This document shows, in pieces, positions 1 through 64,000 of a stretch of 64,000 nucleotides of DNA (positions are counted from its first letter, which is position 1; the number at the start of each line of letters is the position of its first letter). Both the position numbers and the translations under genes were made by a program. Origin of the DNA: Angustibacter sp. Root456. Lineage in GTDB: Bacteria; Actinomycetota; Actinomycetes; Actinomycetales; Angustibacteraceae. The notes under the pieces are model-generated. The model did not search any database. It was not told where the DNA came from and was given only the letters and a program-made list of their open reading frames with translations. The DNA is taken from positions 193,488 through 257,487 of the forward strand of contig NZ_LMER01000015.1 of NCBI RefSeq assembly GCF_001426435.1. The letters are read 5' to 3'.

Positions 1-74
1 TAGCGGGGGCGGGACTCGAACCCGCGACACCACGATTATGAGCCGTGTGCTCTAACCACCTGAGCTACCCCGCC
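1..74 (-). tRNA. tRNA-Met (CAT)
   Basis: On the minus strand the sequence folds as a 74-nt cloverleaf. The acceptor arm GGCGGGG pairs with CCCCGCT (one G-U pair), the T-arm is GGGTTCGAGTCCC, and the anticodon loop CTCATAA carries CAT. The strong D-stem and normal acceptor suggest elongator rather than initiator Met. The discriminator base is A. CCA is not encoded. It lies 47 bp downstream of tRNA-Thr and is probably co-transcribed with it. Confidence 0.93.
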
Positions 75-121
75 GGGTGAGCCTCGCCGTCCAGCACACG
101 CGTGGACGGCCAGCCTCGTCG

Positions 122-194
122 AGCCCCAATACGGAATCGAACCGTAGACCTTCTCCTTACCATGGAGACGCTCTGCCGACTGAGCTATTGGGGC
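122..194 (-). tRNA. tRNA-Thr (GGT)
   Basis: A 73-nt cloverleaf on the minus strand. Acceptor GCCCCAA pairs with TTGGGGC, the anticodon stem is TCTCC/GGAGA, and the loop ATGGTAA carries anticodon GGT. The discriminator is T. It is followed on the same strand by tRNA-Met. A tRNA-Thr/tRNA-Met pair upstream of rpmG is common in actinobacteria; the next gene lies outside the window. Confidence 0.93.
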
Positions 195-251
195 AGCGCG
201 GACGAGCGTACACGGTGAGGGCAGCCCCCGAGAAATCGACCGACAGACCGG

Positions 252-722
252 CTAGAGACCCAGCTCGTCCAGGCCCGGGTGGTCGTCCGGACGCGGGCCG
301 GCGAGGTCCCAGTGGAACAGCCTCTCGGCGTCGCTGATGGGCAGGTCGTTGATGCTCGCGTGCCGCCGGCGCATGAGGCCGTGCTCGTCGAACTCCCAGT
401 TCTCGTTGCCGTACGAGCGCCACCACTGCCCGTCCGCGTCGTGCGACTCGTAGGCGAACCGCACGGCGATCCGGTCGTCGCCGAAGGCCCACAGGCCCTT
501 GATGAGCCGGTACTCCCGCTCGCGCTCCCACTTGCGGGCGAGGAAGGCGACGATCTGCTCGCGGCCCTCGACGAACTCGTGGCGGTTCCGCCACCGGCTG
601 TCGACCGTGTAGGCGAGCGAGACGCGCTGGGGGTCACGGGTGTTCCACGCGTTCTCAGCGCCCCGCACCTTGGCGAGGGCGTCCTCGCGGCTGAACGGCG
701 GCACGGGCGGCCTGGTCTCCAT
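252..722 (-). CDS. DUF1348 / NTF2-like protein
   Basis: A 156-residue soluble protein with no signal peptide. The pattern [21 protein letters not shown] near the N-terminus, followed by the RWRNRHEF and [17 protein letters not shown] blocks and [21 protein letters not shown], matches the DUF1348 family of SnoaL/NTF2-fold proteins. These form a cone-shaped barrel; their substrate is unknown. The ATG at 722 has GGAG six bases upstream (GGAGCCGTC). It appears monocistronic, bounded downstream by the tRNA genes and upstream by a hairpin. Family assignment is good; the role is unknown. Confidence 0.85.
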
Positions 723-784
723 GACGGCTCCTCTCGACGCGACCTGCTCAGCGAACCGCCTGCGACCACTTCTGGCAACGGCAC

Positions 785-830
785 GGTCGTGGCACCGAAG
801 GCCAGCAGGCTGGCCCCCGGCGCCACGACC
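785..830 (-). terminator. Nested hairpin 3' of the ScyD/ScyE-like gene
   Basis: The outer arms GGTCGTGGC (785-793) and GCCACGACC (822-830) and the inner arms GGCCAGC (800-806) and GCTGGCC (809-815) share one centre at 807.5. It lies about 35 bp past the stop of the minus-strand gene ending at 864, so it most likely terminates that transcript. No T-tract follows. Confidence 0.6.
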
Positions 831-863
831 GGATCCTCACGAACGGATCCTGCGCAGACGCAG

Positions 864-2012
864 TCAGCCGACGTGGATGCGGACAACCTGACCGGTCGGG
901 CCGCCGCTGTTGTGGGCCGGCATGGTGCTCCAGTTCGACACGTAGACCGCGCCGTCGTGGTAGGCGAAGCCGGACGGCAGGAACAGCGAGCCCGCGCCGA
1001 GGACGGTGCGGTGCCCGCTGGGCGTGATCCGGACGACGGCACCTGCGGGATCGGGGCCGAACATGCCGTTGGTCTGGAACTGCGTCACGTAGAAGTTGCC
1101 GCGGCGGTCGAAGCCGCAGCCCTGGATTCCGGTGAAGCCACGCCACTTGACGGTCGCGTGGCCGTTCACGATGCGCCACACCCGCGCGTGCCCGGGCTCG
1201 TAGCTGCCGCCGAGCAGCTCACCGACGTACAACGAGCCGTCGGGTGCCGGCGCCACGCAGGTCGGCACGGCGTCCGTCGCCGAGCCGCGAGGGACCTGCA
1301 GGTAGGTCAACGTCGAGACGTGGCCGCGCGCATCGACCTTGGCGATGAGGTTGGCACCGGCGTCCGCGACGTAGTGGGTGCGTCCCACCGTCGTGATCGC
1401 GTTGGGGTTGGCGTCGGGGAACTGGTCCGGCTGCAGGTACTTGTGGTGGTCGGTCCAGCGGTAGTCGACGTTACCGGTGGAGGCCACGACCGACCAGGAA
1501 CCGTTGCGAGAGATGGCAAGCGTGCGTCCCAGCTGGTGCCGCAGGGCCCGCACGACGGCACCGGACGGCGCGTCCGGCGGCACGACCGCGCTGTGCAGTG
1601 CCATCTGGCCGTAGACCCGGCCGCGGTGAGCTGACACGGCGACCATGCCCTCGGCTGCCGTGCCGTCCGGAGCGGCGACGGACGCGAGGTGGTCGACCAC
1701 GGTGCGAAGGTGGCCGTGCCAGAGCACGCTGACCGCGCCCGTGCGGCCGGCGCACTGCGGGCCCTCGGGGCCGGCGCCGAGGCAGACGCTGCCACCGTGG
1801 CCGGCTTCGGCGATGTAGAGCCGCCCGGCTCTGTCGAAGGAGAGCCCGCGGGGGTTGTCGAGGTGGTTGGCGACGACGGTGACGCCGGGTGCGCCGGCAC
1901 TCGCCGACACCGGCGGTGCGGCGAGGATGACTGCGGCCAAGGTCGCGATGGTCGCGGAGAGCGAGACGGCGAGTCGGCGACTCCTGCCGCGCGTTGATGC
2001 TGGATCACGCAT
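864..2012 (-). CDS. Secreted ScyD/ScyE-family beta-propeller-like protein
   Basis: The protein has 382 residues from ATG 2012, which follows an AAGGAGG ribosome-binding site by five bases. An upstream in-frame start at 2099 has none. The N-terminus is a signal peptide: basic RGRSRR, then a hydrophobic stretch, then ASA-G. The mature part has repeated strand blocks such as NPRGLSFDRAGRLYIAEAG, APDGSLYVGEL and GCGFDRRGNFYVTQF, which fit NHL/SMP-30-type propellers and the ScyD/ScyE family of secreted proteins. The family is named after the cyanobacterial scytonemin cluster, but most actinobacterial members have no known role. A hairpin follows the gene. Confidence 0.75.
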   Translation of the reverse strand: MRDPASTRGRSRRLAVSLSATIATLAAVILAAPPVSASAGAPGVTVVANHLDNPRGLSFDRAGRLYIAEAGHGGSVCLGAGPEGPQCAGRTGAVSVLWHGHLRTVVDHLASVAAPDGTAAEGMVAVSAHRGRVYGQMALHSAVVPPDAPSGAVVRALRHQLGRTLAISRNGSWSVVASTGNVDYRWTDHHKYLQPDQFPDANPNAITTVGRTHYVADAGANLIAKVDARGHVSTLTYLQVPRGSATDAVPTCVAPAPDGSLYVGELLGGSYEPGHARVWRIVNGHATVKWRGFTGIQGCGFDRRGNFYVTQFQTNGMFGPDPAGAVVRITPSGHRTVLGAGSLFLPSGFAYHDGAVYVSNWSTMPAHNSGGPTGQVVRIHVG

Positions 2013-2129
2013 GGTGCCTCCTTGGGTGGACCTGACCCCTCGGAGTGTTCTCGCGGTCAGCCGAGCCGTCACCCGGTTGGGCGGAACCATCTGCCACACC
2101 CGTCACGAGTTATCGGACCAACCTCGCGA

Positions 2130-2171
2130 TCGTGGCATCGAGGGTCAGCGCGGCGACCCTCGATGCCACGA
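2130..2171 (-). terminator. 17-bp perfect hairpin 3' of the phosphoesterase gene
   Basis: The arms at 2130-2146 and 2155-2171 are exact reverse complements (17 bp) around an 8-base loop. The hairpin lies 15 bp past the stop of the minus-strand phosphoesterase (2187). No T-run follows, as is common for high-GC terminators. It separates the phosphoesterase from the ScyD/ScyE-like gene. Confidence 0.7.
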
Positions 2172-2186
2172 CCCGGAGCCGTCGGC

Positions 2187-3215
2187 TCAGGGCGCGAAGG
2201 GGACGCGCGTCCAGCTCAGCACCTCGCGGCGATCGGGGTGCACGGTGACCTTGAGCCAGTCGTCGAGCCCGGTCGAGCCGTCGACGGTGACCCGCCGCAG
2301 GTTGTCGGCTGGGGCGGCCACGCCGTAGAACGAGAGCCACGGCGAGCCAGAAGCCAGGGGCGCGTCGGCGTTGTAGACGTGGCTGTCGCCGTTGAACAGG
2401 TACACCGGACGCCGGAACGACCGCGACTCCCGGGCGATCGTCTGCACGATCGGAGCGAACGCGTAGGAGTCGGCGAACGACGGGTCGTTCTCGGTGGGGT
2501 CGAACATGTCGGCCTGCATCATGAGGACGACGGCGCGGTCCCGGTGCTGACGCGCGTCGGCGAAGGTGTCGCGGATGAGCTCGACGGACGCCGCCGTGCG
2601 CTCGAGCACCTCGGCCGCCTGCTGCGGCGTGGGCGCGGTCTTGCCGGTCCAGGGCGCCATGGAGTTGTTGCTGCCCACGACGTGCACGGCGGCGAACGAC
2701 ACCCCCGCTCGCCGGTAGCTCACGTTCTCGGGGATCCCTTGCGCCGCTTGCGAGGTGACCGCGACAGAGTGCTGGCCGAGGCTACGACCCGGCCGGTCGA
2801 AGAACACGCTGCGCACCGCCGCGAGCCGCTCGAGCGGGTCGTAGCCGCCGTTGTTCGGCCGGTGGCAGTCCGTCCACTCGTTGTCGCCGGGCGTGTAGAC
2901 GAGCGGGTCGGCGAAGCCGTCGAAGTCCTTGCGGATCAAGGCGAAGTAGGCGTCGGTGCACTGGCTCGACCCGCTCTTGATGTCGCCGAGGTGGTCGACG
3001 AGGCGGACGTCCGGGTCGGCGTTGATCTGGGCGATGCGGTCGGGGAAGGCGGCGATCTGCGCGTCGCCGTACGGCACGTCGCCTATGACGGCGAAGCTGA
3101 ACGGACCGCGGCGCGGCTCGTGCTCTCGGGGGTCGGCGGAGGCGGTGGCGGCCGACGCCAGCACCGCCGTTGCGCTCAGTGCCGCAGCCCATGCCACGGC
3201 GGCGCGTACCTTCAT
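2187..3215 (-). CDS. Secreted calcineurin-like metallophosphoesterase
   Basis: A 342-residue protein with a signal peptide (MKVRAAVAWAAALSATAVLA...ASA). Metal-binding blocks occur in family order: FAVIGDVPYGD, DHLGDIKSG, TPGDNEWTD, a mid-protein VHVVGSNN and FNGDSHVYN. This is the binuclear-metal phosphoesterase fold, expected to act outside the membrane on a phosphoester; the substrate is unknown. The ATG at 3215 overlaps a TGA in the frame expected for the upstream transporter gene (ATGA, 3212-3215), which suggests translational coupling to it. Confidence 0.85.
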   Translation of the reverse strand: MKVRAAVAWAAALSATAVLASAATASADPREHEPRRGPFSFAVIGDVPYGDAQIAAFPDRIAQINADPDVRLVDHLGDIKSGSSQCTDAYFALIRKDFDGFADPLVYTPGDNEWTDCHRPNNGGYDPLERLAAVRSVFFDRPGRSLGQHSVAVTSQAAQGIPENVSYRRAGVSFAAVHVVGSNNSMAPWTGKTAPTPQQAAEVLERTAASVELIRDTFADARQHRDRAVVLMMQADMFDPTENDPSFADSYAFAPIVQTIARESRSFRRPVYLFNGDSHVYNADAPLASGSPWLSFYGVAAPADNLRRVTVDGSTGLDDWLKVTVHPDRREVLSWTRVPFAP

Positions 3216-4788
3216 ACCCTGCTCCTCTCGACGGGGATGTCGGCGAGAGCCTTGCGGCAGAGCGTGAACGCCGCGTCATGCGCGGGCTCACACCGGGTGA
3301 AGGGACGGCGACGCGCGGACGACGCCGCCACGGCCCCCGGTGGGTGGCCATCGCCACGACCGAGGTCGTGAAGATGAGCAGGGACGCCACGAGCAGCGCC
3401 CGGTCGGCCCCCGCGACGAACACGTCGCTCGCGTGGGCGGCGCCGCTCGACGCGGTGGACGCCGCGCTGCGCGCGGCCGAGGCGAACACCGTGACCAGCA
3501 CGGCGAGCCCGAGGGTCGAGCCCACCTGCTGCGACACGTTCACCAGGCCGGACGCCGCGCCCGCCTCCTGCGGCCGCACACCCTGCAGCGCAGCCGCTGT
3601 CAGCGGCACGAACACCGTGCCGTTGCCGACGCCCATGAAGAACAGCGGGACGGCGATCGCCCAGTAGGCGGTGTCGGCGGAGGTGTGGCTCAGCCAGAAC
3701 ACGCTGGACGCCGACACGAGCGCTCCCAGCACCATGGTGCGGCGAGGGCCGATGCGGTCGACGACTCGGCGCGCCGCCACCTGCGAGGCGAGGAACACGC
3801 CCACCGGCACGGGCAGGAACGCCAGGCCTGCGCGCAGCGGCGAGTAGCCCACGACCTCCTGCAGCAGCTGAGTCATGAAGAAGAACATGCCCATCATCCC
3901 GGCCACGAGCGTGATGCGGCCGACGAAGGCAGCCGAGCGGGTGACGTCGCGGAACAGCGCCGGCGGCGTGATCGGCGCCTGTGCGCGGCGCTCGAGCAGG
4001 ACGAACCCGACGAGCAGCACCGCTGCCGCGACGAACGACCCGAGGGTGACGACGTGGCTCCAGCCGCGGTCGGCGGCGCTGACGAAGCCGTAGACGAGGG
4101 AGGTCATGCCGAGGGTCGAGGTGATGGCACCTTCGACGTCCACGCGGCCGCGGTGGCGCGGCGTCTCGGGCAGCACGAGAGCGGCCGCGATGATCACGCC
4201 GATGCCGATGGGCACGTTGACGTACATCACCCAGCGCCACGAGACCCACTCGACGAGCATGCCGCCGGCGACCAGGCCGATGGCGGCACCGCCGATGGAG
4301 ACGGCGGTGAACAGGCCGAGGGCGCGGTTGCGCTCGCGACCTTCGGGGACGCTCACGGTGAGCAGCGCCAGCACGGCCGGCGCCGCGAGCGCCGCGCCGA
4401 CGCCCTGCACGGCGCGCGAGGCGATGAGCCACTCCCCCGTGGTGGCGAGGCCGCCGACGAAGGAGGCGGCGGTGAAGACGAGCATGCCCGCGAGGAAGAC
4501 GCGACGGCGACCGAACAGGTCGCCGGCGCGGGCGCCGAGCAGCAGCAGGCCACCGAAGGCGAGGGTGTAGGCGTTCATCACCCACGACAGGCCGGTCTGC
4601 GACAGGTGCAGCACGCGCGCCATGTCGGGCAGCGCGACGTTCACGATGCTCGCGTCGAGCACGACCATGAGCTGGGCGATCAGGACGACGCCGAGGATGA
4701 ACCCCGACGAGGCGGCGACGCGGCCGGTGGGCTGCGGCGCCGGGCCCGGCGGCGTGGCCGGGCGTGAAGCGAGGGTCTGGGCTGACAC
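3212..4788 (-). CDS. DHA2-type 14-TM MFS drug exporter, apparent frameshift at the 3' end
   Basis: The start is GTG 4788 with GGAG five bases upstream. The protein shows MVVLDASIVNVALPDM in TM1, GDLFGRRRVFLAGM after TM2 and RAVQGVGAALAAPA, all typical of the EmrB/QacA (DHA2) proton-driven exporters. About 14 hydrophobic segments run to ALLVASLLIFTTS. As read, the frame has no stop there and continues to 2782, across about 430 bp of the next gene. One extra G in the G5 run (3334-3338 on the plus strand as C5) would instead end the protein at 3212, with an ATGA overlap onto the phosphoesterase. The G+C-rich third positions after 3334 fit that second frame. TetR is divergent and probably represses it. 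Confidence 0.8.
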
Positions 4789-4819
4789 AGGTGCTCCTGG
4801 AGGTAGTACGATGACGACG

Positions 4820-4867
4820 TAAGTGGAAGAGGCCTCCGGATAAACATACGGAGGCAGCCTCCACTTA
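4820..4867. promoter_or_regulatory. 48-bp palindromic operator between MFS exporter and TetR
   Basis: Two nested inverted repeats share one centre (4843.5): TAAGTGGA/TCCACTTA (4820-4827, 4860-4867) and GCCTCCG/CGGAGGC (4832-4838, 4849-4855). It is the only large palindrome in the divergent gap and lies 31 bp upstream of the exporter start and 41 bp upstream of tetR. The likely role is TetR dimer (or dimer-pair) binding that controls both genes. Confidence 0.8.
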
Positions 4868-4908
4868 GCAAGCCCATTTGTCGTCGTCCCGTTTTCGAGG
4901 TGGCTCCC

Positions 4909-5499
4909 GTGAGCACCGGCACTCGCACCGGCAACGGCACCTCCGTGGTGCCCGAGCGCCCGCTGCGCGCCGACGCTCGCCGCAACTACGAGCAGATCGT
5001 GGCCGCGGCGCGCGAGGCGCTGCGCGAGCAAGGCGCAGCGGCGTCGCTGGAGGACATCGCCCGGCGGGCCGGCGTCGGCATCGGCACGCTGTACCGCCGC
5101 TTCCCCACGCGGCTGGCCCTGCTCGAGGCGGTCTACCGCGAGGACGTCGACGGCCTGCGCACCCACACCGACGAGCTGATGCAGCAGGACGACCCCTGGG
5201 CCGCCGTCGAGGCCTGGGTGCAGCACTTCCTCGACTACGCCTCGACCAAGCGCGCGCTGTTCGCCGAGCTGGTCGACGCCATCGGACGCGACTCCGAGCT
5301 GCTCACCTACTCGCGGTCCGTCATCACCGCCACGGCCGAGCAGGTGCTGCAGCGGGCGCGTGAGGCGGGTGTCGTGCGGGCCGACGTCGAGCCCGCCGAC
5401 CTCACCCGGCTCATCGGCGGCTGCTCGATGATGGGGCCGGTCGAGCCCGACCAGGCCGACCGCGTCGTCAGCATCGTGCTGGCGGGCATCCGCGCCTGA
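4909..5499 (+). CDS. TetR/AcrR-family regulator
   Basis: About 196 residues from GTG 4909, which has GAGG eight bases upstream; a GTG at 4900 is in frame but has no ribosome-binding site. The N-terminal helix-turn-helix is clear: REALREQGAAASLEDIARRAGVGIGTLYRRFPTRLALLEAVY is the TetR signature. The C-terminal half is a helical ligand-binding domain with an SBD-like end (LIGGCSMMGP). Being divergent from a multidrug-type exporter over a palindrome, it is most likely the local repressor and its own regulator. Confidence 0.9.
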   Translation: MSTGTRTGNGTSVVPERPLRADARRNYEQIVAAAREALREQGAAASLEDIARRAGVGIGTLYRRFPTRLALLEAVYREDVDGLRTHTDELMQQDDPWAAVEAWVQHFLDYASTKRALFAELVDAIGRDSELLTYSRSVITATAEQVLQRAREAGVVRADVEPADLTRLIGGCSMMGPVEPDQADRVVSIVLAGIRA

Positions 5500-5511
5500 G
5501 CGACGCCTGCG

Positions 5512-6330
5512 TCAGTCCTGCTCGGCAGAGCACCACCACGTCGTGCGCCCGCCGACCGTGCCACGCACCATGGGCGCGCCGTCGCGCGGGCAGGCGGCCC
5601 CGGCGGCCCGGAAGGGCAGCAGCCGCAGCGTGTGGACGCCGCCGCCACGCTGGGCCGTCTGGACGGCGGAGCGCACCGCGCGGTGCAGCACCCGCACCTC
5701 GTCGTCCGTGAGCTCGTCGACGCGCCGGCGCGGGTGCAGCCTGGCCTGCCACAGCGCCTGGTCGGCCAGCAGGTTGCCGACTCCGGCCAGTGCCGTCTGG
5801 TCGAGCAGCCGCGCCTTGACCGGCGCCGTGCCGCGTGCGAGCGCCGCCCGGAACTCGCGCAAGGTGATCGTGGCGGCGTCGGGACCGAGCAGGTGCACCT
5901 CGGGGTCGAGCCGCACCCGGCCGAGGCGGCGCGGGTCGAGCAGCAGCAAGCGGCCGCCGTCGTCGAAGGTCATCGCGAAGCGCGTGAAGCGCTCGTCGCC
6001 CGCCGTGCGACCGCGCTCCCAGTAGTCACCACCGTCGGTCTCGACGCCATCCGGCTCGGCGACGACCACCTTGCCCGACATGCCGAGGTGGATGCCGAGG
6101 TGCGGGCCGGGCCGGGGGTCGGCGGCCGTGCCGGACGTCTCGCACCACATGCTCTTGCCGCGGCGGTGCGCGGCGAGGAGCTCGCGACCGACGAGCGCGA
6201 CGCGCAGGTCGCCAGGGCGGTGCGGGCGGCACTCGTAGGTGTCGGAGTCGTCGACGTCGACGATCCGCCGCCCCAGTGCGTGCCGCTCGATCACCTGCCG
6301 GGCGGACTCGACCTCGGGCAGCTCGGGCAC
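5512..6330 (-). CDS. Fpg/Nei-family DNA glycosylase with incomplete zinc finger
   Basis: A 272-residue protein starting with PELPE: Pro after Met is the catalytic nucleophile and Glu is the AP-lyase acid. HLGMSGK, DPRRLGRV and the helix-two-turn-helix block LDQTALAGVGNLLADQALW are family signatures. The C-terminal finger reads CPRDG...WWCSAEQ, so only two of the usual four cysteines remain. That is known in some Nei-like branches and may mean a zincless finger. The start is GTG 6330, 9 bp after the response-regulator stop, so it may be read with the two-component genes. The substrate (8-oxoG or oxidised pyrimidine) cannot be told from sequence. Confidence 0.88.
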   Translation of the reverse strand: MPELPEVESARQVIERHALGRRIVDVDDSDTYECRPHRPGDLRVALVGRELLAAHRRGKSMWCETSGTAADPRPGPHLGIHLGMSGKVVVAEPDGVETDGGDYWERGRTAGDERFTRFAMTFDDGGRLLLLDPRRLGRVRLDPEVHLLGPDAATITLREFRAALARGTAPVKARLLDQTALAGVGNLLADQALWQARLHPRRRVDELTDDEVRVLHRAVRSAVQTAQRGGGVHTLRLLPFRAAGAACPRDGAPMVRGTVGGRTTWWCSAEQD

Positions 6331-6339
6331 GCGCCGAGC

Positions 6340-7053
6340 CTAGCTGCGGCGTCGACCCGCTGCCGGTCCTGACCCGGCCCCGCCGGCCCGCACCAGCCCG
6401 CACTCGTAGGCCAGCACGACGAGCTGCACGCGGCTGGTGACGCCCAGCTTGGCCAGCACGCGGTTGACGTGGGTCTTCACGGTGCTCTCGGCCACCACGA
6501 GCCGCCGGGCGACCTCGTCGTTCGACAGCCCGCGGGCCACGAGCGAGAGCACCTCCAGCTCGCGCTCGGTGAGACCTCGCAGCTCCGGCGGAACGCCCAC
6601 CACGGGGGGCGGCCGGTCGACGTACTCCTCGATCAGCCGGCGGGTCACCGACGGCGCGAGCAGCGACCCACCGTCCGCCACGGTGCGCACGCCCTCGGCG
6701 AGCAGGTCGGGTGCGCTCGCCTTCAGCAGGAAACCCGACGCCCCTGCCTTCAGCGCCGCGTAGACGTAGGCGTCGACGTCGTAGGTGGTGAGCACGAGCA
6801 CCCGCGGCGCACTCTGCGTCGCCGTGACCGTCGACGTGGCCGTCGCCGTGATCGCCGCGGTGGCGGCGATGCCGTCGAGCACCGGCATGCGGATGTCCAT
6901 GAGCACGACGTCGGGCCCGGTGCGGCGCACCACCTCGACCGCCTCGCGTCCGTCGGCGGCCAGGCCGACGACGTCGATCCCGCGAGCCGACAGGACGAGC
7001 TCGAGCCCTGAGCGGACGAGCTCCTGGTCGTCGGCGATCACCACCGAGGTCAT
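6340..7053 (-). CDS. NarL/LuxR-type response regulator
   Basis: A 237-residue protein starting at ATG 7053 with GGAG upstream; the start overlaps the kinase stop (ATGA). The receiver domain has acidic DDQ, phospho-acceptor Asp in VVLMDIRMP, and Lys in FLLKASAP. The LuxR DNA-binding domain is LTERELEVLSLVARGLSNDEVARRLVVAESTVKTHVNRVLAKLG. A Thr/Ala-rich insert, TATATSTVTATQSA, precedes strand 4 and is absent from usual members. The cognate kinase is the upstream gene. Targets are unknown, although the divergent membrane protein is a good candidate. Confidence 0.92.
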   Translation of the reverse strand: MTSVVIADDQELVRSGLELVLSARGIDVVGLAADGREAVEVVRRTGPDVVLMDIRMPVLDGIAATAAITATATSTVTATQSAPRVLVLTTYDVDAYVYAALKAGASGFLLKASAPDLLAEGVRTVADGGSLLAPSVTRRLIEEYVDRPPPVVGVPPELRGLTERELEVLSLVARGLSNDEVARRLVVAESTVKTHVNRVLAKLGVTSRVQLVVLAYECGLVRAGGAGSGPAAGRRRS

Positions 7054-8210
7054 GTCCGCTCCACCGGCGCGAGAGGCAGCACGGCGTCGAGGTGGAAGCG
7101 GCCGTCGTCCGCGAGGCCGTGCCACAGCGTTCCCCCGAGCAGCGAGACGCGCTCGGCGATCCCCAGCAGGCCCAGCCCGCTGCCCAGGCCGCCGGTGCCG
7201 CTGCTGGGGTTGCTGGCCCGGATCGTCACCGCCTCGGGCGAGCAGGCGATCGTGATCTCTGCGGTGCGGTCGGCGCCGTACCGCAGGGCGTTGGTGAGCG
7301 CCTCCTGCGCGATGCGGTAGGCGCTCACGTCCACTCCGGCTGGCAACCCGACGAGGGGGAGGTCGAGGTCGGCGGTGACCTCGAGCCCGTCGCCGCGAAA
7401 GCGGTCGACGAGGGCTGGCAGGTCCGCGAGTCCGGGTATCGGAGCGAGGCCGAGCTCGTCGGCCTCGTCGCGCACGACGTGCAGCAACCGGCCGGTGTCG
7501 GCCAGCGCCTGGCGGCCGGTGGCGGCCACGGCAGCGAGCAGCTGCTCGGCGCGGTCGGGATCGCGGCGCACGAGGTCCTGCGCCGCGGCGGTCTGCACGA
7601 CCATGGCGCTCACCGAGTGGGCGATGACGTCGTGCAGCTCGCGGGCGATGCGGTCGCGCTCGGCGCGCACGGCCGCCCGGCGGGCGGCCTCCTGCGACTG
7701 CTCCAGAAGGGTCTTCTGCTGCGCGAGTCGCTGCATCAGGCGGCCGAGCACGTACGGCGGAGCGATCAGGGTGAGCACGAAGATGACGTCGCCGACGCCG
7801 TGCTGGCGCGTGTCGACGAACCGGTAGTCGACCCAGAACGTCGCCAGCACCACGGCGAGGCCGGCCAGGCCGCGGTTGCCCGCCGGCCAGCGCCCGAGGG
7901 CGTACCCGACCGCGGCGCAGAACAGGATCGGCGCCGCGAGGTCGTCCAGCGCGGGCCCCATCCAGGGGATCTGCAGCAGCGTGACCGCACTGGCCGTGGG
8001 CGCCAGCACGCCGTACCGACGGCGTCTCACCAGCAGCGCTGCCGCGACGACCTCGAGTGCGGCCGCAGCCGGGCCGCCCTGCGGCCGGGTCATGGCTAGC
8101 TCACCGAGCGCCACGACGAGCAGACCCACCGGCAGCAGGAGGTCGCCGTACCGCGAAAGAGTGCGCTCGAGCACGCGCCGAGCGTACGGCGGCCGGGGCC
8201 CTGCCGACAT
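7050..8210 (-). CDS. NarL-type sensor histidine kinase (HisKA_3)
   Basis: About 386 residues if started at ATG 8210; GTG 8174 is an alternative and neither has a strong ribosome-binding site. The N-terminal half has about four or five membrane segments and no extracellular sensor domain. The DHp motif ERDRIARELHDVIAHSVSAMV carries the phospho-His, and the ATPase part has AYRIAQEALTNALRYG and GSGLGLLGIAERV. It phosphorylates the overlapping response regulator. Short-loop kinases of this class often sense signals within the membrane, commonly envelope stress. Confidence 0.9.
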   Translation of the reverse strand: MSAGPRPPYARRVLERTLSRYGDLLLPVGLLVVALGELAMTRPQGGPAAAALEVVAAALLVRRRRYGVLAPTASAVTLLQIPWMGPALDDLAAPILFCAAVGYALGRWPAGNRGLAGLAVVLATFWVDYRFVDTRQHGVGDVIFVLTLIAPPYVLGRLMQRLAQQKTLLEQSQEAARRAAVRAERDRIARELHDVIAHSVSAMVVQTAAAQDLVRRDPDRAEQLLAAVAATGRQALADTGRLLHVVRDEADELGLAPIPGLADLPALVDRFRGDGLEVTADLDLPLVGLPAGVDVSAYRIAQEALTNALRYGADRTAEITIACSPEAVTIRASNPSSGTGGLGSGLGLLGIAERVSLLGGTLWHGLADDGRFHLDAVLPLAPVERT

Positions 8211-8343
8211 CGACTTGACGGGCGACGCCCTCTCCACCCTGGGGCGGACCCCGGTGCCATCCCTGCGGCGACGACGCAGGCCGGTCGCGGTTCCTAGCGT
8301 CGTCGAGCACGGACGCAGGGTCCGGCTCGAGAAGGAGGACGAC

Positions 8344-9027
8344 ATGCTCAGCACGGCACACAGCCAGCGCACCGTGGGACGGCTGGCCTGGGTGGCGGCG
8401 TGGACGGGACTGGTGGTGGGCCAGCTGCACGCGCTCGCCCGGCACAACACCGCGGACGGTGCCGGCGACCTCACGCTGCCCCTGACCCGCCTGTGGTCGG
8501 ACCCGGCGCGCTCCGCACTGCGACCACTGCTCGACTGGGCCGACCCCGACACGGTGTACCTCACCTACGGCAAGATCTGGCTGCCGGTGTTCGTCGCGTT
8601 CACGCTCTGCGCGGTCGTGGTGCGCCGACGTCGGCGGCCGAGCGGCTTCGAGAAGGTGGCCTGGGCCGTGGCCCTCACCGGCTACGCCCTCGCGTGCGTC
8701 GGGGTCTTCCTCGACTACTACACGCAGTGGACGTCGTACCTGCCCGACGCCGTGGCCGGGCCGATGTTCGCCGTCACGATCGCCGGGCTGCTGCTCACCC
8801 TCGTCGGCTCCACGCTGCTCGGCATCGCGCTGCTGCGCCGCGGCGGGGTGCCGCGCCTGGCCGGGTGGCTGCTGGCGCTCACCATCCCGCTGGCGGCTGG
8901 GGTGCTGCAGCTGACGTCGATGGGCAGCGCGGCGCTGCCCATCATGTTCGCCTTCGGGCTGATCGGGCGCGATCTCGCCGCCGAGCAGCCGTACGCCCAG
9001 GTCGCCGGTGCGCCGGTGAGCGCCTGA
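8344..9027 (+). CDS. Predicted multi-pass membrane protein, unknown function
   Basis: A 227-residue protein with start ATG 8344 after a GGAGG site. About five or six hydrophobic helices are visible (near residues 10-28, 75-92, 104-124, 136-165, 178-200). It is not a family I recognise; a short loop with DPDTVYLTYGKIWLP may face outside. It is divergent from the two-component genes across about 130 bp, which makes it a likely target or partner of that system. A shared terminator separates it from the convergent lipoprotein gene. Confidence 0.75.
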   Translation: MLSTAHSQRTVGRLAWVAAWTGLVVGQLHALARHNTADGAGDLTLPLTRLWSDPARSALRPLLDWADPDTVYLTYGKIWLPVFVAFTLCAVVVRRRRRPSGFEKVAWAVALTGYALACVGVFLDYYTQWTSYLPDAVAGPMFAVTIAGLLLTLVGSTLLGIALLRRGGVPRLAGWLLALTIPLAAGVLQLTSMGSAALPIMFAFGLIGRDLAAEQPYAQVAGAPVSA

Positions 9028-9050
9028 CCCGCACCCCTGCGGGCACGCGG

Positions 9051-9086
9051 TCGGCGGGGCGGCCACCGAGGCGGCCGCCCCGCCGA
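9051..9086. terminator. Bidirectional hairpin between convergent genes
   Basis: The arms TCGGCGGGGCGGCC (9051-9064) and its exact complement (9073-9086) form a 14-bp G+C stem with an 8-base loop. It lies between the plus-strand stop at 9027 and the minus-strand stop at 9094, so it can end both transcripts. Confidence 0.75.
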
Positions 9087-9093
9087 GTGCGCG

Positions 9094-10695
9094 TCAGCCC
9101 TTGCCAGTGAAGCCGACGTCCTGCAGGCCCAGCTCGAGCACGGGCGTCACCTGGCTGCCGACCACGTTCTTCTGCATCAGGTAGTTGACCGTCTCGTAGT
9201 GCACGAACACCAGCGGCGCCTCCGTGCGCACGATGTCGCGGATCTGCGTGTACAGCGCCTTGCGCTTGCCCTCGTCGGTCTCCTGCGCGGCCTGGGCGAT
9301 GAGCTTGTCGACCTGCGGGTTGGAGTAGCCCGTCGTGTTGATCGGTCCGCCGGACGCGATGACGAGCGAGTAGAAGTTGTCCGGGTCGATCGTGCGCTCC
9401 TGGTAGGCGCTGGTGATCTGGTAGTCCTTCTTGGAGAAGGCGTCGAACCACACCGAGACGTCGACCTGCTTGATGTTCATGGTGATGCCGACCTTCTTCA
9501 GCTGGTCGCGCACCACCTCGCCGGTCTTGAGCAGCTCGGGGTACTGCGGCAGCCCGAGGTACTCGATGGTGAGGCCGTTCGAGTAGCCCGCCTTGGCCAG
9601 CAGGTCCTTGGCCTTGGCGAGGTCCGGGCCGCTCTTGTAGGGGTCGCTGCCGTCGAACCAGCTGGAACCGCTCGGCACCTCCTGGTTGCCGACCTCGCCC
9701 GTGCCGGCGTAGGCGAGGGCGCGGATGGCGCTCCGGTCGAGCGCCCACGCGATCGCCTGGCGCACCTCGACCTTGTCGAACGGCGCCTTGGTGGTGTTCA
9801 TCGCGAGGAAGTCCGGGATGCCCGCGGTGGCACTGGTGACGTAGGTGAACCGGCTGTCGTTCTTCAAGGACGCGAGCTGGGTCAGCGGCACGGCGTCGAC
9901 CCAGTTCACCTCTCCGGAGCCGAGCGCGTCGATGCGGCTCTGGTCGACGTTGAGGAAGCGGAAGGTCACCTCGTCGACCAGCGGCTTGCCCTGCTCGAAG
10001 TAGCCGTCGAACTTCTTGACGGTGATGTGGTCGCCCTGCACCCACTCGACGAACTGGAACGGCCCGGTGCCGACCGGCTTGCGGGCGGGGTCCTGGCTCT
10101 CGATGGCCTTTTGGTTCACGATCTCGCCGTTGTTCGCGAGGTTGGTCAGGAAGGGGCCGTAGGGGGTCTTGAGCTTGAAGACGACCTGGGTGTCCGACGG
10201 CGTCTCGACCGACGCGATGGCCGCGAACAGGCCGGCGTAGGAGCTGGCTGTCTTCGGGTTCAGGATGCGGTCGAAGGTGTACTTGACGTCCTTGCTGGTG
10301 AACTTCTCGCCGTTGTGGAACGTCGCGTTGTCGACCAGGTCGAACGTCCAGGTCCGGTCGTCGGTCGCCGTCCACTTGGTGGCGAGACGGGGGACGAACT
10401 CGCCCTTGGCGTCCATGGTGAGCAGCTTGCTGAAGATGCCGTCGTAGACCTGCGCGCCGGTGTACACCGTCGACGTCGCGGGGTCGAGGCTGTCGGGCTC
10501 ACCGGTGAGGGCGGCGACGAGCGTGCCGCCTGGGGTAGCCGTCGCGGTCGAGGTCGCCGTCTTCGAGGAGGCTGACTTGTCGTTGACCGAGCTGCAGGCG
10601 GCGAGGCCGGGGAACAGCGCGGCGAGGGTGAAGACGCCTGCCCCCTGCAGGACGAGGCGGCGGCTGGGTCGGGTGGATGGGGTCTGTGCGTCCAT
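9094..10695 (-). CDS. ABC transporter substrate-binding lipoprotein (SBP family 5, OppA/DppA-like)
   Basis: A 533-residue protein. The signal peptide has SRRLVLQGAG (twin-Arg-like) and a lipobox GLAAC, so it is a lipoprotein on the outer face of the membrane. The mature part has the family-5 pattern: GEPDSLDPATST, YDGIFSKLL, RLATKWTATDDRTWTFDL, FHNGEKFTSKDVKYTFDR and GTGPFQF. It is the last gene of the M20-regulator-OppBCDF-hydrolase operon and delivers ligand to that transporter. The ligand is probably a peptide or N-acylated amino acid, given the hydrolases encoded alongside. Its position after the ATPase genes is less usual than a leading one. Confidence 0.92.
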   Translation of the reverse strand: MDAQTPSTRPSRRLVLQGAGVFTLAALFPGLAACSSVNDKSASSKTATSTATATPGGTLVAALTGEPDSLDPATSTVYTGAQVYDGIFSKLLTMDAKGEFVPRLATKWTATDDRTWTFDLVDNATFHNGEKFTSKDVKYTFDRILNPKTASSYAGLFAAIASVETPSDTQVVFKLKTPYGPFLTNLANNGEIVNQKAIESQDPARKPVGTGPFQFVEWVQGDHITVKKFDGYFEQGKPLVDEVTFRFLNVDQSRIDALGSGEVNWVDAVPLTQLASLKNDSRFTYVTSATAGIPDFLAMNTTKAPFDKVEVRQAIAWALDRSAIRALAYAGTGEVGNQEVPSGSSWFDGSDPYKSGPDLAKAKDLLAKAGYSNGLTIEYLGLPQYPELLKTGEVVRDQLKKVGITMNIKQVDVSVWFDAFSKKDYQITSAYQERTIDPDNFYSLVIASGGPINTTGYSNPQVDKLIAQAAQETDEGKRKALYTQIRDIVRTEAPLVFVHYETVNYLMQKNVVGSQVTPVLELGLQDVGFTGKG

Positions 10696-10704
10696 GTCGA
10701 GTCC

Positions 10705-11502
10705 TCAGGAGTGGGAGCGGACGAAGTTGAGGTAGGCCTGGTTGAAGGGCCCAGGGGTCTCCCACAGGCAGGCGTGGCCTCCGGGGACGGTGCGCCACTG
10801 CGCACCCGGGATCAGGTCGTGAAGCTGCTTCGACAGCCGGGTGGGGATGAGGATGTCCTCCTCGCCAGCCAGCACCAGGCACGGGACGCTCAGCGCCCCG
10901 ATCCGATCGCGCGTGTCGTGCGTCTGGATGACGTTGAGCTGTGACAGGTAGGCGTCGACCGACATCGGCAGCGCCGCCATGCCCTCCTCGAACTCCTTCA
11001 GCTCGTCCTCGCGCTCGGTGAAGAACGGGACGGTGAAGGCCCACAGGGTGACGTCGCGCATCACGAACGGCACGCCGAGCTGCGGTGCCATGTCGCCCCA
11101 CATGGCGAACATCCGGCTGCAGAACGGGCCCGGTGCGGCGTAGGTGCACGCGAACGTGGCGGACTTCAGGTCGTCGGGGTAGGCCAGCGCGTACTCCTGG
11201 CTGATCATGCCGCCCATGGAGACACCCATGAGGTGGAAGCCGGTGATGCCGAGCTGGTCGACGACCGCCTTCGCGTCGTCCGCGAGCATCCGCGAGGTGT
11301 ACGGGCCGGCGGGGGCCTCGCTCTTGCCGATGCCGCGGTTGTCGATGGTCAGCACGCGGTAGCCCGCGTCGACGAAGTCGGGCACCTGGAAGCCCCACGA
11401 CTCGATGTCGTCGGCCAGGCCGTTGATGAGGACGATCGTCTCCGGCCCTTCTCCGGTGACCTCGTAGTTCAGGGTGACGCCGTTGACGTTGGCGGTGGGC
11501 AT
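10705..11502 (-). CDS. Alpha/beta-hydrolase
   Basis: A 265-residue cytoplasmic protein starting at ATG 11502 (AGGAG upstream). The fold markers are LINGLADDIESWGFQVPDF for the oxyanion-hole loop, TIDNRGIGKSEAP, the nucleophile elbow GVSMGG, a late acid in LAGEEDILIP and the catalytic His in PGGHACLWE. This matches the esterase/hydrolase group that includes 3-oxoadipate enol-lactonases, though operon context argues for an amide or ester bond in the imported substrate. It sits between oppF and the binding-protein gene. Confidence 0.88.
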   Translation of the reverse strand: MPTANVNGVTLNYEVTGEGPETIVLINGLADDIESWGFQVPDFVDAGYRVLTIDNRGIGKSEAPAGPYTSRMLADDAKAVVDQLGITGFHLMGVSMGGMISQEYALAYPDDLKSATFACTYAAPGPFCSRMFAMWGDMAPQLGVPFVMRDVTLWAFTVPFFTEREDELKEFEEGMAALPMSVDAYLSQLNVIQTHDTRDRIGALSVPCLVLAGEEDILIPTRLSKQLHDLIPGAQWRTVPGGHACLWETPGPFNQAYLNFVRSHS

Positions 11503-11516
11503 GGCAGCTCTTCTCC

Positions 11517-12521
11517 TCACGGCGCAGGACGGACGGGCAGTTGGGTGGTCGGGGCCGTCGCACGGACGGGGTTCCAGCAGGCGACCAGGTGGTGCGGCGC
11601 CTGAGGTTGGAGGGGCGGGTCGTCGCTGCTGCAGACGGGCAGCGCGGCGGGGCAGCGCGGGTGGAACCGGCAGCCCGAGGGCGGTGAGAGCGGGCTCGGG
11701 ATCTCACCTCGTAGCGGCACGTGCTCGAGGCGGTGCGCAGGGTCAGGGCGTGGGATGGCGTCGCGCAGGGCCACGCTGTAGTGGTGCTGCGGTGCGGCGA
11801 AGAACGTCTCGGTGGGCGCCACCTCGGTGAGCCGGCCGAGGTACATGACGGCGGTGCGCTGGCACAGGTGCTCGACCACCGACAGGTCGTGGGTGATGAA
11901 CAGCACCGAGACGCCGAGATCGGCCCGCAGTGACGCGAGCAGGTTGAGGATCTGCGCCTGCACGCTGACGTCGAGGGCCGAGACCGGTTCGTCGGCGACG
12001 ATCAGCTCGGGCCGGCTGGCGAGCGCGGCAGCGATACCCACCCGCTGGCGCTGACCACCCGACAGCGAGGCCGGACGACGGTCGGCGTGCTCGCGCCGCA
12101 GGCCGACCCGCTCGAGCAGGTCGATCACCCGCGCGTCGCGATCGCGGTTCGACCCGATGCCGAACGCGTCGAGCGACTCGCGGATCGTGCGCCCGATGGT
12201 CCACCGCGGGTCGAGGCTGGCGTAGGGATCCTGGAACACCGGCTGCACGCGCCGCCGGTACTCGCGCAGGGCCGAGGGTCGCAGCCGCGTGACGTCCTCA
12301 CCGTCGAACAGGATGCGTCCGGCGGTCGGGCGGGTGAGGCCCAGGACGCAGCGGGCCAGCGTCGACTTGCCGCTGCCGGACTCCCCCACCAGGCCGAGGA
12401 TCTCGCCGCGGCCCATCGCCAGCGACACGTCGGCCACAGCCGAGACGGGGCGCGAGGAGAACAGGCCCGCGGGCACCGAGAACGTCTTGGTCAGGCCCTC
12501 GATCTGCAGCAGCTCACTCAT
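11517..12521 (-). CDS. Oligopeptide ABC transporter ATPase (OppF/DppF type)
   Basis: A 334-residue protein starting at ATG 12521, which overlaps the end of oppD by 8 bp. Walker A is GESGSGKST, the Q-loop is PVFQDPYASLDPR, the ABC signature is LSGGQRQRV and Walker B is LIVADEPVSALD. The C-terminal oligopeptide domain has CRFHPRCPAALPVC, the cysteine pattern that often carries a 4Fe-4S cluster in this family. It pairs with OppD to drive import through OppB/OppC. Confidence 0.93.
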   Translation of the reverse strand: MSELLQIEGLTKTFSVPAGLFSSRPVSAVADVSLAMGRGEILGLVGESGSGKSTLARCVLGLTRPTAGRILFDGEDVTRLRPSALREYRRRVQPVFQDPYASLDPRWTIGRTIRESLDAFGIGSNRDRDARVIDLLERVGLRREHADRRPASLSGGQRQRVGIAAALASRPELIVADEPVSALDVSVQAQILNLLASLRADLGVSVLFITHDLSVVEHLCQRTAVMYLGRLTEVAPTETFFAAPQHHYSVALRDAIPRPDPAHRLEHVPLRGEIPSPLSPPSGCRFHPRCPAALPVCSSDDPPLQPQAPHHLVACWNPVRATAPTTQLPVRPAP

Positions 12522-13482
12522 CGCGGCCCTCCTCGACGGCCCAGCAGGCGACCTCGGTGCCACCCCTGCGCCGCAGCTGCGGCTTCTCGCGGCACCGGTC
12601 GTGGGCGAGCGGGCACCGGCTGAGGAAGCGGCAGCCGGGAAGGTCACCGGACAGGTCGGGCACCTGCCCCGGGATCACGGCCAGCTGGCCCGGCTGCGCC
12701 TCGGACGTCGGCAGGGCCGCGAGCAGGGCGCGGGTGTACGGGTGCTGCGGACTCGCGAAGAGCTCGGCCGTGGTGCCCTGCTCCACGAGCTGCCCGGCGT
12801 ACATGACGGCGATCCGGTCGCACGTCTGCGCCACCACGCCCAGGTTGTGCGTGATGATGACGACCGCGGTGTCGTGCTCACGGGCCAGGCGCTGCATCAG
12901 CATGAGGATCTGCGCCTGGATGGTGACGTCGAGCGCGGTGGTGGGCTCGTCGGCCAGCAGCAGCGCGGGGTCGTTGGCGAGCGCGGCCGCGATGACGACG
13001 CGTTGGCGCATGCCGCCGCTGAAGCGGTGCGGCGGCGTGCCGAACCGGGCGGCGGCGTCCGGGATGCCGACCTGCGTCAGCAGGTCGACGGCTCGCTCGG
13101 TGGCGGCCTTGCGCCCGATGCGCTGGTGCGCGAGCACCGCCTCGCGCACCTGCGACCCGATGCTGAACGTCGGGTCGAGGCTCGTCGCGGGGTCCTGGAA
13201 CACCATCGCCAGGGCGCGGCCGCGCAGCTCGCGCAGGCGCTGCGGCGAGGCGTTCGCGAGCTCCTCGCCGGCGACCGTGATCGAACCCGACACCTGCGCA
13301 CCCTCGGGCAGCAGGCCCATGACGGCGTTCGCGAGCGTGGACTTGCCGCAGCCGCTCTCGCCCACCAGGCCGACGAGCTCGCCGCGCTCGATGCGCAGGC
13401 TCACGCCGTCGACGGCCGAGATGGCTCCCGAGGCGCTCGGGTAGTCGACGCGCAGGTTCGCGACCTCCAGGGCGGCGCTCAT
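12514..13482 (-). CDS. Oligopeptide ABC transporter ATPase (OppD/DppD type)
   Basis: A 322-residue protein. ATG 13482 overlaps the oppC stop (ATGA). Walker A is GESGCGKST, the signature is FSGGMRQRV, Walker B is LLLADEPTTALD, and the His-switch is in IITHNLG. The C-terminal CRFLSRCPLAHDRC is the Opp/Dpp cysteine motif. It forms the second nucleotide-binding subunit of this importer. Confidence 0.93.
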   Translation of the reverse strand: MSAALEVANLRVDYPSASGAISAVDGVSLRIERGELVGLVGESGCGKSTLANAVMGLLPEGAQVSGSITVAGEELANASPQRLRELRGRALAMVFQDPATSLDPTFSIGSQVREAVLAHQRIGRKAATERAVDLLTQVGIPDAAARFGTPPHRFSGGMRQRVVIAAALANDPALLLADEPTTALDVTIQAQILMLMQRLAREHDTAVVIITHNLGVVAQTCDRIAVMYAGQLVEQGTTAELFASPQHPYTRALLAALPTSEAQPGQLAVIPGQVPDLSGDLPGCRFLSRCPLAHDRCREKPQLRRRGGTEVACWAVEEGRDE

Positions 13483-14336
13483 TCGGACAACCCGTGCGGG
13501 TCGAGGCGCGCACGCAGGGCGTCGCCGACGAGGATGAAGCCGAGCACGGCCAGGGCGAGCACGAGACCGGGGAAGACCTCGGCCCACGGCGCCTGCGTGA
13601 GGGTGTTGCGGCCGTCGGCCAGCATCAGCCCCAGCGACGGCGTCGGCGGTTGCGTGCCGAGACCCAGGAAGCTGAGCGCGGCCTCGATCTGCAGCGCGAA
13701 GCCGCCGAGGATCGACACCTGCACCAGCACCGGCCCGACGGCGTTGGGCACCAGGTGACCGGTGAGCACCCGCAGGTGGCCCGCTCCGCGCGCGCGAGCC
13801 CCTTCGACGTACGGCAGGGACGCCGTCTCCAGCGCGCTGCCGCGCATGACCCGGGCCAGGATGGGCAGGTAGATGAGTGCGATCGCGATGCCGGCGACCA
13901 GCGCGCCCGGCCCGAGGATCGTGATGAGCGCGACGGCGAGCAGCAGGGGCGGCAGCACCAGCAGCAGGTCGAGCGGCCGCGAGATCGCGGTGTCGACCCA
14001 GCGCCGGAAGTAGCCGGCGAGCGCACCCAGGGGGATGGCGAGGGACGCTGACAGGGCGACCGATCCCACCGCCACGGCGAGGCTGGTGCGCAGCGCGAAG
14101 ACGGTGCGGCTCAGCACGTCGCGGCCGAGCGCGTCGGTGCCGAAGAGGTGCAGACCGCTGGGCGGCTGCATGATCTGGGCCGGGTCGACCGCCTCGGGGT
14201 CGTGCGGCGCCACGAGCGGCGCGAGGACGGCGAGCACGGCCATGACGCCGAGCAGGCCGAGTCCGACCCAGCCGGCACCCAGGCTGCGCCGACGCACCGG
14301 TGGTGTCGCGACGTCCGCGACCGTCGAGGCGCTCAT
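13479..14336 (-). CDS. Oligopeptide ABC transporter permease (OppC/DppC type)
   Basis: A 285-residue protein with about six membrane helices. The N-terminal OppC block has PPSGLHLFGTDALGRDVLSR, and the EAA loop that contacts the ATPase reads EGARARGAGHLRVLTGHLVPN. It overlaps oppB upstream and oppD downstream by four bases each (ATGA), so subunit synthesis is probably coupled. Confidence 0.93.
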   Translation of the reverse strand: MSASTVADVATPPVRRRSLGAGWVGLGLLGVMAVLAVLAPLVAPHDPEAVDPAQIMQPPSGLHLFGTDALGRDVLSRTVFALRTSLAVAVGSVALSASLAIPLGALAGYFRRWVDTAISRPLDLLLVLPPLLLAVALITILGPGALVAGIAIALIYLPILARVMRGSALETASLPYVEGARARGAGHLRVLTGHLVPNAVGPVLVQVSILGGFALQIEAALSFLGLGTQPPTPSLGLMLADGRNTLTQAPWAEVFPGLVLALAVLGFILVGDALRARLDPHGLSE

Positions 14337-15292
14337 GACTCCTGCCCGTCAGCGATCCGGGGGTCGACCCAGCCGGTGAGCAGGTCGGTGAGCACCGACA
14401 CGAGCATGAAGAGCGCGGCGACGCACAGGATGCCGGCCTGCACCACGGGGTAGTTGCGCTGGTTGATGGCGGTCACGACCATCCGGCCCACACCGGGTAG
14501 CGCGAAGAGGCTCTCGACGACTATCGCGCCGCCGAGCAGCACGCCGAACTGGATCGCGGTGACCGTGATGATCGGGATCGCCGCGTTGCGCAGCGCGTGC
14601 CGCCAGACGACGCCGCGCCGGCTCACGCCCTTGGCCTCGAGGAACCGGATGAAGGGCCGCCGCAGCACCGACTCCATGGCACCGCGCGTGGTGCGCAGCA
14701 GGTACGCGCTCTCCCCCACCGCCAGCGTGAGCACCGGCAGGGCGAGGTAGCGCAGGTTGTCGCCGAGGGACTCGGAGAGCGGCGTGTACCCCGACGGCGG
14801 CAGCCAGCCGAGCACGGCGGCGAAGAGCAGCACCAGCATGATGCCGAGCCAGAAGTCGGGGATGCTGACGCCGGCGACGACGTAGCCGTCGGTGAGCCGG
14901 CGCACCCAGCGCGAGCCAGACGCCGCGAGCACACCGAGCGGCACTCCGACGAGCAGCGCGAGAGCGAGTGACAGCACCGTGAGCTCGAGGGTCACCGGGA
15001 ACCGTTGCGCGAGAAGCTCGGAGATCGGCACGCGACTGACGTAGTCCTGGCCGAAGTCGCCGTGCAGGATGCCACCGACCCAGGAGAAGTACTGCTCCAC
15101 CGCCGGTCGGTCGAGTCCGAGCTGGTGACGGATCACGACGACGTTCTCCGGGGTGGCGCGAAAGCCCAGCATCGAGCGCACAGGGTCGCCGGGGATGAGC
15201 CGCATGATGGCGAAGACGAAGACGCTCATCACCACGAGGGCGGGGATCGTGATGAGCAGCCGCCGCAGCACGAAGCGGCCGTAGGAGCTCAT
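14333..15292 (-). CDS. Oligopeptide ABC transporter permease (OppB/DppB type)
   Basis: A 319-residue protein. The start RFVLRRLLITIPALVVMSVFVF is the usual OppB TM1, followed by IPGDPVR and the EAA loop FLEAKGVSRRGVVWRHALRNA, with about six helices in all. It forms the heterodimeric pore with OppC. Its ATG overlaps the stop of the FadR-type regulator gene, so this regulator is built into the transport operon. Confidence 0.93.
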   Translation of the reverse strand: MSSYGRFVLRRLLITIPALVVMSVFVFAIMRLIPGDPVRSMLGFRATPENVVVIRHQLGLDRPAVEQYFSWVGGILHGDFGQDYVSRVPISELLAQRFPVTLELTVLSLALALLVGVPLGVLAASGSRWVRRLTDGYVVAGVSIPDFWLGIMLVLLFAAVLGWLPPSGYTPLSESLGDNLRYLALPVLTLAVGESAYLLRTTRGAMESVLRRPFIRFLEAKGVSRRGVVWRHALRNAAIPIITVTAIQFGVLLGGAIVVESLFALPGVGRMVVTAINQRNYPVVQAGILCVAALFMLVSVLTDLLTGWVDPRIADGQES

Positions 15293-16068
15293 GAGCCGAG
15301 CTCCTTGCTCACCCGGCGCACGAGCTTGCGCAGCAACCGCTCGGTGAGTCCGAAGTGCTCCTGGGCCAGCCGGGCGGCCAGCTCGGCGTCGCCGTCCGCG
15401 ATGGCGTCGACGAGCTGCTCGTGCTGCACGGCGGCCTTGTCCCGCACCGACGAGGTGTACGGCTCGGCGCCCAGCCCGAGGCTGACCCGCGAGCGGATCT
15501 GCACCGACAGCGCTGTCAGCACCGGGTTACCGGTCGCCTCGGCGACCGCCAGGTGCAGCTGCTGGTCGGCGACTCGGGAGGCGTCGCGGTCGGCCGCGCC
15601 GGTGTACGCCCGGTGGGCTGCGCGCATGCGGTCGATGTCGGAGGCGGTGCGACGCTCGGCGGCGACGCGCGCGATGGTGCCCTCGATGTGCAGGCGGGCG
15701 TCGAGCACCGCCTGGAAGCGCTCCCAGTTGGGCAGCAGGTAGCGGCGGATCATGTCGTGCGACTGCGGACCCCAGTCGGCGCGGACGAACGCACCGCCCT
15801 GGCGACCGCGGCGCACCTCGACGTACCCGGCGTCGGCGAGACGGTGGATCGCCTCGCGCACACCGGTTCTCGACACGCCGACCAGCTCGGAGAGCTCGCG
15901 CTCGCTCGGCAGCCGCTGGCCCGGGACGTAGACGCCGAGGGCGACCGCCGTGACCAGTCGCTCGGCGAGCTGCTCGCCGACGTTCTTGGTGGCCGGGCGC
16001 GGGCCCAGCAGCCCCTCGGCGCCGCCGTCCAGGACGCCCGCCAGGCTCAGCTCGATGAGGTCACTCAC
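15289..16068 (-). CDS. GntR-family (FadR/FCD) transcription regulator
   Basis: A 259-residue protein from GTG 16068, preceded by GGAGGAG at seven bases and overlapping the M20 stop (GTGA). The winged helix at about residues 30-100 contains LPSERELSELVGVSRTGVREAIHRLADAGYVEVRRG. The C-terminal helical FCD domain has LDARLHIEGTIARVAAERR, DQQLHLAVAEATGNPVL and a late QHEQLVDAIADGDAE, giving the expected Asp/His metal ligands. It probably senses the imported compound or its breakdown product and acts at the palindrome in front of the operon. Confidence 0.93.
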   Translation of the reverse strand: MSDLIELSLAGVLDGGAEGLLGPRPATKNVGEQLAERLVTAVALGVYVPGQRLPSERELSELVGVSRTGVREAIHRLADAGYVEVRRGRQGGAFVRADWGPQSHDMIRRYLLPNWERFQAVLDARLHIEGTIARVAAERRTASDIDRMRAAHRAYTGAADRDASRVADQQLHLAVAEATGNPVLTALSVQIRSRVSLGLGAEPYTSSVRDKAAVQHEQLVDAIADGDAELAARLAQEHFGLTERLLRKLVRRVSKELGS

Positions 16069-17345
16069 GTCCGGGCTCCTCCAGGCTCCTCGAACCAGTC
16101 CGCGACGAACCGACCGAGCGTGCGGGCACCCGCTGCGATCGAGGCGATCTCCACCGACTCGTCGATCCCGTGGATGTTGGCCGCCGTGGGCCCGAAGCAG
16201 ATCGCCGGGGTGTCGAAGTACCGGATGTAGGTGCGGGCGTCGGTGGTGCTGCCGAGCGCGTAGGCCGCCGGCTCACGACCGTGGGCCGCCTGGTGGGCGC
16301 GGCGCAGCCGCACGGCCAGGTCGTGCTCGGCGTCGAGGTGGTACCCCGGGGCCCGGAACCCGCTGCTGCGCACCTGCGGCGGCTGCGGGAACCGGCCGCT
16401 GGCGGCGGCGCAGCGCGCGATGCGGGCGGCCACCTCGTGCTCGGCCTGCTCCGGCGTCCACGCGGTGGGGTAGGCCAGGCGAAGGCGAGCCGTGGCCTTG
16501 CCCGGCACGGACGACGGCCAGTCGCCGCCCGACACCACGCCGACGTTGAGGTTGTAGGGGCTCTCGACGTCGCGCAGCACCGGGTCGCGCTCGGCCGCTG
16601 ACAGCTCGGCGGTCCAGCGGCGCAGGTCGGCGACGAGCTCCCACAGGAGGTCGAACGGGTTCACCGCGAGGTGCGCGGCCTCGGCGTGCGCGGAGCGGCC
16701 CACGACGGTGACGTCGACCCAGACGATGCCGACCCCGCCGAGCAGCAGGTCGAGCCCGGTCGGCTCGACGGCCACCACGGCGTCGGCGAGCACGCCCTGC
16801 CGAGCCGCTGACAGCGTGCCGTTGCCCGTGCACTCCTCCTCGACGGCGGCCAGGAACCCCAGCGACCACGTGCCGAAGTCGGGGACGACGTCGCGCAGCG
16901 CCCGCAGCGCCAGCGTGGCCATGGCGAAGCCGCACTTCATGTCCCCCGCGCCGCGACCGTACAGGCGGCCCTCGTCGCGGCGCGGTTCGAACGGGTCGGA
17001 CGCCCACAGCTCGGGCGTGCTCGCCGGGACGACGTCGATGTGGCCGTGCAGCAGCAGGGACGACCGCAGCTCTCCGGTCAGCGAGGCGTAGGTGTTCTGG
17101 CGTGGGCCCGGCACGTCCTGCAGCACGCCAGCCCGCTCGTCGTCCGCGAGGCCGTCGTCGAAGGGCAGCACCGTCGTGGTGAAGCCGAGGTCAGCGAGCT
17201 CGGCCGCGAAGACCTCCTGGGCACCGACCTCGTGGCCGAGGTGGCTCGGCTGGCGCACCAGCGCCTCGAGGAAGTCGAGGGCGCGCGACTCGTGCCGCGT
17301 CACCGCGCGGTCGAACGCCTCGGAGTCCATCGTCGTCCCGTTCAT
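16065..17345 (-). CDS. M20-family metallohydrolase (ArgE/DapE-like)
   Basis: A 426-residue protein, first gene of the operon. Di-zinc ligands are visible in order: LLHGHIDVVP, RGAGDMKCG, EEECTGNG, with VEPTG and a late HGIDESVEI. The lid domain contains VVGRSAHAEAAH. Family members remove N-acyl groups or cleave short peptides (acetylornithine, succinyl-DAP, acyl-amino acids). Leading an Opp operon, it probably processes the imported substrate. The start is ATG 17345 or ATG 17330; neither has a clear ribosome-binding site, and the predicted leader is very short. Confidence 0.9.
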   Translation of the reverse strand: MNGTTMDSEAFDRAVTRHESRALDFLEALVRQPSHLGHEVGAQEVFAAELADLGFTTTVLPFDDGLADDERAGVLQDVPGPRQNTYASLTGELRSSLLLHGHIDVVPASTPELWASDPFEPRRDEGRLYGRGAGDMKCGFAMATLALRALRDVVPDFGTWSLGFLAAVEEECTGNGTLSAARQGVLADAVVAVEPTGLDLLLGGVGIVWVDVTVVGRSAHAEAAHLAVNPFDLLWELVADLRRWTAELSAAERDPVLRDVESPYNLNVGVVSGGDWPSSVPGKATARLRLAYPTAWTPEQAEHEVAARIARCAAASGRFPQPPQVRSSGFRAPGYHLDAEHDLAVRLRRAHQAAHGREPAAYALGSTTDARTYIRYFDTPAICFGPTAANIHGIDESVEIASIAAGARTLGRFVADWFEEPGGART

Positions 17346-17351
17346 TTGGGT

Positions 17352-17374
17352 AATGGGCTAGCCCATTGACTATA
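17352..17374 (-). promoter_or_regulatory. Promoter and palindromic operator of the M20-opp operon
   Basis: The sequence AATGGGCTAGCCCATT (17352-17367) is a perfect 16-bp palindrome. On the minus strand TATAGT (17369-17374) is a good -10 box just upstream of it, so the palindrome overlaps the expected transcription start. The placement fits autorepression by the operon's own FadR-type regulator; that link is inferred. Confidence 0.7.
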
Positions 17375-17587
17375 AGAGCGCGCGAGGTGGTGGCACAAGA
17401 GGTGTCGCCGACCTGACCGAGCTCATCGGGTGGCGCGCACTGGGACGAACCGCTCACCGGGCACCAGATCGGCGCACCGCCCGCGCCGCCGAGGCGATAC
17501 GTGATCTGGGCCATGTTTCTTGACTGGCCCCGGGCGCTGCCGATGAGAAGGGCGAACGACTCGATTCCCCTGACCGGAGCACCCTCT

Positions 17588-19162
17588 ATGAAGCGCCTCA
17601 CCACGCTGTCCATCCACGCCCGCCTCGTCGCGATCGTCGCGCTCTTCGCCGTCGGCGTCGGTGTGCTCGCGCTCGTCGCCTCGTCGAAGATGACGTCGCG
17701 CATCATGACCGAGCGCAAGACCGCCACCCGGGGCGTCGTCGAGACGGCGCTCGGGGTCGTCACGTACTACGGCGACCGCGTGACGTCCGGTGAGCTGACG
17801 AAGGAGCAGGCGCAGCAGGCCGCTCTGGCCACCCTCAGCGGGCTGCGTTACTCGGGCAAGGAGTACTTCTGGGTCAACGACATGCACCCGACGATGCTCA
17901 TGCACCCCATGAAGCCAGAGCTGGTGGGCAAGGACCTCACCGACAACGTCGACCCCGACGGCAAGCACCTGTTCGTGGAGTTCACCAAGGTCGTGCAGGC
18001 CAAGGGCTCCGGCTTCGTCGACTACCAGTGGCCGAAGCCGGGCTTCAAGGACCCGCAGCCCAAGGTGTCGTACGTCGCGGGCTACGCCCCGTGGGGCTGG
18101 GTGGTCGGTTCGGGCATCTACGTCGACGACGTCCGGTCGGTCGCCTGGCACGAGACCCTCAAGCTCCTGCTGAGCGGGCTCGGTGTCCTGGTGCTCGTCG
18201 GCGGTGCCGCCCTGCTCATCGGTCGCACGATCGTGCGCCCGATCCGGTCGGCCACGCGCGTGCTCGCGAGCGGTGACCTCACCACGCGCCTGCACGAGGG
18301 ACGGGGCCGCACCGAGCTCGAGCAGCTCGCCGTCGCGCTCAACGCCACGCTCGACCGGTCGGCCGCCGTCGCCGCCGACGTCGGCGCCGCCGTCACCGAG
18401 CTGGACGACGCCGCGCACGCCCTCGTCAGCACCAGCGATGACATCTCCGCGGCCGCGGAGCGCTCGGCGCAGCAGACCGAGACGGCCGTGGCGTCGGCCC
18501 AGGCGGTGAGCACGGGCATCGACCAGGTGGCCTCCGGCACCCACCAGATGGGCGCGTCGATCACCGAGATCGCGCAGAACGCCCACGCCGTGGCCAAGAT
18601 CGCGAGCGAGGCGGTGCAGCTGGCCGAGGGCAGCAACCACACGGTGGCGGCGCTGGGCGAGTCGTCGGCCCAGATCAGCAGCGTCGTCAAGGTGATCACG
18701 ACGATCGCCGAGCAGACCAACCTGCTGGCCCTCAACGCCACCATCGAGGCAGCCCGCGCCGGCGAGGCCGGCAAGGGCTTCGCCGTCGTGGCCGGCGAGG
18801 TGAAGGAGCTCGCGCAGGAGACGGCGCGCGCCACCGGCGACATCTCGGCCCGCGTGGAGTCGATCCAGGGCGCGGTGTCGCAGGCCGCCGACCAGATCGC
18901 CCAGATCGGCGAGATCATCGGCCGGATCAACGACTTCCAGGCCACGATCGCCGGGGCCGTCGAGGAGCAGACGGCCACGACCTCGCTCATGGCGGCCAGC
19001 CTGACCCAGGCGGCCGACGGCGGCCGCGAGGTCACCGTGACGCTCGAGGGCGTCGACGCGGCGTCCCGGCACACGACGGCGGAGCTCGCCCGCATCCGCG
19101 AGGCCGCCCACGCGCTGGCCGAGACCTCGCAGCGGCTGCGCGACGCCGTGCGGGTGGGGTGA
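17588..19162 (+). CDS. Methyl-accepting chemotaxis protein with single Cache domain
   Basis: A 524-residue protein starting at ATG 17588 (GGAG eight bases upstream). TM1 is at about residues 13-33; an extracellular single Cache domain at about 35-185 includes [20 protein letters not shown] and [22 protein letters not shown]2 is near 190-212; HAMP follows from IVRPIRS; the signalling domain runs to the end. The tip [19 protein letters not shown] is the conserved CheA/CheW contact. Cache domains of this type often bind small organic acids. No CheR-tether pentapeptide is at the C-terminus. No che or flagellar genes are in the window, so it is a lone receptor. It is convergent with pxpC. Confidence 0.94.
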
Positions 19163-19197
19163 CCAGGTAGTCCCGCAGCCGATCCAGCAGACGAGCC

Positions 19198-19230
19198 CGA
19201 CGGGGCGGCCGCAGCGCGGCCGCCCCGTCG
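19198..19230. terminator. Bidirectional hairpin between MCP and pxpC
   Basis: CGACGGGGCGGCCGC (19198-19212) and its exact complement (19216-19230) form a 15-bp stem with a 3-base loop. It abuts the minus-strand pxpC stop (19231) and lies 35 bp past the plus-strand stop at 19162. Confidence 0.8.
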
Positions 19231-20193
19231 TCACTGCAGCGCCGATCGCAGCTGCTGCTGCACCTGCCGGGCGGCCTCCCGCGCCTCGACCGCGGCGTCC
19301 AGCGACACCGGGACGAAGCGCGTCTGGGTGCCGGGCGCGCACTGCGCGACGAGGTCGAGGTCGGCGCTGATCACCGTGGCGACCATGGCGTACCCGCCTC
19401 CTGACACCGCGTCGCGGTGCAGCACGATCGGCTCGACGCCGCCGGGCACCTGGATCGAGCCGATGGGGTAGCCGGCGTCGACGATGTTCGACGGGTCGGA
19501 GCCGGCGCCGAACGGCTGCTCGCGGTCGACCCACTCCAGCTCCGGTCCGGTGTAGCGCAGGCCCATGCGGTCGGCGACCGGGCTGACGGCCCAGGTCGAG
19601 TCGAGGAAGCGGTCGAGCCCGGCCGCCGTCAGCCGGTAGTCGTACAGCCCGAGCGCCACTCGCACGTCCACCTCGCGCGACAGGGCGGGGCGCAGGTGAT
19701 CGGGGACGACGCGGCCGGGCGTGCCCCCTGCACCGTGCGCCAGGACGTCCCCGGCCTGCAGCGCGCGGCCCTGGAAACCGCCGAAGCCTCCGACGGCGTA
19801 GGTCGACCGGCTGCCCAGCACGGCGGGGACGTCGATCCCGCCGCCGACCGCCAGGTAGATCCGCGCTCCCTGCTGCAGGTACCCGAACGTCAGCTCGTCC
19901 CCGGTCGCGACCGCCAGCGACTCCCACTGGGGCACGACGTCGCCGTTCAGCCGGGCCTCCATCGCCGCGCCCGTCACCGCGATGACGGCCGGCTCGGTGA
20001 ACCTCAGCTGCGGGCCGAGGTACGCGGCCTCGATCACCGGGGCGTCCGGGCCGTTGCCCACCAACAGGTTCGCCGCGAGCGCCGACTGCAGGTCGAGGGC
20101 ACCCGACGGCGGGATGCCCACGTCGTAGTAGCCGGGCCGCCCGCGGTCCTGCACGCTGCAGCCGAGTCCCGGCGAGATGACCTCAATGGACAT
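19231..20193 (-). CDS. pxpC: 5-oxoprolinase subunit PxpC (KipA/AHS2 family)
   Basis: A 320-residue protein. SPGLGCSVQDRGRPGYYDVGIPPSGALD is the canonical start of the KipA/AHS2 carboxyltransferase-like domain, with YLAVGGGIDVPAVLGSRSTYAVGGFGG and a late GGYAMVATVISADL. With PxpB it forms the transferase-like part of an ATP-dependent lactam hydrolase (5-oxoproline to glutamate in known cases). Its start overlaps pxpB by 11 bp. It is the last gene of the cluster, with a hairpin directly behind. Because biotin genes are interleaved upstream, the reaction may involve a carboxylated intermediate. Confidence 0.93.
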   Translation of the reverse strand: MSIEVISPGLGCSVQDRGRPGYYDVGIPPSGALDLQSALAANLLVGNGPDAPVIEAAYLGPQLRFTEPAVIAVTGAAMEARLNGDVVPQWESLAVATGDELTFGYLQQGARIYLAVGGGIDVPAVLGSRSTYAVGGFGGFQGRALQAGDVLAHGAGGTPGRVVPDHLRPALSREVDVRVALGLYDYRLTAAGLDRFLDSTWAVSPVADRMGLRYTGPELEWVDREQPFGAGSDPSNIVDAGYPIGSIQVPGGVEPIVLHRDAVSGGGYAMVATVISADLDLVAQCAPGTQTRFVPVSLDAAVEAREAARQVQQQLRSALQ

Positions 20194-21076
20194 TCAGTGC
20201 CTCCAGGAGACCTGCGTTGTAGCGGTCGGGGTCGGCGAGGAAGTCCTCCAGGGTGAACTTCACGGGCGCCGTCCGGAACCGGTAGGTGCCGGCCTCGACC
20301 TCCGCCTGGATGCCGCGGTACTCGGCCTCGTCGATGGGACGGAACTTCACGATGTCCCCAGGGCGGAAGAACACCATGAAGTCCGCGAAGTCGGGCAGCC
20401 GCTGCTCGGGGTCGAAGATCGGCGCCGGGGTGAGACCGAACATCTGGTAGCCGCCCGCCCCGCGCACCGAGTAGATGCACGAGAAGCAGCCGCCGTAGCC
20501 GACGGTCAGGGCCGGTGTGTCGGTGCGCGGCCGGATGTACTTCGGCACCTGGAGCTGCCGCTCCTGCTCGACCATCTGGAACATGAACGGCAGTCCGGCG
20601 ACGAACCCCACCATGGACGTGATCCACGGCAAGCCGGAGTGCGCCTCGATGAACGCCTCCACCGAGTCCAGCCCGTTGGCGATCGCCGCGAACTCCAGGT
20701 CGTTGCCCTCCGGCCGCTGGTGACGGTCGCGGAAGCGGGCTCCGGTCTCGTTCGTGTACGGGTCGTCGTACCAGACCGGCACCTCGATGATGCGCGTGTC
20801 GAGCCCCAGCCGTGGCGCCTCGGTGACGCCGACCTCGATGCGCCGGACGACGGCCTCGAGCTGACGGGGATGGATCACGTCGGGGTCGAAGCGGATCAGC
20901 AAGGACGCGTTGCCCGGACAGATGTCGACCACGCCGTCGAGGCCTTCGTCGGCGAGGGCCTTGCTCATCGCCATGGCGGTGAAGTTGGCCTCCAGGCTCA
21001 TCGCCTCGGCGATCTGCACCACGAGGTGCTCGTCGCCACCCCAGGAGTAGCGGGGGTTCGCCACGGCGGCGCTCAC
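20183..21076 (-). CDS. pxpB: 5-oxoprolinase subunit PxpB (KipI/AHS1 family)
   Basis: A 297-residue protein from GTG 21076, which follows GAGGAGG at eight bases and overlaps the accC stop (GTGA). The AHS1 features are clear: DICPGNASLLIRFDP, EVPVWYDD, GFVAGLPFMF, YGGCFSCIYSVRGAGGYQMFGLTPAPI and FFRPGDIVKF. About 60 residues longer than the usual KipI, with extra sequence at the N-terminus and around PYTNETGARFRDRHQRPEGND. It works as a complex with PxpC. Confidence 0.92.
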   Translation of the reverse strand: MSAAVANPRYSWGGDEHLVVQIAEAMSLEANFTAMAMSKALADEGLDGVVDICPGNASLLIRFDPDVIHPRQLEAVVRRIEVGVTEAPRLGLDTRIIEVPVWYDDPYTNETGARFRDRHQRPEGNDLEFAAIANGLDSVEAFIEAHSGLPWITSMVGFVAGLPFMFQMVEQERQLQVPKYIRPRTDTPALTVGYGGCFSCIYSVRGAGGYQMFGLTPAPIFDPEQRLPDFADFMVFFRPGDIVKFRPIDEAEYRGIQAEVEAGTYRFRTAPVKFTLEDFLADPDRYNAGLLEALNVH

Positions 21077-22428
21077 ACCGCCACCTCCTCTCGCGCCATC
21101 CACTCCTCCAGGAACCGGGTGTGGTGGTCGCTGCTGCGGAACTCGGGCAGGTCGACGACGTCGCGCAGGAAGCCGACGGTGGTGGCCACGCCCTCCACCT
21201 CCACCTCGGCGAGCGCGCGGCGCAGCCGGGAGATCGCTTCGTCGCGCGTCGCCCCCCACACGATCACCTTGGCGAGCAGCGAGTCGTAGAACGGCGGCAC
21301 CTGACCGCCCTCCTCGTACCCCGAGTCGACGCGGACGAAGGGGCCGCCGGGGAGGCGAAAGCGCGTGAGCGGTCCCGGGCTGGGCATGAACCCCGTCGCG
21401 GGGTCCTCGGCGTTCAGCCGCACCTCGATGGCGTGCCCGCGCGGTGGGTGCTGGTCCTGGAACCGTGACAGCGCCTGCCCACGAGCGACCAGCAGCTGCT
21501 CCTGCACGAGGTCGAAACCCCACACCATCTCGGTGACGGGGTGCTCCACCTGGATGCGGGTGTTCATCTCGATGAACGCGAAGTCCTTCCGCTCGGCGTC
21601 GTAGAGGAACTCCACCGTGCCCGCGCCGCGGTACGACACCGCGCTCGCCAGCCGCACCGCGGCATCCGTCATGGCGCGTTCGACGTCGGCGGGCAGGCCG
21701 AGGTCGCCGGCTTCCTCGACGACCTTCTGCCGGCGGCGCTGCATCGAGCAGTCGCGTGTGCCCATGTGGATCACGTCGGTGCCGTCGCCGAACACCTGCA
21801 CCTCGATGTGCCGGGCCCGGGGGACGAAGCGCTCGAGGTACACCTCGGCGCTGCCGAACGCCGCCCGCGCCTCGGCCTGCGCCACGGGCAGCTGGGAGCG
21901 CAGCTCGTCGTCGGAGCCCACGACGCGGATGCCTCGGCCACCGCCGCCCGCCGCGGCCTTGATGGCCACCGGGTAACCGACGTCGGCCGCCACGCGCTGG
22001 GCGGCCGCGAGGTCCACCACCGCACCGTCCGACCCGGCGATCGTCGGGACGCCGGCCTGCTGGGCGCTGGCCCGAGCACGTGCCTTGTCGCCCATGAGCC
22101 GGATCGCCTCGGGCGAGGGACCGACCCAGGTCATCCCCGCACCGATGACGCGCTCGGCGAAGTCGGCGTTCTCCGACAGGAAGCCGTACCCGGGGTGCAC
22201 GGCGTCGGCACCGCACCCCTTCGCCGCCGCGACGACGGCGTCGACGTCGAGGTAGCTCTGGCCGGCGGGTGCGGGGCCGACCACCACGTGCTCGTCGGCG
22301 TAGCGCACGTGCACCGCGTCGACGTCCGCCTCGCTGCACACCGCGACCGTGGAGATACCGAGCTCGCGCGCCGCCCTGGCGACGCGCACGGCGATCTCAC
22401 CGCGGTTGGCGATGAAGAGCTTTCGCAT
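21073..22428 (-). CDS. Biotin carboxylase (AccC-type)
   Basis: A 451-residue protein. KLFIANRGEIAVRVARAARELGI, DAVHPGYGFLSENADFAE, the glycine loop KAAAGGGGRGI, FIEMNTRIQVEHPVTEMV and RLNAEDP are the full set of ATP-grasp biotin carboxylase motifs. It carboxylates the biotin on the neighbouring 81-residue carrier. No acyl-CoA carboxyltransferase (AccA/D or AccD5-like) gene is nearby; its partners are the Pxp genes on both sides. The housekeeping acyl-CoA carboxylase is expected elsewhere, so this is probably a dedicated pathway enzyme. Confidence 0.93.
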   Translation of the reverse strand: MRKLFIANRGEIAVRVARAARELGISTVAVCSEADVDAVHVRYADEHVVVGPAPAGQSYLDVDAVVAAAKGCGADAVHPGYGFLSENADFAERVIGAGMTWVGPSPEAIRLMGDKARARASAQQAGVPTIAGSDGAVVDLAAAQRVAADVGYPVAIKAAAGGGGRGIRVVGSDDELRSQLPVAQAEARAAFGSAEVYLERFVPRARHIEVQVFGDGTDVIHMGTRDCSMQRRRQKVVEEAGDLGLPADVERAMTDAAVRLASAVSYRGAGTVEFLYDAERKDFAFIEMNTRIQVEHPVTEMVWGFDLVQEQLLVARGQALSRFQDQHPPRGHAIEVRLNAEDPATGFMPSPGPLTRFRLPGGPFVRVDSGYEEGGQVPPFYDSLLAKVIVWGATRDEAISRLRRALAEVEVEGVATTVGFLRDVVDLPEFRSSDHHTRFLEEWMAREEVAV

Positions 22429-22673
22429 CAGGCGACCTCGATGGTGGCGACCGGCTCGCCCGGCGACAGCACCTGCTCGGCCTCGACCACGAACGACACG
22501 AGTGTTCCGTCGGCCCCGGCCTTCACCTCGGCGAACTGCTTCATCACCTCGACCAGGCCGATCGTCTGGTCCGCCGTCACCTGCTCACCCGGCTCGACGT
22601 ACGGGTCGGCGTCGGGTGAGGGCCTGCGGTAGAAGACCCCGGGGAGCGGAGAGTGGACGACGTGCTCAGCCAT
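22428..22673 (-). CDS. Short biotin carboxyl carrier protein
   Basis: An 81-residue protein that is only the biotinyl domain. VHSPLPGVFYRRPSPDADPYVEPGEQV leads to the biotinylation loop VEVMKQF, where the Lys of EVMK accepts biotin. It lacks the Pro/Ala-rich N-terminal extension of typical AccB. The start overlaps pxpA by 8 bp, and the stop shares one base with the biotin carboxylase start (TGATG). It shuttles carboxyl groups for that enzyme. Confidence 0.93.
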   Translation of the reverse strand: MAEHVVHSPLPGVFYRRPSPDADPYVEPGEQVTADQTIGLVEVMKQFAEVKAGADGTLVSFVVEAEQVLSPGEPVATIEVA

Positions 22674-23427
22674 GCTGACTTCCCTTCTCGGTGACGTCCG
22701 TGTCGGCGGACTCGATGACGTCGCGCACCGCCGCCGCCACCGCGACGGCGGTGGCGGTGTCGGAGTGGACGCAGATGCTCGTGAAGCTCACCGGGATGCG
22801 TTCGCCGGTGTCGGCCTCGGCGACGCCCTCCCGCAGCGCCCGCACGGCCCGCTGGGCCGCGAGCTCCGGCGCCGTCGCGTGCGGTCGGCGAGCGATGATG
22901 AGGCTGCCGTCGGCGCGGTAGCCCAGGTCGACGTAGAACTCGGCGACGAACGGCACGTCGCGCCGCTGCGCGACCCGCTCGTGCGCCGTCCCCGTCATGC
23001 CGTACACCGGGACGCCGTAGTGGACGGCGACGTCGCACAGCGCGTCCATCAGCTCTTCGTCGCGAGCGACCATGCCGTAGAGCGAGCCGTGCGGCTTGAT
23101 GTGGTCGAGCGGCACTCCCTCGATGTCGCAGAACGCCTTCAGTGCACCGACCTGGTAGAGCACGAGGTCGCGCACCTCCTCGGGGAACAGCTTCATCTCG
23201 CGCCGCCCGAAGCCCACGGCGTCCGGCAGGCCGGGGTGCGCCCCCACCGTCACACCTGCGGCCGCAGCCTTGGCGACGGTCTCGTGGATACCCACCGGAT
23301 CGCCGGCGTGGAATCCGCACGCGATGTTCGCGGTGTCGATGTGGGGCAGCAGGGCGTCGTCGTTGCCGAACGAGTGGATCCCGAAGGACTCCCCCATGTC
23401 GGAGTTGATCGTGACCTTCACCGTCAT
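22666..23427 (-). CDS. pxpA: 5-oxoprolinase subunit PxpA (LamB/YcsF family)
   Basis: A 253-residue protein from ATG 23427 (GAGGGTGAG upstream). VTINSDMGESFG, NIACGFHAGDPVGI, GVTVGAHPGLPDAVGFGRREM, IKPHGSLYGM and FVAEFYVDLGYRADGSLI are diagnostic of the YcsF/PxpA barrel. It forms with PxpB and PxpC an ATP-dependent amide-ring-opening enzyme, known for 5-oxoproline. The end overlaps the biotin carrier gene by 8 bp. Confidence 0.94.
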   Translation of the reverse strand: MTVKVTINSDMGESFGIHSFGNDDALLPHIDTANIACGFHAGDPVGIHETVAKAAAAGVTVGAHPGLPDAVGFGRREMKLFPEEVRDLVLYQVGALKAFCDIEGVPLDHIKPHGSLYGMVARDEELMDALCDVAVHYGVPVYGMTGTAHERVAQRRDVPFVAEFYVDLGYRADGSLIIARRPHATAPELAAQRAVRALREGVAEADTGERIPVSFTSICVHSDTATAVAVAAAVRDVIESADTDVTEKGSQHG

Positions 23428-23456
23428 GCACTCACCCTCTTCGTCATGTCGCCGTC

Positions 23457-23810
23457 TCACTCGGTTCGTTGTGTCGCAACGCCTCTCGCGCTGACGTGCC
23501 GGGCGGCGTCCAACACCGCGAGCACCACCGGGGAGCGGCTCGCGTCACCCGGGTCGGCCAGGTGGGCCTCGTCGATCGGCCGGACGGCCACGAGCCGGCG
23601 CCACACGTCGGTCACCGTGTCGGCGAGCGCGGCGGCTCCGGTGCCCGAGCGCACCACCCACGGGCCGCTGCCGACGTCGACGCGAGCCGGGTGGCCGGCG
23701 CGCCGCAGCACGTCGTTGACCGTGCGCGTCGCCTCCCACCGGGCCCGGCGCGTGGCCAGCACACCGGACCACGGGTCGGTCGCCACCTTCCTGCTGCAGG
23801 CCCCGCACAT
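23457..23810 (-). CDS. Small conserved-looking protein, unknown function
   Basis: A 117-residue protein starting at ATG 23810, with AAGGGGGAT upstream and 12 bp after the SDR stop. It begins MCGACSRKVATDPW, a single CxxC, then reads as alpha-helical with VNDVLRRAGHPARVDVG and a Trp-rich middle. No membrane segment or recognised domain is seen. Third-position G+C and its fit between two operon genes argue that it is real. Function is unknown; a role in the lactam/imide cluster is possible only by position. Confidence 0.65.
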   Translation of the reverse strand: MCGACSRKVATDPWSGVLATRRARWEATRTVNDVLRRAGHPARVDVGSGPWVVRSGTGAAALADTVTDVWRRLVAVRPIDEAHLADPGDASRSPVVLAVLDAARHVSARGVATQRTE

Positions 23811-23822
23811 GGTGGATCCCCC

Positions 23823-24563
23823 TTACGGCATCACGTCGCCGGAGTTCGGGCCGAGCGTCTGCCCGACGTACAGGTCGCCGCCCGGTGAGCTGGCCAGCAG
23901 CACCGCCGTGGGTGCCACCTCGGCCGGCGTGCCGAACCGCCCGAGCGGCAGCTCGGCCCGCTTGGCCTGCTTCCAGTCCTCGGAGATGCCGTCGACGAGT
24001 GGCGTCTCGATGGGTCCGGGGGCGATCGCGTTGACCAGGACGCCGTCGCGCGCCACCTCCAGCGCCAGGGACTTGGTGAGGCCGATGACGCCGGCCTTGG
24101 CGGCGCTGTAGTGCGTCAGCGACGTGCCACCCTTGAGCGCGAGCTGCGAGGCGATGTTGATGACCCGCCCGAACCCGCGGGCCACCATGCCGGGCACGAC
24201 GTGGCGGCACAGGAGGAACACGCCGGTGAGGTCGACGTCGATCGTCTGCTGCCACTGGGCCAGCGACATCTCGACCAGCGGCGACTGCGTGAGGATGCCC
24301 GCGGAGTTCACGAGGACGTCGATGCGGCCCAGCTGCTCTTCCGCCTCGGCCACCGCGCGCACCACCGCCTGCTCGTCGGTGACGTCGGCCGCGACCGCTC
24401 CGCGCGCGCCCAGGGCCTCGGCTGCCTCCTGGCTCACCGCTGGATCGCGGTCGAGCACCACGACCTGCGCGCCGCTGTCGACGAACGCCGCCGCGATCGC
24501 CCGCCCGATACCGCTGGCCCCTCCGGTGACCAGTGCGGTCTGCCCGCTCAGGACGCCGCTCAT
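23823..24563 (-). CDS. SDR-family NAD(P)-dependent oxidoreductase
   Basis: A 246-residue classical SDR. The nucleotide motif is TGGASGIG, with Asp in VVVLDRD after strand 2 (favours NAD). NSAGI and catalytic Ser/Tyr/Lys in INIASQLALKGGTSLTHYSAAKAG follow. ATG 24563 overlaps the stop of the upstream SDR (ATGA). It probably oxidises or reduces a hydroxyl/keto group of a pathway intermediate; the substrate is unknown. Confidence 0.92.
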   Translation of the reverse strand: MSGVLSGQTALVTGGASGIGRAIAAAFVDSGAQVVVLDRDPAVSQEAAEALGARGAVAADVTDEQAVVRAVAEAEEQLGRIDVLVNSAGILTQSPLVEMSLAQWQQTIDVDLTGVFLLCRHVVPGMVARGFGRVINIASQLALKGGTSLTHYSAAKAGVIGLTKSLALEVARDGVLVNAIAPGPIETPLVDGISEDWKQAKRAELPLGRFGTPAEVAPTAVLLASSPGGDLYVGQTLGPNSGDVMP

Positions 24564-25336
24564 GCGCGCATCTTCACGATGAGGCCGCCGTCGACGACGA
24601 GCTCCTGGCCCGTGACGTACCGCGAGTCGTTCGAGGTGAGGAACCAGATGACGTCGGCGACCTCCTCGGGGCGTCCCACGCGACCCCACGGGATGTCGTC
24701 GCCGGCCCGCTCGAGACCCTCGGGCCCCAAGGAGTTGACCGGGTCGGACGACTGCGGCGTCTCGATGAGGCCCGGGATCACGGCGTTGACGCGGATGCCG
24801 CGCGGAGCCAGCTCGACGGCCAGGCTGCGGCAGATGCCGAGCACACCGGCCTTGGCGGCCGCGTAGTGCGCGTGGTCCTCCCAGCCGTACACGCCACCGG
24901 CGATCGACGACACAGCGACCATCGCACCGCCCTCCCCGAGGTACGGCGAGCACGACCGGAAGGTACGCAGCACGCCGGTGAGGTCGACCGAGAGCATGTC
25001 GTCCCAAGCGTCGTCCGTGAGCTCGGCGAGGGGGGCCCGGCGCAGGATGCCGGCGTTGGCGACGACCTTGTCGATGCGTCCGAACGTCTCGTGGGCCCGG
25101 CGGGCGAGCTCGTCGACCTGCCCGGCGTCGCGGACGTCGACGTCGACCACCAGGCCGGTACCGCCCTCGGCCTCGACCTGGCGCAGCGTCTCGTGCGGGT
25201 CGTGCGGGTCGCCGGGGTAGCTGCCGATGACGACGTTGACGCGCTCGCGCGCGTACCGCACGGCGAGCGCCCGACCGATGCCGCTCGCGGCGCCCGTGAT
25301 GACGGCGACCTGCTGGCCGCTGGTGCTGCCTGGCAT
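24560..25336 (-). CDS. SDR-family NAD(P)-dependent oxidoreductase
   Basis: A 258-residue classical SDR from ATG 25336 (AAGGG eight bases upstream; GTG 25345 would add three residues). TGAASGIG, NAGI and VSSIAGGVYGWEDHAHYAAAKAG hold the cofactor and catalytic residues. After strand 2 it reads VVIGSYPGDPHDPHE, with no Asp at the NAD-selecting site, so it may prefer NADP. It is paired with the following SDR gene; the two share the fold but differ in the cofactor loop. Confidence 0.9.
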   Translation of the reverse strand: MPGSTSGQQVAVITGAASGIGRALAVRYARERVNVVIGSYPGDPHDPHETLRQVEAEGGTGLVVDVDVRDAGQVDELARRAHETFGRIDKVVANAGILRRAPLAELTDDAWDDMLSVDLTGVLRTFRSCSPYLGEGGAMVAVSSIAGGVYGWEDHAHYAAAKAGVLGICRSLAVELAPRGIRVNAVIPGLIETPQSSDPVNSLGPEGLERAGDDIPWGRVGRPEEVADVIWFLTSNDSRYVTGQELVVDGGLIVKMRA

Positions 25337-25362
25337 GTGATGCACCCTTCGTGGGGGTCGTG

Positions 25363-25395
25363 GCGGAGGGGGCGCGGCAGGCGCGCCCCCTCCGC
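25363..25395 (-). terminator. 14-bp hairpin between MFS carrier and SDR genes
   Basis: GCGGAGGGGGCGCG (25363-25376) and its exact complement (25382-25395) enclose a 5-base loop. It lies 23 bp past the MFS stop on the minus strand. It may terminate the asparaginase-hydrolase-MFS transcript or reduce read-through into the SDR-pxp part of the cluster. Confidence 0.7.
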
Positions 25396-25418
25396 TCGAC
25401 GGCGGTGAGCGACCGGAC

Positions 25419-26783
25419 TCAGTGCTCGAGCTGCGGCACCGACTTGGCGAACAGCATCAGGACGCCGGACAGGAAGGTGCCGAGCGCCCCGACCCAGAGC
25501 GCGGCCGGGCCCGTGCCCCACGCCGCCGCAACGGCCGTGAAGAGAAAACCACCCAGGATCGTGCCGGGCTGGCTCATGGCGCCGATGATCACGGTGCCGG
25601 TACCGCGGCAGTCGGTCGGGTAGCACTCACCCATGTAGAACATGATCGCGGCGTACGGGCCGACCAGGAAGAACAGCCCGATGGCGTAGGTGGCGACGAT
25701 GAGCGCCGCGGTGTCGACGACCGGCGAGAGCATGGCCGCGAAGGCCACTCCCGAGATCATCCAGCCGATGACGATGGTCTTCTTGCGGCCGATGCGGTCG
25801 CCGAGCCAGCCGTGGAAGACGTAGCCGAAGTACGCGCCCAGGTTGATGACGATCAGCATCCAGAACGCCGTGCTGAGCTCGACGCCCTTGGCGTTGGCCA
25901 GCACCGAGCTGCCCAGGACGCTGAAGATGTTGATACCGAAGAAGTTGATGATCCACGCCAGCGACAGCACGATCGTGTTGCGGCGCAGCTCGGGCTGCAT
26001 GATGCGCGCGATCGGCGCGCTCTCGGTGTGCTCGACACCGTACTCCGCGGCCAGGCGCTCGGCCTCGGCGGACTTGCCCTCCTTCTTCAGCCGCGTCAGG
26101 CGCTGGTGCAGCTCGAACTGCGGCGTCTCACGCAGCTTCTTGCTGATCACGATGATGAGCACCACCGCTGGCAGCGTCGCGACGAGGTACATCGCGCGCC
26201 AGCCCAGGCGGTCGAGCAGCACGAGTGCGAGGGCGCTCGACAGCAGGAAGCCCAGCGGCCAGCCGCCCTGCACGATGCCGTACCAGAAGCCGCGACGCTC
26301 GCGCTTCTTCTCGTCCTCGGTGATCGCGAAGACCTCGTTGAGGTAGGTCGCGTTCACCGACTGCTCGGAGAACCCGAGGCCGCCGAGCGAGCGGACGGCG
26401 ACGATCGCGGTGTTGCTGACGGCACCGAGCCGCGCGGGGATGATCGCGGTCAGCACCGACGCGACCGCAGTGCCGCCGATCGTCAGCATCATGCCGCGGC
26501 GGCGGCCGAGCCGGTCGATCACCGGGCCGACGCCGAACGCGACGATCGCCGTGCCGACGGCGATGAGGGTGTTGACCAGGTAGGCGGTCGACTCCGACCA
26601 GCCGAAGTCGTCCTGCATCGCCGGCAGCAGTGTGCCGAACAGGCCGTAGTCGAAGACGGCCACGGTCCAGGCGAGCAGCGCCAGCACCATGGCGGTGTTG
26701 GTCTGCTTGCGCGTGAAGTGGGGGAAGCGCGCCCGCTGGCGGGCGGACTCCTCCCCCTCGAGAGGCGTGGCGAGGTCACTCAT
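25419..26783 (-). CDS. MFS transporter (12 TM, carboxylate/sugar-type)
   Basis: A 454-residue protein. ATG 26783 overlaps the stop of the CE4 gene (ATGA). About 12 helices; loop 2-3 has [15 protein letters not shown], loop 8-9 [13 protein letters not shown], and the middle loop carries a charged stretch near [22 protein letters not shown]. The layout resembles the metabolite:H+ symporters that import organic acids rather than drug exporters. It is the likely entry route for the substrate of this cluster. Confidence 0.88.
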
Positions 26784-27670
26784 GCGCTGTCTCCGTTGCG
26801 GGGGTGGCGGGCGGCGAAGTCGTCCGCGATCTGGTCGAAGGTGGCCCACCGGACACCCTCGTGCTGGTTGATGTGCTCGATCAGGCGCTCGAGCATCAGG
26901 AGAACCTGCGGACGCCCCGAGACGTCCGGGTGGATCGTGAAGGTGACGACGCCGTAGTCCATCTCGCGGTAGACCCAGTCGAACTGGTCGCGCCACATCT
27001 CCTCGAGCTGGCGAGGGTTGACGAAGCCGTGGCTGTTGGGACTGGACTTGATGAACATCATCGGCGGCAGGTCGTCGAGGTACCAGTTCGCCGGGATCTC
27101 GATGAGGTCGGTCTCCTCACCACGCACCAGCGGCTTCATCCAGTCGTCGGCCGAGGCGGAGTAGTCGATCTTCGTCCAGCTGTCTCCGACCCGGACGCGG
27201 TACGGCGTGAAGTCCCTGTGCATCAACGAGTGGTCGTACTTGATGCCACGCTCGAGCAGCAGCTCGTTCGTGACGTTGGAGAACTCCCACCAGGGCGCCA
27301 CGTAGCCGGTCGGGCGGCGTCCGGTGACGTTCTGGATGAGGTCGATGCAGCGGTCGAGCACCGCCGTCTCCTGCTCACGGCTCATCGCGATGGGGTTCTC
27401 GTGGCTGTAGCCGTGCACCCCGATCTCGTGCCCGGCGTCGACGATCTGCTGGAACTGCTGGGGGAACGTCTCGATGGAGTGCCCCGGCACGAACCACGTG
27501 CTCGGCAGGTCGTACTTCTTGAACAGGTTCAGCAGACGGGGGGTCCCCACCTCACCGGCGAACATCCCTCGCGAGATGTCGTCGGGTGAGTCCTCACCGC
27601 CGTAGGAACCCAACCATCCGGCGACCGCGTCAACGTCGACGCCGAACGCACAGAGAATTTCCTTCGGCAA
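26780..27670 (-). CDS. CE4 polysaccharide-deacetylase-family hydrolase, cyclic-imidase-like
   Basis: A 296-residue cytoplasmic protein with no signal peptide. The start is TTG 27670 with GAGGAG about seven bases upstream. Metal-binding motifs are [10 protein letters not shown] (Asp) and [14 protein letters not shown] (His-x3-His); [24 protein letters not shown] and [12 protein letters not shown] follow. The lack of secretion and the [18 protein letters not shown] block resemble the HpPgdA-like subgroup, which from memory includes bacterial cyclic imide hydrolases of about 293 residues. A ring-opening amidohydrolase fits the amidase and Pxp neighbours better than cell-wall deacetylation. The substrate is inferred. 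Confidence 0.85.
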
Positions 27671-27728
27671 GGCAATCTCCTCTTCTTCTGGCTCAGCTGC
27701 GGCAGCCGAGGCGGTGTGACACGGGGAG

Positions 27729-28712
27729 TCAGCTGGACAGGTGGTCGTGCAGGGCGACGCGCGCCTTGTCGGGGTCGGCGTGCACCCCCAGCAGTGCGGC
27801 GAGCAGGACGCGCGCCTGGCCCGGACGCAGCAGCCCCATGGGCACCGCGCCGGCGCCGAGCAGGTCGGCGCCCCCGCCGTCGCCGTAGATCGAGGCGACG
27901 GGGCCGCAGGCGACGCGGGTCGACGTCGCGACGACCACGCCCTGCGCCGTCAGCTCCTCGACCGTGGCGCAGATGTCGGGGTTCGCGTTGCCGGCGCCGG
28001 TGGCCTCGAGCACGATGCCGCGGGCTCCGGCCGCCGCCAGGGCGCGCAGCGCCGTCGCGTCCGCTCCGGGGTAGCACGCCGCGATGTCGACGCGGGCCCG
28101 CGCGGCGTCGAAGTCCGCCACCGGCAGCACGCGCCGGGGCCCACGGCGCCGCGACAGGCTCACCGAGTCGCCGTACACCCAGCCGAGCGGGCCGTGGTCG
28201 GGCGCACCGAACGCGTGCGAGGCGAGCGTCTGGACCTTGCGGACGCCAGCGGCGGCGAAGACGGCGCCGTCGAAGACCACGACCGTCCCGAGCCCTTGTG
28301 CCGCAGGCTCTGCAGCGACCCTGATGGCGTCGGCGAGGTTGCGCGGGCCGTCGGTGTCGGGCGCGTCGGCGGGCCGCTGCGCGCCCGTGACGACGACCGG
28401 CCGGTCGGAGCCGACGAACAGGTCGAGGAAGAACGCCGTCTCCTCGATCGTGTCGGTGCCGTGGGTGACGACCAGGCCCGTGACCGCCGGGTCGGTGAGC
28501 ACGCGCTGGGCCTGCCCGGCCAGCTCGTGCATGCGCTCGAGCGTCATGAGGTAGCTGCCGACGCGGAAGACGTCGCGCACGGTGACGTCGACGTCGAGCC
28601 GGCCCAGCCGCTCGAGCAGCTCGGCGCCCGACGCGCTCGCCACCGTGCTGCCCTGAGCGTTGGTGCGGCTCGCGATCGTCCCGCCCGTGGCGAGCACCGT
28701 CACTGCGCGCAC
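27729..28712 (-). CDS. Asparaginase-family amidohydrolase
   Basis: A 327-residue protein from GTG 28712, which has GGGAGG seven bases upstream. The first catalytic Thr is in [10 protein letters not shown], the second in [15 protein letters not shown], and the [23 protein letters not shown] block carries the Lys. It has no signal peptide, so it is the cytoplasmic type. It leads the cluster beside a CE4 ring-opening hydrolase, so it may hydrolyse a half-amide product instead of, or as well as, L-asparagine. It is divergent from the LacI gene over a palindrome. Confidence 0.9.
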
Positions 28713-28745
28713 TGACCGACCTCCCGGTACTGGGGTTCGCCCTAC

Positions 28746-28759
28746 CGTTAGCGCTAACG
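28746..28759. promoter_or_regulatory. LacI-type operator
   Basis: CGTTAGCGCTAACG is a perfect 14-bp palindrome with the central CG step typical of LacI/GalR operators. It lies 34 bp upstream of the asparaginase start and about 95 bp upstream of the regulator start, well placed to control both directions. Confidence 0.8.
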
Positions 28760-28854
28760 TTTGCGCCGAACGATTGCGCAGATTCAATCCGGCGTGGGTC
28801 GCAGCCGTCAAGGGTCTTGATGGAAAAATGTCGACCAGACGAGAGGGCGGGTGC

Positions 28855-29910
28855 ATGACCATTCGGGGCGAAGAGGGCCGGCTGCCCTACGTCGACGCGT
28901 CGGGGCGGGCGACGCTGCGCACCGTCGCCGAGCTCGCCGGCGTCCACGTCTCGACCGTCTCGCGCGTGCTCAACGGCAGCACCGGCACGGGCGTACGCAC
29001 CGCCGGCGCGTCCACCACCGAGCGGATCCGGCGCATCGCCCTCGAGGTCGGCTACCAGCCCAACCCCCACGCGACGGGGCTGCGGACCCGCCGCAGCCAG
29101 CTCATCGGCGTCCTGGTGCCCCGCCTCGTCGACATCGTGCTCGCCACGATCTACGAGGGGGTCGAGGAGGCCGCGGCGTCGTTCGGGTTCTCCGCCTTCG
29201 TCGCCAACACCGGTGACGACCCCGTGGCCCAGCGGCTGCGCACGCAGATGGTGCTCGCCCGTCGCGTCGACGCGATGATCTTCGGTGACGCCTACATCGA
29301 CGGCACCTTCCTCGACGACGTCGCGCACCAGGGCGTGCCGTTCGTGCTCGTCTCGCGCCGCGCGTCGCACCACCCGTCGGTGACGTGCGACGACTACGAG
29401 GGCGGCCGGCTCGCGGCCCAGCACCTGCTCGAGCTGGGCCACCGCAACGTCGCGGTGATCGCCGGCGAGCCCTACGCCAGCACCGGAATCGACCGCACCG
29501 CAGGCTTCGTCGACACCTTCGCCGAGGCCGGCATCACCATCGCGCGCTCGAAGGTCGTGCACTCGCACTTCGACACGCCCGGTGGCCGGGACGCCATGCA
29601 GCAGATCCTGGCCTCACGTCGGCGGCCCACAGCGGTGTTCGCCACCAACGACTTCGCGGCGATCGGCGCCATGGGCGCCCTGCGCGAGGCCGGCCTGCAG
29701 GTGGGCACCGACGTCGCGGTCGTGGGCTACAACGACGTCCCGCTCGCCGGGTCGCTGCCGGTGCCACTCACCACCGTGCGATCGCCGATGCACGACATGG
29801 GCGTCAAGGCGGTGCACCTGCTCATGAAGCGACTGGGCGGCGAGGAGGTCGAGTCCGAACGGCTGACGCCGCTGCTCGTCGTGCGCGAATCCTCGCAGCC
29901 GAACCCGTAG
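28855..29910 (+). CDS. LacI-family transcription regulator
   Basis: A 351-residue protein from ATG 28855 (GAGGGCGGG upstream); ATG 28828 is in frame but less well placed. The DNA-binding part is ATLRTVAELAGVHVSTVSRVLNGS with hinge helix VGYQPNPHATGLRTRRS. The effector domain is periplasmic-binding-protein-like: LIGVLVPRLVDIV, GIDRTAGF, AVFATNDFAAIGAMGALREAG and VVGYNDVPLAGSLPVPLTTV. An insert GTGVRTAGASTT lengthens the HTH-hinge link. It probably represses the divergent amidohydrolase-pxp cluster until an inducer binds. Confidence 0.93.
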   Translation: MTIRGEEGRLPYVDASGRATLRTVAELAGVHVSTVSRVLNGSTGTGVRTAGASTTERIRRIALEVGYQPNPHATGLRTRRSQLIGVLVPRLVDIVLATIYEGVEEAAASFGFSAFVANTGDDPVAQRLRTQMVLARRVDAMIFGDAYIDGTFLDDVAHQGVPFVLVSRRASHHPSVTCDDYEGGRLAAQHLLELGHRNVAVIAGEPYASTGIDRTAGFVDTFAEAGITIARSKVVHSHFDTPGGRDAMQQILASRRRPTAVFATNDFAAIGAMGALREAGLQVGTDVAVVGYNDVPLAGSLPVPLTTVRSPMHDMGVKAVHLLMKRLGGEEVESERLTPLLVVRESSQPNP

Positions 29911-30014
29911 GGCGAGTCGGGCTCAGCCGACGGCGGGCACCGACCGCCACGGCGCGAGCTGACCTCTGGCCACACCTGGGTCAGCGACCTGACCCCTGGG
30001 CACTCCGAGAGCGC

Positions 30015-30067
30015 GGGACGCCGCGGCGTCCCGCAACGCACGCGACCCCCACCAGAGGTGGGGGTCG
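30015..30067. terminator. Two adjacent hairpins between lacI and tRNA-Tyr
   Basis: GGGACGCCGCGGCGTCCC (30015-30032) is a perfect 18-bp palindrome. CGACCCCCACC (30043-30053) pairs with GGTGGGGGTCG (30057-30067) around a 3-base loop. They lie 105-157 bp past the lacI stop and 16 bp past the 3' end of the minus-strand tRNA-Tyr, so the second one fits tRNA termination and the pair may serve both sides. The rest of the gap 29911-30082 shows nothing else. Confidence 0.65.
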
Positions 30068-30082
30068 GGTGCGTCCAGCGAG

Positions 30083-30163
30083 TGGCAGGTGAAGGATTCG
30101 AACCTTCGAAGCTTTCGCGACGGATTTACAGTCCGCTCCCATTGGCCGCTCGGGCAACCTGCC
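30083..30163 (-). tRNA. tRNA-Tyr (GTA)
   Basis: A class II tRNA on the minus strand. Acceptor GGCAGGT pairs with ACCTGCC, the anticodon region is GGACTGTAAATCC with GTA, there is a long variable arm, and the T-arm is AGGTTCGAATCCT. Discriminator is A, and CCA is not encoded. tRNA-Tyr genes are known integration sites for actinobacterial elements; no integrase or repeated 3' end is seen in this window. Confidence 0.94.
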
Positions 30164-30277
30164 GTGCCGGGCGCGAGCACCGAAGTGCCCCCGGGTTCCG
30201 GCGGATGGAAGGATAGCAAGGACGCCCTGCCGATCCGAAACCCGATCCCCCACCAGCCGTCCCACCAGGAGGACACC

Positions 30278-30766
30278 ATGGCCGACTCCTCGTTCGACGT
30301 CGTCAGCAAGGTCGACCGCCAGGAGGTCGACAACGCGCTCAACCAGGCCGCCAAGGAGGTCGCGCAGCGCTACGACTTCAAGGGCACCGACGCCTCGGTG
30401 GGCTGGAGCGGCGAGATGATCCTCATCAAGGCCAACAGCGAGGAGCGCGCAAAGGCCGTGCTCGACGTCCTGCAGTCCAAGCTCGTGCACCGGGGCGTGT
30501 CGCTGAAGGCGCTCGACTCCAGCGAGCCCAAGGCCTCCGGCAAGGAGTTCCGCATCGAGTCCACCCTCAAGGAGGGGCTCAGCCAGGAGAGCGCGAAGAA
30601 GATCTCCAAGCTGATCCGCGACGAGGGGCCGAAGTCGGTGAAGGCGCACATCCAGGGCGACGAGCTGCGCGTCACGAGCAAGTCGCGTGACGACCTGCAG
30701 GCCGTGCAGCGCATGCTCAAGGAGTCCGACCTCGACGTCGCGTTGCAGTTCACCAACTACCGCTGA
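30278..30766 (+). CDS. YajQ-family nucleotide-binding protein
   Basis: A 162-residue protein starting at ATG 30278 behind [42 protein letters not shown] and [19 protein letters not shown] are the YajQ signatures (two RRM-like folds). Some members bind cyclic di-GMP; others have been linked to phage or RNA-related roles. The normal family length is about 160. It is followed after 5 bp by the 2-hydroxy-acid oxidase gene. Confidence 0.95.
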
Positions 30767-30771
30767 CGGCC

Positions 30772-32046
30772 GTGGCCAGCGTCGGCCGGGCCGTGCAGGC
30801 GGCCATCTACCGCGCCGGGGTGTACGGGCGGCGCCCGGTGGCGCCGACGTCCGGGGCTGCGCTCGAGGCGGCGGCCGAGCAGCGGATGTCGCGGCGGGCC
30901 TTCGCCTACGTCGCCGGCTCGGCCGGCCAGGAGCGGACGGCGCGGGCCAACCTCGCGGCCTTCGACCACTGGGCGATCGTGCCGCGCATGCTGCGGGACG
31001 TCTCAGCGCCCGACACCTCGACCGACCTGTTCGGTCGCCGGCTCCCGGCGCCGCTGCTGCTCTGCCCCATCGGCGTGCTGGAGCTCGCGCACCGTGGCGC
31101 CGACTTCGCGGTGGCCCGCGCGGCCGCCCGGCTCGGGCTGGCGATGGTGCAGTCGAGCCAAGCGTCGCACTCGATGGAGGACGTCGCCGCCGCGGCGAGC
31201 GGGCCGCGCTGGTTCCAGCTCTACTGGAGCAACCGCGACGAGCTGGCCGACAGCTTCGTCCGGCGCGCGGAGGCGTCCGGGTGCGAGGCGCTCGTCGTCA
31301 CGCTCGACACCCACACGCTCGGGTGGCGTCCGCGTGACCTCGACCTGGGGTACCTGCCGTTCGCGCACGGCCTCGGCATCGCGCAGTACACCGCCGACCC
31401 GGTGTTCGCCGAGCTGGTGCGCGAGCGGGTGAGGGCGGGGTCGGCGTCCGGGGGGAAGCGCGAGCGGCCCACCCCCGCGGCCGTCGCGGCGCTGCTGTCG
31501 ATGGCGCGCCACCACCCCGGCAGCACGCGGGCGAACCTGCGCTCGCCGCTGCCGCGGGCGGCGGTCGAGACCTTCCTCGAGGTGTTCTCGCGGCCGAGCC
31601 TCACGTGGGACGAGCTGGCCTGGCTGCGCGAGCGCACGCGGCTGCCCATCGTGCTCAAGGGCATCCAGCACGCCGACGACGCCTCGCGAGCGCTGGACGC
31701 CGGCGTCGACGGCGTGTGGGTGTCGAACCACGGCGGACGCCAGGTCGACGGCGCGCTCGCGTCCCTCGCCGCGCTGCCCGGCGTCGTCGAGCGGGTGGCC
31801 GGGCGGGTGCCGGTGATCTTCGACAGCGGCGTGCGCTCGGGAGCCGACGCCCTTGTCGCCCTCGCGCTGGGCGCCGACGCCGTCGGGATCGGGCGACCGT
31901 GGGCCTACGGCCTGGCACTGGCGGGTGAGGCCGGCGTCACCGCCGTCCTCGAGCACGTCGTGGCCGAGCTGGAGCTCACGATGGGGTTGGCCGGGTGCGC
32001 GTCCCTCGCCGAGCTCGACCGTGGCGTGCTGGTGCCACGCGCCTGA
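30772..32046 (+). CDS. FMN-dependent alpha-hydroxy-acid oxidising enzyme (lactate 2-monooxygenase/LldD-like)
   Basis: A 424-residue TIM-barrel flavoprotein, GTG start 30772, five bases after yajQ. RRAFAYVAGSAGQERTARANLAAFDHW, PLLLCPIGVLELAHRGAD, PRWFQLYWS, LPIVLKGIQHADDA and VSNHGGRQVDG (catalytic His and substrate Arg), then FDSGVRSGADALVALALGADAVGIGRPW give the FMN and substrate sites. The length and the insert after LGYLPFAHGLG match the actinobacterial lactate monooxygenase-like group. The likely substrate is L-lactate or another 2-hydroxy acid. Element A1 follows. Confidence 0.9.
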   Translation: MASVGRAVQAAIYRAGVYGRRPVAPTSGAALEAAAEQRMSRRAFAYVAGSAGQERTARANLAAFDHWAIVPRMLRDVSAPDTSTDLFGRRLPAPLLLCPIGVLELAHRGADFAVARAAARLGLAMVQSSQASHSMEDVAAAASGPRWFQLYWSNRDELADSFVRRAEASGCEALVVTLDTHTLGWRPRDLDLGYLPFAHGLGIAQYTADPVFAELVRERVRAGSASGGKRERPTPAAVAALLSMARHHPGSTRANLRSPLPRAAVETFLEVFSRPSLTWDELAWLRERTRLPIVLKGIQHADDASRALDAGVDGVWVSNHGGRQVDGALASLAALPGVVERVAGRVPVIFDSGVRSGADALVALALGADAVGIGRPWAYGLALAGEAGVTAVLEHVVAELELTMGLAGCASLAELDRGVLVPRA

Positions 32047-32059
32047 CCCAGCGCCCTCT

Positions 32060-32154
32060 CCCCGTTGATCACGTTACCTAGGTGACACTCCGCTTCCCGA
32101 GGGTTGCAACCCTCGGCAAGCGGAGTGTCGCCCACTGAACGTGATCAACGGGGG
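32060..32154. repeat. Palindromic element A, copy 1
   Basis: A 94-bp symmetrical element centred at 32106.5 on GTTGCAAC. Inner arms 32084-32105 and 32108-32129 pair almost fully (one C-C mismatch). Outer arms CCCCGTTGATCACGTT (32060-32075) and its complement (32138-32153) also pair; the inner linkers differ (ACCTAGGT against GCCCACTG). It sits between convergent stops at 32046 and 32159. A second copy is at 49242-49333. It can act as a bidirectional terminator. Confidence 0.85.
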
Positions 32155-32158
32155 AAGG

Positions 32159-33028
32159 TCAGCGGCGGTAGCCGGCCATGGACTCCAGCCGCGCGATGCG
32201 CTCGGCCATCGGCGGGTGGGTGCTGAAGAGCTTGCTGAAGCCGTCGCCGCGGAACGGGTTGGCGATGAACAGGTGGCTGGAGTTCACCAGCTCGCGGTCG
32301 GGCGGCAGGGGCAGCTGGCGGGTGCCGGACTCGAGCTTGCGCAGCGCCGACGCCAGGGCCAGCGGGTCGCTCGTGAGGTTGGCGCCGTCCTCGTCGGCGT
32401 CGTACTCGCGGGTGCGGCTGATGGCCATCTGGATCACGACGGCGGCGAGCGGGGCGGCGAGCGCGATGAGCAGCATGGCGATGGGGTTGGGGCGGTCCTC
32501 GTCGCTGCCGCCGAAGCCGCCACCGAAGAACAGGCCGATCTGCGCGACGGAGGTGATCACGCCGCCGATCGCCGCGGCGACGGACGAGGTGAGGATGTCG
32601 CGGTTGTAGACGTGCATCAGCTCGTGGCCGAGCACGCCGCGCAGCTCGCGCTCGTCGAGGATCGCCAGGATGCCCTCGGTGGCGCAGACGGCGGCGTTGC
32701 GCGGGTTGCGGCCGGTGGCGAAGGCGTTGGGCGCCATGGTCGGCGAGACGTACAGGCGCGGCATCGGCTGCTGGGCGCGCGTCGACAGCTCGCGCACGAT
32801 GCGGTACATCGCCGGCTGCTCGGCCTCGCTCACCGGGCGCGCGTGCATGGCGCGGATCGCGATCTTGTCGCTGTTCCAGTAGCCGTAGGCGGTCATCGCC
32901 AGGCCGAACAGCGCGAAAGCCCAGATGAACCGGCCGCCCGCGATCACCCCACCGACGAGCAGCAGCAGGCCGAAGATGCCGCCGAGCAGCGCCGCGGTCT
33001 TGAGCCCGTTGAAGTGCTGGTGGCCCAT
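32159..33028 (-). CDS. htpX: HtpX-type membrane zinc protease
   Basis: A 289-residue protein from ATG 33028 (GGAAGG upstream). Two N-terminal helices (about 14-50) lead to the M48 active site ELRGVLGHELMHVYNRDI (HExxH), a hydrophobic pair near residues 150-195, and the third zinc ligand in SRTREYDADEDGA. MPRLYVSPTMAPNAFATGRNP is conserved in HtpX. It degrades misfolded membrane proteins on the cytoplasmic side. It lies downstream of the nuo cluster but is separated from it by element B1. Confidence 0.95.
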   Translation of the reverse strand: MGHQHFNGLKTAALLGGIFGLLLLVGGVIAGGRFIWAFALFGLAMTAYGYWNSDKIAIRAMHARPVSEAEQPAMYRIVRELSTRAQQPMPRLYVSPTMAPNAFATGRNPRNAAVCATEGILAILDERELRGVLGHELMHVYNRDILTSSVAAAIGGVITSVAQIGLFFGGGFGGSDEDRPNPIAMLLIALAAPLAAVVIQMAISRTREYDADEDGANLTSDPLALASALRKLESGTRQLPLPPDRELVNSSHLFIANPFRGDGFSKLFSTHPPMAERIARLESMAGYRR

Positions 33029-33142
33029 GTCGTCCTTCCGAGTGCAGTCGCCGGCGCACCGTGCGCGGCTGTGGGTGGAACGCACGGACCGGCGTCCAAC
33101 GTTCCCGGCGGCCGGACGGCGTCCCGAGCCTGGCACGGGATG

Positions 33143-33207
33143 CCAGCACTCCATGCGGCGTCCGGGCCGCGTGAAGTGCTGGGGACCTACTTCACGTGAT
33201 CACCGGG
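33143..33207. repeat. Palindromic element B, copy 1
   Basis: A 65-bp element directly after the nuoN stop (33209). CCAGCACT (33143-33150) pairs with AGTGCTGG (33175-33182), and CATGCGGC with GCCGCGTG inside, allowing a mismatch and one G-T pair. The far end reads ACTTCACGTGATCACCGGGG. Reverse-complemented it aligns base for base with most of copy 2 at 41925-41990. It probably terminates the second nuo operon. Confidence 0.8.
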
Positions 33208-33208
33208 G

Positions 33209-34708
33209 TCAGTGCAGCGGGGCGCCGGCGAGCAGGCCGATGAGCCCCTCGGGCAGCACCGACAGCGCCACACACCCGGCGGCCGCCAGCGACAGCGCGA
33301 GCCGGGCGCTGAGGGGCGTGGGCGGTGCCTCGGGGACGACCTCGCCGTCAACGCGCGGTGAGAACACCTGCACCGCCCAGCGCAGGTAGACCGCGACGCC
33401 GAGCACGACGTTGACCACGGCGAACCCGACCAGCCACCACGCCTCGGCGCCCACCACCGGCACGATCGCCACGACCTTCGCCACGAGCCCCATGACCCCC
33501 GGCGGCAGGCCCGCGAGGCAGACGAGCGCGAAGGCGAGCACCAGCGCGAGCGCCGGCTGCTCGCGCCAGAGGCCGGCGTACGCCGTCAGCCGGTGGCGCT
33601 CGCCGTCGCGGTGCACCCGGGCGGTGCGCGCCACGACGGCGAAGGCCGTGACCGTCGCGGTCACGTAGGCCAGCAGGTAGGCGACGGACGCCGACACCGC
33701 GCCGGGCACCCGGCCGTGCCCCACGGCCCCGGCCAGCGGCAGCAGCACCCACCCGGCCTGCGCGACGGTCGACCAGGCGAGCAGCCGGACGGCGCCGTCC
33801 TGGCGCAGCGCCACGAGGTTGCCGACGGTCATGGTGAGCACGGCCAGCACACCGACCGGCGCGGCCCACACGGTGCTGCGCTCGGGTGCCCCGACCGCCA
33901 GCACCACGACGACGGCAGTGAGCCCGGCCGCCTTCGACACCGTCGACAGGAAGGCCGCCACGGGCAGCGGCGCGCCGGCGTAGGTGTCGGGCGTCCACAG
34001 GTGGAACGGCACGAGCGAGAGCTTGAAGGCGGCGCCGGCCACGACGAGCGCCAGGCCCAGCCCGTGCACGACTGCGAGGTCACCGAGCTGCTCGGACACC
34101 GGCGCACCCAGGTACAGCGACCCTGTCGAGGCGTAGAGCAGCGCCACGCCGAGCGTCAGCAGGCCGAACGACAGCACCGCCGTGAGCAGCAGCTTGACGC
34201 CGGCCTCGGCGCCGCGCGAGTCGCGGCGCAGGGCCACGAGCCCCACCAGCGGCAGCGACGCCGTCTCGAGCGCGACGGTGAAGGTGGCCAGGTCGCGCGC
34301 CGCCGCGAGCGCTGCCGCTCCCGCCGTCGCGGTGAGCACGAGCACGAGCAGCTCGGCCAGGGGCCGCGCCGTCCGGTCGACGTCCGGCCAGCCGGTGCGC
34401 AGGTCGGCCAGGGCGAGCAGCAGCGTCACCAGCGCGCTCACGAGCACGACGAGCTGCAGCGCGAAGCTGAGGTGGCTCGCCACCCAGCCGCACGAGCCTG
34501 CCGCCGCGCAGAAGGTGCGCCGCGTGCCGGACGCGAGCGGCACCAGCGTCACGAGCCCCGCCAGCAGGCTCGCGACGCCGATCCCGCCGAGCACCCGCGG
34601 CGCGCGCCCGCGTCCCAGCACCGCGTCGACCGCCAGGACGACGACCGCTCCGCCCGCAGGCAGCAGCGAGGGCGCGACGGCGAGCCAGTCGACCGCGGGG
34701 ACGCCCAT
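33209..34708 (-). CDS. nuoN: Complex I-like antiporter subunit NuoN (second cluster)
   Basis: A 499-residue integral membrane protein with about 14 helices. TVALETASLPLVGLVALRRDS, KLSLVPFHLWTPDTYAGAPLPVAAFLSTVSKAAG and RLLAWSTVAQAGWVLLPLAG are NuoN motifs, with the pumping Lys/Glu residues in helices 5, 7 and 8. The start shares a base with the nuoM stop (TGATG). It is the last gene of the NADH-module-free cluster and diverges clearly in sequence from the NuoN at 50389-51948, so it is not a recent duplicate. Confidence 0.92.
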   Translation of the reverse strand: MGVPAVDWLAVAPSLLPAGGAVVVLAVDAVLGRGRAPRVLGGIGVASLLAGLVTLVPLASGTRRTFCAAAGSCGWVASHLSFALQLVVLVSALVTLLLALADLRTGWPDVDRTARPLAELLVLVLTATAGAAALAAARDLATFTVALETASLPLVGLVALRRDSRGAEAGVKLLLTAVLSFGLLTLGVALLYASTGSLYLGAPVSEQLGDLAVVHGLGLALVVAGAAFKLSLVPFHLWTPDTYAGAPLPVAAFLSTVSKAAGLTAVVVVLAVGAPERSTVWAAPVGVLAVLTMTVGNLVALRQDGAVRLLAWSTVAQAGWVLLPLAGAVGHGRVPGAVSASVAYLLAYVTATVTAFAVVARTARVHRDGERHRLTAYAGLWREQPALALVLAFALVCLAGLPPGVMGLVAKVVAIVPVVGAEAWWLVGFAVVNVVLGVAVYLRWAVQVFSPRVDGEVVPEAPPTPLSARLALSLAAAGCVALSVLPEGLIGLLAGAPLH

Positions 34709-36264
34709 CAGATCGTCCCCCTCGCGACCGCGAGGAGCGCCTGAACGGCCGGCTCGGTGAGCCGCAGCACCAGCCACGGGAACAGCCCGAGCGCCACCGT
34801 CAGCACCACGAGCGGCGCACCCACCCACAGCTCCACCGCGCTGGCGTCGCTCGGGTCGCCGGGGTCGCCGGCGTCCGCACCGCCCGTAGCCGCGGGGACG
34901 CCGTGCCACACCGTGCGCAGCACGCGCAGCAGGTAGGCCGCGGCGAGCGCCGTCCCCACCGCCGCCACGACCGCGAGCACCCGCCAGTACGTCACCGACC
35001 CACCCGAGAAGCCTTGCCACGCACCGAAGATCGCGAGCAGCTCACCCCAGAACCCGGCCAGCCCGGGAAGCCCGAGACCGGCGATGCAGCCGACGGCGAG
35101 CAGCGCGCCGAGCCGCGGGCGGCTGTCGCGCAGACCGGCGCCGATGCGGGCGAGCAGGCCGCTGCCGGTGCGGTCCTTCAGCCCACCGGCGACGAGGAAG
35201 AGCAGTGCGGTGATGATGCCGTGTGCCACGTTGGCGAACAGCGCGCCCTGCAGCCCCTGAGGCGTGCCGGTGGCGATGCCGAGCGTCACGAACCCCATGT
35301 GCGACACCGACGAGTACGCCACCAGCCGCTTGAGGTCGCGCTCGACGAGGCACACCAGCGCACCCCAGACGATCCCGACGACACCGAACGCCGCGAGATA
35401 GGGAGCGACGACCGAGAACCCTTGCGGCACCACGGGGACGACGATCCGCACCATGCCGTAGCTGCCCATCTTCAGCAGCACTCCGGCCAGCAGCACCGAG
35501 CCGACCGTGGGCGCGGTCGTGTGCGCGGCCGGAAGCCACGTGTGCAGCGGCCACACCGGCACCTTCACCGCCAGACCGCCGAGCAGGAGGGCCGCCGCCA
35601 CCACCTGGGCCGTGCGGCCCATGCCGTCGCCGTGCGCGGAGGCGAGCGCCACGAGGTCGCTCGTGCCGGCGTCGAGCGCCACGACCAGCAACCCCAGCAG
35701 CATCACGGCCGATCCGAGCGCGGTGTAGAGCACGAAGCGGGCTGCGGCGTCGCGCCGGGCTGCGGCGTCGTGCGGGTCGCCCCACCACCGCACGATCGCC
35801 CACATCGGGATCAGCACCGTCTCGAAGGCGAGGAAGAACACGATCAGGTCGGCGGCGGTGAAGGTCGCGAGCGCGCCGCCCTCGACGGCGAGCAGCGCCG
35901 CGACGAGCGAGCGGGTCGACGGCGTGAGCCCCGGGTCAGTAGCCGGTGGGCGGCGCGCGACGTGCAGCGTGACCGCCAGGCCGAGCCCGGCGGTGAGCAG
36001 CACGAGCGGCACGCTGATGCCATCGAGCACCAGGTGCAGCCGCACCCCGAGCGTGGGCACCCACGGCACGTCGATCTCGAGCGCCGGGCCGGCAGCGCGC
36101 CAGGGCGCGGAGGCCAGCGTGAGCACGGCCGCGAGTGCCGTGATCGCGCTGGCGACCACCCCGACGGTGGGGGCGACGTCCTCACCCAGCCGGCGCGGCG
36201 CGAGCATCAGCACGAGCGCGCTGACCAGCGGCAGCCCGACCAGCAGCACGAGCAGGGCGCTCAT
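34708..36264 (-). CDS. nuoM: Complex I-like antiporter subunit NuoM (second cluster)
   Basis: A 518-residue protein with about 14 helices. FLAFETVLIPMWAIVRWWG carries the key helix-5 Glu, KVPVWPLHTWLPAAHTTAPTVGSVLLAGVLLKMGSYG spans helices 7-8, and RLVAYSSVSHMGFVTLGI follows. It is a proton-pumping subunit of the membrane arm. ATG 36264 overlaps the nuoL stop (ATGA). Confidence 0.94.
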   Translation of the reverse strand: MSALLVLLVGLPLVSALVLMLAPRRLGEDVAPTVGVVASAITALAAVLTLASAPWRAAGPALEIDVPWVPTLGVRLHLVLDGISVPLVLLTAGLGLAVTLHVARRPPATDPGLTPSTRSLVAALLAVEGGALATFTAADLIVFFLAFETVLIPMWAIVRWWGDPHDAAARRDAAARFVLYTALGSAVMLLGLLVVALDAGTSDLVALASAHGDGMGRTAQVVAAALLLGGLAVKVPVWPLHTWLPAAHTTAPTVGSVLLAGVLLKMGSYGMVRIVVPVVPQGFSVVAPYLAAFGVVGIVWGALVCLVERDLKRLVAYSSVSHMGFVTLGIATGTPQGLQGALFANVAHGIITALLFLVAGGLKDRTGSGLLARIGAGLRDSRPRLGALLAVGCIAGLGLPGLAGFWGELLAIFGAWQGFSGGSVTYWRVLAVVAAVGTALAAAYLLRVLRTVWHGVPAATGGADAGDPGDPSDASAVELWVGAPLVVLTVALGLFPWLVLRLTEPAVQALLAVARGTI

Positions 36265-38159
36265 CGCAGCCCCACCCCGACGAGGGCGGCGACGACGCCG
36301 CCGGCGACCACCCAGGTGAGGTACCCGGTGGGGTTGCCGGTCTGCGTGCGGCGCAGCACGAGCCCCGCCCAGCGGCTGAGCGTGGCCGGGGCGCGGACGT
36401 ACGCGTCGACGACGTCGCGGTCACCGGCCGTCAGCAGCCGGGCCAGGGCGCGCGCCGGCCGCACCACCACGACGTGCTGGGCTCGGTCGATGCCGAAGCC
36501 GGACGCCAGCACCCGTTGCGCCGCAACGGGTAGCAGCGCGGCCGGATCGCCCGAGCGTCGGGCCACCGCCAGTGCCCCGCCGGCCCCGAGCAGGGCGAGC
36601 ACCGCGCCGAGCACCGCCGTCGCGATGCCGACGTGCACCTGGCCGGGCGCCGCCGGACCGATCAGCAGCAGCCCCCCGGCCACGGCCGGCACGGCGAGCA
36701 CCACCAGGGGCACGGTCATGGCGCGGGGCACCGGCGTCACGGGCACCGCCCCCTCGGCCGCGGCCACCTCGGCTCCGGCGTCCTCGACGTCCGCCATCTC
36801 GGCGTGGGCCTCGCGCGGCGTCTCGCGCACGACGAGCCACCACGTGCGGCCGCAGTAGGCGGCGGTGACCAGACCGGTGAGCAGCCCGACGACGAGCACG
36901 AGCCAGGCCGTCCACGCCCAGCCGCCGTGCGTCGCCTCCTCGGCCGCGCCGAGCACGGCCTCCTTCGACCAGTAGCCCGACAGCGGCGGCACGCCGGCCA
37001 GCGAGGCCAGCCCGACGGTGAACAGCCCGGCGACGGCCGGCGCGCGCCGGCCGGCTCCGGCGAGGTCACCGAGGGCGGTGCTGTGCACCTGGTGCGCCAG
37101 CGCGCCGGCCGAAAGGAACAGCAGGGCCTTGAAGCCCGCGTGCGACAGCAGGTGCACCACCGACGACGCCGGCCCGAGCGCCACCGGGACGACGGCCAGC
37201 GCGGCGAGCAGGTAGGCGACCTGGCTGATCGTCGACCACGCGAGCACGCGCTTGAGGTCGGTCTGCACGAGGGCCACCAGCGCCGCGCCGAGCATCGTCA
37301 CGGCCGTCACCACCGCCAGCGTCGCGCGGGCAGCGGGGGCGTGGCCGAGCAGCGGCAGCAGCCGGGCCAGCACCACGCCGCCCGCCGCGACCATCGTCGC
37401 CGCGTGGATCAGCGCCGACACCGGCGTCGGGCCCTCCATGGCGTCGGGGAGCCAGGTGTGCAGCGGGAACTGCGCCGACTTGCCGATGACACCGACGATC
37501 AGCAGCAGGGCGGCAGCAGTGAGCGTCGGCGTGCCCACCGCCTGCAGCGCGGCCGGCTCGAGCAGGGTGCTGAGACGCGTGGTGCCGCCCGCGACCCACA
37601 GCACCACGATGCCGATCACGAACGCGACGTCACCGACCCGCGTCACCAGGAACGCCTTCACGGCCGCGGCGCGCGCCGCCTCGCGCTCGCTCTCGTGACC
37701 CACCAGGAGGTACGAGCACAGGCCCATCGCCTCCCAGCCGATGAGCAGCAGCACGAGGTCGTCCGCGTGCACCACCAGCATCATCGCCGCGGTGAACAGC
37801 GACACCGTCGCGGCGAACGCGCGGTAGCGCGGGTCCGCGGCCTGGTAGGCGGTCGAGTACAGCTGCACGCACAGCGCGACGACGGCCACCATCACCGCGA
37901 CCACCGCGCTGAGGTCGTCGGCCCGCAGGTCGAGGTGCACGACACCGCCACCGGTGGGCACCGAGCCGAGGAGCGCCACGCGCCGCACGTCGCCGGCGAG
38001 CGCCAGCTCGGCCAGCGCGGCGACGAGCGCGACCGCGGTGCCCGCCAGCGCCACCCCGGCCGCCGCGCGACGTCCGTGCCGGGGGACGAAGCTGCCGGCC
38101 AGCGCCGCCAGCAGCGGCGCGAGCACGGCGACCCGCGCGGCCCAGGCCAGGGCGCTCAC
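36261..38159 (-). CDS. nuoL: Complex I-like antiporter subunit NuoL (second cluster)
   Basis: A 632-residue protein from GTG 38159, overlapping the nuoK stop (GTGA). [56 protein letters not shown] and KRVLAWSTISQVAYLLAALA are typical. The C-terminal region has the expected connecting segment and a last TM (LTWVVAGGVVAALVGV). This is the distal pump of the membrane arm. An Ala/Glu-rich insert (about MADVEDAGAEVAAAEGA) follows helix 13. Confidence 0.94.
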   Translation of the reverse strand: MSALAWAARVAVLAPLLAALAGSFVPRHGRRAAAGVALAGTAVALVAALAELALAGDVRRVALLGSVPTGGGVVHLDLRADDLSAVVAVMVAVVALCVQLYSTAYQAADPRYRAFAATVSLFTAAMMLVVHADDLVLLLIGWEAMGLCSYLLVGHESEREAARAAAVKAFLVTRVGDVAFVIGIVVLWVAGGTTRLSTLLEPAALQAVGTPTLTAAALLLIVGVIGKSAQFPLHTWLPDAMEGPTPVSALIHAATMVAAGGVVLARLLPLLGHAPAARATLAVVTAVTMLGAALVALVQTDLKRVLAWSTISQVAYLLAALAVVPVALGPASSVVHLLSHAGFKALLFLSAGALAHQVHSTALGDLAGAGRRAPAVAGLFTVGLASLAGVPPLSGYWSKEAVLGAAEEATHGGWAWTAWLVLVVGLLTGLVTAAYCGRTWWLVVRETPREAHAEMADVEDAGAEVAAAEGAVPVTPVPRAMTVPLVVLAVPAVAGGLLLIGPAAPGQVHVGIATAVLGAVLALLGAGGALAVARRSGDPAALLPVAAQRVLASGFGIDRAQHVVVVRPARALARLLTAGDRDVVDAYVRAPATLSRWAGLVLRRTQTGNPTGYLTWVVAGGVVAALVGVGLR

Positions 38160-38479
38160 GGGACGTCCACGCGCTCGGCGAGGTCGCGGGCGCGCTGCAG
38201 GTCGACGTCGCCGCGGCGGCGGAACAGCAGCAGCACCGCCGCGAGCGCCACGCCCACCTCGGCCGCCGCCACCGTGATGACGAACAGGGTGAGCACCTGC
38301 CCGCCGTGCAGCCGGTCGGCGTACGCCACGTCGAAGGTCACGAGCAGCAGGTTGGCGGCGTTGAGGATCAGCTCGATGCCGATCAGCACCAGCACCGCGT
38401 TGCGTCGGGCCAGCACGCCGTAGACGCCACAGCCCGCGAGCACCGCCGCCAGGAGCAGCGGGGAGGCGAGGTGGATCAC
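38156..38479 (-). CDS. nuoK: Complex I-like subunit NuoK (second cluster)
   Basis: A 107-residue protein with three helices. RRNAVLVLIGIELILNAANLLLVTF contains the conserved Glu of the antiporter-like channel and VITVAAAEVGVALAAVLLLFRRRG the second Glu. Overlaps nuoJ and nuoL by four bases each. Confidence 0.94.
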   Translation of the reverse strand: MIHLASPLLLAAVLAGCGVYGVLARRNAVLVLIGIELILNAANLLLVTFDVAYADRLHGGQVLTLFVITVAAAEVGVALAAVLLLFRRRGDVDLQRARDLAERVDVP

Positions 38480-38985
38480 CGCTCACCCCGCTCACGCGAG
38501 AGCAGGAGGGCCGACACGAGCGCGGCCAGCAACAGCAGCGAGAGCACCTCGAACGGCAGCGCCCACGCACCGAAGAGCGAGCGGGCGAGCGGCTCGGCCG
38601 CGGCGCGACCCTCGTCGACGGCCACCGCGCGCCCACCGACGGCCAGCACCAGCGTCGTGCCCAGCAGGGCCGCGACGGCGCCACCCGCCGCAGCGGCAGC
38701 GACGCGCTGGGGCCAGCGGGCGTCGAGATCCGCAGACCGCCCGATCGGTGCGCGCGTGAGCATGAGCGCGAACAGCACCAGGACGACGATCGCGCCGACG
38801 TACACCAGCACCTGCACGAGCGCGACGACCTCGGCGCCCAGCACGAGGTAGCACCCGGCGAGCGCACCCAGCGCGGTCACCAGCCACAGGGCCGCGTGCA
38901 CCACCTGGCGCGAGCTGACGGCGAGCAGGCCCGCCGCCGCCGTCAGCACCCCCAGGGCGACGAACAGGACGTCGCGCGCGCTCAC
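38476..38985 (-). CDS. nuoJ: Complex I-like subunit NuoJ (second cluster)
   Basis: A 169-residue protein with five helices, GTG start 38985 overlapping the nuoI stop (GTGA). [51 protein letters not shown] is the highly conserved NuoJ core. The end has no long C-terminal extension, unlike the NuoJ of the main operon (271 residues). Confidence 0.93.
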
Positions 38986-39587
38986 GCCTGCTCCCCCGGC
39001 GGCGGCGCGGCGCCGCCGTCCGCGCCACCCGCCGGCGGGCGCACCGGACGACGCGGGCGCGCCGGGCGCAGGGCCGCCGCCACCTCCTTGGGCTCGGCGG
39101 CGCCGGCCTCCGGGCCGGGCGGGGGCGGCACAGTGGCGAACCACTGCGACAGCCGCTCCTTGTCGTGCAGCAGGTCCTTGATGTCGAGCTCGGCGTACTC
39201 GAACTCCGGGCTCCACTCGAGCGCGTCGAACGGGCAGACCTCGACGCAGATGCCGCAGTACATGCAGAGCGAGAAGTCGATGTCGAAGCGGTCGAGCACG
39301 TTGCGCTGGCGCTCGCGGCCGCCCTCAGTGGCCGCGGGCAGCGTCTCCTTGTGCGAGTCGATGTAGATGCACCAGTCGGGGCACTCGCGCGCGCAGAGCA
39401 TGCAGACGGTGCAGTTCTCCTGCACCAGCGCGATGACGCCCCGGCTGCGCGGCGGCAGCGACGGCTCGACGTCCGGGTACTCGGCGGTGTGGCTCGGCGT
39501 CGTGAGGTTCTTGGCCGTGACCGCGAGGCCCTTGATGAGTCCGGGCAGGCCGGGCTTGCCGGGTTTGGGCTGAGGTCGGTCGCTCAC
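38982..39587 (-). CDS. nuoI: Complex I-like ferredoxin subunit NuoI (second cluster)
   Basis: A 201-residue protein from GTG 39587. Two 4Fe-4S motifs, [15 protein letters not shown] and [16 protein letters not shown], bind clusters N6a and N6b that lead electrons to NuoB. The C-terminal tail is Pro/Ala/Arg-rich (about 45 residues) and looks disordered. With no NuoE/F/G in this cluster, NuoI is the expected docking or entry point for reduced ferredoxin. Confidence 0.95.
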
Positions 39588-40543
39588 GAGATCATCACCA
39601 CCACGAGTCCGGTGAGCGCCAGCTGAGCCAGCGCCAGGGGGACGAGCACCTTCCAGGCCAACGCCTGCAGCTGGTCCTCGCGCAGGCGCGGCCACGCCAC
39701 GCGCACCCAGATGACGAGGACGGCGACGGCGCCGGTCTTCAGCAGCGTCCAGAGCCAGCCGAGCGCGTCGCTGAACGGGCCGTGCCAGCCGCCGAGGAAC
39801 AGCACCGCGGTGAGCGCCGAGAGCACGACGATGCCGGCGTACTCGCTCAGCAGGAAGAACGCGAAGCGCAGGCCGGTGTACTCGGTGTACGGGCCGAACA
39901 CGATCTCGGAGTCGGCCACCGGCATGTCGAACGGCGGGCGCTGCAGCTCGGCGACGCCCGCGACGAGGAAGCAGAGGAGGGCCGGCGCCTGCCACACCAG
40001 CCACCACGGGCGCCACGCCTCGCCGATGCCGACGAGTGACAGCGTTCCGGCGGCCATCGCGACGCTGCTGGCGGCCAGCACGATCGGCAGCTCGTACGAC
40101 AGCAGCTGCGCGGCCGCGCGCAGTCCGCCGAGCAGCGCGTACTTGTTGGCGCTGCTCCAGCCGGCCATCAGCGTGCCGAGCACGCCCACCGCGCTGGCGG
40201 CCAGGACGAAGAGCAACCCGGCGTCCAGCTCGGCCCCGACCACGCCGGGCGCGAGCGGGATCGCGACCATGGCCACGAGGTAGGGCACGAGCGCGACCGC
40301 GGGCGCTAGCCGGAAGACCCGCCGGTCGGCAGCCGCCGGCGTGACGTCCTCCTTCTGCATGAACTTCACGCCGTCCGCGACCAGCTGGGCCCAGCCGTGG
40401 AAGCCGCCCGCGTACATCGGCCCGAGCCGGCCCTGCATGTGCGCCATGACCTTGTGCTCGGTCTGGCCGACCAGCAGCGGCAGGGTGAGGAACGCCGCGA
40501 GCACCGCGACGACGCGCACCACCACCTCGAGGGCGTCAGCCAT
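39584..40543 (-). CDS. nuoH: Complex I-like subunit NuoH (second cluster)
   Basis: About 319 residues from ATG 40543; in-frame ATGs at 40567 and 40579 inside a tandem repeat could add 8 or 12 residues. [71 protein letters not shown] are conserved NuoH segments lining the quinone tunnel. About eight helices. The start region overlaps the nuoC 3' end within a 12-bp repeat. Confidence 0.93.
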
Positions 40544-41279
40544 CGCCGGGTCCGTCGCCGGGTCCATCGCCGGGTCCATCGTCGGGTCCGTCGCCGGGCT
40601 GGGCCGCACCCTGGACGGCGGCGCCGGGCTCGCGCGGCCCCCACTCGGCGTCCGGAACGCCGGGAGGCAGCATCTTGCGGCGCGACGGCGAGGCGGCCGT
40701 GTCGCTCTCGCCGGGCTCCTTGGCGCCCGGCCACGGCTTGCTCGCACGGGCGGCCAGCACGAACGACTTGCGCAGCGGCGTGCCCTCGAAGCCGTCCGGC
40801 AGCAGCAACGGGCGCAGGCCCAACGGCTCGCCGTCGAGCGTGCGCTGGCCGTCGTCGAAGCCGGCGAAGTCGAGGCCGAACATCTCGTGGGTCTCGCGCT
40901 CGTGCCAGGCGGCGCCGGGCCAGACGTCGGTGACGCTCGCGAGCACCGGGTCGTCGGCCGGCACGCGGGTGCGCAGTAGCAGCCGCACCAGGCCCGCGCT
41001 GTCGCCGATGCCGTCGCCACCGGACTGCGACACGACGAGGTGCGCGACGACGTCCACGGACGCCGGGTCGGCCGCCGGCTCGTCGACACCGCTCAGCCAG
41101 TCGAAGAAGTCGAGGCCCAAAGAGTCACGGGCGGCCAGCATCGCGTCGTGCCACTGCTCGCGAGGGACGTCGACGCACACGACGCCGTTCGCGTCCTCGG
41201 CCGCGAGCTCGCCGTCGAAGCCCATGGCGCTGCCGAGGCGGCGGGCGACCAGATCGGGCTCACCGATCGCGGCGGTCAT
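40536..41279 (-). CDS. nuoC: Complex I-like 30-kDa subunit NuoC (second cluster)
   Basis: A 247-residue protein. The family signature is [16 protein letters not shown], followed by [22 protein letters not shown]. The last 60 residues are a low-complexity tail ending in four GDGP repeats, encoded by the 12-bp tandem repeat at the nuoC/nuoH junction. It is not fused to NuoD, and no nuoD is present in this cluster. ATG 41279 overlaps the nuoB stop (ATGA). Confidence 0.92.
40543..40598. repeat. 12-bp tandem repeat at nuoC/nuoH junction
   Basis: The unit TCGCCGGGTCCR occurs about 4.7 times (starts at 40543, 40555, 40567, 40579 and 40591, the last partial) with few changes. It encodes the GDGP tail of NuoC in one frame and possible MDPA leader codons of NuoH in another. 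A 12-bp unit keeps both frames when copies are gained or lost. Confidence 0.9.
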
Positions 41280-41893
41280 GCGTCGGCCCCGGCGGGACGC
41301 ACCGCACCGCCGTCGTCCGGGCTGACGAGCGGCCGCGTCACCTGCGCCGCCGACACCGGACGCCGGCGCCGGGCGATCGACTCGCCGGTCACGGACTCAG
41401 CGGCGATCTTCTCCTGCAGCCGCAATATCCCCTGCAGCAGCGCCTCGGGCCGCGGTGGGCAGCCGGGAACGTAGACGTCGGCGGGGATGATCTGGTCGAC
41501 GCCCTTGGTGACGCAGTAGGAGTCCCAGTACGGTCCGCCGGAGTTGCTGCACGCGCCGAAGGAGATGACGTACTTCGGCTCCGGCATCTGCTCGTAGAGC
41601 CGCCGGATCGCCGGCGCCATCTTGTCGGTGACCGTGCCGCTCACGATCATCAGATCGGCCTGCCGCGGACCGGGCGCGAAGGGGATCACGCCGAGGCGGA
41701 TGAAGTCGTGCCGCGCCATCGAAGCCGCGATGAACTCGATCGCGCAGCAGGCCAGGCCGAAGTTGAACACCCACAGGCTGTAGCGCCGTCCCCAGTTCAG
41801 CACCAGCCGCAGCGGGCGCGGGGCGGCCTCGGCGAGCGCGCCCACACGGGGAGCCGGGAGGTCGACAGCCACGGCCGCCACCCTACTGCGCAC
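41276..41893 (-). CDS. nuoB: Complex I-like subunit NuoB (second cluster)
   Basis: A 205-residue protein from GTG 41893 (GGGGGAGGG upstream). [20 protein letters not shown] and [15 protein letters not shown] give the four cysteines that hold cluster N2, the last cluster before quinone. [37 protein letters not shown] is conserved. N2 function normally also needs NuoD, which this cluster lacks. Confidence 0.95.
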
Positions 41894-41924
41894 GCCACCC
41901 TCCCCCACCCATCCGCGGGGCCTC

Positions 41925-41990
41925 CCCGGTGATCGCGTGAAGTGGGCGCGCCAGCACTTCACGCGGCGTCGACGCCGCGTGAAGTGCTCA
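41925..41990. repeat. Palindromic element B, copy 2
   Basis: AGCACTTCACGCGGCGTC (41953-41970) is followed directly by its exact complement (41971-41988): a 36-bp perfect palindrome with no spacer. To its left CCCCGGTGATCGCGTGAAGT (41925-41944) matches the far end of copy 1 (33143-33207) in opposite orientation. The palindrome ends on the first base of the stop triplet of the membrane protein (41988-41990) and lies 31 bp upstream of nuoB, so it can terminate or attenuate between them. Confidence 0.9.
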
Positions 41991-42500
41991 GACGCCGTGC
42001 AAAGTACGGCGCGGCGTCCCGCGGGAGGTCGGCGCACCACTCCAGCTCGCCAAGGCGTCCGGACGACGGCGCGACGCCCGCAGCAGCAGCCCGAGCGCCA
42101 CGACCATCGGAGCCGACCAGAGCGCGAACCCCCAGCCGAACGACACCAGCAGCACGTGGAACACGATCGCCGCCACCAGCCCGACCTCGCGGGCACGCGG
42201 CCCGAGCAGCACCAGCACGCCCACGGTCGCCTCGAAGGCCACCAGCAGACCGATGAACAGGTGGTGGTGCGGCACGACGAGCGAGGCCCACGTGTCACGC
42301 ACGAAGCCGATCGTCGAGCCGCTCGCGAAGGTCGCGTAGTCGTCCCCCCGCATCAGGTACGCCGCGTTCACCAGCGCACCGGCCAGCACGAACAGCCCCG
42401 CGACCGCCACGAGACCCACCTGCAGCGCCCGCACGCTGCGGCGCGCGCGCACCGCCGCGGCCACGATCACGACTCCGAAGGACACCCACATCACCGGCAC
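41988..42500 (-). CDS. Small membrane protein inserted between nuoA and nuoB
   Basis: A 170-residue protein from GTG 42500 with GGAGGTGG upstream. About four or five helices (near residues 3-18, 25-48, 80-99, 103-120, 123-140), a [10 protein letters not shown] patch with three His between helices, and a basic tail. It is not a Nuo subunit I recognise; it looks DoxX-like at most. It lies 77 bp after nuoA, with a B element at its 3' end separating it from nuoB. The His cluster could bind metal or haem; function unknown. Confidence 0.7.
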
Positions 42501-42577
42501 GGGTGACCACCTCCAGCAACCACCTCGAGCGTGCGCTCACCCGCCGTGCGAACGGCAGGGCCCGACGTCCCGCCGGA

Positions 42578-42946
42578 TCAGACCCAGCGCAGCAGGCCGC
42601 GGCGCCAGGCGTGCGCCAACCCGACCGCCAGCACGCCGAGGAACACGCCCATCTCGGCGAGGGTCCGCCAGCCGAAGCCGGGAAGCCGGATCACCGTCGC
42701 CCACGGCAGCAGGTACATCGCGTCCACCGCGAACACCACGTAGAGGTAGGCGTAGAGGTAGTAGCGCACGTTGGTCTGCGCCCAGCCCTCGCCGACGGGG
42801 TCGACCCCGCACTCGTACGTCATGAGCTTGGCGGCCGTGGGCGCCGCGGGGCGCAGCAGGCGCGTGCCCTGCGTGCCGGCCAGGAACAGCGCGATGCCGG
42901 TCAGGACGACGATCCCGACCACGGCGTACGGCGGCAGCTGGCCCAC
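42578..42946 (-). CDS. nuoA: Complex I-like subunit NuoA (second cluster)
   Basis: A 122-residue protein from GTG 42946 with three helices. YECGVDPVGEGWAQTNVRYYLYAYLYVVFAVDAMYLLPWA is the NuoA core, including the loop Cys that sits at the quinone site. It is the first gene of the second cluster. A -10 box lies only 6 bp upstream, suggesting a leaderless mRNA. Confidence 0.94.
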   Translation of the reverse strand: MGQLPPYAVVGIVVLTGIALFLAGTQGTRLLRPAAPTAAKLMTYECGVDPVGEGWAQTNVRYYLYAYLYVVFAVDAMYLLPWATVIRLPGFGWRTLAEMGVFLGVLAVGLAHAWRRGLLRWV

Positions 42947-42952
42947 GCTCGC

Positions 42953-42958
42953 AGCCTA
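42953..42958 (-). promoter_or_regulatory. -10 box of nuoA (second cluster), leaderless type
   Basis: TAGGCT on the minus strand matches the actinobacterial TANNNT -10 consensus and ends 6 bp before the GTG start, which places the likely transcription start on the start codon itself. The whole divergent gap to the heliorhodopsin gene is 68 bp. Confidence 0.5.
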
Positions 42959-43014
42959 GCCGCGAGTTCCTCGGTCTGGGTCCCTCGCCACCGCCCACGC
43001 GCGATGATCGGTGC

Positions 43015-43773
43015 ATGGGCACCGAGACCGAGCAGCGCGACCTGCGGTCGCTGCGCCGGTGGAACCTCGCGCTCACGGCGCTGCACCTCGGCCAGGCGGC
43101 GGCGGTGCTGCTGCTCGCGAAGGACTTCGCAGTCACCGTCACGCGGTCGCTGCCCGCCGGGCCACCAGGGACACCGGCAGGTGCACCCGAGCCGCTGTTC
43201 GACGTGCCGGTCGGCCCGGCCGTCGCGGTGTTCCTGGGCCTCGCGGCGCTCGACCACCTGCTGACGGCCACCGTGTTCAGACGGACCTACGAGACCGAAC
43301 TGGCCGCCGGCATCAACCGCTTCCGGTGGGCCGAGTACTCCGTCAGCGCCACGCTCATGGTGGTGCTCATCGCGCTCTACACCGGCATCGACGGGATCTC
43401 CGCGCTCATCGGGATCGCCGCCGCCAACGTCGCCATGATCCTGTTCGGCTGGCTGCAGGAGGCCATGAACCCGCCGAGCACGCAGCGGGTGACGATGCTG
43501 CCGTTCTGGTTCGGCTGCATCGCGGGCGCGGCCCCGTGGCTCGCGATCGGCTACAACCTCGTCGCCGCCGACCAGGTGCCCGGCTTCGTCGTCGGGATCT
43601 TCGTGTCGCTCTTCGTCTTCTTCAACAGCTTCGCGCTCAACCAGTGGCTGCAGTACCGCAAGGTCGGGGGGTGGCGGCGGTACCTCGTGGGCGAGAAGGC
43701 CTATCTGGTGCTCAGCCTGGTGGCCAAGTCAGCCCTGGCCTGGCAGATCTTCGCCGGGTCGCTGGCGGCCTGA
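43015..43773 (+). CDS. Heliorhodopsin
   Basis: A 252-residue protein with seven helices. The helix-7 motif SLVAKSALAWQIF puts the retinal-binding Lys at residue 238, and RWAEYS in helix 3 gives Glu107, the expected Schiff-base counterion. His24 and His81 match the paired histidines known from the founding heliorhodopsin. FWFGCIAGAAPW and NQWLQYRKVGG are further signatures. N-in/C-out topology is expected, inverted relative to other rhodopsins. Members are light sensors or enzyme regulators rather than strong pumps. The gene is divergent from nuoA and convergent with a stress-type regulator. No retinal synthesis gene is in the window. Confidence 0.93.
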   Translation: MGTETEQRDLRSLRRWNLALTALHLGQAAAVLLLAKDFAVTVTRSLPAGPPGTPAGAPEPLFDVPVGPAVAVFLGLAALDHLLTATVFRRTYETELAAGINRFRWAEYSVSATLMVVLIALYTGIDGISALIGIAAANVAMILFGWLQEAMNPPSTQRVTMLPFWFGCIAGAAPWLAIGYNLVAADQVPGFVVGIFVSLFVFFNSFALNQWLQYRKVGGWRRYLVGEKAYLVLSLVAKSALAWQIFAGSLAA

Positions 43774-43803
43774 CGCCGGCCGAGGGGGCGTGACGCGGCT
43801 CGG

Positions 43804-44736
43804 CTAGAGCCAGGTGTAGGTGCGGACGACGGTGCCGGCGTCCCCCGAACGCACCTGCACCAGGTCGCAGAGCTGGTTGGCCATCCACACGCCACGGCCG
43901 CCCTCGTCGCTGGGCTGCGGCGCGCGCCGCCCGACGAGCAGGTCGGTGATGCACCCGCAGTCGCTCACCTCGCACACGAGCGCGTCCGGCTCGCACCACG
44001 TGCGCAGCAGGCCCTGCCCGCCACCGTGGCGCAGGCTGTTGGTCGCCAGCTCAGTGAGGGCCAGCACGACGTCGTCCACGCGGTCGTGGCTCAGGCTCAG
44101 CGCCGCGGCGTGCTCGCGCACTGCCTGACGCACGCGCCCGAGGTCGTGGTCACCGAAGGGCAGCTCGCGCACCGGCGCGGTGGGCTCGTCGAGCGCGCCG
44201 CCGAAGACGTCCTGCAGCTCGATGAGCCCCGCGTACACCGGGCTCCCCCGCAGCTGGCCACGCTCGACGTACGTCGGGTGGCTGCGCTGCACCGCGAGCG
44301 CCACCGGCTCACCCAGCGCCTCCACGTCGTACGGGCAGACCAGCCAGAGGGGCGTCTCGGGCGGCACCGCGACGTTGAGCAGCGTCTCGTGCAGGTGGCA
44401 CTCCTCGATCTCGGCGCGCCGACGCCCGGCCCACACCGGCTCACCGACGCCGCGCACGGCCTGGCCGGGGAAGCGGTCGAGGTAGGACTGCCACGCGGGG
44501 ATGATCCGCGCGGGGTTGTGGCCGAGCTCGACCATGTCGACGAAGTGGATGCCGGCCCCGCCCGCGGGCAGCGCGGAACGCACGAGGTCGAGCCGGTCGG
44601 GCGGGGCCGCCACCATGGCCGGCTGGCCGTGGGCCAGGGCATCGGTGAGGAACGGCACCGTGCCGGCGAGGTAGTCGGCGTCGTCCCGGTAGAGCAGTGC
44701 CTCGTGCCGGTAGCCGTCGTGCGTCGTCGTGGTCAC
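43804..44736 (-). CDS. MEDS-domain anti-sigma-type ATPase (RsbA-like)
   Basis: About 310 residues from GTG 44736. The N-terminal MEDS domain (HEALLYRDDADYLAGTVPFLTDALAHGQPAMVAAPP, HFVDMVELGHNPARIIPAW, ECHLHETLLN) is a putative metal/sulphur-ligand sensor. The C-terminal HATPase_c_2 part has VDDVVLALTELATNSLRHGGG and GVWMANQLCDLVQV, as in RsbW/RsbT-like kinases that control general-stress sigma factors. It has no His-kinase phospho-His. No sigma factor gene is adjacent. A TACCCT -10 box lies at 44758-44763 on the minus strand. Confidence 0.87.
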   Translation of the reverse strand: MTTTTHDGYRHEALLYRDDADYLAGTVPFLTDALAHGQPAMVAAPPDRLDLVRSALPAGGAGIHFVDMVELGHNPARIIPAWQSYLDRFPGQAVRGVGEPVWAGRRRAEIEECHLHETLLNVAVPPETPLWLVCPYDVEALGEPVALAVQRSHPTYVERGQLRGSPVYAGLIELQDVFGGALDEPTAPVRELPFGDHDLGRVRQAVREHAAALSLSHDRVDDVVLALTELATNSLRHGGGQGLLRTWCEPDALVCEVSDCGCITDLLVGRRAPQPSDEGGRGVWMANQLCDLVQVRSGDAGTVVRTYTWL

Positions 44737-44855
44737 CCCTTGGTCAAACTCGCCTAGAGGGTACTCGGTGTGCCGCCGCAGACCAGCGCCGCGCCCCGGG
44801 TGGCGTGAGCGCCTGCGTCCAGATGGCGGCCGGCGGGTCATGCGCCCAGCACACG

Positions 44856-44873
44856 ACCTACGATGGCGTAGGT
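44856..44873 (+). promoter_or_regulatory. korA promoter region with inverted repeat
   Basis: ACCTACG (44856-44862) and CGTAGGT (44867-44873) form a 7-bp inverted repeat with a 4-base spacer. Within it TACGAT (44859-44864) is a good TANNNT -10 box. It lies 25 bp upstream of the korA start, so a regulator may bind over the -10 element. Confidence 0.5.
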
Positions 44874-44897
44874 AGCGAAGACCTCGACAACAGGGCG

Positions 44898-47895
<2,998 letters not shown>

Positions 47896-47899
<4 letters not shown>

Positions 47900-48852
47900 G
47901 CGCCTCTGACGACGACGCCGAGGCACGCGAGCTGCGGCGCGGCACCGTCTACGGCGCCGGCGCCTACCTGCTGTGGGGCGCGTTCCCGCTGTACTTCCGC
48001 GCGCTGAAGCCGGCCGGTGCGGTCGAGATCGTCGTGCACCGCGTGGCCTGGTCGCTCGTGGTGTGCCTGCTGCTGCTCGCCGCGACCCGGCAGGTGGCGT
48101 GGGTGCGGCCGCTGTTGCGCGCACCCCGCCAGCTGGCGACGCTCGCCGTGGCCGCGCTGTGCATCGCGCTCAACTGGGGTATCTACGTCTACGCCGTGAA
48201 CTCCGGGCACGTCGTCGAGGCGGCGCTCGGCTACTTCATCAACCCACTGGTCACCGTGCTGTTCGGGGTGCTGGTGCTGCGCGAGCGGCTCAGCCGGCCG
48301 CAGTGGGTGGCTGTGGGCCTCGGAGCGGTCGCGGTCGTCGTCCTCACCGCGGGGTACGGGCGGCCGCCGTGGATCGCGCTGTCGCTCGCGGCGTCGTTCG
48401 CGACGTACGGGCTCATGAAGAAGCGCGTGGGCGTGAACGTCGGTGCCGTCGCGAGCCTCACCACCGAGACGGCGCTGCTCTTCCCGCTGGCCGCCGCGGC
48501 GCTGGTGTGGCTCGAGGTGACGGGGCGCGGCACCATGACCGTCGACGCCCCCTGGCACGGGCTGCTGCTCGCCTCCACCGGCGTGGCCACGGCGCTGCCG
48601 CTGCTGCTGTTCGCGGCCTCGGCTCGGCGCGTGCCGCTCGTGACGATCGGTCTGCTGCAGTTCGTCACGCCGGTGCTGCAGCTGCTCGTGGGCGTGCTGC
48701 TGCTCGGCGAGAGCGTGCCGCTCTCGCGGTGGGTGGGCTTCGCGATCGTGTGGTCGGCCCTGGTGGTGCTCACCGTCGACTCGGTGCAGGCGTCGCGACG
48801 ACGGCGCAGCCGCGCCCTCGTCGCGACCACCGTGCCGGAGCAGGCGCCCTAG
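47896..48852 (+). CDS. rarD: EamA-family transporter RarD
   Basis: A 318-residue protein from GTG 47896 overlapping the korB stop (GTGA). Ten helices; GTVYGAGAYLLWGAFPLYFRALKPAGAVEIVVHRVAWSL and ALNWGIYVYAVNSGHVVEAALGYFINPLVTVLFGV are RarD motifs. Related proteins export metabolites, but the substrate is unknown. Its TAG stop shares a CTAG with the stop of the convergent LysR fragment. Confidence 0.9.
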
Positions 48853-49112
48853 CCGACGGGGCGCCGCGCGGTGGCGGCGAGCTCGTCGGCCACCGTGAGC
48901 AGGATCCGTGCGTAGGGCAGCACGGCCGCACCGGTGTCGGTGAGCTGCACCCCCTGCGGGCCGCGCTCGAACAGCCGGCACCCCAGCCGGCGTTCGAGCG
49001 ACTGGATCCGTTGGCTCAGCCCCGGCTGGGAGTAGCCCAGCACCGGCGCCGCCTCAGAGATCGACCCGATCTCCGACACCCGCACGAACGCGCTCAACAA
49101 CGTGACGTCCAC
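48849..49112 (-). CDS. Free-standing LysR-type DNA-binding domain
   Basis: Only 87 residues from GTG 49112, which has AGGAGG about nine bases upstream. LLSAFVRVSEIGSISEAAPVLGYSQPGLSQRIQSLERRLGCRLFERGPQGVQLTDTGAAVLPYARILL is a complete LysR winged helix plus linker helix, but the effector-binding domain (about 200 residues) is absent. It ends tail-to-tail with rarD. It may be a remnant of a full regulator cut by rearrangement, or a small DNA-binding competitor; the good ribosome-binding site and intact frame leave both open. Confidence 0.75.
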   Translation of the reverse strand: MDVTLLSAFVRVSEIGSISEAAPVLGYSQPGLSQRIQSLERRLGCRLFERGPQGVQLTDTGAAVLPYARILLTVADELAATARRPVG

Positions 49113-49241
49113 CCTCGAGCCCCTCCTGCCACGCCCACGCTCCGCGCCCCACGGCGTGCCGGACGATCTTCTCGCAGGCTGGTGGCCACCGTCAACCACA
49201 CTCCTGGCCCCTGTGGACGCCGCCCCTAGGCTCTCCCCCCG

Positions 49242-49333
49242 CCCGTTGATCCGGTTCCCGAGGGGACACGCCGCTTGTCGAGGGTTGCACCCCTCGACAA
49301 GCGGCGTGTCACCCACTTGACGTGATCAACGGG
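49242..49333. repeat. Palindromic element A, copy 2
   Basis: Centred at 49287.5. The inner arms at 49265-49284 and 49291-49310 are exact 20-bp complements around TTGCAC. The outer arms CCCGTTGATC (49242-49251) and GATCAACGGG (49324-49333) pair too. It shares the inner core (CGAGGGTTGCA), the outer arms and the overall geometry with copy 1 at 32060-32154. It lies 22 bp past the polyprenyl synthase stop. The rest of the gap to the LysR fragment shows nothing coding. Confidence 0.88.
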
Positions 49334-49355
49334 AAGGGCCGCGCAGGGGGGTGGG

Positions 49356-50381
49356 TCAGGCGGTGCGCTCGACGACGCCGTCGGCCAGCGTGGCCAGGGC
49401 CGCCTTGACCGGGCTGTCGGGCAGCGGCTCGAGCGCCTGCCGGGCGGCCTCGGCCCACTCGCGCGTCTGCGCCCGCGCCCGCTCCATGGCCGGGTGACGG
49501 CGCAGCAGCTCGAGCGCCTCGGCGTGCCGGACGTCGTCGGTGAGGTCACCGTCGAGCAGCTCGCGCAGGCGCGCGTCGGCCGGGTCGTCGGACTCGCGGG
49601 CGAACAGCACCGGCAGCGTGGCCACGCCCTCGCGCAGGTCGGTGCCCGGCGTCTTGCCCGACTGCTCGGCCTGGGACGACAGGTCGATGAGGTCGTCGGC
49701 CAGCTGGAAGGCGACACCGATGCGCTCGCCGTACTGGCGCATGACTTCGGTGGTGGCCTCGTCGCAGCCGGAGAACCACGCACCGAAGCGACCCGCGGTC
49801 GCGATGAGCACTCCGGTCTTCTCGGCGAGCACCGCGAGGTAGTGCTCGACGGGGTCCTGGCCCTCGGCCGGTCCGACCGTCTCGCGGATCTGGCCCGAGC
49901 ACAACGTCTCGAACGTCATGGCCTGCACGCGCACCGCGTCGGCGCCGAGATCCGACACCACCTGCGAGGCCCGCGCGAAGAGCAGGTCGCCGGTGAGGAT
50001 CGCCACCGTGTTGCCCCACCGGGCGTTGGCTGACTGCGAGCCCCGGCGCATGAGCGCCTCGTCCATGACGTCGTCGTGGTAGAGGGAGGCCAGGTGGGTC
50101 AGCTCGACGACCACGGCCGCCTTGACGACGTCGTCCGAGACCTTGCCCGCCTGCGGGCCGACCTGCGAGGCGAGCAGCGTCAGCAACGGCCGGAACCGCT
50201 TGCCACCCGCCCCGAGCAGGTGCCCCGCCGTCGTGGCGATGTAGTTGTCGACGTGACCGACCGACTCGCGCAGCCCCTGCTCGACCCGCGCCATGCCGTC
50301 GGTGACGGCGGCCCCGAGGTCGGCGTCGTCGAGCAGCAGCCCGAAGGCCTCGGCTCCACTGGCGCTCGTGAGGTCGGTCAT
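49356..50381 (-). CDS. Polyprenyl diphosphate synthase
   Basis: A 341-residue protein. GAGGKRFRPLLTLLAS, the first aspartate-rich motif HDDVMDEALMRRG, and the second FQLADDLIDLSSQAE are diagnostic. Small residues before the first motif (LTHLASLYHDD) fit a long-chain product. Being next to nuoN, it probably makes the menaquinone side chain, although a geranylgeranyl role cannot be excluded. ATG 50381 is 7 bp after the nuoN stop, so it may be read with the nuo operon. Confidence 0.93.
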   Translation of the reverse strand: MTDLTSASGAEAFGLLLDDADLGAAVTDGMARVEQGLRESVGHVDNYIATTAGHLLGAGGKRFRPLLTLLASQVGPQAGKVSDDVVKAAVVVELTHLASLYHDDVMDEALMRRGSQSANARWGNTVAILTGDLLFARASQVVSDLGADAVRVQAMTFETLCSGQIRETVGPAEGQDPVEHYLAVLAEKTGVLIATAGRFGAWFSGCDEATTEVMRQYGERIGVAFQLADDLIDLSSQAEQSGKTPGTDLREGVATLPVLFARESDDPADARLRELLDGDLTDDVRHAEALELLRRHPAMERARAQTREWAEAARQALEPLPDSPVKAALATLADGVVERTA

Positions 50382-50388
50382 GGCGTCG

Positions 50389-51948
50389 TCAAGGCAGGAA
50401 CAGAGCCGAGCGGCTCGCCAGGTCGAGGAGCGGGCCGGGCAGGACGCCCAGCAGGATCGTCATGAGCGCGCCGATGCCGATCGCGATCGTGGTGAAGGCG
50501 CTCGGCGCCGCCACGAGGGTGCCTTCGGAGTCCGGCGCCGGCGCCGAGAAGTACATCAGCACGATGACGCGGACGTAGAAGAACGCCGCGATCGCGCTCG
50601 AGATCACACCGACCACCGCCAGCCAGGTGCCGCCGTTCGCGATCGCCGCCGAGAACACCGCGAACTTGCTGGTGAAACCCGACGTCAACGGGATGCCCGC
50701 GAAGGCGAGCAGGAACAGCGTGAAGACGCCGGCCAGCAGCGGCGAGCGGCGCGCCAGGCCGGCCCACTGCGACAGGTGCGTCGCCTCGCCGGCGCTGTCG
50801 CGCACCAGCGTGACGACGGCGAAGGCGCCGATCGTGGTGAAGCCGTACGCCGCCAGGTAGAACAGCGTGCCCGCGATGCCGGCGCGGTCGAAGGCCAGCA
50901 CGCCGGTGAGCACGAAGCCCGCGTGCGCGATGGACGAGTAGGCCAGCAGGCGCTTGATGTCGGTCTGGGTGATGGCCAGGACGGAACCGACCACCATCGT
51001 GATGATGGCGACACCCCACACGATCGGCTGCCAGTCCCAGCGCGCCGCGCTCACCGCGACGTAGAACACGCGCAGCATCGCGCCGAAGGCCGCGACCTTG
51101 GTGCACGCGGCCATGAAGCCGGTGACCGGGGTGGGAGCACCCTGGTAGGCGTCCGGCGTCCAGGCGTGGAACGGGACGGCGCCGACCTTGAACAGCAGCC
51201 CGATCGCCACCATCGCGATGCCGATCAGCAGCATCGCGTCGGCGTTGGTGCGGGTGCCGATCGCCTGGGCGATGTCACCGAGGTAGAGCGAGCCCGAGAA
51301 GCCGAACAGCAGCGCCGCTCCGAACAGGAAGAACGCCGACGAGAACGACCCGAGCAGGAAGTACTTGAGCGCGCCCTCCTGCGACAGCAGCCGGCGACGG
51401 CGGGCCAGGCCGGTGAGCAGGTACAGCGGCAGCGACAGCACCTCGAGCGCGACGAACAGGGTCAGCAGGTCGCCCGCGGCCGGGAAGAGCATCATGCCCG
51501 CCACGGAGAACAGCGTCAGCGGGAAGACCTCGGTCTGCACCCAGCCGGCGCGGGCGGTGGCCGCCTCGTACGCCGAGCCGGGCACGCTCGCCCCCTGCGA
51601 GGTGAAGGCGTCGCCCTCGTTGCCCGCGAACCGCTCAGCCATCGTGAGCACCGCGAGGATCGCCAGCACCAGGATCGTGCCCTGCAAGAACAGCGCCGGA
51701 CCGTCGATGACCACCGCTCGGGCCAGCGTGCTCGCCTTGGTGTGGTCGCTGGCCAGCACGACGGCGATGAAGGCCGCGATCAGGCCGACCAGCGTGACGC
51801 TGACCTGGCTCGCGTAGCGCCAGCGCCGCGGGACGAACGCCTCGACCAGGACGCCGACCAGCGCCGTCCCGAGGACGATCAGCATCGGCGCCACCAGGTG
51901 GTAGCTGACCGACGGTGCCGTGACGTCCGCCGTCACCAGCGCGCTCAC
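50389..51948 (-). CDS. nuoN: NADH-quinone oxidoreductase subunit N
   Basis: A 519-residue, about 14-TM pump. FVALEVLSLPLYLLTGLARRRRLLSQEGALKYFLLGSFSSAFFLFG, KVGAVPFHAWTPDAYQGAPTPVTGFMAACTKVAAFG and KRLLAYSSIAHAGFVLTGV are NuoN motifs. GTG 51948 overlaps the nuoM stop (GTGA). Last nuo gene of the main operon. Confidence 0.96.
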   Translation of the reverse strand: MSALVTADVTAPSVSYHLVAPMLIVLGTALVGVLVEAFVPRRWRYASQVSVTLVGLIAAFIAVVLASDHTKASTLARAVVIDGPALFLQGTILVLAILAVLTMAERFAGNEGDAFTSQGASVPGSAYEAATARAGWVQTEVFPLTLFSVAGMMLFPAAGDLLTLFVALEVLSLPLYLLTGLARRRRLLSQEGALKYFLLGSFSSAFFLFGAALLFGFSGSLYLGDIAQAIGTRTNADAMLLIGIAMVAIGLLFKVGAVPFHAWTPDAYQGAPTPVTGFMAACTKVAAFGAMLRVFYVAVSAARWDWQPIVWGVAIITMVVGSVLAITQTDIKRLLAYSSIAHAGFVLTGVLAFDRAGIAGTLFYLAAYGFTTIGAFAVVTLVRDSAGEATHLSQWAGLARRSPLLAGVFTLFLLAFAGIPLTSGFTSKFAVFSAAIANGGTWLAVVGVISSAIAAFFYVRVIVLMYFSAPAPDSEGTLVAAPSAFTTIAIGIGALMTILLGVLPGPLLDLASRSALFLP

Positions 51949-53480
51949 TTGGAGGTCCCTTCAGCTGCAGGGGCGACCCGCGGCGCGGGGTCGGTGACCC
52001 CCACCTGGGTCATGGTCTTCTTCACGGCCGGGTCGACGACGTCGAGCACGAGCTTGGGGAAGACACCGAGCCCGATGATCGCGACGATCAGCGGCGCCAC
52101 GACCCACGCCTCGCGTGCCCCGAGGTCGCGAGTCCCCGTGACGGTCTCGGGGCGCGGGCCGGTCATCATGCGCTGGTACATCAGCAGGATGTAGAGCGCG
52201 GCCAGGATGATGCCCACGGTGGCCACGACACCGGCCGCCGGGTACCGGCTGAACGTGCCCACCAGCACCAGGAACTCGCTGACGAAGCTCGACAGGCCCG
52301 GCAGCGCCAGGCTCGACATGCCGGCCAGGAGGAACACTCCCGCGATGAGCGGGGTGACCCGCTGCCAGCCGCCGTAGTCGGGGATCCGACGCGAGCCACG
52401 CCGTCGGATCAGCATGGCCGCCACGAGGAACAGCGCCGCGGTGGAGAAGCCGTGGTTGACCATGTACAGCGTCGAGCCGCTCTGGCCGGGCGAGGTCATG
52501 GCGAAGATGCCGAGCACGATGAAGCCGAAGTGCGACACCGACGTGTAGGCGATCAGCCGCAGCAGGTCGGTCTGCCCGATCGCGAGCAGCGCGCCGTAGA
52601 TGATCGACACCAGCGCCAGCACGATGACGACCGGCGTCGCCCAGCGCGAGGCGTCTGGGAACAGCGGCAGGCAGAAGCGGATCATGCCGAAGGTGCCGAC
52701 CTTGTCGAGCACGCCCACGAGCAGCACGGACACCGGCGCGGGAGCCTCGGCCGCAGCGTCGGGCAGCCAGGTGTGCACGGGGAACATCGGGGCCTTCACC
52801 GCGAAGGCGAAGAAGAAGGCCAGGAACATCAGCCGCTCGGCACCCACCCCCATGTCGAGGCCGGTGAGCTTGCTGAGCAGGAAGCCGTCCGCGCCCCCGG
52901 GGCCGGCGAAGTAGAGCGCGATGACGCCGACGAGCATCACCAGACCGCCGGCGAGGGAGTAGAGCAGGAACTTCACCGCTGCGTACTGGCGCTGCGCCCC
53001 GCCGAAGGACCCGATCAGGAAGTAGACCGGGATCAGCATCGCCTCGAAGAAGACGTAGAACAAGAACACGTCGGTGGCCGCGAAGACGCCGACCATCATC
53101 GTCTCGAGCACGAGGAAAAGCGCGAAGTAGTTCTGCTCGCGCCGCCCGACCTCGGGCACGTCGTGCCAGGCGGCCAGGATGCACACCGGCGTCAGGACGA
53201 CGGCGAGCGCCACGAGCACCAGCGCGATGCCGTCGACGCCGACCGCGTAGCTCACGCCGAACTGCGGGATCCAGCGGTGGTGCTCGGTGAACTGGAACTG
53301 CGGGCCGCCGGCCTCGAAGCGCAGGGCCATGGCGATGGTCAGCACCAGCGGCACGAGTGACACCGCGAGGGCGACCTGCTTGGCCCGCCCGGCCAGTCCA
53401 CGCGGCAGCAGGGCCACGACCACCGCGCCGACGAGCGGCACGGCGCCGATCACCGTCAGCCAGGGGAAGTTCTGCATCAT
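51945..53480 (-). CDS. nuoM: NADH-quinone oxidoreductase subunit M
   Basis: A 511-residue, about 14-TM pump starting at ATG 53480 or 53477. FYVFFEAMLIPVYFLIGSFGG, KAPMFPVHTWLPDAAAEAPAPVSVLLVGVLDKVGTFG and RLIAYTSVSHFGFIVLGI are the conserved antiporter-like blocks. It follows nuoL after 67 bp, the largest gap in this operon, with no clear terminator or promoter in it. Confidence 0.96.
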   Translation of the reverse strand: MMQNFPWLTVIGAVPLVGAVVVALLPRGLAGRAKQVALAVSLVPLVLTIAMALRFEAGGPQFQFTEHHRWIPQFGVSYAVGVDGIALVLVALAVVLTPVCILAAWHDVPEVGRREQNYFALFLVLETMMVGVFAATDVFLFYVFFEAMLIPVYFLIGSFGGAQRQYAAVKFLLYSLAGGLVMLVGVIALYFAGPGGADGFLLSKLTGLDMGVGAERLMFLAFFFAFAVKAPMFPVHTWLPDAAAEAPAPVSVLLVGVLDKVGTFGMIRFCLPLFPDASRWATPVVIVLALVSIIYGALLAIGQTDLLRLIAYTSVSHFGFIVLGIFAMTSPGQSGSTLYMVNHGFSTAALFLVAAMLIRRRGSRRIPDYGGWQRVTPLIAGVFLLAGMSSLALPGLSSFVSEFLVLVGTFSRYPAAGVVATVGIILAALYILLMYQRMMTGPRPETVTGTRDLGAREAWVVAPLIVAIIGLGVFPKLVLDVVDPAVKKTMTQVGVTDPAPRVAPAAEGTSK

Positions 53481-53547
53481 CGGTCCGTTCCGCGTCGCGG
53501 GTGGTCAGGGCAGCTGAGGTCAGTCACCGGGTCGGTCACCGGGGCGC

Positions 53548-55485
<1,938 letters not shown>

Positions 55486-55519
55486 CTGGGTATCGGTTCC
55501 GTTTCGGTTCTCGTGCCCG

Positions 55520-55819
55520 TCAGAGCTTGAGCAGGTTGGCGTCGTCGACCGAGGCCGAGCGGCGGGCGCGGAAGATGCTCAGGATGATCGCGAGCCCGAC
55601 GACGACCTCGGCGGCCGCGACGAGCATCACGAACAGCGCCACCACCTGACCGTCGAGGCTGCCCTGCATGCGGGCGAAGGTCACGAACAGCAGGTTGGTC
55701 GCGTTGAGCATGAGCTCGACGCCCATGAACACCACGATCGCGTTGCGCCGCAGCAGCACCGTGACCGCACCGATCGCGAACAGGATCGACGCCAGGTACA
55801 CGTAGTTGGTCAGGTTCAT
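55520..55819 (-). CDS. nuoK: NADH-quinone oxidoreductase subunit K
   Basis: A 99-residue, three-helix subunit. [25 protein letters not shown] and [25 protein letters not shown] contain the two conserved membrane glutamates. ATG 55819 overlaps the nuoJ stop (ATGA). Confidence 0.96.
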
Positions 55820-56631
55820 CGCCGGCCCCCCTCCTCGACGTCCTGCTCGATGGCCGGGACGTCACGGTCGAAGTCGTCGGCAGGGCGCACCTGCTGGCGG
55901 ATGCGCAGCACCCGCGACACCGACAGCTCGCTCGGCGTGCCGTCGGGCAGCAGGGCCGGGGTGTCGACGGCGTTGTGGCGGGCGAAGACGCCCGGGGCCG
56001 GCAGGCCCGCCGGCATCCTGCCGGTGCGGAACCGCTCCTCGGCCTGCACGCGCTGGGTGCGCTTGATGCCGAGCCGCTCACGGTGCGCCAGCACCATCGA
56101 GCCCATGGCGGCGGTGATCAGCAGGGCGCTGGTGACCTCGAAGGCCCACACGTACTTGCCGAAGATGAGGTTGGCGATGCCGTTGACGTTGCCGTCCGCG
56201 TTCGCGTCGGCGAGGCCGAGCGGCTGACCGAAGGTCGCGGAGCCGACGCCGGCGATGAGCAGCACGCCGAGTCCGATCGCGAGCAGCAGGCCCACCCAGC
56301 GCTGGCCGGTGATCGTCTCGATCATCGAGTCCGAGGAGTCGACGCCCACCAGCATCAGCACGAACAGGAACAGCATCATCACGGCACCGGTGTAGACGAA
56401 CACCTGGATGACGCCGAGGAAGTCGGCGTCCTGAGCCAGGTAGATCGCCCCGAGGCTCACCATGACCACCGCCATGCCGAGCGCCGCGTGCACCGCCTTG
56501 CGCGCGAAGACCAGACCGAGCGCGGCGAGCACCATGATCGGCCCGAGGATCCAGAACATCACCGTCTCGGCCGAGCCAGGCGACGGGTCACCGGCCGCGA
56601 GCAGCTGGGCCGGCAGGACGATGGCGTTCAT
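55816..56631 (-). CDS. nuoJ: NADH-quinone oxidoreductase subunit J
   Basis: A 271-residue protein. [58 protein letters not shown] is the NuoJ core. A long cytoplasmic C-terminal tail (about 90 residues after the last helix) is typical of actinobacterial NuoJ and much longer than the copy in the second cluster. ATG 56631 overlaps the nuoI stop. Confidence 0.95.
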
Positions 56632-57356
56632 CGACGGGCCTCCTCGGCCAGTGCCGTGCCCTGCGTCTGCGGGCCGAGGGCCGAGGCCGACTCGTCGCCG
56701 AGCTGACCGGCGCGCTCCTCGACCCACGCCTGCTGCTCGGGCGTGGCCTTGTCGACCTCACCGCGGTAGTAGCTCTTGTCGTTCGCGCCCTCGGGCATGG
56801 GGTGGGGCGGGGCGAGCATGCCGGCGCGCAGCGGCGCGAGCAGCTGGTCCTTCTCGAAGATGAGCTTGCCGCGGGCGTCGTCGGCGAGCTCGTACTCGTT
56901 GGTCATCGTGAGCGCGCGCGTGGGGCACGCCTCGATGCACAGCCCACAGAAGATGCAGCGCAGGTAGTTGATCTGGTAGACGCGGCCGTAGCGCTCACCC
57001 GGGGAGTAGCGCGCGTCCTCGGTGTTGTCGGCGCCCTCGACGTAGATGGCGTCAGCCGGGCAGGCCCAGGCGCACAGCTCGCAGCCGATGCACTTCTCCA
57101 GACCGTCGGGGTGACGGTTGAGCTGGTGCCGGCCGTGGTACCGCGGCTCGGTGCCGCGCGGCTTCTCGGGGTACTCCTCGGTAGCGACCTTCTTGAACAT
57201 CGTCGAGAAGGCGACGCCGAAGCCCGCGACCTGGGGCGCCAGCGTGGCCAGCAGCCGCTTCTTGTCGCTCTTGCGGGGCTCGCGGGGCTCGGCATGGCCT
57301 CGCCCGCCCTGCGCCGGCGTCGAGTCGCCGGCCGGACGCAGTGATCCGTCAGCCAC
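56628..57356 (-). CDS. nuoI: NADH-quinone oxidoreductase subunit I
   Basis: A 242-residue protein from GTG 57356, overlapping nuoH by 8 bp. The 4Fe-4S motifs [16 protein letters not shown] and [16 protein letters not shown] bind N6a/N6b. N-terminal (about 45 residues) and C-terminal extensions flank the core. It carries electrons from NuoG to NuoB. Confidence 0.96.
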
Positions 57357-58695
57357 GAAGATCCTCCTCGGTGGTGCTCGGGGCCGCGCCGGTGAGCGCG
57401 CGCTCCGAGTCCGCGGGCCGCGGGCGGGGCCCGCGGGTCACCGCGATGGTCTGGCCGGGCAGTGGTGGCACGGGGTGGCCACCGGCGAACGGGTCGATCT
57501 CGCCGAGGTCCCAGCCGCCTTCGTCCGCGCGGCGGGCCGAGCGCGAGTCGACGGCCCAGGCAATGGCGCCACCGATCAGCGCCAGCACGCCGATGGCGAT
57601 GAACAGGCCGCGACGTCCGGTGTCGGTGATGTCGGGCAGCGCGCGGATCGTCGCGACGGCCACGATCCACAGCAGGCTGGCGGGGATGAGGAACTTCCAG
57701 CCGAACCGCATGAACTGGTCGTACCGCACCCGGGGCAGCGAGCCGCGGACCCAGACGAAGAAGAACAGGAACATCCACAGCTTGACGACGAACCACAGGA
57801 TCGGCCACCAGCCGTGGTTGAACATGCCGTCGTTGATCGACGACAGCGGCCACGGGGCGCGCCAGCCGCCGAGGAACAAGGTGGTGGCGAGAGCGGAGAC
57901 GGTGAGCATGTTGACGTACTCGCCGAGGAAGAACATCGCGAACTTCAGCGAGGAGTACTCGGTGTGGAAGCCACCGGTGAGCTCACCCTCGCCCTCGGCG
58001 AGGTCGAACGGCAGGCGGTTGGTCTCACCCAGCATCGTGATGACGTAGACCACGAACGAGAAGATCGCGGGGATGATGAACCACTGCGAGGTCTGCGCGT
58101 GCACGATCTCGGACGTCGACATCGAGCCCGCGTAGAGGAACACCGGCACGAGCGACAGGCCCATGGCGATCTCGTAGCTGACGATCTGCGCCGACGAGCG
58201 CAGTCCACCGAGCAGCGGGTACGTCGAACCCGACGACCAGCCGGCCAGCAGGATGCCGTAGACGCCGACGCTCGCGACGGCGAGCACGAAGATCACCGCG
58301 ACGGGGATGTCGGTGAGCTGCAGCGGGGTGCGGTGCCCGAAGATCGAGACCTCGGGACCGAACGGGATGATCGCGAAGGACACGAACGCCATCGCACCGG
58401 CGATCGCCGGGGCGATGATGTAGACCGCCTTGTCGGCGGCCTTGGGGATGATGTCCTCCTTCAGCGCCAGCTTGATGCCGTCGGCCAGCGTCTGCAGCAG
58501 GCCGAACGGGCCGGTGCGGTTCGGGCCCGGCCGCTGCTGCATGCGCCCGATGACCCGGCGCTCGAACCAGATGACGATGAGCGTGTTGAGCATCAAGAAG
58601 ACGAAGATCGCCAGCGCCTTGATGACGACCAGCCACCACGTGGTGTCGCTGAAGTCAGCGGCGCCGGGGTTGGCCGTGAGCAGGGCCGTGGTCAT
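57349..58695 (-). CDS. nuoH: NADH-quinone oxidoreductase subunit H
   Basis: A 448-residue protein with about eight helices. [34 protein letters not shown] and [39 protein letters not shown] line the quinone channel. A Pro/Arg-rich C-terminal tail of about 70 residues follows the last helix. ATG 58695 overlaps the nuoG stop (ATGA). Confidence 0.96.
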
Positions 58696-61169
58696 GCCGC
58701 ACCTCCCCTGCTGAGCGTGACGACGGAGCCGGAATCAGCCCCGAGGAGCGTACGCACCGGGTATCCCGTCTGGTTCGTGGGCAGCCACACGGCCCGCTCG
58801 GGCATGTCGGTGACCACCAGCGGGAGCGTGAGCTGACCGCGCTCGGTCGACACGGTGACCAGGTCGCCCTCGGCGACACCGACCTCGGCGGCCGTGGCGG
58901 CCGACAGACGCACCACCGGTCTACGGGCGGTGCCGGCGAGCCAGGGCTCGCCGTCCTGCAGCCGGCCGGCGTCGAGCAGCAGGTGCCACGTCGACAGCAC
59001 GGCCTGGTTGGGGCCGACCGCCGGGGGCTCGGCGGCCGGCACGGACGGCGCCGCAGCCCGCTCGCCGTCCCACACCGCGATCTCGGCGGCCTGGGCCCGC
59101 ACGCTGGCGAGGTCGCGCAGGCCCAGCGGGACGTCCAGCTCGTCGGCCAGCAGGTCGAGCACGCGGTAGTCGCTGAGCGCGTTGGTCTCCAGCGCGATAC
59201 CGAAGGGCCGCTCGCGACCCTCCCAGGTCCAGAACGTGCCGCCCTTCTCGGCGACCGCGGCGACCGGCAGGACGACGTCGGCGCGCTCGGTGACGGCGCT
59301 CGGCCGCAGCTCGAGGGAGACGACGAACCCGGCGGCGTCGAGTGCCTCGACCGCGGCCACGGGATCGGCCAGGTCAGCCGGTTCGACACCGCCCACGACC
59401 AGGCCGCCGAGCTCGCCGCTGCGCGCGGCCTCCAGCATGGCGGCGGTGTCGCGTCCGGGCTGCTCGGGCAGGCCGTCGACGGCCCAGGCCGCGGCCAGGT
59501 CGACGCGCGCTGCGGCGTCGCCGACCGGGCGGCCCCCGGGCAGCAGGTTCGGCAGCGCACCGGCCTCGACGGCGCCGCGCTCACCGGCGCGCCGGGGCAC
59601 CCAGGCGATGCGAGCGCCGGTGGCCTCGGCCAGGCGCAGCACCGCCGACAGGGCGCCGGGCGTCTGCGACAGCCGCTCGCCGACCAGCACCACAGCGCCC
59701 TCGGCGCGCAGCAGCTGGGTGGTGTCCTCGACCTCGGCCAGGCCCTCGGCGAGGGCGTCGAGCACCTCGGCCTCGGTGCCGGGACCGGCCGGGATCAGCC
59801 GGCCGTCGAGCTTCTCGAGCCCGCGGGTGGCCCAGCTGGCGATGGAGACGACCTGCTGGCGGTGCGCCCGCACGGCCTTGCGCAGGCGCAGGAAGACGAT
59901 CGGCGACTCCTCCTCGGGTTCCAGCCCCACCAGCAGCACGGCCGGAGCCTGCTCGAGCTGGTCGTAGCTGACGCCCTCGGCGCCGACCCAGGCCCCCGCC
60001 ACGGCGTGGGCCAGGAACTCGGCCTCCTCGGCCGACTGCGGCCGGGCGCGGAAGTCGACGTCGTTGGTGCCCAGCACGACGCGCGCGAACTTGGCGTACG
60101 CGTAGGCGTCCTCGTGCGTCACGCGCCCGCCGGTGAGGACGCCGACGCCGCCGGCCGCGCGGGCGGCGCGCAGCCCCTCGGCGGCGACGGACAGCGCCTC
60201 GGGCCAGGAGGCCACGCGCAGCTCGCCGGTGTCGGTGTCGCGCACGAGCGGGTGGGTGAGACGGTCGAGCGTGGCGTACTGGAAGGCCCAGCGCCCCTTG
60301 TCGCAGTTCCACTCCTCGTTGACCTGCGGGTCGTTGTCGGCCAGCCGGCGCAGCACCACGCCACGGCGGTGGTCGGTGCGCAGGCCGCAGCCGGACGCGC
60401 AGTGCTCGCACACCGACGGCACCGACACGAGGTCGAACGGCCGGGCGCGGAAGCGGTAGGCGGCACCCGTCAGCGCGCCCACCGGGCAGATCTGCACGGT
60501 GTTGCCGCTGAAGTAGCTCTCGAACGGCTGCTTGGCGTAGATCCCGACCTGCTGCAGCGCGCTGCGCTCGACCAGCTCGATGAACGGGTCGCCGGCGATC
60601 TGCTTGCTGAAGCGGGTGCAGCGCGCACACAGCACGCAGCGATCGCGGTCGAGCAGCACCTGGCTCGAGATGTTGATCGGCTTGGGGTACGTGCGCTTGA
60701 CGTCGTCGAAGCGGGTCTCGGGCCGGCCGTTCGACAGCGCCTGGTTCTGCAGCGGGCACTCGCCGCCCTTGTCGCAGACCGGGCAGTCCAGCGGGTGGTT
60801 GATGAGCAGGAACTCCATGACGCCGTGCTGGGCCTTGTCGGCCACCGGCGACGTGCGCTGGGTCTTGACCACCATGCCCTCGCTGACGGCGAGGGTGCAG
60901 GAGGCCTGCGGCTTGGGCATGGCGCGCAGCGAGCCGTCCGGACCGGGGGTCGAGACCTCCACCAGGCACTGGCGGCAGGCGCCGACCGGCTCGAGCAGCG
61001 GGTGGTCGCAGAAGCGCGGGATCTGCACGCCCACCTGCTCGGCGGCCCGGATGACGAGCGTGCCCTTGGGCACCTCGACGGTGGCGCCGTCGATGACCAT
61101 CGAGACGAGGTCGTCGCGCTTGGCGGCGTCCCCGCCCGAGGGGGTGGTGACGCTGGTCGTCGTCGTCAT
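58692..61169 (-). CDS. nuoG: NADH-quinone oxidoreductase subunit G
   Basis: An 825-residue protein. 2Fe-2S cluster ligands are in [19 protein letters not shown] and CTLAV; 4Fe-4S motifs are [35 protein letters not shown] and [13 protein letters not shown] (the N7-type site). A molybdopterin-oxidoreductase-like domain fills the C-terminal two thirds, ending in a formate-dehydrogenase-type beta domain. It passes electrons from NuoF to NuoI. Confidence 0.96.
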
Positions 61170-62494
61170 GGTGCTGCGATCACCTCAGGTGCGAACAGGG
61201 CGGAGGCTGCGCGGTCGAACGGGCAGCCACCGCTGGGGTTCTCAGCGGACGGCAGGTGCCGCAGGTACTCGTCGCGGAAGTACTGGATGCTCGACGTCAC
61301 CGGGCTCGTGGCACCGTCTCCGAGCGCGCAGAACGCGCGACCGAGGATGTTGTCGCAGATGTCGAGCAGCTTGTCGAGGTCGGCCTCCGTGCCCTGGCCG
61401 TGCTCGAGCCGGTGCAGCACCTGCTTCATCCAGTAGTTGCCCTCGCGGCACGGCGTGCACTTGCCGCAGGACTCGTGGGCGTAGAAGTCGATCCAGCGGT
61501 CGACCGCCCGTACGACGCACGTGGTGTCGTCGAAGATCTGCAGCGCGCGCGTGCCGAGCATCGAGCCCGCGGCACCGACCGACTCGAAGTCCAGCGGGAC
61601 GTCGAGGTGCTCGGCGGTGAAGATGGGCGTCGACGATCCGCCCGGCGTCCAGAACTTCAGCTTGCTCTGCTCGCTGCGCATGCCGCCGGCCATGTCGAGC
61701 AGCTCGCGCAGCGTGATGCCCAGCGGTGCCTCGTACTGGCCCGGGTGCTTGACGTGGCCCGAGAGGCTGAAGAAGCCGAAGCCCGTGGACTTCTCGGTGC
61801 CCATGGACGTGAACCAGTCCGCGCCCTTGAGCAGGATCGGCGGCACGCTGGCGATCGACTCGACGTTGTTGACCACCGTCGGGCGCGCGTACAGGCCCGC
61901 CACCGCGGGGAACGGCGGCTTCAGCCGCGGCTGGCCGCGACGACCCTCGAGGGAGTCGAGCAGCGCGGTCTCCTCACCGCAGATGTACGCGCCCGCGCCG
62001 GCGTGCACGGTGACGTCGAGGTCGAACCCCGAGCCGAGGATGTTCTTGCCCAGGTAGCCCTTCGCGTACGCCTCCTCGACCGCGCGCATCAGGCGGCGGA
62101 GCACGTGCACGACCTCGCCGCGCACGTAGATGAAGGCGTGGTTGCAGCCGATGGCGTACGAGGTGATGGCGACGCCCTCGATGAGGAACTGCGGCGTCGC
62201 CATCATGAGCGGGATGTCCTTGCAGGTGCCCGGCTCGGACTCGTCGGCGTTGACGACGAGGTAGCGAGGGCCGCCGTCCGGCGGGGGCAGGAAGCCCCAC
62301 TTCATGCCGGTGGGGAAGCCGGCGCCGCCGCGCCCGCGCAGGCCGGAGTCCTTGACGGTCGTGATGACGTCGGCCTGCGCCATGCCGAGCGCCTTGCGCA
62401 GCGCCTGGTAGCCGTCGTGCGCCTCGTAGGTCTCCATCGACCACGAGCGGTCGGCGTCCCAGAACTCGCTGAGGATCGGGGTGAGCGTGGTCAT
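61166..62494 (-). CDS. nuoF: NADH-quinone oxidoreductase subunit F
   Basis: A 442-residue protein. [18 protein letters not shown] and [13 protein letters not shown] bind NADH and [21 protein letters not shown] follows, and the 4Fe-4S cluster N3 is held by [12 protein letters not shown] with a late Cys in [10 protein letters not shown]. It is the site of NADH oxidation. ATG 62494 is three bases past the nuoE stop. Confidence 0.97.
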
Positions 62495-62497
62495 GGC

Positions 62498-63346
62498 TCA
62501 GTCCTCCTTCGCGGGCTGGGTGGACGCGGCGCCCTGCGTGCCAGAGGCGATGGCGGCGTCGTTGGCACTGGGGTGGGCAGGGTCGGCGACGTGCTCGGCG
62601 GCGACCTGCTCGGATGCGGCTCCCGCGTTGGGGGCGGAGGTCTGGGGCGCCGTCCAGCCCTTCTCGTGGGCCAGCTGCAGGCCGCGCAGGGTGGGCTCGC
62701 CGGCGCCGGGGCCCTCGTCGGCCAGGCCGTCAGGGAAACCGGCGAGCGTGCGCGAGACCTGCTTGAAGGTGCAGACCCGGCTCGGGCCCCGGGTGGGCTG
62801 CACCGCGTCACCGGCGCGCAGCCGGTCGGCCAGGTCGCGGGCGGACGACGGCGTCTGGTTGTCGAAGAACTCCCAGTTGACCATCACGACGGGGGCGTAG
62901 TCGCAGGCCGCGTTGCACTCGACGCGCTCGAGGGTGATGGCGCCGTCGTCGGTCGTCTCGTCGTGACCGACGCCGAGATGCTGCGACAGGGAGTCGAAGA
63001 TCGCGTCGCCGCCCATGATCGCGCACAGCGTGTTGGTGCAGACGCCGACGGTGTAGGTGCCGTTGGGGTGGCGCTTGTACTGCGTGTAGAACGTCGCGAC
63101 GCCGGCCACCTCGGCGGTGGTGAGGTCGAGGCGCTGCGCGCAGTACTCGATGCCGCGCTGGCTGACGAAGCCGTCCTCGCTCTGCACGAGGTGCAGCATG
63201 GGCAGCAGCGCCGAGCGGGCCTGCGGGTAACGCGCGATGATCTCGGCGCTGTCGGCGTCCAGCCGGGTGCGCACGTCGTCGGGGTAGGCGTCCGCCCCCT
63301 CGGCGGCGCCTGCGACGGCGAACGTGGCCTGGTCGTCCGCGGGCAT
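62498..63346 (-). CDS. nuoE: NADH-quinone oxidoreductase subunit E
   Basis: A 282-residue protein from ATG 63346, sharing one base with the nuoD stop (TGATG). The thioredoxin-like 2Fe-2S (N1a) ligands are in VGVCTNTLCAIMGG and VECNAACDYAPVVMV. An Ala-rich extension of roughly 80 residues follows the core, ending AASTQPAKED; it is probably disordered. Confidence 0.96.
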   Translation of the reverse strand: MPADDQATFAVAGAAEGADAYPDDVRTRLDADSAEIIARYPQARSALLPMLHLVQSEDGFVSQRGIEYCAQRLDLTTAEVAGVATFYTQYKRHPNGTYTVGVCTNTLCAIMGGDAIFDSLSQHLGVGHDETTDDGAITLERVECNAACDYAPVVMVNWEFFDNQTPSSARDLADRLRAGDAVQPTRGPSRVCTFKQVSRTLAGFPDGLADEGPGAGEPTLRGLQLAHEKGWTAPQTSAPNAGAASEQVAAEHVADPAHPSANDAAIASGTQGAASTQPAKED

Positions 63347-64000
63347 CAGCGGTCCACCCCTCCCATGACGGGATCGATCGAGGCGACGGCGACGATGACG
63401 TCGGCCAGCTGGCCGCCCTCGCACATCGCGGCCGTGGCCTGCAGGTTGTTGAAGCTCGGGTCGCGGAAGTGCGCGCGGTAGGGACGCGTGCCGCCGTCGC
63501 TCACCAGGTGGACGCCGAGCTCGCCCTTCGGCGACTCCACGGCCTGGTAGACCTGGCCGGCCGGCACCCGGAAGCCCTCGGTGACCAGCTTGAAGTGGTG
63601 GATCAGGGCCTCCATCGAGGTGCCCATGATGTGCCTGATGTGGTCGAGGCTGTTGCCCATGCCGTCGGAGGAGATGGCGAGCTGGGCGGGCCAGGCGATC
63701 TTCTTGTCGTCGATCATCACCGGCCCGGACGTGTTCTGCAGCCGGTCGACCGCCTGCTCGATGATGCTGAGCGACTCGTAGCACTCGTCGAGGCGGATCC
63801 GCAGGCGCCCGTAGGCGTCGCAGGTGTCGCGGGTCATGACCTCGAAGTCGTAGGTCTCGTACCCGCAGTACGGCGCGACCTTGCGCAGGTCGTGCGGCAG
63901 GCCCGTCGAGCGCAGCACCGGGCCGGTGACGCCGAGGGCGATGCAGCCGGTGAGGTCGAGGTAGCCGACGTCGACCATGCGGCCCTTGAGCACGGGGTTC
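63346..64000 (-). CDS. nuoD: NADH-quinone oxidoreductase subunit D (partial, 5' end outside window)
   Basis: The C-terminal 217 or so residues of the 49-kDa subunit; the frame is open to the window edge with [12 protein letters not shown] at the start. [48 protein letters not shown] and the terminal [12 protein letters not shown] match NuoD. It forms the quinone pocket with NuoB. The rest of nuoD and nuoA-C are expected upstream, outside the window. Confidence 0.96.

Follow-up and report, generated by a model that had tools for sequence, protein, structure and literature searches.

Introduction

The closest described counterparts of the locus considered here come from two directions, imide catabolism in fungi and amide-activating carboxylases. 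In the nicotinate pathway of Aspergillus nidulans, a dehydrogenase (HxnW), a CE4 cyclic imidase (HxnM) and an amide hydrolase (HxnN) are reported to work in sequence, and HxnM is reported to share 64.2% identity with a P. putida imidase and to lie structurally near HpPgdA (PMC9304392). HpPgdA (HP0310) was first described as a peptidoglycan deacetylase, on the strength of a mutant and of assays with crude peptidoglycan. The same account, in the parts cited here, presents it as an atypical, non-secreted protein that has no signal peptide, a buried active site and no accessible polysaccharide groove, and that was inactive on the typical substrates tested (PMC3084791).

The 5-oxoprolinase PxpABC consists of LamB/PxpA, CT_C_D and CT_A_B subunits. 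Urea carboxylase and urea amidolyase (KlUA) contain a biotin carboxylase (BC), a biotin carboxyl carrier protein (BCCP) and a two-part carboxyltransferase (CT) with a conserved lysine. The A. nidulans genes lamA and lamB serve the use of 2-pyrrolidinone, and lamA may be urea-amidolyase-like; if so, the novelty of a biotin-dependent lactam enzyme is lower. One paper links ycsF with lamB and kipA with urea amidolyase (PMC3412718). Caprolactamase CapAB also opens a lactam at the expense of ATP, and a bicarbonate requirement and a carboxylated-lactam mechanism are discussed for it; CapAB differs, however, in belonging to the hydantoinase/oxoprolinase family, which the cited text describes as dissimilar to PxpABC (PMC8453981). 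Lombard and Moreira (2011), as far as the sections cited go, left some carboxyltransferase-domain proteins without a function (PMC3199775).

Here we describe an operon within a 64,000-nucleotide stretch of Angustibacter sp. Root456 DNA (the window). We propose, with moderate confidence, that it serves the intracellular catabolism of a small cyclic imide or lactam, and that it couples imide catabolism to the opening of a small lactam, which would be N-carboxylated with the help of biotin and then hydrolyzed by LamB. Annotated records call such genes 5-oxoprolinase, acetyl-CoA carboxylase, allophanate hydrolase and polysaccharide deacetylase, and these labels conceal what is likely a pathway for the breakdown of cyclic imides and lactams, ring systems that occur in solvents, drugs and natural products. 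What looks new is an unrecognised biotin-dependent ring-opening enzyme, the gene set of which recurs, often with the same partners, in very different microbes. A literature search, with most subscription journals outside its range, found no paper on this pathway or on the R. johnstonii pRL12 locus tags, and none naming a biotin lactam enzyme.

Organization of the operon

The operon comprises eleven genes on the minus strand (28703 to 19231), separated by no more than about 82 bp, and faces a divergent plus-strand gene for a LacI-family regulator (28855-29910; ORF with ATG at 28855). Every gene named in the initial annotation is present on the minus strand in its place, the families given there agree with Pfam and NCBIfam domain matches, and its description of many overlaps and of gaps below 85 bp is borne out.

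The first gene encodes AsnA, an asparaginase-family amidase and proposed half-amide hydrolase (27729-28703; Asparaginase N and C domains, PF00710 and PF17763). After 58 bp comes the CE4-fold hydrolase (26780-27670, TTG start; Polysacc_deac_1, similarity to HpPgdA), which overlaps by 4 bp the gene for an MFS carrier (25419-26783; PF07690, MFS_1/Sugar_tr). The largest gap follows, 73-82 bp according to the start chosen for the dehydrogenase SDR1 (24560-25345, alternative ATG at 25336; PF13561). SDR1 overlaps by 4 bp a second dehydrogenase gene, SDR2 (23823-24563; PF13561), and a small MCGxC protein (23457-23810) lies 12 bp beyond SDR2 and 29 bp ahead of PxpA/LamB, the putative lactam hydrolase subunit (22666-23427; PF03746, LamB_YcsF; NF003814 and NF003816 above cut-off). 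The remaining four genes all overlap their predecessors: BCCP, with the motif EVMKQF (22428-22673; PF00364, Biotin_lipoyl; NF005457 above cut-off), by 8 bp; BC (21073-22428; PF00289/PF02786/PF02785) by 1 bp; the CT C/D subunit, 'PxpB' (20183-21076; PF02682, CT_C_D), by 4 bp; and the CT A/B subunit, 'PxpC' (19231-20193; PF02626, CT_A_B), by 11 bp. The PxpB start was set at GTG 21076, correcting an earlier call, and clusters of antisense ORFs were disregarded.

The CE4 hydrolase and its amidase partner

The CE4 protein is identical to HpPgdA (3qbu/4ly4) at 225 of 292 positions (77%), and in a full-length alignment it keeps the metal and catalytic residues D12, D14, H86, H90 and H247. In a tree of 26 rows it falls with HpPgdA, separate from remote CE4 homologues, in a 23-row clade with 100/100 support that includes one very long, doubtful row (L008); L102 was left out because of a stop inside the matched stretch. 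By these marks the protein is a member of the cyclic imidase/HpPgdA branch, as had been supposed, and imide hydrolysis is its predicted activity. The likeness to the P. putida YZ-26 imidase (AAY98498) lies in the shared branch, HpPgdA being the one of the two with which the window CE4 was compared directly.

Might CE4 nevertheless be a peptidoglycan deacetylase, in an operon for cell-wall recycling? The initial annotation held that grouping with such deacetylases would speak against its reading, and CE4 does group with one, though in HpPgdA's name only and not by its properties. The original description of HpPgdA favors a deacetylase; its lack of a signal peptide, buried active site and reported inactivity on typical substrates do not. 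The classical PgdA and PdaA models are missed as well: PgdA gives 41 bits against an NCBIfam cut-off of 400, under the top model, PuuE, which itself reaches 86 bits against a cut-off of 424.6. The neighboring genes, moreover, are catabolic. We consider a deacetylase highly improbable, and if our reading is true, HpPgdA itself may be a small-ring hydrolase.

CE4 and a half-amidase candidate share a locus in 71 of 80 named loci, from 35 genus-level groups. This and the later CE4-locus counts concern the best 80 of at least 587 relatives (43 actinobacterial, 37 proteobacterial) and so describe near relatives; the thresholds for presence, here and in the counts of module neighbors, are our own choice, and the loci are not phylogenetically independent. 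Among these 80, the partner belongs to the AsnA family in 40 of the 43 actinobacterial loci, while in the 37 proteobacterial loci it is of the amidase-signature family in 29 and of the AsnA family in 2 more. That two unrelated amidase families swap beside CE4 favors the half-amide hydrolase role proposed earlier for the AsnA-like protein.

Read with the residue roles that we take to hold for E. coli asparaginase II, AsnA keeps the equivalents of T12, T89, D90 and K162 and has changed those of Q59 and E283; it scores 190 bits against the 314 of the type II L-asparaginase model TIGR00520. The Q59 position is aromatic in all 42 CE4-linked AsnA sequences and also in L221, and the E283 equivalent is absent in 41 of 41 readable CE4-linked sequences. 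One might take the loss of E283 as proof of a substrate that lacks an amino group. That argument is weakened by L221, L222, L224 and L225, for which no link to this type of CE4 was observed and which lack the glutamate too; L228 and L230 keep it, L227 reads as a gap and L226 is CE4-linked, in distant alignments that are rough.

The biotin module

The last five genes had been read as ATP-dependent lactam opening by Pxp. We keep the lactam and the ATP, but replace canonical PxpABC by a biotin-dependent enzyme with lysine in place of arginine. BCCP, BC, 'PxpB' and 'PxpC' look like parts of a urea-carboxylase-like enzyme, since a BC, a biotinyl carrier and a CT with the conserved lysine are all found. 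Lys179 of the window PxpB aligns with the CT lysine that is the general base of urea carboxylase. All 55 readings from modules of the window type and from single-chain urea carboxylases have lysine at this position (L203 and L209 are one locus counted twice, which leaves 54 distinct loci, 7 of them urea carboxylases), and arginine is found in 32 of 32 distinct canonical PxpB loci, E. coli PxpB included; because the two sets were collected by overall similarity, they represent two groups of sequences and cannot count as independent samples. The short loci L117-L146 and L167-L181 were excluded from this tabulation. In annotation, this one residue would separate biotin-type from canonical Pxp modules.

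By profile score the window PxpB is nearer to the urea carboxylase model (102 bits) than to the PxpB equivalog (84), both below cut-off (TIGR00370, 84.1 against 145.55; single-chain TIGR02712, 527 for BC and 102 for PxpB in separate proteins, against 1303.85). A single-sequence PDB search with the window PxpB ranks canonical-type PH0987 above urea carboxylase, and only a nine-sequence profile puts urea carboxylase ahead.

Is this simply a canonical 5-oxoprolinase next to unrelated BC and BCCP genes of the acyl-CoA carboxylase type? PxpA passes the NCBIfam PxpA/LamB subfamily cut-offs, pxpTABC of Corynebacterium glutamicum is reported to support growth on 5-oxoproline (PMC13274462), and BC lies nearby in 3 of 14 long canonical loci too. 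Nevertheless, the window module is set apart from PxpABC by its added BC and BCCP, by lysine for arginine at the CT base and by a PxpB of 25-33% identity; the operon genes include no acyl-CoA beta subunit; and the order pxpA-accB-accC-pxpB-pxpC is retained in stand-alone loci. One module, in Rhizobium CIAT894, has carbonic anhydrase, bioB-bioF-bioD-bioA and succinate-semialdehyde dehydrogenase (SSADH) genes beside it, and an Acidiphilium module adjoins bioB. We judge the canonical enzyme unlikely. BC lies near in 50 of the 55 Lys readings, and we rejected the idea that such proximity is peculiar to the Lys type, because BC also adjoins at least 5 of the 32 distinct Arg loci, 18 of which were viewed with 1.5-kb flanks only; in the two cases resolved among those five or more, it is fused to BCCP.

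A split urea or guanidine carboxylase, with its allophanate hydrolase encoded elsewhere, would have CT subunits, BC and BCCP much like these. We think it very unlikely all the same. The genes are four and separate, in 7 single-chain urea carboxylases the PxpB-like part is just 27-31% identical to the window PxpB, and LamB, in place of allophanate hydrolase, lies near 45 of 48 split Lys-type readings. Furthermore, the neighbors gabT (GABA transaminase), SSADH and Mo-hydroxylase, discussed below, are missing at all 7 urea carboxylase loci.

Our preferred reading, a biotin-dependent lactam enzyme, extends beyond the window. We put at about even the chance that LamB with a split urea-carboxylase-like enzyme (BC, BCCP, Lys-type PxpB, PxpC) forms a distinct, widespread class of lactam N-carboxylase/hydrolase, which actinobacteria, proteobacteria and haloarchaea carry under the annotation of 5-oxoprolinase and which has repeatedly been joined to a CE4-imidase, SDR and amidase pathway. 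Biotin would then have a new role, in which it activates ring amides so that they can be hydrolyzed. Some of the proteins with carboxyltransferase domains to which Lombard and Moreira, in the sections cited, assigned no function (PMC3199775) would also have one on offer. Linkage of the genes is conserved in many relatives and not in all: among six related genomes with CE4 at 61% or above, one (G041) has the whole set. The records viewed, 60 of 92 and 60 of 89, are mostly from Rhizobium and kin.

A possible route and its substrates

What might the operon do? Judging from gene content and residues, the MFS protein would import a ring compound, and the SDRs, by analogy with Aspergillus HxnW, may bring a hydroxylated ring, or a hydroxy-lactam, up to the oxidation state of an imide. 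CE4 would open the imide to a half-amide, which the asparaginase-like protein would convert to ammonia and a diacid; the likeliest imides are ones such as succinimide or hydroxyglutarimide. A separate lactam-opening machine would consist of BC, BCCP, the split carboxyltransferase (PxpB and PxpC) and LamB. Its parts, lysine and linkage are observed; in the predicted reaction BC would spend ATP to load bicarbonate onto biotin, the carboxyltransferase would pass the carboxyl group on to the lactam, Lys179 being the proposed base, and LamB would hydrolyze the activated ring, with loss of CO2, to an amino acid. The likeliest lactams are small ones such as 2-pyrrolidinone or its hydroxy form. Of the route first sketched for this cluster, the CE4 branch, the linkage, the favored half-amidase role and plausible LacI control stand, and the Pxp step looks biotin-dependent instead of canonical.

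Both SDRs occur with CE4 in two phyla, in 26 of 43 actinobacterial and 30 of 37 proteobacterial loci among the best 80 of at least 587 relatives. In the actinobacterial loci of that set they are present in 12 of 12 with pxp versus 14 of 31 without.

Genes for gabT and SSADH lie near the biotin module in Ruegeria, Aestuarium and Agrobacterium T29, and in the f34 actinobacteria a Mo-hydroxylase homologue is found in 9 of 12, gabT in 5 of 12 and SSADH in 3 of 12; such neighbors number 0 of 14 at canonical pxp loci and 0 of 7 at urea carboxylases. Where the module is linked to CE4, SSADH is a rare neighbor (1 of 18 and 1 of 6), and the Pfam-checked genes around the window operon include no GABA gene, so a GABA route may be confined to the stand-alone module.

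A related issue is whether the operon is the lower part of a nicotinate- or hydroxypyridine-like route, in which the SDRs would form 3-hydroxyglutarimide, CE4 and AsnA would yield 2-hydroxyglutarate, and the Pxp module would deal with a side lactam. The enzyme types and their order of action match HxnW-HxnM-HxnN as reported. In Shinella, an L-2-hydroxyglutarate oxidase gene (lhgO) adjoins the cluster, which points to hydroxyglutarimide instead of a GABA route, and an OYE-family gene, as HxnT, is present in 9 of the 43 actinobacterial CE4 loci among the best 80 of at least 587 relatives. On the other hand, the Hxn system is fungal, the operon genes include no pyridine hydroxylase or monooxygenase, lhgO was seen in a single record among those scanned, and HxnN and HxnW are likened to AsnA and the SDRs by description and enzyme type, not by sequence. 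We know of no biotin/LamB module in the Aspergillus system. A nicotinate-like route is a possibility that we hold tentatively, below the small imide or lactam pathway proposed above.

Regulation and the small MCGxC protein

LacI would repress the operon until the ring compound is present. A perfect 14-bp palindrome, CGTTAGCGCTAACG (28746-28759), lies between the LacI gene and the operon and is a candidate operator; its last base, 28759, is also where the initial annotation ends the cluster. The LacI control suggested by the initial annotation is plausible from the divergent gene and the palindrome. A LacI homologue (at least 50%) accompanies 28 of the 43 actinobacterial CE4 loci among the best 80 of at least 587 relatives. 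Perfect palindromes of 12 bp or more are present in 17 of 29 other LacI-AsnA gaps and absent from the gap in the two closest relatives (L037 and L038); the background in the window is 67 centers per 64 kb.

The small MCGxC protein is a companion of the CE4 cluster. It has no family match in Pfam or NCBIfam, and its confident predicted structure (pLDDT 86.5) matches no fold clearly, the best hits having an E of 0.23 in Foldseek and a Z of 4.8 in VIA. With hhalign it does match, at a probability of 96.8 and an E of 2.4e-10, the small protein that proteobacterial clusters encode next to CobW.

Operon layout

The gene set named in the initial annotation was confirmed by gene calls and domain matches: an asparaginase-family amidase (AsnA), the CE4 hydrolase, an MFS carrier, SDR1, SDR2, a small CxxC protein, PxpA, BCCP, BC, PxpB and PxpC lie in that order on the minus strand from 28703 to 19231, with overlaps at six junctions and a widest gap of about 82 bp. 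The LacI gene (28855-29910) is divergent from this operon, and a perfect 14-bp palindrome occupies 28746-28759, between AsnA and LacI. Perfect palindromes of at least 12 bp are found in 17 of 29 comparable LacI-AsnA gaps of relatives, many of them centred on AATCGATT or AAACGTTT. The nearest relatives, L037 and L038, have no such palindrome in this gap, and the background is 67 such centres across the 64-kb window.

A proposed biotin-type reading of the Pxp genes

The Pxp genes are present as named; the ATP-dependent lactam opening first proposed for them looks biotin-dependent rather than like that of canonical PxpABC. Against the urea carboxylase model window PxpB reaches 102 bits, against the PxpB model 84, and both scores fall under the respective cut-off. 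A PDB search with the single protein places canonical-type PH0987 best and urea carboxylase lower; a search with a nine-protein profile places urea carboxylase and urea amidolyase (3va7, 5i8i) on top. In the profile alignment the window's VPKY-RPRT lines up with tKYnpsRT in the yeast enzyme, whose aligned lysine is chain residue 1604 by our count. We take this, with numbering off by one residue, to be the published Lys1605, which is named as the probable essential general base for the carboxyltransferase (CT) reaction (PMC5770610). The residue at this position is arginine in 32 of 32 distinct canonical PxpB loci, E. coli included, and lysine in all 55 readings (54 distinct loci) from window-type modules and seven single-chain urea carboxylases. 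BC is nearby in 50 of the 55 lysine readings, and PxpA/LamB in 45 of the 48 of split type. The window's own genome, when searched, yielded no second CT_C_D protein.

Is BC linkage a clean mark of the lysine type? A BC gene at no fewer than 5 of the 32 arginine loci, fused to the carrier in the two that were resolved, counts against it. In related genomes, BC adjoins pxpC in the canonical arginine-type pxpABC loci L155, L158 and L161 and at the short loci L134 and L142; L158 and L161 encode a fused BC-BCCP of about 580 residues. Because of this adjacency, biotin may serve some canonical modules too.

In the scheme we propose for the window-type module, BC and BCCP would charge biotin, the split CT, using Lys179 as its base, would carboxylate the lactam, and the activated ring would be hydrolysed by LamB. 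N-carboxylation of a lactam for LamB would be much like the action of urea carboxylase, which readies urea for its own hydrolase. A carboxylated-lactam intermediate has been discussed for caprolactamase, without biotin; the same source describes canonical PxpBC as hydrolysing ATP and PxpABC as not similar to ATP-dependent carboxylases (PMC8453981). The individual parts are of known kinds. In the literature searched, most subscription papers being outside its scope, we found neither a description of the split, LamB-coupled biotin form nor any account of it joined to a CE4 imidase pathway.

Stand-alone modules

The module occurs with no CE4 gene in view in alpha- and betaproteobacteria, in the order LysR, pxpA, accB, accC, pxpB, pxpC; a TorT-like binding protein and an ABC carrier often come next. 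A close PxpB was present in 15 of 296 sampled genomes of the window's phylum, namely the window's own and 14 from a single actinobacterial family (f34) in a different class, whose genes run pxpB-pxpC-pxpA-accB, BC being divergent. In Haladaptatus, genes for amidohydrolase, Zn-hydrolase and cytosine permease adjoin the module. Of 12 f34 modules, 9 have a homologue of Mo-hydroxylase nearby (27-32% identical to the query), 5 have GABA transaminase (gabT) and 3 succinate-semialdehyde dehydrogenase (SSADH); run as controls, the same searches gave no such gene around 14 canonical pxp loci and 7 urea carboxylases. Both gabT and SSADH are also near the module in Ruegeria, Aestuarium and Agrobacterium T29, and because of such GABA genes we favour 2-pyrrolidinone as the putative substrate of the stand-alone module. 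A stretch of about 26 kb in Rhizobium CIAT894 holds a CE4 cluster, the module, SSADH, carbonic anhydrase and bioB-bioF-bioD-bioA, and in Acidiphilium bioB adjoins the module; these neighbours, from two records, are the strongest linkage evidence for dependence on biotin and bicarbonate.

The CE4 protein and its neighbours

Window CE4 matches HpPgdA, the atypical CE4 protein of H. pylori (3qbu, 4ly4), over its full length with 225 of 292 residues identical, and the alignment keeps D12, D14, H86, H90 and H247, all residues reported for HpPgdA (PMC3084791). The two share one clade in a 26-row tree. Of the four CE4 proteins from related genomes with 36-39% identity, three fall outside it; the placement of the other, L008, on an extremely long branch, is not trusted. 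HpPgdA is reported to have a buried active site and no signal peptide, and to be inactive on the typical substrates tried, its name having come first from crude-peptidoglycan and mutant data (PMC3084791). In Aspergillus, 3-hydroxypiperidine-2,6-dione is opened by HxnM, for which a published account gives 64.2% identity to the P. putida imidase and HpPgdA as the closest structure (PMC9304392); our likening of window CE4 to these imidases goes by that account, via HpPgdA.

The species-genome collection, when scanned, contained at least 587 CE4 relatives, and the best 80 loci (43 actinobacterial, 37 proteobacterial) were kept, with a view of up to 10 kb each side. Among these best 80 of at least 587, AsnA homologues occur at 40 of the 43 actinobacterial loci and at 2 of the 37 from proteobacteria. 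Amidase-signature enzymes occur at 29 of the proteobacterial loci and at none of the actinobacterial ones, and 9 of the 80 have neither by thresholds we set. That two unrelated amide hydrolases fill one place argues for a half-amide step. In the same best 80, SDR1 and SDR2 occur together at 26 of 43 and 30 of 37 loci, LacI (28 of 43) is exchanged for GntR (34 of 37), and an OYE-family gene is found at 9 of the 43, as it is in a separate record of Rhodococcus erythropolis R138. The MFS importer is replaced by a Pot-like ABC system in rhizobia or, in some, by an NCS1 carrier.

The small CxxC protein, which begins MCGAC, is homologous to an MCxxCG protein of about 100 residues (hhalign probability 96.8, E 2.4e-10) that proteobacterial clusters encode alongside a CobW-family GTPase. 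Of the best 80 of at least 587 loci, CobW is present at 35 of the 37 from proteobacteria and at 3 of the 43 from actinobacteria; at some (L042, L050, L078) it is still beside CE4 though the SDRs are absent. The small protein is a putative CE4 accessory, perhaps in metal supply. Its AlphaFold model is confident (pLDDT 86.5); PDB searches with the model returned no recognisable relative.

Directly after the CE4-amidase cluster of Shinella sp. WSC3-e (L216/L219), on the opposite strand, is an L-2-hydroxyglutarate oxidase gene, and because of it we favour hydroxyglutarimide as the candidate substrate of the CE4 half. Klebsiella plasmids carry an amidase-CE4-MFS-SDR-SDR-small protein-CobW cluster, that of a K. 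pneumoniae plasmid (L200, NZ_CP099405.1) being near insertion sequences. A Leisingera plasmid (L198, 10001-20879) has two CE4-amidase sets inside about 10 kb, the second with a CE4 28% identical and a "urea carboxylase-associated" family gene.

How the CE4 and Pxp halves are linked

Linkage is conserved in many relatives, though not in all, and is patchy among near kin. Besides the window's own, six of 59 related genomes have a CE4 of at least 61% identity; one (G041) has the whole set including pxp, and in the other five there is AsnA or not much more. No CE4 match came from the single genome of the same genus. Window-type pxp is within 10 kb of CE4 at 17 of the best 80 of at least 587 loci, in 10 genera. 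In the best 60 plasmid records for PxpB, mostly from Rhizobium and close relatives, CE4 is within 13.3 kb in 42 and far off in one, the remainder not being among the 60 listed for CE4. At least four arrangements occur: pxp downstream on the same strand (the window, Streptomyces F63, Frigoribacterium), on the LacI side and strand (Arthrobacter), beyond LacI in the CE4 orientation (Sinomonas), and the rhizobial forms.

The window operon may encode one linear route or two routes sharing an importer. Both SDRs are present in 12 of 12 actinobacterial CE4 loci with pxp, versus 14 of 31 without (best 80 of at least 587). At L193, a module locus where no CE4 match was found, homologues of MFS, SDR2 and SDR1 adjoin the module, and this connects the SDRs with the lactam half as well. 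The BC, PxpB and PxpC matches of L193 (3955-12188) are in several pieces, as if frame-shifted.

Other features of the window

The minus-strand neighbourhood at 9094-17345 contains genes for a peptide-type ABC importer, an alpha/beta hydrolase and an M20 peptidase, with a GntR/FCD regulator-like gene at 15289-16068; a chemoreceptor-like gene on the plus strand (17501-19162) is directly adjacent to the cluster at its Pxp end, the last two genes being judged by eye. The stretch from 36264 to 40536 has no ORF passing the codon-position GC filter, and AT skew is strong (0.27-0.36) over 34001-40000. Downstream of LacI, past a tRNA-Tyr gene, is an FMN-dependent 2-hydroxyacid dehydrogenase family gene (30772-32046), and 44697-62494 holds a 2-oxoacid:ferredoxin oxidoreductase pair with genes of complex I beyond it.

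Follow-up and report, generated by a model that had tools for sequence, protein, structure and literature searches.

We analyzed a 64,000-nucleotide window from Angustibacter sp. Root456 and found a block of five overlapping minus-strand genes, whose products probably make up an unfused biotin enzyme of the urea carboxylase type that would N-carboxylate a lactam or cyclic amide, together with a PxpA protein as the ring opener. The observations behind this reading were the gene content, the intact motifs, the urea-carboxylase ancestry of the B and C subunits, the catalytic Lys and the signature loop that they carry, the altered residues in the PxpA pocket, and the recurrent co-inheritance of the block. 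From these features, we infer that the five proteins form a complex, transfer a carboxyl group, and carry out hydrolysis, and also what kind of substrate they use. The first-pass annotation of this DNA had suggested a variant that depends on biotin and carboxylates the nitrogen of a lactam or amide ahead of hydrolysis. Our comparisons supported this suggestion at the level of sequence; the B and C subunits carried urea-carboxylase active-site features that were absent from biotin-free PxpB and PxpC. A literature search of CC-licensed papers returned no report of a biotin-dependent PxpABC.

Organization of the Five-Gene Block

Pfam searches along the minus strand revealed, in order, LamB_YcsF (PF03746, 285 bits), Biotin_lipoyl (PF00364, 51 bits), the N, ATP, and C domains of biotin carboxylase (PF00289, PF02786, and PF02785; 148, 220, and 138 bits), CT_C_D (PF02682, 138 bits), and CT_A_B (PF02626, 290 bits). 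These results confirmed the order pxpA, biotinyl protein, biotin carboxylase (BC), pxpB-like, and pxpC-like, which had been read from the sequence beforehand. The pxpA-like gene (22666..23427) encodes a predicted ring-opening hydrolase, and the ATG at 23427 was the better start, in agreement with the start given earlier. The biotin carboxyl carrier protein (BCCP; 22428..22673) had the 81 residues and the EVMK sequence ascribed to it; its VEVMK motif places the biotinylation site at Lys45, and it scored 109.9 bits against NF005457 (cut-off 87). The BC gene (21073..22428) matched the P. aeruginosa biotin carboxylase 2c00 with an E value of 6e-142, and every catalytic motif that we checked was intact. 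The pxpB-like gene (20183..21076), which starts with GTG at 21076, encodes a carboxyltransferase (CT) subunit comprising subdomains C and D, and the pxpC-like gene (19231..20193) encodes the CT subunit comprising subdomains A and B.

Reading the junctions from the DNA showed overlaps of 8 nt between pxpA and BCCP, 1 nt between BCCP and BC (TGATG), 4 nt between BC and pxpB (GTGA), and 11 nt between pxpB and pxpC, so the claim that every junction overlaps was correct. The range 20183-23427 proposed for the whole block fitted pxpA through pxpB; pxpC lies just outside it. A GC-rich hairpin (19190..19231, minus strand) begins at the pxpC stop codon, with a folding energy of -39.6 kcal/mol (z -4.1) that none of 200 shuffled sequences equaled, and is likely the end of the transcript.

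Relationship of the B and C Subunits to Urea Carboxylase

All four domains of urea carboxylase (BC, BCCP, CT A/B, and CT C/D) were present in the block as separate proteins. Against the urea carboxylase model TIGR02712, BC, C, and B scored 527, 254, and 102 bits, respectively, each below its cut-off of 1303.85. The scores against the PxpB model TIGR00370 (83.9 bits for B, cut-off 145.55) and the PxpC equivalog NF045499 (199.1 bits for C, cut-off 500) fell below the NCBI cut-offs. The nearest solved structure to C was the K. lactis urea carboxylase/amidolyase, both by sequence and by predicted fold (3va7/5i8i, TM 0.87). The same enzyme was nearest to B by profile and by predicted fold (5i8i), with a TM of 0.69 from a lower-confidence model, and AlphaFold confidence was low around the active-site segment of B (residues 180-216).

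In the carboxyltransferase of K. lactis, the essential general base is reported to be most likely Lys1605 (PMC5770610). The Lys of the VPKYIRPRT motif in the window's B subunit aligned with this residue, and a residue survey of 193 B/C pairs separated two types at this position. Lys was found in all five urea carboxylases and in 99 related loci, 95 of which had BCCP and BC; conversely, of 105 unfused loci in which BCCP and BC were present, 95 carried Lys. Arg occupied the position in 62/64 biotin-free loci and in 11/11 loci of the fused type. Further positions in B (N1561, Y1606, T1613, and Y1637) divided along the same Lys/Arg split, with Y1637 replaced by Trp in the biotin-free proteins. In C, the loop A1312 G1313 x x P1316 S1317 N1318 x x D1321 x x Y1324, which reads AG-x-x-PSN-x-x-D-x-x-Y, was common to urea carboxylase and the Lys type, including the window's protein, and was largely absent from biotin-free C subunits.

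We then constructed a 107-row B/C tree without the Lys column. A single clade of 34 rows (SH-aLRT 99) held every window-type pair together with the urea carboxylases and two unfused loci from deltaproteobacteria; within it, the window type and the urea carboxylase type were two well-supported sides. On a 41-row tree, Lys required one change and biotin association required four, and a single origin of biotin association was rejected on these 41 rows (AU test, p-AU 3e-59, LG+G4). The B and C subunits of the window thus belong to the sister clade of urea carboxylase. The kinship of their folds to the carboxyltransferase of urea carboxylase/amidolyase, noted at first pass, was borne out by sequence, predicted fold, and tree. 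The two proteins, named pxpB and pxpC at the same time, are not classical PxpB and PxpC with a biotin part added.

Divergence of PxpA

The window's PxpA exceeded the cut-off of the NCBIfam PxpA subfamily (NF003814, 262.6 bits versus 226). The position of E. coli N113 (the Asn of KPHG-x-LYN) was Asn or His in 88/88 Arg-type PxpA proteins and in 0/98 Lys-type proteins, and it was Gly in the window. In addition, the otherwise invariant Arg at E. coli R165 was Leu in the window's PxpA. The comparison of sequences indicated that the PxpA hydrolase co-diverged with the carboxyltransferase, and the changed pocket residues argue against 5-oxoproline as the substrate.

Distribution of the Block

Searching species genomes with the window's PxpC as the query yielded 77 loci, nearly all of which had the complete set of A, BCCP, BC, B, and C; the clear exceptions were one locus with A, B, and C only (L052) and loci broken by contig ends. 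Both Actinomycetota and Pseudomonadota have the five-gene block, and the five genes were found on plasmid or chromid records of Rhizobium, Agrobacterium, Ruegeria, Diaphorobacter, Shinella, Acidiphilium, Azospirillum, Phyllobacterium, Thioclava, Sulfitobacter, Ensifer, and Aestuarium. In the archaeon Natrialba magadii, the parts were dispersed across about 10 kb. Identical order and strand were observed in 82 of the 95 Lys-type loci having every part. Since a PxpC query favors window-like loci, a second sampling was based on the presence of PxpA alone and covered 149 Actinomycetota and 199 Pseudomonadota genomes. BCCP and BC lay within about 6.5 kb in 27/90 PxpB/C loci of these samples, compared with a chance expectation of about 1.3% per locus (binomial p of about 4e-29, a rough estimate). 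These results indicated that the arrangement is not due to chance and that the block is old and widespread. The arrangement proved not to be unique; besides the wide distribution of the window type, biotin modules occurred in at least three more lineages, which are of the Arg type.

Proposed Reaction and Comparison with Known Systems

In the proposed reaction, BC would use ATP and bicarbonate to attach a carboxyl group to the biotin of the 81-residue carrier, and the carrier would bring the carboxybiotin to the B/C carboxyltransferase. There, the conserved Lys of B equivalent to K1605 would assist in carboxylating the nitrogen of the lactam or other cyclic amide. PxpA would then hydrolyze the ring of the N-carboxy-lactam, and the resulting carbamate would shed CO2 to give an amino acid. 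Overall, the system would do for lactams what urea carboxylase and allophanate hydrolase together do for urea.

Urea carboxylase/amidolyase (KlUC/KlUA of K. lactis and bacterial Uca; TIGR02712) shares with the block the four functional parts, the catalytic Lys, and the signature loop, and forms its sister clade. However, it is one polypeptide, whereas the block distributes these parts over four genes, and its partner is allophanate hydrolase, whereas that of the block is PxpA (LamB/YcsF), with a substrate that is probably cyclic. PxpABC (YbgJKL of E. coli, YcsF-KipI-KipA of B. subtilis, and PxpABC of C. glutamicum) resembles the block in the PxpA family, the B/C fold, and the predicted ATP-dependent ring opening. 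It differs in that biotin genes are missing from the E. coli operon and from the sampled biotin-free loci, that B has Arg instead of Lys, that C lacks the loop, and that PxpA retains Asn or His.

In Aspergillus nidulans, the conversion of 2-pyrrolidinone to GABA needs both LamA, a urea-carboxylase-like biotin protein, and LamB, a PxpA homologue. This fungal pair would be the nearest precedent by analogy, although LamA is fused and fungal, and the block is unfused and bacterial. The ycsF gene has been described as related to lamB, a 2-pyrrolidinone gene (PMC3412718).

If the proposal is true, a common block that is annotated as parts of 5-oxoprolinase and acetyl-CoA carboxylase would represent a distinct class of biotin enzyme, a lactam N-carboxylase with a ring-opening hydrolase. 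Many annotations would be corrected, and the urea-carboxylase branch of biotin enzymes would gain a substrate class. Bacteria would also have a defined, ATP- and bicarbonate-driven route for opening stable lactams such as 2-pyrrolidinone, the monomer of polyamide 4.

Genomic Context and Candidate Substrates

A family search of the host genome identified four genes for acyl-CoA-type carboxyltransferases (PF01039), located on contigs C1, C12, and C14, and none on the block's own contig C15, in keeping with the earlier statement that no such gene accompanies the block. The block supplied the only PxpA and the only CT_C_D gene of the genome, which hence has neither a second PxpB nor a urea carboxylase. 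Two further biotin carboxylases were found, each carrying a biotinyl domain of its own: a 623-aa reading frame on contig C1, which lies about 3 kb from a carboxyltransferase of the acyl-CoA type, and a 1225-aa reading frame on contig C16. The BC and BCCP of the block are therefore unnecessary for explaining acyl-CoA carboxylation. The genome had one match to biotin ligase.

Upstream of the block on the minus strand lie two short-chain dehydrogenases (SDRs; 23823..25345), which are kept with the block in relatives, an MFS transporter (25419..26921) predicted to be a probable substrate importer, and a polysaccharide-deacetylase-family hydrolase (26780..27670), which was associated with the block in 20 further loci. 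An asparaginase also lies upstream on the same strand. The scanned neighborhood in the window contained no amidase-type allophanate hydrolase.

In two Rhodobacterales copies (Ruegeria and Aestuarium), the block adjoined 4-aminobutyrate transaminase (gabT) and succinate-semialdehyde dehydrogenase (gabD). In Rhizobium CIAT894, it was followed by an ABC transporter, succinate-semialdehyde dehydrogenase, carbonic anhydrase, and bioB, and bioB also lay near the block in Acidiphilium. The occurrence of bioB in 2/16 such loci was above expectation (p of about 0.001, a rough value), and NCS1-type permeases were near 22/92 window-type loci. These neighbors suggest that those bacteria convert 2-pyrrolidinone by way of GABA into succinate, with a supply of bicarbonate and biotin nearby. 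Class-III aminotransferases near three other loci (L076, L077, and L143) were merely generic GabT matches, and we dropped them as GABA evidence. GABA genes were near few copies only, and the window's own neighbors name no substrate. The substrate in some Rhodobacterales copies is most likely 2-pyrrolidinone, the lactam of GABA, and in the window's organism it is perhaps another cyclic amide.

Alternative Explanations

The block could be read as an ordinary ATP-dependent PxpABC 5-oxoprolinase in which BCCP and BC are operon passengers or serve an acyl-CoA carboxylase encoded elsewhere. PxpA scored above its subfamily cut-off, and such BCCP and BC genes are annotated as acetyl-CoA carboxylase parts, both of which would fit. 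However, B and C fell below the PxpB and PxpC equivalog cut-offs, the A-BCCP-BC-B-C order was preserved across phyla, the genome already has the BC/BCCP protein beside an acyl-CoA carboxyltransferase on contig C1, and the PxpA pocket residues were altered; we thus consider this explanation improbable. Another alternative is a biotin-dependent 5-oxoprolinase, which would use the proposed chemistry on 5-oxoproline. Such an enzyme would be in line with the PxpA family membership, and Arg-type PxpABC lineages with a canonical PxpA pocket also have biotin modules. The Gly in place of the Asn or His of all 88 Arg-type proteins, the replacement of Arg165 by Leu, and neighbors that indicate GABA or N-heterocycles rather than glutamate make it improbable as well.

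The carboxyltransferase of urea-carboxylase type with its catalytic Lys might also suggest a urea, guanidine, or linear-amide carboxylase in which PxpA replaces allophanate hydrolase. True urea carboxylases, however, stand beside the AtzF amidase and urea Urt transporters, whereas the partner here belongs to the LamB/YcsF lactamase family and transport genes around the block encode NCS1 permeases and sugar-type ABC systems; we regard this possibility as similarly improbable. A counterpoint to the lactam N-carboxylase reading came from two Lys-type loci, L052 and L258, where BCCP and BC were missing from the surroundings and searches elsewhere in the two genomes found no close copy of the window type. 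These loci may borrow another biotin module or use none.

Biotin Modules in the Wider PxpABC Family

At least three Arg-type PxpABC lineages gained biotin modules independently of the window type: Lactobacillus/Coriobacteria-like loci, a fused Pseudomonadota type, and a Rhizobium type whose loci include a PLP aminotransferase. These lineages were separate, and the idea that all biotin-associated PxpABC form one system was rejected. In classical 5-oxoprolinases, phosphorylation of the substrate by PxpB/C has merely been assumed (PMC13274462). It is conceivable, although we think it unlikely, that PxpB and PxpC are generally biotin-dependent carboxyltransferases, the Arg type included, and that operons without biotin genes take carboxybiotin from the housekeeping acyl-CoA carboxylase. 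This would account for why Arg-type PxpABC acquired biotin modules repeatedly, why two Lys-type loci lack biotin genes of their own, and why an M. smegmatis homologue binds an acyl-CoA carboxylase complex, as well as for the unsolved use of ATP by PxpABC. The M. smegmatis homologue, MSMEG_0435-0436 (PDB 9yx5), resembles the block in that a PxpB/C pair is bound to a BC complex holding AccA3, but its B subunit is of the Arg type, and its partner is the housekeeping long-chain acyl-CoA carboxylase complex.

Related loci in other genomes

In two loci from other genomes (L052 and L258), the PxpB-like and PxpC-like carboxyltransferase subunits (B/C) were of the Lys type, and PxpA was present. Neither biotin carboxyl carrier protein (BCCP) nor biotin carboxylase (BC) was found nearby, and a search of the rest of the genome revealed no close copy. 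In two deltaproteobacterial MAGs (L076 and L077), B and C were unfused and urea-carboxylase-like, with PxpA, BCCP, and BC adjoining. In the B/C pair tree, these loci took an intermediate position, with true urea carboxylase on one side and the window type on the other.

A separate type was observed in Pseudomonadota and in one locus of Actinomycetota (L199-L203, L205, L207, L210, L211, L215, L216, and L126). Here, PxpB and PxpC were mostly fused and adjoined a fused BC::BCCP protein and PxpA, and Arg occupied the position of K1605 of Kluyveromyces lactis urea carboxylase/amidolyase. The Lactobacillus- and Coriobacteria-like loci L118, L124, L129 (gene set visible only in part), L132, and L134 were also of the Arg type; they carried pxpB, pxpC, BCCP, BC, a putative hydro-lyase, and pxpA, followed in one of them by an NRAMP metal transporter. 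The Mycobacterium smegmatis PxpB/C homologues MSMEG_0435-0436, likewise Arg type, are bound by a long-chain acyl-CoA carboxylase complex with AccA3 in a 2025 structure (PDB 9yx5), for which a search of the CC-licensed literature found no accompanying paper. On a plasmid of the haloarchaeon Natrialba magadii (L117), PxpB/C, BCCP, PxpA, and BC were scattered across about 10 kb and interrupted by cytochrome oxidase genes.

Neighbouring genes in the window

Between the second short-chain dehydrogenase and pxpA lies a 117-aa reading frame without a Pfam family (23457-23810), which was clearly conserved only in L006 and L008. The polysaccharide-deacetylase-family protein encoded at 26780-27670 gave a 550-bit match to the Helicobacter pylori structure 3qbu/4ly4, named "peptidoglycan deacetylase". 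Its kin nevertheless accompany a lactam-type operon in 20 other loci; for the window protein, the deacetylase name may be wrong.
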